Virus record (IMG/VR): IMGVR_UViG_3300027906_000085
Location: 1-30,565 of that record
DNA: 30,565 nt
Reading direction: 5' to 3' (one strand)
From: a virus
The notes under the pieces are model-generated. The model was not told where the DNA came from and ran no database searches. It saw only the letters and a program-made list of their open reading frames with translations. Within the stretch, counting starts at the first letter, position 1. Each line of letters opens with the position of its first letter. Shown here one piece after another: positions 1 to 30,565 of the stretch. The position numbers were made by a program, and so were the translations under genes.

Positions 1-1
1 A

Positions 2-2074
2 GATGTACAAGCACTACTTACGTGCAAGGTCGCATTTGACCACATATTCTCACCACAACAGAAGAAACACACAGTTACTGTGATTTCTATGGCTATTGGT
101 GCAGCTCTTGAAGCTGAAGCACAAATAGCATATTACGAGAAAGAAGCACCAGCTTTACTAGCTACGCTCAAGAAGAACTATTGGCATCAAGCTAAAGGTA
201 CAGAATACAAACGTAAGTGCATACAAACACTTATGCATAAGCAGAGTATAACTCCTTGGGTACGTTGGGATAAGACTACTAAGGTCAAGGTCGGAACCTT
301 CCTTATGGACTGTCTTATGGAGGTGTCTCGTTGGTTTGAGAGAGATTATATAAGAAAAGGAAGAAAGACATTAGCTGTACTTGTACCATCCACTTTATTA
401 ATCGAACAACATGCAGAAATCATGCGAATGGCTGAGCTATTTAGTCCCTTGGCTAAGCCCATGCTTATACCTCCTCGTAATTGGCACACTCTCCAAGATG
501 GGGGTTATTATTTAAATGATTTGACTCGTTGCCATCAGCTAATAAGAAAAAGCGATGGCGGTCTAATACAGGGAGAAATACCCTACCAGTTCATTAATAA
601 AATTCAACAAGTTCAATACAAGCTAAACCCTTTTATAGTAGGGGTTGCGAAGGAACTAGAAGAAAGAGGAATTAGCGTAGGAAAATTTAGACCTGTTATC
701 CAACATGAGATACCACCAACTCCTCCAGAGGAAGCGAGCAAGGAGGTATGGAGAGAGTGGAAGACAAAAGCAAGAACAGCTAGAAACTTGCAGGCAGCTG
801 AAGTACGTAAGTCCTGCCGTACTCGTATGACAATGGAAGTGGTACGAGAGTTTGAAGGAAAAGATTACTATATCCCTTGGAGTTTTGACTACAGAGGTAG
901 AGCATATCCAATACCTAACCTACTAACACCACAAGATACTGACTTTGGAAAAAGTTTAATTTTGTTTAGTGAAGGTGCAAAGATAACACCTAAAGGTTTG
1001 GAGTGGATTAAGTTTCAGTTAGCAACTACGTATGGATTAGATAAAGCTACGATGCAAGAAAGATTAGAGTGGGTATCTATGCCAGCTAATCAAGATCTTG
1101 TATTCAGAATAGTCAAAGACCCTATCAAATACATAGCTGACTGGGAAAATGCAGATGAACCTTGGTTATTTTTAGCTGCTGCAAATGAGTATGTCAGTCT
1201 CATTATGGGACACACAGACATGACTCATCTGCCAGTAGCAGTAGACGCTACATGTAGTGGTCTCCAGATTCTCGCCGGTCTCGCTAAGGACGCCTCCACT
1301 GCTCGCATGGTAAATGTTATTGGGAGCGAAAAGCCTCAAGACGCCTATGCAACCATCGCTTCAAGGAGCATGGAGGCAATCCCTGATCGGCTAAAACCCC
1401 ACTGGGATAGGAAGGTGACTAAGCGTTGTGTGATGACTATTCCATATAACGCTAAGCCCTTCTCTAATCGTTCTTATATCAAGGATGCCTTTAAGGAAAA
1501 GGGAGTAGAAGTTGATAAAGATGAACTTACTGAATGCGTAAAGGCAGTACGAACAGCTATGGACGTAGTGGTACCCGGCGCAATGCGAGTAATGAAATGG
1601 ATAGAAACGGAGATAGCTCGAGCAATAAGATCTGGAGCTGATGAAATCAGATGGAAAACTCCATCAGGATTCAACGTTAAGCAGAGACTGATGAAACGTC
1701 GGTCCACAATCATAAAGACACAACTAATGGGTAGATGTGAGGTACATGTAGCTGGTGCAGAAACAGGTGTTGACTTAAGACACCACAGGAACGCAACAGC
1801 ACCTAACCTTATACATTCACTAGATGCAAGTCTTTTACATCTTGCAGTGATGGATACCCACTTTCCAATAGCTTTAATACATGATTCAGTTCTATGTAGA
1901 GCTACTGATATGTGTAAACTGTCCACATTAGTACGTAAAACTTACATGACTCTGTTTGCAGAGCATGAACCACTTAATGACTTCGCCCTAGCAATAGGAG
2001 CTGAAGAACAACCACCTATTATTGGCGACCTTAAACCGGAAGCTGTAATTGATTCACAATATTTTTTCTGTTAA
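2..2074 (+). CDS. T7-like single-subunit RNA polymerase, 5'-truncated by the window edge
   Basis: The enzyme transcribes phage middle and late genes from phage promoters. The reading frame is open to the first bases of the window, so the gene starts upstream. About 690 residues are visible against 883 in T7. All catalytic landmarks are present: VDATCSGLQ matches T7 DGSCSGIQ (metal Asp 537), TKRCVMTIPYNA carries the Lys631/Tyr639 equivalents, HSLDAS follows, and ALIHDS carries the second metal aspartate (T7 Asp812). The stretch around IIKTQLMGRCEVHVAG lies where T7 has its promoter-specificity loop. The C-terminus ends YFFC, comparable to T7 FAFA, the 'foot' that sits near the active site. The stop overlaps the ATG of the SSB gene by one base. 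An in-frame ATG at 89 is an internal methionine, not a likely start, because homology continues upstream of it. Confidence 0.97.
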   Translation, partial: DVQALLTCKVAFDHIFSPQQKKHTVTVISMAIGAALEAEAQIAYYEKEAPALLATLKKNYWHQAKGTEYKRKCIQTLMHKQSITPWVRWDKTTKVKVGTFLMDCLMEVSRWFERDYIRKGRKTLAVLVPSTLLIEQHAEIMRMAELFSPLAKPMLIPPRNWHTLQDGGYYLNDLTRCHQLIRKSDGGLIQGEIPYQFINKIQQVQYKLNPFIVGVAKELEERGISVGKFRPVIQHEIPPTPPEEASKEVWREWKTKARTARNLQAAEVRKSCRTRMTMEVVREFEGKDYYIPWSFDYRGRAYPIPNLLTPQDTDFGKSLILFSEGAKITPKGLEWIKFQLATTYGLDKATMQERLEWVSMPANQDLVFRIVKDPIKYIADWENADEPWLFLAAANEYVSLIMGHTDMTHLPVAVDATCSGLQILAGLAKDASTARMVNVIGSEKPQDAYATIASRSMEAIPDRLKPHWDRKVTKRCVMTIPYNAKPFSNRSYIKDAFKEKGVEVDKDELTECVKAVRTAMDVVVPGAMRVMKWIETEIARAIRSGADEIRWKTPSGFNVKQRLMKRRSTIIKTQLMGRCEVHVAGAETGVDLRHHRNATAPNLIHSLDASLLHLAVMDTHFPIALIHDSVLCRATDMCKLSTLVRKTYMTLFAEHEPLNDFALAIGAEEQPPIIGDLKPEAVIDSQYFFC

Positions 2075-2643
2075 TGAGAAACATACACGTAACACCCGAG
2101 CCTGTAACCCTAGAAGGGTTCCAAGCTGTGTTAAGACCAAGTAAATTTGGTTATTCATTAAAAGCGATAGTTGGAGAAGATTTAATCTCTAAGCTAGAAG
2201 ATGAAAGAGCAGACTGCCTCAAGTGGGCAGAGAGTAAACTTAAGAATCCTAAAAGATCTTTACTAAAACCAACTCCATGGGAGGAGGTATCAGAAGGTAA
2301 ATATCTAATTAAGTTTTCTTGGGCTGACGATAAGCGACCTCCAGTTGTAGATACTGAAGGAACACCAATCAAGGACATTGATACACCAGTATATTCAGGC
2401 AGTAAAGTAAAGCTTGGATTCACACAGAAACCATACATACTTAGAGACGGCGTGACCTATGGCACATCACTCAAGTTATCTGGAGTTCAGATAGTAAGTG
2501 TATCGTCAGAGGTAGGTATAGATGTAGGTGATTTAGATGAAGCAGGAGCAGCTGAGCTGTTTGGTAATACTGCTGGATTTAAAGCATCCGAACCAAATGT
2601 TGTACCTGATACGACACCCAGTTCAGTAGAAGACGACTTCTAA
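2074..2643 (+). CDS. Single-stranded DNA-binding protein (T7 gp2.5-like)
   Basis: This protein would coat single-stranded DNA at the fork and coordinate polymerase and helicase. It has 189 residues against 232 in T7 gp2.5. The body (for example KLGFTQKPYILRDGVTYG and SLKLSGVQIV) suits a beta-rich OB-fold. The clearest signature is the acidic C-terminal tail SSVEDDF ending in phenylalanine, the contact that gp2.5 uses to bind the T7 polymerase and primase-helicase. The primase here ends in a similar tail (PGTDF). It sits between RNA polymerase and endonuclease I exactly as in T7, with one-base overlaps on both sides, which suggests translational coupling. Assignment rests on position, size and tail more than on a catalytic motif. 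Confidence 0.88.
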   Translation: MRNIHVTPEPVTLEGFQAVLRPSKFGYSLKAIVGEDLISKLEDERADCLKWAESKLKNPKRSLLKPTPWEEVSEGKYLIKFSWADDKRPPVVDTEGTPIKDIDTPVYSGSKVKLGFTQKPYILRDGVTYGTSLKLSGVQIVSVSSEVGIDVGDLDEAGAAELFGNTAGFKASEPNVVPDTTPSSVEDDF

Positions 2644-3008
2644 TGGGATTCCGATCAGGACTTGAAGAGAAAGTAGCTGATCTATTAGTAAGCTTGGGCG
2701 TTGACTATGAATATGAGGAAGCGTCCTACCCTTACACTATTCAGCATCAATATACTCCTGATTTTGTATTACCAGATAACGGAGTAATCCTAGAGGTTAA
2801 AGGGTATTGGGACCCTCCATCTAGGCGCAAGATTAGACAAGTAATCAAAGATAACCCAACCATAGATCTTCGCATGGTCTTCCAAGATCCATACAAAAGG
2901 ATAAGCAAGAAGTCCAAGACAACATATGCGAAATGGTGCGAACGCTACAACATTAGATGGTGCGCCGCACATTGTATTCCAGTTGATTGGTTAAAATGTG
3001 GGAAATAA
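2643..3008 (+). CDS. Endonuclease I, Holliday-junction resolvase (T7 gp3-like)
   Basis: The enzyme resolves branched DNA and helps degrade host DNA. It has 121 residues, a little shorter than T7 gp3 (149). It opens with FRSGLEEKVADLL, matching T7 RSGLEDKV, where Glu8 corresponds to T7 Glu20. YTPDFVLP holds Asp40 (T7 Asp55), and ILEVKGYW holds Glu51 and Lys53 (T7 Glu65 and Lys67). The four catalytic residues of the PD-(D/E)XK site are therefore complete. The end, IPVDWLK, parallels T7 IPAEWIK. The start ATG overlaps the SSB stop, and the next gene starts inside its last codons. In T7 the next gene would be lysozyme gp3.5; here three oxygenase-like genes occupy that slot. Confidence 0.95.
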   Translation: MGFRSGLEEKVADLLVSLGVDYEYEEASYPYTIQHQYTPDFVLPDNGVILEVKGYWDPPSRRKIRQVIKDNPTIDLRMVFQDPYKRISKKSKTTYAKWCERYNIRWCAAHCIPVDWLKCGK

Positions 3009-3673
3009 ATCCAGAATCAGAAATTCAGATAGATGAATTGATGGGGTCAAAAATATATACGATAGATAACGTATTTAAGTACCCAAAAAAATTAGACAGA
3101 TTTTTATTTAATCGAGAAAGCTTCTTAGTACAAGGTGAGCCTTGGTCATCCAATGGACATAGGTATATTAAGAAAAGATATGCAGACTGGATTGATAAAT
3201 CTTGTCCAATAGTTGCTGTAGCACAAAAATTATGTCAACAGAATGTAGGTAATCATGGTGGCTTTTCAACAAATGTAGATGCGTTCATGTCTGGACCATT
3301 CAATGAGTTTGAAACAAAGTATCTCTGGCCGCATTTAGATAACGGTTATACACTTATCGTTTACTTCAATCACGAAGATGAAAACGGTACTAACCTATAT
3401 CACCCAAAGCTAAAAGAGGAAGAGTGGTTCCAGAAGTTAATGACAGATACACCACTTGGTAAAGATCCATGGATACCAAAGAAACATGTTGAGCTACTAC
3501 ACACCTTAAAGCCTAAATATAATCGAGCAGTTTTATTTGACGGTGCAAAGTTTCCACATGGAGCTGCCATAGTCAATGAACACTATTACTTCGACACTGA
3601 AACCTACCCAGAAATGAGGAAAAATTTATGTTTTTTCTTCTACCCAGATGATAATGACAAAAAAGAAAACTAA
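2996..3673 (+). CDS. 2OG-Fe(II) oxygenase-like protein 1
   Basis: A 225-residue protein with the layout of a double-stranded beta-helix 2-oxoglutarate/Fe(II) dioxygenase. An HxD pair lies in WPHLDNGYTLIVYFN (His113, Asp115). A distal histidine follows RAVLFDGAKFPHGA (His188), and Arg208 in MRKNLCFFF could bind the 2-oxoglutarate carboxylate. The substrate cannot be read from the sequence; protein, nucleobase or small-molecule hydroxylation are all possible. ATG at 2996 is chosen, overlapping the endonuclease stop by 13 bases; a TTG in the same frame lies at 2987. It is the first of three adjacent oxygenase-like genes with overlapping ends, so they are probably co-translated. The motif arrangement is clear, but overall sequence is too divergent for me to name a family precisely. 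Confidence 0.72.
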   Translation: MWEINPESEIQIDELMGSKIYTIDNVFKYPKKLDRFLFNRESFLVQGEPWSSNGHRYIKKRYADWIDKSCPIVAVAQKLCQQNVGNHGGFSTNVDAFMSGPFNEFETKYLWPHLDNGYTLIVYFNHEDENGTNLYHPKLKEEEWFQKLMTDTPLGKDPWIPKKHVELLHTLKPKYNRAVLFDGAKFPHGAAIVNEHYYFDTETYPEMRKNLCFFFYPDDNDKKEN

Positions 3674-4208
3674 AGCAGCAGACATTAAAGTAGTTGATAA
3701 CTGGCTGCCAACTTCAGAATTTGTAGTACTAAAAGATATGTTTACCAGTACAGAAACAGGCTGGTTCATTGTCAATGGTATTGCAGATAATTCAGAGACT
3801 ATGAAAACTCTGAACCCATTAGATAACTATATGTTTGCTCATATGGTTTATCACAACTACGTGCCATACTCAAATCATTTCCAAAAGATTAAGGAAATAA
3901 TTGAGCCTCCTATGCAGGAACTGTTGGGTCATGACTTTAGAACAATAGTAAGAATCAAAGTTAACCTATACCCACGTACTCATGAAGTAGTAAAGCATCC
4001 ATGGCACACAGATTCTCATCACATAGAAGGACTTAAGGGTTTACTTCTAGGAATAAACACATGTGATGGATATACAGGATTTGCTGATGGTACTGAGATT
4101 GATTCAGTAGAAAACAGAGCATTATTCTTTGACTCTACAGAAAGACATCATTCAACCTCATGTTCAAATGCAAGTTACAGACTGAACATGAATATTAATT
4201 ATGTATAA
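3648..4208 (+). CDS. 2OG-Fe(II) oxygenase-like protein 2
   Basis: A 186-residue protein similar in plan to the 2OG-Fe(II) oxygenase proteins common in cyanophages. Counting from the ATG at 3654, HPWHTDSHH provides the HxD pair (His118, Asp120), preceded by RIKVNLYPR. TCDGYTGFADGTEI forms the expected central strands, ENRALFFDSTERHHS gives the distal histidine (165 or 166), and SYRLNMNINYV supplies the carboxylate-binding arginine (Arg176). The N-terminus is lysine-rich (MTKKKTKAADIK). Two ATGs, 3648 and 3654, are possible and neither has a strong ribosome binding site; both overlap the preceding gene. It differs strongly from its neighbours, so the trio looks like an assembled set rather than a recent tandem duplication. 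Substrate unknown. Confidence 0.78.
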   Translation: MIMTKKKTKAADIKVVDNWLPTSEFVVLKDMFTSTETGWFIVNGIADNSETMKTLNPLDNYMFAHMVYHNYVPYSNHFQKIKEIIEPPMQELLGHDFRTIVRIKVNLYPRTHEVVKHPWHTDSHHIEGLKGLLLGINTCDGYTGFADGTEIDSVENRALFFDSTERHHSTSCSNASYRLNMNINYV

Positions 4209-4821
4209 AATATTTGATATGTTTTCGGTACCTTTATACAGATCAATACTGCGTGAAGATACCAGTGCTTTAAATAAGTACAAAGAAAATATCTGTGATC
4301 AGGGGGAGGGGTCATTTATGAGTAACGAGTTCCCTCCTCGTTTACTAGAACATCCAGACTTGAAACATATCAAGGATGGAATTATGACTCACTTCCATAC
4401 ATTTATGTATGAAGCTTTGGGAGTTGGTCCAGAAACAGATGCAATATTCACTACCTCTTGGTTAGCTGCGATAGAGAAAGGAGGTTACGTACACTCGCAT
4501 AATCATGCTAACTGTTGGTTCTCTGGGTTACTTTATTTTGATGATGATTATACAAAATCAGTACCCTTACATTTGAAAGATCCAAATACTTGTCAAAGTA
4601 TTATCAATGTTAATACCAGAAACTATAACCTTGGCTATCCAGTAACTATTCAACCAGAGCCAAACTTATTAATATTTTTCCCTAGCTATATAGTTCATCA
4701 AAGTGAACCACAAAAGGAAGATAAGAAAAGATGGTCGCTTGCATTTAATTTTTACCCTAGAGGAAAGATTGGAGAAGAACTTACAGACAGTTACTTTGAT
4801 ACAAGATGGCTGAGTTTATAA
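4201..4821 (+). CDS. 2OG-Fe(II) oxygenase-like protein 3 (PF13759-like)
   Basis: A 206-residue protein with the pattern of the putative 2OG-Fe(II) oxygenase family Pfam PF13759. TTSWLAAIEKGGYVHSHNH leads into WFSGLLYF, matching the family's His-x-His before a Ser-Gly strand (His98, His100, His102). A Pro-rich strand ending FFPSYIVHQSEP gives the distal histidine (His166), and RWSLAFNFYPRG gives the arginine (Arg177). The N-terminal FSVPLYRSIL opening is also typical of this family, whose members often start with a 'F-x-x-P-(I/L)' strand. It overlaps the previous gene by 8 bases and the primase gene by 16, which places all three oxygenases in one translational unit with the replisome genes. 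Substrate unknown. Confidence 0.8.
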   Translation: MYKIFDMFSVPLYRSILREDTSALNKYKENICDQGEGSFMSNEFPPRLLEHPDLKHIKDGIMTHFHTFMYEALGVGPETDAIFTTSWLAAIEKGGYVHSHNHANCWFSGLLYFDDDYTKSVPLHLKDPNTCQSIINVNTRNYNLGYPVTIQPEPNLLIFFPSYIVHQSEPQKEDKKRWSLAFNFYPRGKIGEELTDSYFDTRWLSL

Positions 4822-6359
4822 GACATGAGCCATGTGAAGTATGTGGCTCATCAGATGCAAAGGCAATATACGACGACGGAAATACATATTGCTTTAGTTG
4901 TCAAAACCTTACGACACAAGATAATCACAATCACATGCCCACCAATGTTCAATTCACAGGATCAGCCCAAAGGCTGCATAAACGAAACATCAGTGAATCA
5001 ACCTGTCAACACTACAAAGTCTACAGGGACGGAGAATACTTACGCTTCCCTTATTACAGCAGTGACAGAACACTTCAAGGATTTAAAACAAAAACAAAAT
5101 TAAAAGACTTTAAGTATGAAGGTAATAATACTGACACTCTTTTTGGTCAGTCTCTTATTCCTTCTACTGGCAAACGCCTTATGGTCTACGAAGGCGAGCT
5201 TGATGCACTATCGGGCTGGGAGGCTTACCCAAACTGGGCGCATATCTCACTTCCTCATGGAGCTGCGTCAGCTAAAAAGGATATACAAAAACAACTTCAG
5301 CTTTTTCAAGGTTATGAAGAAATTATCCTTTTCTTCGATAAAGACCAAGCCGGTAAGCAAGCGACGGAATCAGTTGCTGCTCTTTTACCGTCTGGCAAAG
5401 TTAAGATTGCACATTTACCAGATCCGTATAAGGATGCTTCTGACGCATTGCAAAATAACGATGCTGAAGCAATCAGGAAAGCTATTTGGAATGCTTCTCC
5501 CTACCAACCGGATGGAATTGTAGATGGTCAATCATTACTAGAAGTAGTCACCAACCCTAGTCCACCATGCGACTTTGAATATCCATTTGCAGGGTTGCAA
5601 AGACTAACCCATGGATGCAGATTCGGAGAACTCACTGTAATCAGTGCAGGCACAGGACAAGGGAAATCAACCCTGACAAGGCAGTTGGCGACTCACTTTT
5701 TAGACCAAAACGAGCGTGTAGGTTATATAGCTCTGGAGGAATCAAATAGAAGAACAGCTTTAGGACTAATGTCTGTAGCTACTAGTCAAGCATTACATCT
5801 TGGAGAACACACCAAGGATACTTTACAAAAAGCATATGACAAAACCCTCAAAAAATGGAATCTCTTCCTCTATGACCACTTCGGCAGTGCTGACCCTGAT
5901 ATTATCTACAGTCGCATTGAGTATATGGCGCTTGCGCTCGAAACGAAAATCATCTTCCTCGACCACTTATCCATATTAATTTCTGGATTAGACGGAGATG
6001 AGAGAAAAATGATCGACACCACCATGACTAAGCTAAGAAGTTTAGTTGAACGAACTGGAATAAAACTATTCCTTGTATCTCATTTACGTAGAACACAAAC
6101 AGATAAGAACCATGAAGAAGGCGCACGAGTAACTCTAGGTCAACTTAGAGGTAGCGCAGCAATTTCTCAGCTTGCAGATGAAGTATGGGGACTCGAAAGA
6201 AACCAACAAACTGAAGCTGTAGACCAGACAATCTTACGTGTTCTAAAGAATAGATACTCAGGTGAAGTAGGTGTCGCATGTCAACTTAAATACAACAAAG
6301 AAACGTGTAAATACGATGAAACTACAGAGCCAATTTTCGATCCCGGAACAGACTTCTGA
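4806..6359 (+). CDS. Primase-helicase (T7 gp4-like)
   Basis: A bifunctional replisome protein that unwinds the fork and makes RNA primers; 517 residues against 566 in T7. It contains, in order, an N-terminal zinc-binding module (Cys10, Cys13, Cys29, Cys32), a TOPRIM primase core with EGELDA (Glu129, Glu131) and FFDKDQAGKQA (Asp178, Asp180), KDASD near residue 209, and a RecA-like helicase domain with Walker A AGTGQGKST (about 281-289), IIFLDHLSIL as the Walker B strand, and LRGSAAISQLADEVW late in the domain. The C-terminus is acidic and ends PGTDF, like the T7 gp4 tail that docks on the DNA polymerase. Because the zinc module is intact, this is the full-length primase-competent form. ATG at 4806 lies in the end of the oxygenase gene. 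Confidence 0.96.
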   Translation: MAEFIRHEPCEVCGSSDAKAIYDDGNTYCFSCQNLTTQDNHNHMPTNVQFTGSAQRLHKRNISESTCQHYKVYRDGEYLRFPYYSSDRTLQGFKTKTKLKDFKYEGNNTDTLFGQSLIPSTGKRLMVYEGELDALSGWEAYPNWAHISLPHGAASAKKDIQKQLQLFQGYEEIILFFDKDQAGKQATESVAALLPSGKVKIAHLPDPYKDASDALQNNDAEAIRKAIWNASPYQPDGIVDGQSLLEVVTNPSPPCDFEYPFAGLQRLTHGCRFGELTVISAGTGQGKSTLTRQLATHFLDQNERVGYIALEESNRRTALGLMSVATSQALHLGEHTKDTLQKAYDKTLKKWNLFLYDHFGSADPDIIYSRIEYMALALETKIIFLDHLSILISGLDGDERKMIDTTMTKLRSLVERTGIKLFLVSHLRRTQTDKNHEEGARVTLGQLRGSAAISQLADEVWGLERNQQTEAVDQTILRVLKNRYSGEVGVACQLKYNKETCKYDETTEPIFDPGTDF

Positions 6360-6453
6360 TCTGAAAAAACCAAACCCACCTTCAAAACAAGCTAAAAAGA
6401 AAGCAAAGTTTAAGGATAAAACTTATGTCGGAAAGCCAAATGCTCGTATTTGA
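6316..6453 (+). CDS. Possible small basic protein, unassigned
   Basis: A 45-residue open frame that spans the short space between primase-helicase and DNA polymerase and overlaps both. Its second half is strongly basic and lysine-rich (KQAKKKAKFKDKTYVGK) with a proline run before it. Within the 65 bases not used by other genes the frame stays open, which weakly favours a real gene. No ribosome binding site stands out upstream of the ATG at 6316; an in-frame ATG also exists at 6271. I recognise no family. It could equally be a chance frame in the leader that carries the Shine-Dalgarno sequence of the polymerase gene. Confidence 0.3.
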   Translation: MKLQSQFSIPEQTSDLKKPNPPSKQAKKKAKFKDKTYVGKPNARI

Positions 6454-6958
6454 CTGCGAAACTGACGGACTATTACATGACGTTTCTACAATACACTGCA
6501 TTGCCATCTACGATTCCCAAAAGGAAGAGACCCACGTATTTAATCATCAAGGTGGTGACTGCTACCCGATCACGGAAGGTTTGCATATGCTTACCGAAGC
6601 TGATGTTATCGTTGGGCACAATATCATTAATTTTGATATACCTGTTTTGCGGAAAACTTATTCTTGGTTTCAGCCTAGTGGGACTGTTCTTGATACTCTT
6701 GTCCTATCTCGTATGTACCATCCGAATATGATGGATATAGATAAGAGAAGGAACGTACCAAGGATGCCATTACAACTATATGGTAGGCATTCCTTAGAAG
6801 CTTATGGATACAGATTAGGTGAATATAAAGGAGAGTTTGGAAAGACCACCGACTGGAAAGAGTGGTCACAAGAAATGCAAGATTATTGCGTACAAGACGT
6901 AAACGTTACCACCAAATTATGCGAACACTTCCGCCCTTACATGATGCGGATCGGTTAG
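6425..6958 (+). CDS. DNA polymerase, 3'-5' exonuclease part (N-terminal fragment of a split T7-like Pol)
   Basis: A 177-residue ORF carrying the proofreading domain of a family A T7-type DNA polymerase. All exonuclease metal ligands are present: Asp10 and Glu12 in VFDCETDG (T7 Asp5, Glu7), Asp71 in INFDIP (T7 Asp65), and Asp158 in YCVQDVNVT (T7 Asp174). TLVLSRMYHPN and SLEAYGYRLGEYKGEF match T7 closely. A good Shine-Dalgarno sequence (AAGGA at 6412-6416) precedes ATG 6425. The frame ends at TAG 6956-6958 just where the polymerase domain should begin, and the rest of the enzyme continues in another frame. This is either a genuine two-subunit polymerase, a programmed -1 shift, or a frameshift mutation or assembly error. 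Confidence 0.93.
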   Translation: MSESQMLVFDCETDGLLHDVSTIHCIAIYDSQKEETHVFNHQGGDCYPITEGLHMLTEADVIVGHNIINFDIPVLRKTYSWFQPSGTVLDTLVLSRMYHPNMMDIDKRRNVPRMPLQLYGRHSLEAYGYRLGEYKGEFGKTTDWKEWSQEMQDYCVQDVNVTTKLCEHFRPYMMRIG

Positions 6959-8175
6959 AGCACCGAGTCGCTGAAATATTAACTGAACAAGAGATACATG
7001 GATGGACATTTAATGAACAAAAAGCTCAGCAACTTGAGTCATCTCTCCGAAGAGAGATGGAAGAAACTCAAGGAGTACTTCGAGAACAATTCCCTTTCGT
7101 TGCAGGATCGTTGTTCACTCCTAAACGAGATAACGCAACACAAGGATATAGAGAAGGATGTGAAATACAACGAATAAAGGAGTTTAACCCAACATCACGA
7201 GACCACATAGCATGGATTCTGAAGACCCATTTCAAAGTCAAATTGAGCAAGACCACAGCGACTGGGAAACCAATTATCGACGAGACTACATTGACGGAGA
7301 TAGATATTCCCTTCTCCAAACTATGTGCGAAATGTTTGACGATAAAGAAAAAGCTTGGAATGATATCCGAAGGCGTGAACGCATGGAACAGGCTTGTTAC
7401 GAGTGAAGGTAGGATTCACCACCATTGCTCAGTTTCTACTAACACATTTAGATGTGCTCATAGAAAACCAAACTTAGCTCAGGTCCCTGCCGATAAGGAG
7501 TTTAGAGAATTATTCACAGCCAGTCCCGAGCTAGTAATGGTTGGAGCTGACTTAAGCGGAATTGAATTAAGAATGCTTGCCCACTACCTTGGAAGGTACG
7601 ACGGCGGTAGATATGCAGATATCCTCCTTAATGATGATATTCATCAAGTTAATGCTGACAAGATTGGTATTACTAGAAGACAAGTTAAGACTGTCACCTA
7701 TGCCTTCCTTTATGGAGCTGGCAACGAAAAAATTGGAACCTCATACGACAACACCCTAAAACCAAATGATGCAAAAAAGAAAGGAAAGGAAATACGAGAA
7801 GCTTTTGTTGCTGCGATCGAAGGACTCTCTGACTTATTGGGAGCGGTTTCAACTAAGTCTGCTAACGGGTGGCTCTTAGCTATTGATGGCAGAAGAGTTT
7901 TAGTTGATAGTCCTCACAAAGGATTAAATTATTTACTTCAGTGTTCGGCTGGAATTGTGGCTAAGAGATGGATGGTTATTGCACATGATGATTGTGAAGC
8001 TAACCAACTCGCCTTTGTACATGATGAACTTCAATATGAGACAAAGCCAGAAAATGCCGAACGATTAATGAAACATTTAGAAAAATCAGCAGTATTAGCT
8101 GGAGAATACTACCAATTACGTTGTCCAATAGCAGCCGAAGCAAAACAAGGGCTCTCATGGGCAGACGTACATTAA
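6919..8175 (+). CDS. DNA polymerase, polymerase part (C-terminal fragment of a split T7-like Pol)
   Basis: A 418-residue ORF with the palm, fingers and thumb of a T7-type family A polymerase. Homology starts at LEHRVAEILTEQEIHGW (T7 IEHRAAWLLAKQERNGF). Motif A is GADLSGIELRMLAHYL (catalytic Asp codon at 7549), motif B is VKTVTYAFLYGAGNEKIG (Lys 7687, Tyr 7699 at the E. coli 762 position, Tyr 7711), and motif C is FVHDELQ (Asp 8023). The thioredoxin-binding insertion of T7 (about 76 residues) is almost absent: only about 18 residues separate the SLFTP and FNPTSRDHI landmarks. ATG 6919 overlaps the exonuclease ORF by 40 bases; a GTG at 6862 would extend it, but those residues are not polymerase-like. 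No good Shine-Dalgarno site precedes 6919. Confidence 0.93.
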   Translation: MRTLPPLHDADRLEHRVAEILTEQEIHGWTFNEQKAQQLESSLRREMEETQGVLREQFPFVAGSLFTPKRDNATQGYREGCEIQRIKEFNPTSRDHIAWILKTHFKVKLSKTTATGKPIIDETTLTEIDIPFSKLCAKCLTIKKKLGMISEGVNAWNRLVTSEGRIHHHCSVSTNTFRCAHRKPNLAQVPADKEFRELFTASPELVMVGADLSGIELRMLAHYLGRYDGGRYADILLNDDIHQVNADKIGITRRQVKTVTYAFLYGAGNEKIGTSYDNTLKPNDAKKKGKEIREAFVAAIEGLSDLLGAVSTKSANGWLLAIDGRRVLVDSPHKGLNYLLQCSAGIVAKRWMVIAHDDCEANQLAFVHDELQYETKPENAERLMKHLEKSAVLAGEYYQLRCPIAAEAKQGLSWADVH

Positions 8176-8178
8176 ATT

Positions 8179-8925
8179 ATGAAATTATTAATAGATGCAG
8201 ACTACATAGTATATAAATGCTGTGCAGCAGCAGAAACAGAGATGGATTTCGGAGATGACGTTATAGTTGTTACTTCTAATTTCTCTGACGCTATGAAATG
8301 CGTAAAAAGAGATTTAGATCGAATCCAAAACGACTTAGGATCATTTGACGATGAGATGATCTTATTCTTTACAAGCCCTAATAATTTTAGGAAAAAAATT
8401 CTGCCCGATTACAAAGGTCATCGACAGAGAAAAAAGCCCTGTGGATTCAAAAGGGTCATACAGGAACTTAAGAAACAATACAGAGTTATCCTCAAAGATA
8501 CACTCGAAGCTGATGATTCTATAGGCATTTACGCTACAAAATATCCCGGAAACATTATTGTCTCTCCAGATAAGGACATGAGACAGATTCCCGGGAAACT
8601 ATATGACTTTAAAGAAACTGTAGAGATTACTTCAGACGAAGGAGCAAGATGGCATCTGATTCAGAGCATGGCAGGCGATAACACTGACGGTTACGCAGGA
8701 GTTCCCGGGATAGGAGTTAAGAAAGCAGAGAAAATCTTTGAAGAAAAAGGATACACATGGAAAGCAGTAGTTGAAACCTTTGTAGAGAAAGAGATGACTG
8801 AAGAGGATGCATTAACTAATGCAAGACTCGCAAGGATACTAACTACAAGTGACTACGACCATGACACTAAAGAACCAATACTTTGGACACCCCCAAATGA
8901 ATACGAAATTAAACGAAGGTCCTGA
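8179..8925 (+). CDS. 5'-3' exonuclease (T7 gp6-like, FEN family)
   Basis: The enzyme degrades host DNA and removes RNA primers. It has 248 residues. The FEN/5' nuclease acidic site is visible as LLIDADYI (Asp6, Asp8), LEADDSIG (Glu110, Asp112, Asp113), VSPDKDMRQIPG (Asp131, Asp133) and QSMAGDNTDGYAGVPGIG (Asp167, Asp170), the last running into the helix-3-turn-helix GVPGIGVKKAEKI that grips duplex DNA. The basic stretch LPDYKGHRQRKKPCGFKR fits the helical arch. It follows the polymerase gene by three bases, the T7 order gp5-gp6. The next gene starts inside its 3' end. Confidence 0.95.
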   Translation: MKLLIDADYIVYKCCAAAETEMDFGDDVIVVTSNFSDAMKCVKRDLDRIQNDLGSFDDEMILFFTSPNNFRKKILPDYKGHRQRKKPCGFKRVIQELKKQYRVILKDTLEADDSIGIYATKYPGNIIVSPDKDMRQIPGKLYDFKETVEITSDEGARWHLIQSMAGDNTDGYAGVPGIGVKKAEKIFEEKGYTWKAVVETFVEKEMTEEDALTNARLARILTTSDYDHDTKEPILWTPPNEYEIKRRS

Positions 8926-9112
8926 ATACTACCAGAGAGGGAACATAGAAGTATGGGATTTCATTAGAGATCAATCCCTGAACTATCACCTTGGAAATGT
9001 AATCAAATACGTATGTCGTGCTGGATATAAAGATGACGACTTAAAAGATTTAAAAAAAGCTGCCCATTATTTACTCAATGAAATCGAATCAAGAACAAGC
9101 AAGGGAATTTAG
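8897..9112 (+). CDS. DUF3310 protein (T7 gp1.7-like)
   Basis: A 71-residue protein with the full DUF3310 signature: GPEYYQRGNIEVWDFIRDQ, then LNYHLGNVIKYVCRAGYKDD and DLKKAAHYLLNEIE. In T7, gp1.7 has been described as a nucleotide kinase acting on dTMP and dGMP; most DUF3310 proteins are of unproven function. Here it sits directly before a MazG-like pyrophosphohydrolase and the ribonucleotide reductase genes, which supports a role in nucleotide supply. ATG 8897 is preferred because homology begins shortly after it; an in-frame ATG at 8849 would add 16 residues lying wholly inside the exonuclease gene. It overlaps the exonuclease by 29 bases and the next gene by 35. Confidence 0.88.
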   Translation: MNTKLNEGPEYYQRGNIEVWDFIRDQSLNYHLGNVIKYVCRAGYKDDDLKDLKKAAHYLLNEIESRTSKGI

Positions 9113-9452
9113 AAAGAAATACAACATTCAAAGTTCAGATAGTAAACCAGTTAGAACCTATCAACGTGACTTAATTAGAGAAGAGTTCATTGAGTTTATT
9201 GAAGCTGAAGGTATGTTGTTTAGAGAATCAGAGCGTTACAAGGAGGAATGTCTTAAAGAGTTAGCCGACCTTGTGTATGTCTGCTATCAATACGCTGCCA
9301 ATATGGGTTGGGATCTTGATAGAGCATTAGCACTAATACATGAAAGCAATCTTTCCAAGTTAGGTGAAGATGGCAAACCAATACTAAGAGAAGACGGAAA
9401 GATATTAAAAGGACCTAACTATAAAAAACCAAACTTACATTCACTCATCTAA
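9078..9452 (+). CDS. MazG-like nucleotide pyrophosphohydrolase
   Basis: A 124-residue all-alpha protein of the MazG / phosphoribosyl-ATP pyrophosphohydrolase-like superfamily. The metal-binding EExxE motif is in LIREEFIEFIEAEG (Glu35, Glu36, Glu39), followed by KELADLVYV with the ExxD pair (Glu61, Asp64). GWDLDRALALIHESNLSK is the family's C-terminal helix, and the end (GEDGKPILREDGKILKGPN) is the usual phage MazG-like tail. Such enzymes cleave NTPs or dNTPs to monophosphates and pyrophosphate; the substrate here is unknown. Context between DUF3310 and ribonucleotide reductase suggests nucleotide pool adjustment. Its stop is directly followed by the ATG of the reductase gene. Confidence 0.87.
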   Translation: MKSNQEQAREFRKKYNIQSSDSKPVRTYQRDLIREEFIEFIEAEGMLFRESERYKEECLKELADLVYVCYQYAANMGWDLDRALALIHESNLSKLGEDGKPILREDGKILKGPNYKKPNLHSLI

Positions 9453-10844
9453 ATGGCTAACAAAATTGCAAGGACTGGTCGAGTCCAATCATGGATTGAA
9501 AATCCTACTACCCGTCTACCCGTGTCATGCACAATCTTCAAAGTTGAAGATTCAATGGAAGGAACTGATGGAATCGAAGCGAGCTGGCGATTTGTGTCGC
9601 ATGCTCTCAGATATGGAGCAGGAGTTGCGGTCCACTTGTCGGACCTTAGACCCCAAGGAACAAAAACAATTAAGGGAACTGATACTCTCGTTGCATCAGG
9701 ACCCGTCTCATTCGCAAAAATTTACTCAACATTAAATGAAATTCTTAGAAGAGGTGGCACCTATAAAAATGGTGCGGTGGTTGCCCATCTTGATATTAAC
9801 CACGCCGATATTATTGACTTCGTGCAAGTCCCCAGAGAAGAACTCCCATGGATTAAACGATGTGTTAACCTCACCCCAGACCTCTGGCGTGATTCAGAAA
9901 CTGGAACAAAGGAAGCAATTATTAGAGGGATTGCTAGAGGAGACATCTGGCTCAGTAAAATAAAACATGATAGACATGGCAAACGGATCAGATCGAACGT
10001 CTGTCTTGAGGTTTACTTGCCCTCACGAGGCACATGCTTACTCCAACATATCAATCTCGGTGCCTGTAGAATCGGCGACTTACGCCCGGCTTTCCGTGAA
10101 GGCATGTCCGAGTTGTGCGACCTCCATGGCAGGACAGGTGTTGGAGAGTCTGGAGAGTATCTCAAACCAAAACATGACAGACAGGTAGGACTAGGAATGC
10201 TTGGCTTAGCCAACTTCTTAGCTCAAAACAATATTACATATGCCGAGTTCGGTAAGGCGCTGAAAGCAACTAATGATGCTCAGCCTTACGAAGGGTACGC
10301 TGGGTTAGCTGCTCGTGAACTTCTACTCGGCATACAAGAAGCAGCTAACATAGCTCGAGAGAACAACATGGAAAGAGCATTCGCTATAGCTCCAACTGCT
10401 AGTTGTTCTTACAGAAGTAGAGACCTTAACGGTAATACAAGTACACCAGAAATAGCACCTCCTATTAGCAGAGTTGTTGATAGAGATTCAGGTACGTTTG
10501 GTGTTGAGCAAGTTAAATATGGCGACGTCGAGATCGCATCTGAAGTCGGATGGGAGAGTTATAAATTAGTAGCAGATCAGATAATGATCATGCTCGATAG
10601 AACAGGATTGCTTCATGGCTATAGCTTCAACTCTTGGAGTGACATGGTGACATACGATGAGGCATTTATAGAAGAGTGGTTGAAATCACCACAAACTTCT
10701 CTCTATTATTCCTTACAAGTAATGAGTGATACGCAGGATAAGACAGATGCTTACGCAGCACTAGAAGATACCTCAGTTGAAGATTACTTAGCAGAAATAA
10801 TGAGTAATAAACCAGATGAAATCGGATGTGATTGTCAGCAATGA
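9453..10844 (+). CDS. Ribonucleotide reductase alpha subunit, compact class I type
   Basis: The catalytic subunit reduces ribonucleotides to deoxyribonucleotides; 463 residues against about 760 for E. coli NrdA. The thiyl-radical cysteine lies in SNVCLEVYLP (Cys184, matching E. coli NLCLE Cys439). The substrate-reducing pair is Cys26 (RLPVSCTIF) and Cys195 (GTCLLQHINLGAC). The phosphate loop is IAPTASCSY (312-320). A tyrosine pair (Tyr418-Tyr419, SLYYSLQV) matches E. coli Tyr730-Tyr731, the radical-transfer dyad of class I enzymes, and the C-terminus carries a Cys-x-Cys (459, 461) for re-reduction. No N-terminal ATP-cone is present, so overall activity control by ATP/dATP is probably lost. 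The adjacent beta-like gene supports class I rather than the class II label often given to such short cyanophage proteins. Confidence 0.92.
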   Translation: MANKIARTGRVQSWIENPTTRLPVSCTIFKVEDSMEGTDGIEASWRFVSHALRYGAGVAVHLSDLRPQGTKTIKGTDTLVASGPVSFAKIYSTLNEILRRGGTYKNGAVVAHLDINHADIIDFVQVPREELPWIKRCVNLTPDLWRDSETGTKEAIIRGIARGDIWLSKIKHDRHGKRIRSNVCLEVYLPSRGTCLLQHINLGACRIGDLRPAFREGMSELCDLHGRTGVGESGEYLKPKHDRQVGLGMLGLANFLAQNNITYAEFGKALKATNDAQPYEGYAGLAARELLLGIQEAANIARENNMERAFAIAPTASCSYRSRDLNGNTSTPEIAPPISRVVDRDSGTFGVEQVKYGDVEIASEVGWESYKLVADQIMIMLDRTGLLHGYSFNSWSDMVTYDEAFIEEWLKSPQTSLYYSLQVMSDTQDKTDAYAALEDTSVEDYLAEIMSNKPDEIGCDCQQ

Positions 10845-11554
10845 ACCCATATATAAAACTACTGTCCCGGAAAAGATCTTGGACACCCGTACAAACATCT
10901 AAAGGAGAGCTAAAAGATGGAGCAGAAGAAACCATCTTCCGTTGTCTTGCAATACGCCATATGGAGCTACCAGTTGGTACCTTCATTACGGAAGCACTTG
11001 ATAAGAATGTTCCCGACTCTGCCAGAGCACTTCTAGAGTCGAACGTTAAGGACGAGATCAAACATGACCTTGCTCTTAGCTACATCACCAAAGCACACGG
11101 CGTAAATGAAAAAGCTGAAGCCGAAGCATTACGCTTACGTGCAGCGTGGGAGGAACATCCAGATCACACAATATTAAAAGCACTAGTAGCAGAGAGAGCA
11201 ATCTTCTTTGTGATACTACCTTTCTTCAGATTCAATGGTGACGCAGGCTTGCGCACAATTTCGGCTGATATCTCGAGGGATGAACAAGTCCACGTGGCTT
11301 GTAACTCCTTGGTATCACTGGAGTTAGGACTAAAGCCTAGCCAATCATTAGACAAGCTAAGAAAGGCAACTATTAATTGGATAATGGAACCACTTAAGAA
11401 TAGTGCCGATAGATATTTGGACAAAAAATTTTGGCTAGATGCGAGCGATCGACTTATGTACGAAGGCAAAGCACCAGAATTTTCTCAGACCAAGGCAGCA
11501 AGAATGCCTGCATTTTTTGAACACTCGAATGTCAATCTCCCTCAATACTCTTAA
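10841..11554 (+). CDS. Ribonucleotide reductase beta subunit (NrdB-like, ferritin-like)
   Basis: The radical-generating partner of the preceding alpha subunit; 237 residues, much shorter than E. coli NrdB (about 375). Metal ligands of the R2 fold can be traced: KDEIKHD (Glu72, His75), VAERAIFF (Glu118), and SRDEQVH (Glu148, His151). The first ligand, Asp84 in E. coli, is most likely Glu42 in RHMELP. The residue four after His75, where E. coli has radical Tyr122, is Leu79; a tyrosine lies two residues later (Tyr81). A Glu first ligand and a missing radical tyrosine resemble class Ic (Mn/Fe) enzymes. ATG 10841 overlaps the alpha stop as ATGA, typical of coupled subunit translation; a TTG lies at 10832. 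Confidence 0.87.
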   Translation: MNPYIKLLSRKRSWTPVQTSKGELKDGAEETIFRCLAIRHMELPVGTFITEALDKNVPDSARALLESNVKDEIKHDLALSYITKAHGVNEKAEAEALRLRAAWEEHPDHTILKALVAERAIFFVILPFFRFNGDAGLRTISADISRDEQVHVACNSLVSLELGLKPSQSLDKLRKATINWIMEPLKNSADRYLDKKFWLDASDRLMYEGKAPEFSQTKAARMPAFFEHSNVNLPQYS

Positions 11555-11714
11555 GCTGCACAACGACAGACTTGATGAGTTATTAAAGAAGTTAGAACAG
11601 AACTTCGGGTGGAAACCTATCCATCCCAAAGAACCAATCGAATCAATTATGTATAGAGCTGGACAAGCCAGTGTAATTGATTACATCAAATCAATAGAAG
11701 AGGACGAAATCTAA
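11529..11714 (+). CDS. Small conserved-looking protein, unassigned
   Basis: A 61-residue protein with an amphipathic helical first half (TLKLHNDRLDELLKKLEQNF), then GWKPIHPKEPIESIMYRAG, and an acidic end SIEEDEI. ATG 11529 lies in the 3' end of the beta subunit gene (26-base overlap), and the stop overlaps the next gene's ATG by one base. The frame stays open upstream to 11439, but those residues are a shadow of the reductase gene. The overlap pattern on both sides argues that it is a real gene. I do not recognise the family; it sits where T7 has small virion or accessory genes before the portal. Confidence 0.65.
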   Translation: MSISLNTLKLHNDRLDELLKKLEQNFGWKPIHPKEPIESIMYRAGQASVIDYIKSIEEDEI

Positions 11715-11977
11715 TGTGTTTACCCGGAGGAGGCACGCCGCCGCCACCACCCCCATTACCACCAGCACCCCCACCACCACTACCTCCTGCTCCTACAGCA
11801 CCACCACCTGAGCCAGTTCAGAAAGAAGATATGAATGCTAAGGTGAGAAAAGCTAAGCAGGATCGTGGTAAGAAAAATCAGGGTCAATATAAAAGTGGAA
11901 CAGGTGACCAAAGAGTTGACCTAGATCCAAATGTGAACCCACAGAATAACTCCGGTAAAAGCGGAGGACTTAATTAA
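11714..11977 (+). CDS. Proline-rich small protein, possible virion protein (gp7.3 position)
   Basis: An 87-residue protein that begins Met-Cys-Leu-Pro followed by GGG and a proline/alanine tract of about 30 residues, then a basic, Gly/Asn-rich half (KVRKAKQDRGKKNQGQYKSG) and the end SGKSGGLN. T7 gp7.3, a small virion protein encoded directly before the portal, ends SSGGGINI, so the position and the C-terminal SGG-x-N motif agree. The Met-Cys-x-Pro start recurs in two other putative virion proteins in this window (18957 and 23509). A role in virion assembly or tail attachment is inferred from this, not shown. It abuts the portal gene with a one-base overlap. Confidence 0.68.
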   Translation: MCLPGGGTPPPPPPLPPAPPPPLPPAPTAPPPEPVQKEDMNAKVRKAKQDRGKKNQGQYKSGTGDQRVDLDPNVNPQNNSGKSGGLN

Positions 11978-13548
11978 TGTTAGCTCGTGAGAGATACAAT
12001 CAACTGGTAACAGATCGAAGACAATTCCTAGACAAAGCCGTTGATTGTTCAAAGCTCACGTTACCTTATTTAATTCAAGACGATACATCTTCAAGACCAA
12101 CACACGAGACTCTCAATATACCTTGGCAATCAGTTGGTTCTAAATGTGTAGTAGGACTTGCGGCAAAACTAATGCTCGCAATCCTACCTCCACAAGGAAC
12201 CTTCTTTAAGTTTCAGGTAAGAGAAGATAAGTTAGGTGAAGAGTTACCAACAGAAGCGAGGTCAGAACTTGACCTTTCTTTATCCAAGATGGAACGGATG
12301 GTCATGGACTATGTTGCTGCATCAAATGACAGAGTAGTAATACATCAAGCACTTAAACATTTAATTGTTGGTGGTAATGCTCTTTTATATATGGGTAAAG
12401 ATGGGATTAAGAACTACCCACTTAATAGGTATGTCGTCAATAGAGATGGAAATGGTAACGTCCTAGAAATAGTTACAAAGGAATTGATAAGTCGAGATGT
12501 ACTAGGTTTTGATGTCCCGAAGACACCACCTAACACAGGTATCGACGAAACAAAAGGTACACATACTGATGATGTCGAAGTTTACACGTGCGTGAAACTA
12601 GAGAACGGCAGATGGGTATGGTATCAAGAAGTAGAAGATAAGATAATCCCCGGCTCACGTAGTACAGCTCCTAAGAATGCAAGTCCATGGTTAGTCCTGA
12701 CTTTCAATTCAGTAGACGGAGAACAGTATGGACGTGGAAGAGTAGAAGAGTTCCTTGGTGATCTCAAATCTCTTGAAGGATTATCTCAAGCATTAGTAGA
12801 AGGAGCTGCGGCTGCGGCTAAGGTAATATTCCTAGTCAGTCCATCTTCAACTACAAAGCCAGCCACTATTGCAAAGGCTGGTAACGGAGCCATAGTTCAG
12901 GGTAGAGAAGAAGACGTAAAAGTTGTACAGGTAGGTAAGACTGCTGACTTCTCTACAGCTGCTAACGTGGCACAAACAATAGAGAGAAGATTGCTTGAAG
13001 CTTTCCTAGTTATGAACGTTAGGAATGCAGAAAGAGTAACAGCAGAAGAAGTTAGGCTAACTCAGTTAGAACTAGAGCAACAGCTCGGTGGCATCTTCAG
13101 TTTGTTAACTACATCTTTCCTTATACCTTATTTAGATAGAACTTTATTAGTACTACAAAGAACTAATGAACTACCTAAGTTACCTAAAGATATTATTAGA
13201 CCAGCAATTGTAGCCGGTGTTAATGCTTTAGGAAGAGGGCAAGACAGAGAAGCTTTGACAATGTTTATGGGAACTGTTGCACAGACAATAGGACCAGAAG
13301 CATTAGCAAGATTTATAAATCCTTTAGAAGCAATCAAACGTCTTGCAGCTGCACAAGGTATTGATGTGTTGAATCTTGTGAAGACTGAACAAGAACTACA
13401 AGGTGAGAAACAAGATCAGATGCAACAACAGCAACAGCAAACTCTCTTAGAACAAGCTGGTCAATTTGCTAATTCAAAGTTAGCTGATACAGAAAACATG
13501 CGAGGCATGGTAGAAGGACAACAACCACCACAACAACCTAATGAGTGA
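11977..13548 (+). CDS. Portal (head-tail connector) protein, T7 gp8-like
   Basis: The dodecameric portal through which DNA is packaged and ejected; 523 residues, close to T7 gp8 (536). Recognisable stretches are VGSKCVVGLAAKLMLAILPP (T7 has a similar LASKLMLALFP), ASPWLVLTFNSVDGEQYGRG, and RNAERVTAEEVRLTQLELEQ, the conserved 'ERVTAEEVR' region of podoviral portals. The C-terminus is glutamine-rich (a CAA/CAG tract near 13420-13450). It follows the proline-rich protein by overlap and precedes the scaffold, as in T7. The scaffold ATG lies eight bases before its end. Confidence 0.96.
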   Translation: MLARERYNQLVTDRRQFLDKAVDCSKLTLPYLIQDDTSSRPTHETLNIPWQSVGSKCVVGLAAKLMLAILPPQGTFFKFQVREDKLGEELPTEARSELDLSLSKMERMVMDYVAASNDRVVIHQALKHLIVGGNALLYMGKDGIKNYPLNRYVVNRDGNGNVLEIVTKELISRDVLGFDVPKTPPNTGIDETKGTHTDDVEVYTCVKLENGRWVWYQEVEDKIIPGSRSTAPKNASPWLVLTFNSVDGEQYGRGRVEEFLGDLKSLEGLSQALVEGAAAAAKVIFLVSPSSTTKPATIAKAGNGAIVQGREEDVKVVQVGKTADFSTAANVAQTIERRLLEAFLVMNVRNAERVTAEEVRLTQLELEQQLGGIFSLLTTSFLIPYLDRTLLVLQRTNELPKLPKDIIRPAIVAGVNALGRGQDREALTMFMGTVAQTIGPEALARFINPLEAIKRLAAAQGIDVLNLVKTEQELQGEKQDQMQQQQQQTLLEQAGQFANSKLADTENMRGMVEGQQPPQQPNE

Positions 13549-14332
13549 AACCTATTCATATGACAATACTCCTGAAACAGAAGTACTGACCGAAGAGGAA
13601 CAGGACTCTCTGAAAGTAGGAGAGGAGTTAGTAGAACAACAAGAAGGACTACTAGCTGGTAAATATAAAAATGCTGAAGATTTAGAAGCAGCTTACTTAT
13701 CGTTACAACAGAAACTTGGACAACAAGAAGAAGGAACTGAAGAAGAAGGAGACGAAGGATATACAGAAGAAGAAGAAAGTGATGAGGAGGTATCTGAAGA
13801 TGCTCCTGCGATCAGTTTGATCAATGAAGCATCTGCTGAATACTATGCCAATGATGGAGAACTTAGTGAGGACACAATAAATAAGTTCTCTGAGATGAGC
13901 AGCCAAGATTTGGTTAATGCTTACATGGAAATCCAAAGAAATAATCCACAAGCTCAACAGTCTTATGAGATGTCTGATGCAGAAGTTAACAGTGTTAAGA
14001 ATGCAGCAGGCGGAGAAGCTAATTACGACAGAGTAGTTCAGTGGGCTGCGGATAATCTTCCAGATTCACAGGTCAATGCATTCGATTCAGTAGTTGATAC
14101 TGGTAATCCAGCAGCTATTGGCATCGCTTTCCAAGGTCTTCAATCCGCATTCAATGAATCGAATGGATATGAAGGTCGAATGTTACAAGGCAGAGCTCCA
14201 TCATCTGCTGGAGAAACTTTTAGATCTCAAGCAGAACTTGTAGCAGCAATGGGAGATCCACGCTATGAAAACGATCCAGCTTACAGAGCTGATGTCGTAG
14301 CAAAATTAGAACAATCAGATTTAAACTTTTAA
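13541..14332 (+). CDS. Capsid assembly (scaffolding) protein, T7 gp9-like
   Basis: A 263-residue acidic protein that would direct prohead assembly and leave before packaging. The N-terminal third is very Glu/Asp-rich (EEQDSLKVGEELVEQQEG, then a long E/D tract around residues 65-90). The middle is helical (DLVNAYMEIQRNNPQAQQ), and the C-terminal part (PRYENDPAYRADVVAKLEQS) resembles the end of podoviral scaffolds that binds the capsid. Identification rests on position between portal and capsid, acidic composition and this C-terminal pattern. Length is slightly below T7 gp9 (307). The next gene starts three bases later and is not structural, so the host-manipulation cassette interrupts the T7 scaffold-capsid order here. 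Confidence 0.92.
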   Translation: MSETYSYDNTPETEVLTEEEQDSLKVGEELVEQQEGLLAGKYKNAEDLEAAYLSLQQKLGQQEEGTEEEGDEGYTEEEESDEEVSEDAPAISLINEASAEYYANDGELSEDTINKFSEMSSQDLVNAYMEIQRNNPQAQQSYEMSDAEVNSVKNAAGGEANYDRVVQWAADNLPDSQVNAFDSVVDTGNPAAIGIAFQGLQSAFNESNGYEGRMLQGRAPSSAGETFRSQAELVAAMGDPRYENDPAYRADVVAKLEQSDLNF

Positions 14333-14335
14333 GTC

Positions 14336-14857
14336 ATGTACCAACCCTCTTACTGGGTCCATGGCAATATAAAATTTCCAGAAAAGGAAATCAATCAAGT
14401 CGTTAGTGAGTTAAAAAGACTTGGCAAGGAGCTGATTGTACGTGGATACCCAGTCATCTCTTCTTATTATTTCAAGCACTTTAGTAGACCAGATAAAATT
14501 TGGTCAGATAAATACGGAGAAATAATCAAGGACATTACTAAGAACCTTGGATTATATTCAACTACTAAGTATGACTTTGAGTATTGGTCACAGCTTTACA
14601 CTAACGGTACAGAACACAAAGCCCACCATCACGGATTAGGCGATAGCATATCATTTGTTCATTTTATTAAACCTGACAAAGAAAAATCTTTTAAATTTCT
14701 AACTAACGAGAGAGAAGAATGGACACCACCAGAACAAAATGAAGGTGATCTTATTTACTTTCCAGCTTGGTGTTGGCACCAAGTTTCACCAGTTATAACA
14801 GACGAAAGATTAGTAGTTGCAGGGAATATAAAGATTACATATATAGATGAAAACTAG
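14336..14857 (+). CDS. 2OG-Fe(II) oxygenase-like protein 4
   Basis: A 173-residue protein with the C-terminal oxygenase pattern: YWSQLYTNGTEHKAHHHG (His97-His99 region, first metal ligands), DSISFVHFIKP as a core strand, GDLIYFPAWCWHQVSPV with the distal histidine (His148), and ITDERLVVAGNIKIT with a candidate 2-oxoglutarate-binding arginine (Arg158). The clear acidic partner of an HxD motif is missing, so activity is less certain than for protein 2. It begins three bases after the scaffold stop, and its last codons overlap the hli start, so scaffold, this gene and hli may be read from one transcript. Substrate unknown. Confidence 0.65.
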   Translation: MYQPSYWVHGNIKFPEKEINQVVSELKRLGKELIVRGYPVISSYYFKHFSRPDKIWSDKYGEIIKDITKNLGLYSTTKYDFEYWSQLYTNGTEHKAHHHGLGDSISFVHFIKPDKEKSFKFLTNEREEWTPPEQNEGDLIYFPAWCWHQVSPVITDERLVVAGNIKITYIDEN

Positions 14858-15068
14858 AGATTTAGACAATTTACTTTACAACGAATACCCTTACGAACCA
14901 CCAATAAGAGTTATGTCACACAACGCAGATTGCGATGGCAATCATTCACACAATCCAATTATGACACCCGAAGCAGAAAGATTTAATGGCTGGTTAGCCA
15001 TGCTCGGTTTCGTAGCAGCCGTAGGCGCTTACGTAACAACAGGACAAATCATCCCCGGAATATTTTAA
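14847..15068 (+). CDS. High-light-inducible (Hli) protein
   Basis: A 73-residue single-helix chlorophyll-binding stress protein that would sit in the host thylakoid and protect photosystem II during infection. The Hli signature is clear: AERFNGWLAMLGFVAAVGAY at residues 43-62, containing the chlorophyll-binding ExxNGxxAMxGF core, followed by VTTGQIIPG. It has one transmembrane helix. The N-terminal extension is unusual, with a His/Asp/Cys cluster (MSHNADCDGNHSHN, residues 23-36) just before the helix. Its start overlaps the oxygenase stop. A terminator-like hairpin follows within ten bases, which may set its expression apart from psbA. Confidence 0.94.
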   Translation: MKTRDLDNLLYNEYPYEPPIRVMSHNADCDGNHSHNPIMTPEAERFNGWLAMLGFVAAVGAYVTTGQIIPGIF

Positions 15069-15074
15069 AGAACA

Positions 15075-15114
15075 GGCGGCTCGAATCGTATCGTACACCG
15101 CCACACTTTTTTTT
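15075..15114 (+). terminator. Probable intrinsic terminator after hli
   Basis: A GGCGG (15075-15079) and CCGCC (15098-15102) stem with an 18-base loop that can form a further CGA/TCG pairing, followed four bases later by eight T residues (15107-15114). The loop is long for a classic terminator, so strength is uncertain. It would partly separate the hli transcript from the porin-like gene and psbA. Confidence 0.55.
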
Positions 15115-15129
15115 ATTCTTAAATATTTA

Positions 15130-15483
15130 ATGAAAAATTTAATTGTACTTGCAGTAGCAGCATCAGCATCACCAGTACTAGCTGGTCCTTACGTGAACGT
15201 AGAGACTAGATCTAACTTCACTGGTTCTGATTATCAAGCAACAGCATCTGACCTACACTTAGGTTGGGAAGGAGAAGCTAAAGATCTTTCTTATTACATA
15301 CAAGGTGGTAAGACAATCAAAGCTGACGATGGTAAAGACTCAGCCTCTAACTGGTCTGGTAAGACAGGAGCTAGTTTCCCTGTTTCAGAAAAGTTAAAAG
15401 TTTATGGTGAGCTAAACTTCGCACAAGTCGAAGGCGCTGACAATAACTGGGGTACAAAATTAGGAACTAAGTTTACTTTCTAA
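15130..15483 (+). CDS. Secreted beta-rich, porin-like protein, function unknown
   Basis: A 117-residue protein with a clear signal peptide: MKN, a hydrophobic run [13 protein letters not shown] and a cleavage site VLA|G near residue 18. The mature part starts [12 protein letters not shown] and alternates polar and hydrophobic residues in beta-strand fashion ([25 protein letters not shown]), with glycines at turns. It ends KLGTKFTF with a terminal Phe, matching the outer-membrane beta-barrel end signal recognised by BAM. About 99 mature residues suit only a small or multimeric barrel. I recall similar 'GPYVNVE' proteins in marine cyanophages, without assigned function. It ends in TAATG overlap with psbA, so the two are translationally linked. 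Outer-membrane location is inferred. Confidence 0.7.
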
Positions 15484-16550
15484 TGGCAACAATCCAACTC
15501 AGTAGAGAAGCCTCTCCTAGTAATTGGGAGAAGTTCTGCGAGTGGGTCACGAGCACCGACAACCGCCTATACCTAGGCTGGTTCGGTGTGCTTATGATAC
15601 CTTGCTTACTAACAGCAACCACTTGTTTTATACTCGCCTTCATCGCAGCACCACCTGTAGATATAGATGGCATACGTGAGCCTGTTTCCGGCTCCTTATT
15701 ATATGGGAACAATATTATATCAGGAGCTGTAGTCCCAAGTTCCAACGCAATCGGAATGCACTTTTACCCGATCTGGGAAGCTGCCACATTGGACGAGTGG
15801 CTATATAACGGCGGACCATATCAACTTATTATCTTCCACTTCTTAATAGGAGTAGCAGCATATGCAGGAAGACAATGGGAACTTTCATACAGACTCGGAA
15901 TGAGACCGTGGATATTTGTGGCATACACAGCTCCATTGTCAGCAGCCGCAGCAGTATTTCTTGTCTACCCTTTTGGACAGGGGAGTTTCAGTGATGGTAT
16001 GCCTCTTGGTATTTCTGGGACTTTCAATTTTATGTTCGTCTTCCAAGCAGAACACAATATACTTATGCATCCATTCCATATGCTCGGCGTTGCTGGGGTT
16101 TTCGGGGGTGCATTGTTTGCAGCTATGCATGGCAGCCTCGTTACTTCCTCGATCATTAAGGAAACAACAGAGGATGTCTCGCAGAACTATGGTTATAAAT
16201 TTGGGCAAGACAAGGAGACGTATAACATCGTTGCAGCTCATGGCTACTTCGGTCGCTTAATTTTCCAATATGCAAGCTTTAATAATTCTCGTGCTCTTCA
16301 TTTCTTCCTTGGTGTTTTCCCAGTGGTTGGCATATGGCTTACCTCCATGGGAGTCAGCACTATGGCATTCAATCTCAATGGGTTCAACTTTAACCAATCC
16401 ATTGTTGATGCTAATGGAAAGGTTATCCCAACATGGGCTGACGTATTGAACAGAGCTAACCTTGGCTTTGAGGTAATGCACGAGCGTAATGCTCACAACT
16501 TCCCTCTTGACTTGGCTGGCACAACTGTGGAAGCACCGTCTATTGGGTAA
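15483..16550 (+). CDS. psbA: Photosystem II D1 reaction-centre protein
   Basis: An intact, intron-free D1 of 355 residues that would replace photodamaged host D1 and keep electron transport running during infection. Key residues are in place (window numbering is one above the usual): Tyr162 (Tyr-Z), Asp171, Glu190, His191 and His199 in [14 protein letters not shown], His216, [11 protein letters not shown] with the iron ligand, and [13 protein letters not shown] with the manganese-cluster ligands. The C-terminus after DLA, normally cleaved, is short ([10 protein letters not shown]). The position equivalent to D1 residue 130 is Gln, as in low-light-type D1:1, not Glu. It starts inside the stop of the porin-like gene and its own stop overlaps an oxygenase ATG. 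Confidence 0.99.
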
Positions 16551-17161
16551 TGGATTCTAAGTTGTTCTTAATGTTTCCCACTCCTATTCTTAAGTTTAGT
16601 TTAGATAGACATGAAGAACATAAGGAAACATTCATCCCAAAGGTACTAGAGTTTTTTAATACTCGTACAGGGAACCCCTCACATTTCTTATCGGCTCAAG
16701 AAAATTCTTATTTATTAATGCAACCAGATTCTGGTCTTGAGATTAAAGATAACCAGTTAGATAATATGTGTTCTCAATACATGAATTATTTATCTGGAAA
16801 TCAAGTCAAAGATATGTATAGGAAATCGTGGTTCGGAGTTCATACACCAGAGATGCACATACAGTCCCACGCACATTATGGGTCTGTATTCTCCGGCGTA
16901 TATTATTTACAATTCAATCCAGAATTTGACTACCCCACTATATTTACAAGTCCCTACCATAACGAGGTAGATAATTGGATTGGTGGAGAGTTTGTCTCAC
17001 AGAATGAACACACATTATCGACAACCTTTCCTAATCATATGGATATAAAAGAAGGTGAAGTAGTTTTATTTCCCTCTTGGTTATCGCACTGTGTTCCATG
17101 CTCGAGACCGGGAGCAAAGGAGAGAATCTCCTTCGTATTCAACATGGACCTGAAAGTATGA
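16550..17161 (+). CDS. 2OG-Fe(II) oxygenase-like protein 5 (PF13759-like)
   Basis: A 203-residue protein of the same broad type as the gene at 4201. It starts with LFLMFPTPILKFSL, the usual first strand of PF13759-like proteins. The metal site pattern is MHIQSHAHYGSVFSGVYYLQ (His107, His109), then EGEVVLFPSWLSHCVPC with the distal histidine (His180) and KERISFVFNMD with the arginine (Arg192). ATG 16550 overlaps the psbA stop by one base, so it would be translated with D1 messages and expressed at the same time. Whether it acts on a photosystem component is unknown; that would be inference from position only. Confidence 0.82.
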   Translation: MDSKLFLMFPTPILKFSLDRHEEHKETFIPKVLEFFNTRTGNPSHFLSAQENSYLLMQPDSGLEIKDNQLDNMCSQYMNYLSGNQVKDMYRKSWFGVHTPEMHIQSHAHYGSVFSGVYYLQFNPEFDYPTIFTSPYHNEVDNWIGGEFVSQNEHTLSTTFPNHMDIKEGEVVLFPSWLSHCVPCSRPGAKERISFVFNMDLKV

Positions 17162-17277
17162 AACATCAAACAAACAAGATGAAAGCAAGCCTCACCCGAT
17201 ATGGCTTTTATGAAGAAGAAGAAGAGAAGGAAGAAACTGATCAAGAATCTTCTGACTCTGATAACACTGATAACTAA
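17158..17277 (+). CDS. Possible small acidic protein, unassigned
   Basis: A 39-residue frame whose ATG overlaps the TGA of the oxygenase gene (ATGA), an arrangement typical of coupled phage genes. The first half is basic (MKHQTNKMKASLTRYGF), and the second half is a run of Glu, Asp and Ser (EEEEEKEETDQESSDSD). I recognise no family. The ATGA junction favours a real gene; the simple composition leaves doubt. Confidence 0.45.
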   Translation: MKHQTNKMKASLTRYGFYEEEEEKEETDQESSDSDNTDN

Positions 17278-17330
17278 TTTATTTATTATGTCCGGTGTCA
17301 CTAGACACTGGCATAACTTACCCGAAAATA

Positions 17331-17459
17331 ATGGCAGAGAATCAAAGACACTGGAAACAGACAACAACAGGTAGGAAGAATATCCCTATCGTTCAAGCGA
17401 AAAAAACTAAGAAGTCAAAAGAGCCTCAATCTTTAGAAGAAGCTCTAACAGGAGAGTAA
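17331..17459 (+). CDS. Small basic protein before the capsid leader, unassigned
   Basis: A 42-residue frame starting MAENQRHWKQTTTGRKNIP, followed by VQAKKTKKSKEPQSLEEALT and ending GE. It has balanced protein-like composition, with a basic middle and a short helical acidic end, and fills otherwise empty sequence between the psbA cassette and the structured leader of the capsid gene. No strong Shine-Dalgarno site precedes ATG 17331. An overlapping 28-codon frame at 17288 looks less protein-like. Function unknown. Confidence 0.5.
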   Translation: MAENQRHWKQTTTGRKNIPIVQAKKTKKSKEPQSLEEALTGE

Positions 17460-17468
17460 TAGCTACGT

Positions 17469-17520
17469 CCGTTCATCCCTAAAGGGACGCATGAAACCAC
17501 AGCATGGAACGGGGTTGTGG
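17469..17520 (+). ncRNA. Candidate structured RNA: three-way junction with pseudoknot
   Basis: P1 is CCGTTC (17469-17474) with GAACGG (17507-17512), six pairs. Inside it are P2, TCCC (17476-17479) with GGGA (17484-17487) and loop TAAA, and P3, CATG (17490-17493) with CATG (17503-17506). CCACA in the P3 loop (17497-17501) can pair with TGTGG (17516-17520) just after P1, giving a pseudoknot. The CGTTCATCCC...GGGACG...GGAACG framework resembles what I remember of the glnA / Downstream-peptide (glutamine) riboswitch motifs of cyanobacteria, but the conserved purine-rich segment I expect there is not present, so this is only a lead. Confidence 0.45.
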
Positions 17521-17575
17521 TATATGGAGAAACTCATGACAGTTACTTTCGTATATCGTGGCATTGCTTACACAA

Positions 17576-17622
17576 GAGTAATCAAATAGGTGATCTCGGG
17601 GAGGTTCGATTCCTCCCTACTC
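17576..17622 (+). ncRNA. Candidate tRNA-like element without an anticodon arm
   Basis: GAGTA (17576-17580) pairs with TACTC (17618-17622) like an acceptor stem. Inside are a D-arm-like hairpin, ATCA-AATAGG-TGAT (17581-17594), a four-base link, and a perfect six-pair T-arm, GGGAGG / CCTCCC (17599-17604 and 17612-17617), whose seven-base loop TTCGATT (17605-17611) exactly fits the tRNA T-loop consensus. No anticodon arm and no encoded CCA are present, so it is not a complete tRNA. It may be a tRNA mimic, a processing signal, or a remnant of a host tRNA 3' end. Confidence 0.45.
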
Positions 17623-17766
17623 AATTTGGCTAAAGCCCTCCGAGGAGGATACCTTTATGCCGTCGACGGTGGGAAAAGACCACAAATCTCAGTGAGTCCA
17701 TATGAGACTCGCATAATTCTAACGTTAGGAACGACAATATATACCCTTACATTTTAAGAAAAAATC

Positions 17767-18912
17767 ATGGCTCATCAGAGTTCAGATTTAACTACCTCAC
17801 TAACACGTCAAGGTCAGTTAAACTCAGCCGGTGACGCACGTGCCCTTTACTTGAAATTGTTTAGTGGAGAGATGTTCAAAGGATTCCAGCACGAGTCAAT
17901 TGCTCGTAACATGGTAATGAAGAGAACTCTTAAGAATGGAAAATCTCTACAGTTTATCTACACAGGTAGAACAACTGCTGAGTTCCATACTCCCGGAAAT
18001 TCAATTTTAGGTAACAGCGACGGCGCACCTCCAGTTGCAGAAAAAACAATAACTTGCGACGACCTATTAATTTCATCAGCTTTCGTTTATGAGCTAGATG
18101 AGACACTTGCACATTACGAATTGAGGGGAGAAATCTCCAAGAAGATCGGCTACGCATTAGCAGAGAAGTATGACAGACTCATCTTCAGAGCTGTAGCTAA
18201 AGGTGCAAGACAAGCTTCTCCAGTAGCTAAGACAAACTTTAAGGAACCCGGTGGAACACAGATCAGAGTTGGTACAACAACTAATGATTCTGATGCTTAC
18301 AACGCAGGCAACTTAGTTAATGCTTTCTACGACGCAGCAGCAGCACTAGACGAGAAAGGTGTATCTTCTTCAGGAAGATGTGCAGTATTAAACCCTCGTC
18401 AATACTACGCTTTGATCCAAGACATTGGTTCAAACGGACTTATCAATAGAGACGTACAAGGTACAGCATTACAGTCTGGAAACGGAATCATTGAAATTGC
18501 AGGCATCAAGATCTACAAGTCAATGAACATCCCATTCCTTGCTAAGCATGGTGTAGCTTATGCCGGAACTACAGGTGAGACTTCTCCTTCTAACTTAGGA
18601 GACCACGTTGGTACAGCTCTAGCTGACGGACGTAAGTCTGTAACAGGACTAAACAACAACTACGGTAACAGCACAGACTTTGCGAAATCTTGTGGATTAA
18701 TTTTCCAGAAGGAAGCAGCAGCAGTTGTAGAAGCTATTGGTCCTCAGGTCCAAGTAACTTCAGGCGACGTTTCAGTTGTTTATCAAGGTGACGTAATCCT
18801 TGGAAGACTAGCTATGGGTGCAGATTTCCTTAACCCAGCAGCAGCCGTTGAACTATATGTTGGAGCAACAGCACCAGCAGCGTTCGGTACTACATACCCA
18901 GCGAACGGTTAA
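17767..18912 (+). CDS. Major capsid protein, T7 gp10-like
   Basis: The main head protein, HK97 fold by family; 381 residues against 345 for T7 gp10A. The N-terminus, SAGDARALYLKLFSGEMFKG, aligns with T7 AAGDKLALFLKVFGGEVLTA, and the next parts (IARNMVMKRTLKNGKSLQFI, TGRTTAEFHTPGN) match T7 in order. SGRCAVLNPRQYYALIQDIG corresponds to the T7 stretch before the penton and axial domains. The start at 17767 has a weak ribosome binding region (AAGAAAAAA), surprising for the most abundant protein, so the upstream structured leader may matter for stability or translation. A strong terminator begins 16 bases after the stop, leaving no room for a T7-style 10B frameshift extension. Confidence 0.98.
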   Translation: MAHQSSDLTTSLTRQGQLNSAGDARALYLKLFSGEMFKGFQHESIARNMVMKRTLKNGKSLQFIYTGRTTAEFHTPGNSILGNSDGAPPVAEKTITCDDLLISSAFVYELDETLAHYELRGEISKKIGYALAEKYDRLIFRAVAKGARQASPVAKTNFKEPGGTQIRVGTTTNDSDAYNAGNLVNAFYDAAAALDEKGVSSSGRCAVLNPRQYYALIQDIGSNGLINRDVQGTALQSGNGIIEIAGIKIYKSMNIPFLAKHGVAYAGTTGETSPSNLGDHVGTALADGRKSVTGLNNNYGNSTDFAKSCGLIFQKEAAAVVEAIGPQVQVTSGDVSVVYQGDVILGRLAMGADFLNPAAAVELYVGATAPAAFGTTYPANG

Positions 18913-18927
18913 TTTTATTTTTTATAC

Positions 18928-18952
18928 GGGAGCTTCGGCTCCCCTTTTTTTT
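18928..18952 (+). terminator. Strong intrinsic terminator after the capsid gene
   Basis: A perfect six-pair stem GGGAGC / GCTCCC (18928-18933 and 18938-18943) closed by a stable TTCG tetraloop, followed by C and eight T residues (18945-18952). It occupies the place of T7 T-phi, which trims transcription between capsid and tail genes so that capsid message is in excess. Confidence 0.93.
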
Positions 18953-18956
18953 AATT

Positions 18957-19466
18957 ATGTGCGCACCATTTGGAGAGGACCCTCCTCATATTAAATCTAA
19001 TTATAGGCAGACATGGTCTCAACATAAAGTAAATATGTGGGATAAGTATGTAAAAGAGTTTAGAGAGAAGATGAAGGAAAAGGGTTGGGACCCTAAAGAT
19101 CCAATAAACAATCATCCAGCATCTGGTCTAATGGGAGCTATGGGACGTATTCAATGGAGCCAAGCCTATGAGAAAAAATATAACACTCCGGGACAAGGTG
19201 TTCATGCCAGTGGTACTGGTAGGAAATTAGATGATACTAGTGTGACTGCACCACAGGAAGGAGCAGCAGCTTCAGGTAGAAATCAAAATCTAGGTTCAGG
19301 TGGTGGAACTAATCCACAAAGTAATCCAGAGACAAATACGAACCAATCAAATAAAGATAAAGCTGGATCTAAAAAAGGCTCAAATAAAGAGAGTTTAAAA
19401 ACCCCAAAACCAAAAGTAAACCTACCTAATGAAGGTGGATCATCATCAGGAGGAGTAAATTATTAG
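18957..19466 (+). CDS. Unassigned protein between capsid and tail tube, Met-Cys start
   Basis: A 169-residue protein. The first half is ordered and charged (NMWDKYVKEFREKMKEKGWD, then HPASGLMGAMGRIQWSQAYE), and the second half is low-complexity, rich in Gly, Asn, Ser, Lys and Gln, ending SSSGGVNY. It begins Met-Cys-Ala-Pro and ends SGG-x-N, features shared with the proline-rich protein at 11714, and with T7 gp7.3 at the C-terminus. T7 has no gene between capsid and gp11. The ATG comes four bases after the terminator T-run, so it must be read by readthrough, in proportion to the tail genes. A virion role is likely but unproven. Confidence 0.7.
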   Translation: MCAPFGEDPPHIKSNYRQTWSQHKVNMWDKYVKEFREKMKEKGWDPKDPINNHPASGLMGAMGRIQWSQAYEKKYNTPGQGVHASGTGRKLDDTSVTAPQEGAAASGRNQNLGSGGGTNPQSNPETNTNQSNKDKAGSKKGSNKESLKTPKPKVNLPNEGGSSSGGVNY

Positions 19467-19469
19467 ACT

Positions 19470-20129
19470 ATGACTACTCAAATAGCAACCGATACCGAAC
19501 TATCCGCAGTTAATTCTATCTTGGGTAGTATTGGACAATCACCAGTTACTACTTTAGGAACAGTAACTACAAACGTAACAAATACAGGAGAAGAGATAGC
19601 TAATACATATGCTAATCCACAGATTGCAATGATCCATGGATTACTTATGGAGGCTACTAAAGATGTCCAAAATGAAGGATGGCATTTTAATAAAGAAGAT
19701 CATATAGGACCAGTGTCTCCAGACTCTAATGGTCATTTCTTGATCCCTTCTAACTATCTTAGATTCGATGTACATCTAGGTCTTTATAACAGGACTAGAG
19801 ATATGGTTAGAAAGAATGGAAAATTATACGACAACGTTTTACATACAGATGTCTTTACTCAAGACTTTTATTTTGACGTAACTTACTTACTAGATTTTGA
19901 TGACGTACCACCAGCAATACAGAGACACATCATTGCTAGAGCATCAGTAAGAGCAGCTACACAATTAGTTTCTAACCCTAATTTAGTAAAACTCTTACAA
20001 ATGGAAGAAGTAAAAACTAGAGCAACAGCTCTTGAATACGACTGTGAGCAAGGAGATCATACATTCTTTGGATTTCCTCATGAAAGTAATTACAGATCTT
20101 ATCAACCTTACAAGGCACTTATTAGATAA
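19470..20129 (+). CDS. Tail tubular protein A, T7 gp11-like
   Basis: A 219-residue adaptor that forms the ring below the portal. TELSAVNSILGSIGQSPV aligns with T7 AELSAVNDILASIGEPPV; GWHFNKED matches T7 GWTFNIEE; LIPSNYLRFDV, GKLYDNVLHTDVF and the end, DVPPAIQRHIIARASVRAA, follow the family plan. Length is slightly above T7 gp11 (196). It follows the previous gene by three bases and overlaps the gp12-like start by one. Confidence 0.97.
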   Translation: MTTQIATDTELSAVNSILGSIGQSPVTTLGTVTTNVTNTGEEIANTYANPQIAMIHGLLMEATKDVQNEGWHFNKEDHIGPVSPDSNGHFLIPSNYLRFDVHLGLYNRTRDMVRKNGKLYDNVLHTDVFTQDFYFDVTYLLDFDDVPPAIQRHIIARASVRAATQLVSNPNLVKLLQMEEVKTRATALEYDCEQGDHTFFGFPHESNYRSYQPYKALIR

Positions 20130-23092
20130 TGGCAAACATTACACAAACTATTCCAGCGTTAACGGCTGGCATTTCACAACAACCTGACGAACAGAAAATT
20201 CCCGGTCAGGTGAAAGATATGGTGAACGCCTTACCTGACGTTACACAAGGATTACTTAAGAGACCAGCTGGAAAGTTTGTGACTTCTTTGTCTGATGGTA
20301 CAAATAATTCCACATCTAATGGTAAATGGTTTCATTATTATCGTGATGAGAATGAGCAATATATAGGACAGATAGCACAGAATGGTGTTGTCAAAATGTG
20401 GGACTGTTTATCAGGAGCAGAGAAAACAGTTGTTAATGGTATAGGAAATAATAATTATTTAACTCATACTGCTGCGGAAGATATACAGACAATGACATTA
20501 AATGACTTTACGTATCTAACCAATAGAACTAAAACTACTGCGATGGATACTACTCCAAGTACTTTAGAACCTCTTGGAGATTTTAAGAAAGAAATTTTTC
20601 TCGAGTTAAGAAGTATATCTTATTCAAAACAGTATTCTTTAAATATCTATGACAATAACAATACTTCGACTACTACAACAGCTACAAGGATTAGTGTTGA
20701 ACGACTCAGGTCAAGTAATAACTATTGTGATAGCAGTGGTTATATGGTAGATCACGCTTCTCGTGGTAGTCAGATTCATAGATGTTCAGCATCTGCAATG
20801 GATGGACGAGATCCCTTCGCTCCTAACGTTGCAACTAAAATATTTTCTGTTGCCAGTGGTACAACTTTAGTTGACGATGGTGCAGTTGGTGGTGAGAAAT
20901 CTAATGGAAGTTATACAGACAGAGCTTATAGTTATTCTGTAAGTGTCTATAACAGTAGTAATACACCAAACCAAACAGGGCGTAAAAACTTATTTTTCCG
21001 TATCAAAACCACCGGTCAATCAGTACCTTATGGTTCTGGATCTAACGTAACTTATCAAGCTAGATATACCACTACATATGATTTATTACATGGTGGAGAT
21101 GGTTGGCAAGCTGGTGATTATATTTACGTATGGATGAAAGATGCCTTTTATAAGGTCACTGTAGAGACGGTAAGTACTTCAGTTGTACAAGCAAACCTTG
21201 GTTTAATAAGACCACTACCAACCCCATTCGATACAGAAACCACAATTACTGCTAATAGTATTCTTGGAGATATAAGAACTGAGTTATTAAATACTGGTAA
21301 TTTCTCCGCAAGTGATATAACAATTATTGGAACTGGTCTCCACATAAAACGAAGTACAGTATTTAGTGCTGCTACACCTGTTGGAGAGCTATTAAATGTA
21401 GTAGCAAGTAAGTGTAATAACGTAGGTGATCTACCTAGTCAGTGTAAGCACGGCATGGTAGTAGAAGTTATTAATAGTGCTGCTGACGAAGATAATCATT
21501 TTGTAAAATTCTACGGCAATAATGATAAAGATGGTGAAGGTATATGGGAAGAATGTGCTGAACCGGGAAGAACAAAAAGATTCGATTATTCAACAATGCC
21601 TGTAGTTCTTGTTAGAACTGCTGATGGTAATTTTAGATTGTCTGAATTAGATGGATCTAACTATACAATCGGAGGTACTACTTACTCTGTTCCTGAGTGG
21701 GACGAGGCAGTAGTTGGAGATGATGTAACTAATCCTGAACCTTCTTTTATAGGTAAAACTATTAATAAGATGTTGTTCTTCAGAAATAGATTCTGCTTCC
21801 TATCCGATGAAAATATAATCCTTTCACGACCGGGAAGTTTCTATAATTTCTTTAACAAGTCAGCAATACAATTTACAGCTAGTGACCCTATAGATATTTC
21901 AGCTAGTTCAGAATACCCAGCAATATTATATGACGGTATTCAAGTAAATACAGGTTTAGTTTTATTTTCTAAAAACCAACAATTCATGCTCACTACAGAT
22001 AGTGACACATTCAGCCCACTAACCGCTAAAATCAATGCTCTTTCTTCTTACAATTTTAACAGTGCAACTAACCCTATCTCTCTTGGTACGACGGTAGGCT
22101 TCCTAGATAATGCTGGAAAAAATTCTAGATTCTTTGAAATGGCTAATATTATGAGGGAAGGTGAACCAGTACTAATTGAACAAAGTGCAGTAGTTAATAG
22201 ATTATTTACTAATGATTTAAAACTTATTTCTAATTCCAGAGAAAATTCAATTATTCTCTTTAGTGAAGAAGGTACCTCTACCTTATATGGATATAGATAC
22301 TTTGATCAGATTGAAGATAGAAAATTAGCAGCTTGGTTTAAGTGGTCAGTTACAGGGACTATTCAATATCACTGTATGCAGGATGACAACTTATATGTAG
22401 TTGTAAGGAATAACAGTAAAGATCAACTACTTAAGTATTCAATCAAAATGGATTCTAATACTTATGCATTAGCAGAAAATAGAGTGCATTTAGATCATTT
22501 AATGAGTACAAGTGGTTGGACATATAACGCTACTACTGGGAAATCTACAAAAGCTAAACCTACAGGATTAGAAAGTACTAACCAATTAGTTGCATATGAT
22601 AATTCTAATAATAGTTCTGGTACTCAGAACCTAGGTAGATATGGTCTGATCACAGTTAATGGATCTAATTTAGAACTCGATGGCGATTGGTCTGGAGAGA
22701 CATTTTTAATTGGATATAACTTTAGTATGGAAGTTAAGTTTCCAACCATCTATTTGAAAACTTTAGAAGGTCAAAGTTGGAGAGCTGATACTAGAGCTAA
22801 TACCGTTATCCATAGAGTTAAATTTGGATTCGGTCCAATAGGTGTGTATGAAACAACTCTAAGTAGAACAGGTAGAGTTGATTATACTGAAACTTTTGAA
22901 CTACCTTCTGCTGATTCATATAGATCTAATGCAGCAAATATTATTGATGATAATCATTTAAGAACAATCCCAATTTACGACAGAAATATAAACGCAGCAT
23001 TATCACTTAAATCTACACACCCAGCTCCTGCCACAATTCATAACATGATGTGGGAAGGAATCTCAACAAATAATAATTATAAGCGTGTCTAA
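20129..23092 (+). CDS. Tail tubular protein B (nozzle), T7 gp12-like
   Basis: A 987-residue protein forming the tail nozzle, longer than T7 gp12 (794). The start is diagnostic: TIPALTAGISQQPDEQKIPG, then NALPDVTQGLLKRPAGKFV. The beta-propeller core is visible in SFIGKTINKMLFFRNRFCFL and LVLFSKNQQFMLTTDSD, and ALSSYNFNSATNPISLGTTV follows as in other podoviral nozzles. The extra length lies mainly in the Ser/Thr/Asn-rich region before residue 500, which could carry added surface domains. The next gene starts on a GTG inside its last codons. Confidence 0.97.
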   Translation: MANITQTIPALTAGISQQPDEQKIPGQVKDMVNALPDVTQGLLKRPAGKFVTSLSDGTNNSTSNGKWFHYYRDENEQYIGQIAQNGVVKMWDCLSGAEKTVVNGIGNNNYLTHTAAEDIQTMTLNDFTYLTNRTKTTAMDTTPSTLEPLGDFKKEIFLELRSISYSKQYSLNIYDNNNTSTTTTATRISVERLRSSNNYCDSSGYMVDHASRGSQIHRCSASAMDGRDPFAPNVATKIFSVASGTTLVDDGAVGGEKSNGSYTDRAYSYSVSVYNSSNTPNQTGRKNLFFRIKTTGQSVPYGSGSNVTYQARYTTTYDLLHGGDGWQAGDYIYVWMKDAFYKVTVETVSTSVVQANLGLIRPLPTPFDTETTITANSILGDIRTELLNTGNFSASDITIIGTGLHIKRSTVFSAATPVGELLNVVASKCNNVGDLPSQCKHGMVVEVINSAADEDNHFVKFYGNNDKDGEGIWEECAEPGRTKRFDYSTMPVVLVRTADGNFRLSELDGSNYTIGGTTYSVPEWDEAVVGDDVTNPEPSFIGKTINKMLFFRNRFCFLSDENIILSRPGSFYNFFNKSAIQFTASDPIDISASSEYPAILYDGIQVNTGLVLFSKNQQFMLTTDSDTFSPLTAKINALSSYNFNSATNPISLGTTVGFLDNAGKNSRFFEMANIMREGEPVLIEQSAVVNRLFTNDLKLISNSRENSIILFSEEGTSTLYGYRYFDQIEDRKLAAWFKWSVTGTIQYHCMQDDNLYVVVRNNSKDQLLKYSIKMDSNTYALAENRVHLDHLMSTSGWTYNATTGKSTKAKPTGLESTNQLVAYDNSNNSSGTQNLGRYGLITVNGSNLELDGDWSGETFLIGYNFSMEVKFPTIYLKTLEGQSWRADTRANTVIHRVKFGFGPIGVYETTLSRTGRVDYTETFELPSADSYRSNAANIIDDNHLRTIPIYDRNINAALSLKSTHPAPATIHNMMWEGISTNNNYKRV

Positions 23093-23591
23093 ATACATTC
23101 ACCCAGCAACAGTAGAAGCTGCTCTTAGAGTGGCTTCTTCTTTATTACCTGATGATTATCGGGAGGTCATAGAAGGTCATGGACATGACCCTTTGAATGC
23201 ACTGATCGTTGGAGTACATAACTCTGATTCAGTATATTTTGAAGTACCGAATGGCGAGATAGCAGGCATGGCAGGAGTCCACGATGGTGGACAGATCTGG
23301 ATGCTTTGCACCCCAGCTATCTACGACTATCCTCATACCTTTGCTAGAGAAGCAAAACGGTATGTGAATGCAAGAACAGAAAAGTTACTATGGAATATTG
23401 TTGACGAAAGAAACAAAGTCCATATCAAGTTACTTAGGTTTTTAGGCTTTAAATTTCTTAGGAGATTTCCCTATGGACCAAACAATTTATCCTTTATAGA
23501 ATTTTGCCGTGTGCAGTCCAGCAGGAATAGCGCCAGCGTTAGGAGCAGTAGGCTCAGCGATGGGTGCGTCAGCGTCGAACAGAGCCGCTAG
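23085..23591 (+). CDS. Internal virion protein / gp13-like
   Basis: A 168-residue protein in the place of T7 gp13, with the same plan: an N-terminal helix on ATVEAALRVASSLLPDDYRE, a central beta part (GVHNSDSVYFEVPNGEIAGM), QIWMLCTPAI, and a late stretch HIKLLRFLGFKFLRRFPYGP matching the T7 HIRFLKTIGAVFHEEY. The layout resembles a degenerate GNAT acetyltransferase fold, as often noted for this family. The only reasonable start is GTG 23085, overlapping the nozzle stop. The conserved part ends near LSFIEFCRV; the last about 27 residues run in a second frame over the gp14-like gene, an 83-base overlap. Confidence 0.85.
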   Translation: MSKYIHPATVEAALRVASSLLPDDYREVIEGHGHDPLNALIVGVHNSDSVYFEVPNGEIAGMAGVHDGGQIWMLCTPAIYDYPHTFAREAKRYVNARTEKLLWNIVDERNKVHIKLLRFLGFKFLRRFPYGPNNLSFIEFCRVQSSRNSASVRSSRLSDGCVSVEQSR

Positions 23592-24159
23592 ACAAAACTA
23601 CGAACATCAATTAAAAGTTCGTAAACGTAAGTGGATGCAAACAAGAACTACTTACGCAAATAAAAAAGTACAGTTTGAAGAAGAAATTGACCAAGCAAAT
23701 ATTGCAGCTCAGAGAGCTTATTCAAGAACACAAATGCAATTGAATCGAGCTAGATCTATGGCGATCCTACAAAATCAAGAGGACTTTAAAAAGATGTTAG
23801 CCCAAGAAGGAAATATAGAAGCATCAGCCGCTGAGCGTGGTATTCGAGGTAAGAGTGTAGCAAGAATGTTAGTTATGAACCAAGGTAACTTTGGTCTCAC
23901 TCAAGCGATGAGAACTAAAGGATTAACCGAAGCTGGTTGGATGGCTAAACAAAGTAATCAAGATGTTAATAGACAATTAAAAGGCTTAAAAAATGAAGCC
24001 CATGGAAAGGTAGTTATACAGCCACAACAAGATATGGCACCGCCTCCTCCTGTAACGCAGAACGTAGGAATGACTTTAATGCTTGGCATGGGTCAGGCGT
24101 TAGGTGCTGGTTTAGCAGGAAACGAAGGTCTAATGAAAAAGTGGGGGTTTAAATCATGA
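23509..24159 (+). CDS. Internal virion protein, T7 gp14-like
   Basis: A 216-residue inner-core protein likely ejected into the host outer membrane at infection. It starts at GTG 23509; the resulting MCSPAGIAPALGAVGSAMGA parallels T7 gp14 MCWMAAIPIAMAGAQAISG, which decides for this start over ATG 23561. The hydrophobic N-terminal segment (residues 4-21) is followed by long charged helices (AARQNYEHQLKVRKRKWM, KVQFEEEIDQANIAAQRA), an alanine/glycine 'AAERGIRGKSVARM' part typical of gp14 relatives, and a second hydrophobic Gly-rich segment near the C-terminus (MTLMLGMGQALGAGLAG). Confidence 0.92.
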   Translation: MCSPAGIAPALGAVGSAMGASASNRAARQNYEHQLKVRKRKWMQTRTTYANKKVQFEEEIDQANIAAQRAYSRTQMQLNRARSMAILQNQEDFKKMLAQEGNIEASAAERGIRGKSVARMLVMNQGNFGLTQAMRTKGLTEAGWMAKQSNQDVNRQLKGLKNEAHGKVVIQPQQDMAPPPPVTQNVGMTLMLGMGQALGAGLAGNEGLMKKWGFKS

Positions 24160-26369
24160 TTCCTGAATATCAAATAACTGGTCAGAAAGTAAATCCTGAA
24201 AGAATTTTAGATGTAATTCCAGAACAAGAAAAAGCTGACGCAAAAATACAAGCATCCGAAGAAAGATACTTACAGCAATTAGAACAAAATAATGCTGATA
24301 GAGTAAGGAATACAGAAAGAACATGGAAACAGATAGCCGGTCTTTCATCTACATTCGGAGACTATTTACAGAAAAAACAAGAGAAACATAGACAAGATAG
24401 AGAAGCACAAATCAAACTAGACATACTAACTAGAGGTGTTAGTCCAGAATTAGAAGCACAGTTTAAAGGTGAGAGAGATCAGTTATTTAATGACGATCTA
24501 GCTACTCAGGAATTTGCTTCTAAATACGAAGAGGAAACCGGTGACTCTATCACCGCCCAAGAATTTCGTAAGATGGCTGGCTGGGAAAAGTATATGGTCG
24601 CAGAACAATATGCTTTAGAAAAAGCCAAAGGTTATGATCAGTATGTTTATGATGCTTATGAAACTACAAAGATAGATGTAGTTAGAGATGGTAAACAAGT
24701 TTCTGTAGGTCATTTAGATAACCTATCTCCACAAGAACAGGCAGCATTAGATACTAAGATTAAGTTTGAATATGCAAAACAATTTGCAGGTTTAAACGAA
24801 GCTTTAGTAGCTACTGTTGTTAAACCAGAGATAGATAAGTTTGATGACGCTAGAAGAAAAAAACAACTTGTAGAAAGAGAAGCTAACTATCAAGCACAAG
24901 TAAAAGCTGCTGATAGCAGAATGATCTCTGTTGGATTCTCAACAGCTAACCCTGCTGATGGACATCAACTTGCTCACGATTGGGCAGCTAGATACGCAGC
25001 TAGAAATAGAACTACTATTAGTGCTGGTAGAACAGCATTTAAAGAAAACTTAATTGATCTAGTTAGTCAGAATTTAATTACATATCCAGATGCTATGTCT
25101 ATAGTTAATCACGAAATAACAGCTCGTGATGGTTCTACTAAGACTATGGGTTCTTGGAAAGAGTGGTCAGGTTTAGAAGGTGAATTAGCTGTCGCTGCTG
25201 AACAGGGTTCAGAAGCTAGAGAAGAACGTAAGCAAGCTAATATCGCAGCTGATTTACAAGTTGTTCAACAGCATGAGGATTTATCTAATGATGCAAAAGC
25301 TCAACTAATGGCTCACTACAGAAATAAGTATGATGGGTATGTACCAACAGAACTATCTGATGCATTACGTGGTCATATAGATGATGATATAGCTGAGCAA
25401 CAAATTCAACAATCACTAAGATATAACGATGGTCTCTTTGCGTTTGAACTAGAAAATGTAAGTACAAAAGTTTTCAATAAATATAAAGATAAGGTTATTA
25501 GTGGAGCATTAGATTCAGGAAGTGCTGATTTTAAAAAAGCACAGAATTTATTAAAGGCATATACCAACCAAGGGACTGGAGATACATTTGGTGAGACTGA
25601 TACTAAATCAGAAGAATGGTTAACACTATATGGAAACTTAGAGGAAATATTTAATGAAACTTACAAGTCTACTTATATGCGAGATGGACAAATTGTAAGT
25701 ACACCTCAAGACGCTTTTAAAGCAGCACAAGCTGCTGTTAAAGAAGTACTTAGTGATTCAAGACAGGTGAATAGATTAATGGTTCCTGACTTAGATCCTA
25801 GTGATGATTCATATAGTAGAAGGATTCAGAGAAATATAACTCAAGCTTCTGGTGGTAAGTGGAAAACAAAGAAACTAACTACCGATCTTAAAACACAAGA
25901 ACAATTAATAGCTTGGAGTCAGACACCATTAAAACGATCTAAAGATATACCAGAATACTATCGTGATTTAGCAATGAGACTTGGTGTTAATCCTGTCAAC
26001 TTAGCTAATCAACAATTAAAATTTGTTAGCGAGGAAGGGAATAATGAGAAAGAAGAAGAAGAAACAAAATATAGTGATGAAGTTTTAGACCTTATTTATA
26101 AATTTCCTACACGATCTCGTATTACAAGAGCGAGGATTCAGGATGAGTTATCAAAGATAACTAAAGAAGTATTTGATCAATCAATACAAGATGCAATAAA
26201 TAGGAAAAAAGGACACAGGCAAGATACTCCTGAAGGAAGCTGGAGCCAAAGACCAGATATTCCTGATTGGGCACAGAAAGGTCCAGAAAATAATCCATCA
26301 CTTTTAGATAAATTAAACGTTAAAACATCCATTTATAACAAAAAAGCTCTTATGAGAAAGGACATGTAA
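24156..26369 (+). CDS. Internal virion protein, T7 gp15-like
   Basis: A 737-residue protein, matching T7 gp15 (747) in size and place. It is mostly charged helix (for example QEKADAKIQASEERYLQQLE and DYLQKKQEKHRQDREAQIK), as expected for the inner core tube that forms the periplasmic ejection channel. No enzymatic motif is visible. ATG 24156 overlaps the gp14-like stop (ATGA). A pair of hairpins lies over and just after its stop. Identification rests on gene order, length and composition. Confidence 0.92.
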   Translation: MIPEYQITGQKVNPERILDVIPEQEKADAKIQASEERYLQQLEQNNADRVRNTERTWKQIAGLSSTFGDYLQKKQEKHRQDREAQIKLDILTRGVSPELEAQFKGERDQLFNDDLATQEFASKYEEETGDSITAQEFRKMAGWEKYMVAEQYALEKAKGYDQYVYDAYETTKIDVVRDGKQVSVGHLDNLSPQEQAALDTKIKFEYAKQFAGLNEALVATVVKPEIDKFDDARRKKQLVEREANYQAQVKAADSRMISVGFSTANPADGHQLAHDWAARYAARNRTTISAGRTAFKENLIDLVSQNLITYPDAMSIVNHEITARDGSTKTMGSWKEWSGLEGELAVAAEQGSEAREERKQANIAADLQVVQQHEDLSNDAKAQLMAHYRNKYDGYVPTELSDALRGHIDDDIAEQQIQQSLRYNDGLFAFELENVSTKVFNKYKDKVISGALDSGSADFKKAQNLLKAYTNQGTGDTFGETDTKSEEWLTLYGNLEEIFNETYKSTYMRDGQIVSTPQDAFKAAQAAVKEVLSDSRQVNRLMVPDLDPSDDSYSRRIQRNITQASGGKWKTKKLTTDLKTQEQLIAWSQTPLKRSKDIPEYYRDLAMRLGVNPVNLANQQLKFVSEEGNNEKEEEETKYSDEVLDLIYKFPTRSRITRARIQDELSKITKEVFDQSIQDAINRKKGHRQDTPEGSWSQRPDIPDWAQKGPENNPSLLDKLNVKTSIYNKKALMRKDM

Positions 26370-26396
26370 CTACGGATTACATGCCTTTCCTAAGGC
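26363..26396 (+). other. Two adjacent hairpins between gp15- and gp16-like genes
   Basis: CATGTAA (26363-26369) pairs perfectly with TTACATG (26377-26383) around a seven-base loop and contains the gp15 stop. It is followed, sharing one base, by GCCTT / AAGGC (26383-26387 and 26392-26396) around TCCT. No T-run follows, so this is not an intrinsic terminator; an RNase processing site or translational insulator is possible. Confidence 0.5.
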
Positions 26397-26415
26397 AATA
26401 TTTACCGTGGTAACT

Positions 26416-29400
26416 ATGAATGAAAATTATGACCCAACACTTGAGATAGGATTATCTGGAGATGGGTTGTCCATAAAAGCTGGACAAAAAGCAGTAGAGA
26501 ATACACAAGCTGCTGATGAAGCACTTGGAAGAGAAGTAACAGAACCGGTAGTTGATAACACACCTGAACAGGCAGCAGAAGCTCAAGCTGTAGAAGCAAA
26601 CAAACCTCCAGAAGAAGAAGGTCCAACAGCAGGAGACTATGTAGCTGATACTTTTGTTGGTACAGCTCTTGGAGCTAGAGATGTAGCTTCTAACATCATC
26701 ACTTTTCCAGAAAGAGTTATTGACTTTTTCAATGGTGAGATGGTGGAAGAAAGTAAAACAGAAGAAGGTTATAAGACTGAATGGGATCAGTTTATGTATG
26801 GGGACGGAGATCCTATCGAAACCAAAACATGGTGGGGAGGATTAGTCAGAGGTTCCACAGATGTTGTTGGAACTATTTATTTAACAGGTGGTTTAGGTAA
26901 AGTTGCACAAGGTTTATCAGTTGGAACCAAAGCTGTTACTGCTGTTTCTGCTGCAACAAAAGCAACAAAAGCAGCAAAAGTAGCAAAAGCAGCTACATTA
27001 GGTAGCACATTAAAAGAAGGTGCTTTACTTGGTTTACGTTATGACTTAGTAGCAAAGAATGAAGAAGAAGATAACTTTACTGGTACATTAAAACACCACT
27101 ATGGTTGGCTTGATACACCTCTTGCTACTAATGACACAGATCATCCCGGAATAAGAAAACTAAAACATATCGTAGAAGGTATGGGTATAGGTTCTGTCAT
27201 TGATGCAACTATATTTAAAATGACACCACTAGCTAAAATGCTTAAAGGCAAAGCTGGGGATTTATATGAAGGTAGAGGTGAGCTAGGACAAGCATTAAAA
27301 GAAGATCTTCAACCTGTAACTGATGCAGCTTCAAGACTTTATGAAGGTAGAGGTGAGTTAAAACAAGCATTAGGTGAAGATCTAGATGAAATAAGATCTA
27401 AGTTTGATGCATTTACTTCATCAAGAAAAGACAGTATAGAGTTACAAAAGAGAGAACAAGCTAAATCCCAGATGAAAGATCCCGGATTTAGAGCACCTAA
27501 GAATGAACCAATAGCAGATAAATGGCAAGGAGCAACTACTTCAAATAGTGATGCAGCTACTGTAGATAATGCAATCAAACGTACTAAGAACGAATGGGGA
27601 GCTGAAGATGGTAACGTAGGCTCGCTAACCTCCAACACTCAAATTGAGAGGATGGCTAGAGGTACAGGTGAAACTGAAGAAGTTATCAAAGAAATACTTG
27701 GAAACTTTAGAAGTCAGGGATATATTAAACAATTAGAAGAAACAGCTAGAAGGCAAGGTAAGACACTACAAGAAAGTATTGGTAAAGATCTAGATATGTT
27801 TAGGTCAGTTTACGAAGGTAGAAATACCAGTGATATGACTACAGAAGAGTTCTTTCAAAATTTCACTAGAGATCAAACTAAGCTATATCAAACTGTAACT
27901 GGAAAAACTGGTAAAACATATCAGAAAAAAGTTGGTGAATATGTGAAGCCTGAGTACATCAAAGCATTAGACATGGTTAATACTTCTTTGTTTAATGACA
28001 TTAGAGACTCTGGTATTGCTGCTAGAGAATTAGCAGACATAGCCAATTTAAAAGATATTGATGGTCCTGCTCAGCAGATGGTAGAAAAGCTAGTTGCTGG
28101 TTTAAGACTAAGGAAAATGTCTAGTGCAGAAGTATCCCAACAGCTATCAGAGTTTGGTGATGCTCGTATTAGACAAGGTAATAAAACAAAACTATCTAAA
28201 AAAGAACTTCAAGCAAAAATTGATGCAGAGGTACAACAAAGTATTGATGCTTATCGTGCAGTCTTAGGGATGACTACTGAAGAAGGTGGTGATGAAGTCT
28301 TTAAAGAAATGATGGAAGGAATATCTATGGCTAAGGATATTCATACTCTTGAACATCTAGATGCATTCATGCGTTACAAGATGCGAGGTGGTTCATGGGC
28401 TGGAGATGAGAAGAAGACTGGTGCTTTCTTGAGAGAGATGGGATCTATGTTTACTCATAGTGTTTTGTCTGGACCTAAAACAGCAATCCGAGCAATTATG
28501 GGTACATCCAGTGCAACGTTTTCTAGACCACTAGCTATGGCTATGGGTGGTGCGATGCGTGGTGATTGGGCTACTTCCAGAGCTGGTTTAGCTGCATTGA
28601 ATGCTATGCGTGAAGCTATTCCAGAATCTTGGGAACTATTCAAAAGTAGATTAAATAGTTATTGGGCTGGTGATATTTCAACAATGAAAACTAGATTCGT
28701 TGAAAGAAGTAAAGCTGATGATGAATGGCTTGCTTATGGTCACTGGGCAAATAGTAAGAGAGCAGATTGGTCTGACAGGCTTTTATACCAAGTAGCTAAT
28801 CAAGTTAGAGCTGCTAATGATTCTAGTTTCCTTACCTACTCAACTAAAATAATGGCATCTACTGATGATGCTTTTACATTGCTTATTGGTAGAGCTAGAG
28901 CAAGAGAGAAAGCATTCTTACAAGCTGCTGAAAAATTACCTGATTCTAATTTTGCAAACTTAGATGCCAAATTCTTTAAGGATATGGAAGAAAAGTTTAA
29001 TCAACAAATCTGGAATGCAGATGGTACTTTGGCTGATGAAGCTGCTGATTATGCAAAAAGAGAAGCAACATTAACTCAAGATTTAACTGGTTTTTCTAAA
29101 AAACTTGCTGGTGCTTTTGAATCAGTACCTTGGGCTAGACCATTCTTCCTATTCGCTAGAACAGGTATTAATGGATTATCTCTAACTGCTAAACATACAC
29201 CCGGATTTAACTTCTTAGTTGATGAGTTTAACCAGATTGCTAGAGCAAAACCCGGAGATGACCTTAGACATCTTTCTAAGTATGGAATAAAAACTAATAG
29301 AGATTTAATTAATGCAAAGGCTGTTCAAAATGGAAGACTTGCATTAGGTAGTGCAGCATTAAGTATGGCTTCAATGGCATATCTTAGTGGTGGATTACAT

Positions 29401-30381
29401 GGTAATGGACCTACAGATAGAGTTAAAAGACAAGCATGGTTAGATGCTGGATGGAAACCAAGAACTATGAAAATTGGTGGAGTCTGGGTTAACTATGATT
29501 CCTTTGAACCTTATAACCAAATACTTGCATTAGTAGGAGATATTGGTGACCACATGGATCTTATGGGAGAAGAGTGGGTTGAAAATAGATTAGGTACATT
29601 AGCACTAGCATTAGCAAATACAGCTACAAGTAAATCTTATTTAGCAGGATTACAGTCATTTGTAGATTTATTCTCTGGTGCACCCGGACAGCAGAATAGA
29701 ATTATAGCTTCATTAATGAACAACCAAGTTCCATTATCTGGTCTTAGAAATGAGATAGGTAAAGTTCTTACTCCTTACACAAGAGAACTAGGTTCTGATA
29801 TTGGTAGTTCAATAAGAAATAGAAACTTAATTTCTGAGCAAATTGCAGCAGATCCACTACCAATTAAATACGACATCTTAACTGGAAAACCTATTAAAGA
29901 TCACGACTTTGGTACTCGTATGTTTAATGCAGTTTCACCTGTGAACTTTAACTTAGATTATTCTCCCGGTAGACAGTTGTTATTTGATAGTGGTTATGAC
30001 TTAAGAACAAGTACATACTCAGCTCCAGATGGAACAGATTTATCTGACAGTCCAAAAGTTAGATCTATGTATCAGAAAGCTATAGGTCAACAAAACCTAT
30101 TAGCTGACTTTGACAAGATGGCTTCAGAAGAATCAATACAGGTATCCCTTGCTGAAATGAATTGGCATAAAAGGAATGGTATGTCTGATCTTGAACCAAA
30201 GTCATTCCCACATTACAAACGAATTGCAAAAGCATTTGACAGAGCTAAGAAGAGAGCTTGGGCAAGTCTTAAAGATGAGCACGACGTACAAAAACTCTTA
30301 CTATCAGAAAGAGATCAAAAATTAAAGAACAGACAAGCAAATAAAGGCACGATAGAAAAAATCCTAGAAATGCCAAAATAA
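26416..30381 (+). CDS. Internal virion protein, T7 gp16-like, no visible transglycosylase domain
   Basis: A 1321-residue core protein, almost exactly the length of T7 gp16 (1318), needed to move DNA into the cell. In T7 the N-terminus is a lytic transglycosylase with a Trp-Thr-Glu-Ser catalytic motif; no such motif is seen here. Instead the N-terminus is acidic, then has a long Ala/Lys/Gly/Thr-rich helical stretch (KAVTAVSAATKATKAAKVAK). Residues 280-330 hold a duplicated LYEGRGEL unit. The C-terminal half includes hydrophobic or amphipathic segments such as LALGSAALSMASMAYLSGGL that may enter the membrane. ATG 26416 is preferred; GTG 26407 is an alternative, and neither has a clear ribosome binding site. 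Confidence 0.9.
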   Translation: MNENYDPTLEIGLSGDGLSIKAGQKAVENTQAADEALGREVTEPVVDNTPEQAAEAQAVEANKPPEEEGPTAGDYVADTFVGTALGARDVASNIITFPERVIDFFNGEMVEESKTEEGYKTEWDQFMYGDGDPIETKTWWGGLVRGSTDVVGTIYLTGGLGKVAQGLSVGTKAVTAVSAATKATKAAKVAKAATLGSTLKEGALLGLRYDLVAKNEEEDNFTGTLKHHYGWLDTPLATNDTDHPGIRKLKHIVEGMGIGSVIDATIFKMTPLAKMLKGKAGDLYEGRGELGQALKEDLQPVTDAASRLYEGRGELKQALGEDLDEIRSKFDAFTSSRKDSIELQKREQAKSQMKDPGFRAPKNEPIADKWQGATTSNSDAATVDNAIKRTKNEWGAEDGNVGSLTSNTQIERMARGTGETEEVIKEILGNFRSQGYIKQLEETARRQGKTLQESIGKDLDMFRSVYEGRNTSDMTTEEFFQNFTRDQTKLYQTVTGKTGKTYQKKVGEYVKPEYIKALDMVNTSLFNDIRDSGIAARELADIANLKDIDGPAQQMVEKLVAGLRLRKMSSAEVSQQLSEFGDARIRQGNKTKLSKKELQAKIDAEVQQSIDAYRAVLGMTTEEGGDEVFKEMMEGISMAKDIHTLEHLDAFMRYKMRGGSWAGDEKKTGAFLREMGSMFTHSVLSGPKTAIRAIMGTSSATFSRPLAMAMGGAMRGDWATSRAGLAALNAMREAIPESWELFKSRLNSYWAGDISTMKTRFVERSKADDEWLAYGHWANSKRADWSDRLLYQVANQVRAANDSSFLTYSTKIMASTDDAFTLLIGRARAREKAFLQAAEKLPDSNFANLDAKFFKDMEEKFNQQIWNADGTLADEAADYAKREATLTQDLTGFSKKLAGAFESVPWARPFFLFARTGINGLSLTAKHTPGFNFLVDEFNQIARAKPGDDLRHLSKYGIKTNRDLINAKAVQNGRLALGSAALSMASMAYLSGGLHGNGPTDRVKRQAWLDAGWKPRTMKIGGVWVNYDSFEPYNQILALVGDIGDHMDLMGEEWVENRLGTLALALANTATSKSYLAGLQSFVDLFSGAPGQQNRIIASLMNNQVPLSGLRNEIGKVLTPYTRELGSDIGSSIRNRNLISEQIAADPLPIKYDILTGKPIKDHDFGTRMFNAVSPVNFNLDYSPGRQLLFDSGYDLRTSTYSAPDGTDLSDSPKVRSMYQKAIGQQNLLADFDKMASEESIQVSLAEMNWHKRNGMSDLEPKSFPHYKRIAKAFDRAKKRAWASLKDEHDVQKLLLSERDQKLKNRQANKGTIEKILEMPK
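27262..27384 (+). repeat. Internal 48-base repeat in the gp16-like gene
   Basis: Two copies (27262-27309 and 27337-27384), 75 bases apart start to start, encode LYEGRGELGQALKEDL and LYEGRGELKQALGEDL. The DNA copies differ at several positions, so the duplication is not recent. The unit is in frame and probably forms repeated helical turns. Confidence 0.85.
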
Positions 30382-30392
30382 TCCACCCGTCA
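30378..30392 (+). promoter_or_regulatory. Possible phage RNA polymerase promoter before the tail-fibre gene
   Basis: ATAATCCACCCGTCA agrees at 10 of 15 positions with the Syn5 phage promoter ATTGGGCACCCGTAA as I remember it, including the CACCCGT core. It straddles the gp16 stop, mostly in the 27-base gap before the fibre ATG. This phage's polymerase may prefer a different consensus. Confidence 0.25.
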
Positions 30393-30408
30393 CTTATTTC
30401 AAAGAGAA

Positions 30409-30565
30409 ATGGCGGTACAAACAACTGAAGAATTTAAAAATAGTGGAAGTGCCTCGTACACAACTGCTATTGAAAAACTGAAAGACACAGACCTCAAGGT
30501 AAGAATTGGGGGTGCATTACAGACTTATGTGGCTAGTAGTCCCGGCTCTGGTCAATATACTGTAA
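30409..30565 (+). CDS. Tail fibre protein, N-terminal fragment cut by the window end
   Basis: Fifty-two residues are visible, starting MAVQTTEEFKNSGSASYTTA and continuing with LKDTDLKVRIGGALQTYV. The pattern of short beta strands, 'y-(I/L)-K-x-(S/T)-D-(V/L)-K-V-x-(V/I)', matches the N-terminal tail-attachment domain of podoviral tail fibres (T7 gp17), and the gene directly follows the gp16-like gene as in T7. A purine-rich AAAGAGAA precedes the ATG closely. The receptor-binding part lies outside the window. Confidence 0.8.
   Translation, partial: MAVQTTEEFKNSGSASYTTAIEKLKDTDLKVRIGGALQTYVASSPGSGQYTV

What the first reader, a model, noticed from the sequence alone, without database searches (positions are those of the whole stretch)
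17576..17622. tRNA-like element with a perfect T-arm but no anticodon arm
A T-arm with six perfect pairs and consensus loop TTCGATT, an acceptor-like stem and a D-arm-like hairpin fold into a mini-cloverleaf in intergenic DNA. It could recruit RNase P or tRNA-modifying proteins to cleave the capsid leader, mimic tRNA, or be a host tRNA fragment kept as an attachment site, as some marine podoviruses carry tRNA-derived sequences.
Basis: partly seen in the sequence, partly recalled or inferred. Interest (0 to 1): 0.65.

Follow-up and report, generated by a model that had tools for sequence, protein, structure and literature searches.

The report
Miniature tRNA mimics between phage genes
Just before its capsid gene this ocean virus carries a shrunken tRNA look-alike without an anticodon arm; relatives hold a full tRNA, or another hairpin, in the same slot, and unrelated bacterial viruses carry rows of such mini-tRNAs between genes, most simply read as cutting signals for the host's tRNA-trimming enzymes.

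Summary
At 17576-17622 (+) lies a mini tRNA-like element (TLE): 5-bp acceptor, small D-arm with GG in its loop, 6-bp T-stem and canonical T-loop TTCGATT. A scanner for this architecture finds it once in the window and never in 300 randomised copies.

It is conserved. I collected 64 distinct relatives upstream of T7-like cyanophage capsid genes. Stems covary, the T-loop lies 13-14 nt before a conserved downstream leader, and D-loop GG co-varies with T-loop UUCRA, as in a tRNA elbow. In two relatives the slot holds an ordinary tRNA-Gly; in others a degenerate tRNA. In about half of all sites an unrelated hairpin fills it.

The class reaches well beyond cyanophages. Mycobacterium phages Send513 and Cuke and Streptomyces phage Endor1 carry 12, 11 and 8 such elements, where checked between genes, typically starting about 9-16 nt after a stop codon.

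Best explanation: minimal pre-tRNA mimics recognised by host RNase P and/or RNase Z, cutting polycistronic phage mRNA (about 0.6). No transcript data were available. Here the 5' strand overlaps the stop codon of a 17-codon ORF behind a glutamine-II riboswitch.

The parts
17467..17521 (+). Glutamine-II (downstream-peptide) riboswitch aptamer
   Evidence: Rfam RF01704, 54.6 bits against a gathering score of 33
17536..17589 (+). 17-codon ORF MTVTFVYRGIAYTRVIK*; its 3' end overlaps the TLE acceptor and D-arm
   Evidence: Read directly; a short ORF with the same ending is seen in relatives; peptide ORFs downstream of this riboswitch described in PMC2864571
17576..17580 (+). TLE acceptor stem, 5' strand GAGTA
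   Evidence: Complement of 17618-17622; 10 distinct acceptor sequences kept paired at a fixed register in relatives
17581..17594 (+). TLE D-arm ATCA-AATAGG-TGAT with GG in its loop (17589-17590)
   Evidence: GG in the D-loop accompanies T-loop TTCRA, Fisher P 2e-9
17599..17617 (+). TLE T-arm GGGAGG-TTCGATT-CCTCCC
   Evidence: 99.5% of cells paired, four of six pairs with compensatory changes; actinophage-trained model R1 hits here, 21.1 bits, E 0.006
17618..17623 (+). TLE acceptor 3' strand TACTC plus discriminator-like A; predicted RNase Z cleavage 3' of about 17623
   Evidence: T-loop to TTGG distance 13 (30 cases) or 14 (33 cases) in 64 unique TLEs, with one re-anchored to 13; cleavage is inferred
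17626..17683 (+). Conserved structured leader core TTGGC...GATACC...GCCGTCGACGGTGGGAAAAGACCAC
   Evidence: 201 of 204 copies lie directly upstream of a T7-like capsid gene, never more than one per contig; helices covary
17767..18912 (+). Major capsid protein gene (T7 gp10-like)
   Evidence: Pfam PF21703 Gp10A-like, E 2.5e-75

Best explanation
The element is a minimal precursor-tRNA mimic: acceptor and T helices stacked to 11-12 bp, a D-loop GG that can dock with the T-loop to make a tRNA elbow, and no anticodon arm. It acts as an intercistronic RNA-processing signal. Host RNase P would cut at its 5' end (before about 17576) and/or RNase Z after the discriminator (about 17623/17624), separating the psbA / short-peptide part of the phage transcript from the capsid message, which would then begin at the conserved structured leader (A)UUUGGC... 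A translating ribosome that terminates in the D-loop must melt the TLE, so translation of the riboswitch-controlled peptide could modulate the cut. Shown: the structure, its covariation, its tRNA descent or equivalence by slot, its fixed register to the leader, and its recurrence between genes in unrelated phages. Inferred: cleavage, the enzymes, the consequence for capsid expression and the coupling to glutamine.
For: (1) Relatives L091 and L124 carry a genuine tRNA-Gly(UCC) in the same slot, its discriminator abutting TTGGC (L091 scores 70 bits to RF00005); L033 and L194 carry degenerate tRNAs at 31-32 bits. (2) In 64 unique TLEs the T-loop to leader distance is 13-14 nt and acceptor + T helix is usually 11-13 bp although the split varies (5+6, 5+7, 6+5, 7/8+5). 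RNase P and RNase Z both measure from the elbow; 12 bp is the ruler (PMC11143913; PMC11693755). (3) D-loop GG in 21 of 22 TTCRA TLEs and 4 of 29 TGCRA TLEs; in two of those 4 the GG belongs to the acceptor strand by the pairing. (4) Acceptor + T-stem + T-loop hairpins are cleaved efficiently by E. coli RNase P RNA; phage M3 and C4 RNAs are RNase P substrates. (5) Cyanobacteria have RNase P and RNase Z. (6) Actinophages carry arrays of the same element: 12 in Send513, 11 in Cuke, 8 in Endor1, 0 expected; in Send513 nearly all begin 8-16 nt after a stop codon and most end 40-59 nt before the next start; covariation 0.916 against 0.182 shuffled. (7) S-TIP37 has two further TLEs between early genes.
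Against: No transcript ends, Northern blots or in vitro cleavage data were available. About half of sites carry a different hairpin (CACCTCAGAGTCGGA) in the same slot at a similarly fixed distance (11-12 nt), which does not look like a tRNA, so the common function might be docking to the leader instead of tRNA-enzyme cleavage. Many cyanophage TLEs have UGCRA T-loops and lack the GG, so their elbow would be non-canonical. Cyanophage TLEs lack an RCCA-like 3' end.
Confidence: 0.6

Rival explanations
1. The TLE is a structural module of the capsid leader: it docks by its T-loop/elbow onto the conserved downstream leader core to form one folded 5'-UTR (translation enhancer, or shield against RNase E/J), without being cleaved.
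For: Strictly fixed distance of TLE and of the alternative hairpin to TTGGC; the leader core is invariant in long stretches and lies only before the capsid gene.
Against: Actinophage TLEs and the two early S-TIP37 TLEs recur without this leader core, between unrelated genes; a free-standing full tRNA-Gly occupies the slot in two phages.
Confidence: 0.2
2. The TLE remains as a stable 5' cap-like structure or 3' end after cleavage, or is bound by tRNA-binding proteins (EF-Tu, CCA-adding enzyme, modification enzymes) as a tRNA decoy; cleavage is secondary.
For: The T-loop and elbow are the features read by several tRNA-binding proteins (own knowledge); actinophage TLEs end in discriminator A followed by C.
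Against: Arrays at gene boundaries fit punctuation better than a trans-acting decoy; cyanophage TLEs lack the ACCA-like end.
Confidence: 0.1
3. It is a decaying relic of a phage tRNA-Gly gene or of a host tRNA attachment site, without current function.
For: Full and degenerate tRNA-Gly exist in the slot; the L124 tRNA is 77-79% identical over most of its length to sequence in 18 of 21 genomes of the host genus, in G003-G005 falling within a predicted tRNA.
Against: Compensatory changes in T-stem and acceptor, D-loop/T-loop co-variation and constant ruler show selection; no host match of attachment-site length; RNA model R1 finds no mini-TLE in 21 genomes of that genus.
Confidence: 0.05

Closest known systems
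mascRNA / menRNA (tRNA-like elements of MALAT1 and NEAT1 lncRNAs)
   Same: tRNA-like with T-arm, reduced D-arm whose two Gs make an elbow with the T-loop; RNase P and RNase Z use it to cut a longer RNA (PMC11693755)
   Different: Those keep a third stem-loop and make a lncRNA 3' end in animals; here the anticodon stem is absent, the RNA is phage mRNA, and the elements lie between genes, up to about 12 per genome; cleavage is not shown
tRNA punctuation of polycistronic transcripts (mitochondria; phage T4 tRNA clusters)
   Same: Elements at gene boundaries; relatives have an intact tRNA in the slot
   Different: Most members are not tRNAs and cannot decode
RNase P minimal model substrates (acceptor + T-arm hairpins such as AT1) and phage substrates M3 and C4 RNA
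   Same: Acceptor + T-stem + T-loop suffices for cleavage (PMC11143913)
   Different: AT1 is artificial; M3 and C4 are single RNAs, not intergenic series with a mini D-arm
Plant RNA virus 3' tRNA-like structures (TYMV type)
   Same: Viral RNA mimicking tRNA
   Different: Those sit at genome 3' ends; here the elements are internal, in dsDNA phage transcripts
Glutamine-II (downstream-peptide) riboswitch RF01704
   Same: Present just upstream, with a short peptide ORF
   Different: A separate element; only some TLE sites have it

Membership tests
tRNA gene | Score above tRNA model cut-off / ARAGORN call | tested here: not met
   Window: ARAGORN 0, no RF00005 match at E up to 10. Two relatives do meet it
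tRNA gene | Anticodon arm | tested here: not met
   Only 18 nt between acceptor 5' strand and T-stem, filled by the D-hairpin
tRNA-like processing element (mascRNA type) | T-arm with T-loop, and D-loop GG able to form the elbow | tested here: met
   Sequence and co-variation; 3D contact not shown
tRNA-like processing element (mascRNA type) | About 12-bp acceptor/T ruler from T-loop to cleavage site | tested here: met
   11 bp in the window; 11-13 bp in most relatives; T-loop to leader 13-14 nt
tRNA-like processing element (mascRNA type) | Cleaved by RNase P and RNase Z | not testable with these tools
   No biochemical or transcript-end data
Host tRNA-derived attachment site | Identity to host tRNA 3' part over attachment-core length | tested here: not met
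   Best host match 19 nt, E 0.03, 1 of 41 genomes
Glutamine-II riboswitch (neighbouring element) | RF01704 above gathering score | tested here: met
   54.6 bits against 33, 17467-17521

The most novel reading that the evidence does not exclude
A previously undescribed class of intercistronic mini-tRNA-like elements (about 40-48 nt, no anticodon arm, elbow plus 11-12 bp ruler) punctuates mRNAs of unrelated dsDNA phages (T7-like cyanophages, several actinophage genera, other marine phages). These phages use the host's tRNA-processing machinery as a general mRNA-cutting system, in cyanophages sometimes coupled to a glutamine riboswitch.
Probability: 0.5. Interest if true: 0.88.

Novelty: new variant of a known kind. 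Interest (0 to 1): 0.8.

Why it matters
Phages need to set different levels for genes of one operon. If many use mini pre-tRNA mimics as cutting signals, RNase P/RNase Z processing becomes a general layer of phage gene expression that tRNA finders and Rfam miss. It would offer compact natural processing signals for engineering, and natural minimal substrates selected in vivo for testing what RNase P and RNase Z need. The evolutionary series (full tRNA-Gly, degenerate tRNA, mini-TLE) in one slot is a rare record of a tRNA turned into a regulatory element.

Tried and rejected
Attachment-site relic: tested against host genomes, rejected. Host chromosomal source of mini-TLEs: none in 21 genomes of a Prochlorococcus genus. 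Ordinary tRNA or tmRNA in the window: none. Leader-core motif GCCGTCGACGGTGGGA as a repeated phage-RNAP promoter: single copy in the window and never more than one per contig, so unlikely. Palindrome as an intramolecular hairpin of the leader: conflicts with the covarying GGC/GCC stem, dropped from the structure tested. Automated D-hairpin detection allowing G-U pairs was unstable and was replaced by a Watson-Crick-only version; its four GG calls among TGCRA members and one miss (L162) look like miscalled hairpins on inspection. MAFFT alignment A1 does not align the 5' acceptor strand structurally, so the acceptor was tested by permutation. The scanner's thresholds were chosen after seeing the first examples. 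Literature searches in the CC-licensed PMC library found no description of such elements; that library lacks most subscription papers and preprints, and the Genetics 2016 P-SSP7 RNA paper was not held.

Full report
WHAT IS THERE. The window is a T7-like cyanophage fragment: RNA polymerase, connector, psbA, 2OG-Fe(II) oxygenase, capsid and nozzle genes by Pfam. Upstream of the capsid gene (17767-18912) lie, in order: a glutamine-II riboswitch aptamer at 17467-17521 (54.6 bits); a 17-codon ORF at 17536-17589 ending ...TRVIK*; the tRNA-like element (TLE) at 17576-17623; and a conserved structured leader core at 17626-17683. The TLE overlaps the end of the short ORF, with the stop codon in its D-loop.

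MORE THAN CHANCE. A scanner (T-loop GTTCRANYC, 11-12 uninterrupted acceptor/T pairs, short D region with GG) finds only this element in the window, none in 2.9 Mb of mono-shuffled sequence and none in 300 Markov-1 copies of the window. The scanner was tuned on the first examples, so the numbers measure rarity, not a pre-registered test. Folding energy is unremarkable.

CONSERVATION. A capsid search and a leader-core search gave 204 sites; 201 lie directly upstream of a T7-like capsid gene (the three others have too little downstream sequence held). First sorting: 67 TLEs, 72 sites with another hairpin (ALT), 10 others; 64 unique TLE sequences were used below. T-stem pairs 1-5 are paired in 98-100%, with several Watson-Crick types. 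On 35 representatives, T-stem and leader helices pair in 99.1% of cells against 90.4% shuffled, 42 compensatory cells against 8.9, none of 500 shuffles as high. A perfect 5-bp acceptor at one fixed register exists in 36 of 60 mini-TLEs with 10 different sequences, against at most 9 in 1000 shuffled controls; most others pair in a register shifted by 1-2 nt.

TRNA FEATURES. (a) Ruler: T-loop to TTGG is 13 or 14 nt in all (one re-anchored); acceptor + T is 11-13 bp in most although the split varies. (b) Elbow: GG in the D-loop in 21 of 22 TTCRA members against 4 of 29 TGCRA members, Fisher 2e-9 (sequences are related, so the P value is inflated, but near-identical sequences such as ATCGGTTAAGCGATC/TGCAAGT and ATCGGTTAGGCGATC/TTCGATT show both changes together). 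(c) Descent: L091 and L124 carry a full tRNA-Gly(UCC) whose discriminator abuts the leader core, upstream of capsid genes; L033 and L194 are intermediates at 31-32 bits. The direction tRNA to mini-TLE is inferred, not tested with a tree. The L124 tRNA matches host-genus genomes at 77-79%.

A WIDER CLASS. blastn with the TLE hit many Mycobacterium phages at low significance. Reading those places showed the same architecture. In Send513 (record 28001-71547) there are 12 elements on the coding strand; nearly all begin 8-16 nt after a stop codon and most end 40-59 nt before the next start. Cuke has 11 and Endor1 8, with single ones in OneUp and D_HF2_7; randomised sequence gives 0.0. A few overlap an annotated start or stop. 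On 22 actinophage elements of equal length all 231 cells pair, with covariation 0.916 against 0.182 shuffled. T-loop core GGTTCGA and D-loop GG are invariant, and most are followed by AC. A covariance model built only from these hits the window TLE T-arm (21.1 bits, E 0.006; local match) and a TLE near the P-SSP7 left end. S-TIP37 has two more TLEs between early genes. ARAGORN calls none of those tested and Rfam has no family for them.

HOW IT PROBABLY WORKS. RNase P and RNase Z recognise the elbow and measure along the stacked acceptor/T helix (PMC11693755; PMC11143913). Acceptor + T hairpins suffice for E. coli RNase P RNA, and phage RNAs M3 and C4 are substrates. Cyanobacteria have both enzymes. 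The element keeps exactly these determinants and drops the anticodon arm. I therefore favour intercistronic processing, here giving the capsid mRNA a defined 5' end at the leader core. From own knowledge, not checked here: cyanobacterial RNase P RNA lacks the GGU that pairs with RCCA, which would fit the absence of an RCCA-like end in cyanophage TLEs and its partial presence (A-C) in actinophages. Coupling to the glutamine riboswitch through ribosomes terminating in the D-loop is speculative.

WHAT DOES NOT FIT. ALT hairpins fill the slot in about half of sites, at a constant 11-12 nt from core to TTGG, with covarying stems, never together with a TLE. They may be another processing signal, or both may dock on the leader; this keeps the docking rival alive at about 0.2.

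NOVELTY. The parts are known (RNase P/Z recognition, mascRNA-type mimicry, tRNA punctuation). A recurring phage class without anticodon arm, in series between genes, I did not find described; the library searched is incomplete, so priority is not established.

Noticed in passing
L241 (Send513) 10597-33333, L266 (Cuke) 2011-9390, L251 (Endor1) 10090-15199: Arrays of mini tRNA-like elements between genes of actinophages, unannotated; 12, 11 and 8 per genome part scanned.
   Followed up: yes
L035, L061, L069 and about 70 other loci, directly before TTGGC of the leader core: An alternative hairpin with near-invariant apex CACCTCAGAGTCGGA on a covarying stem replaces the TLE; nature and function unknown.
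   Followed up: partly
window 17662-17667 (GTCGAC): The leader-core centre is self-complementary in nearly all variants (GTCTAGAC, GTCGAC, GTCATGAC, GTAATTAC) but cannot hairpin when GGC/GCC pairs; a dimer, protein site or kissing loop is possible.
   Followed up: no
window 17671-17686: The leader segment GGGAAAAGACCACAA (GGGATAGACCACAA in many relatives) resembles the T7 gene 10 leader start GGGAGACCACAACGG (recalled, not tested).
   Followed up: no
L263 986-1031 and 1441-1485 (S-TIP37); L260 603-647 (P-SSP7): Further TLEs near the left ends of cyanophage genomes; the two S-TIP37 ones lie between early genes.
   Followed up: partly
L220 5469, 5856, 6691 (same in L221): Marine viral contig with three TLEs within about 1.3 kb at gene boundaries.
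   Followed up: partly
L206, L208, L209, L210: Capsid-leader sites of T7-like cyanophages appear in contigs filed under unrelated bacterial MAGs, probably mis-binned phage contigs.
   Followed up: no
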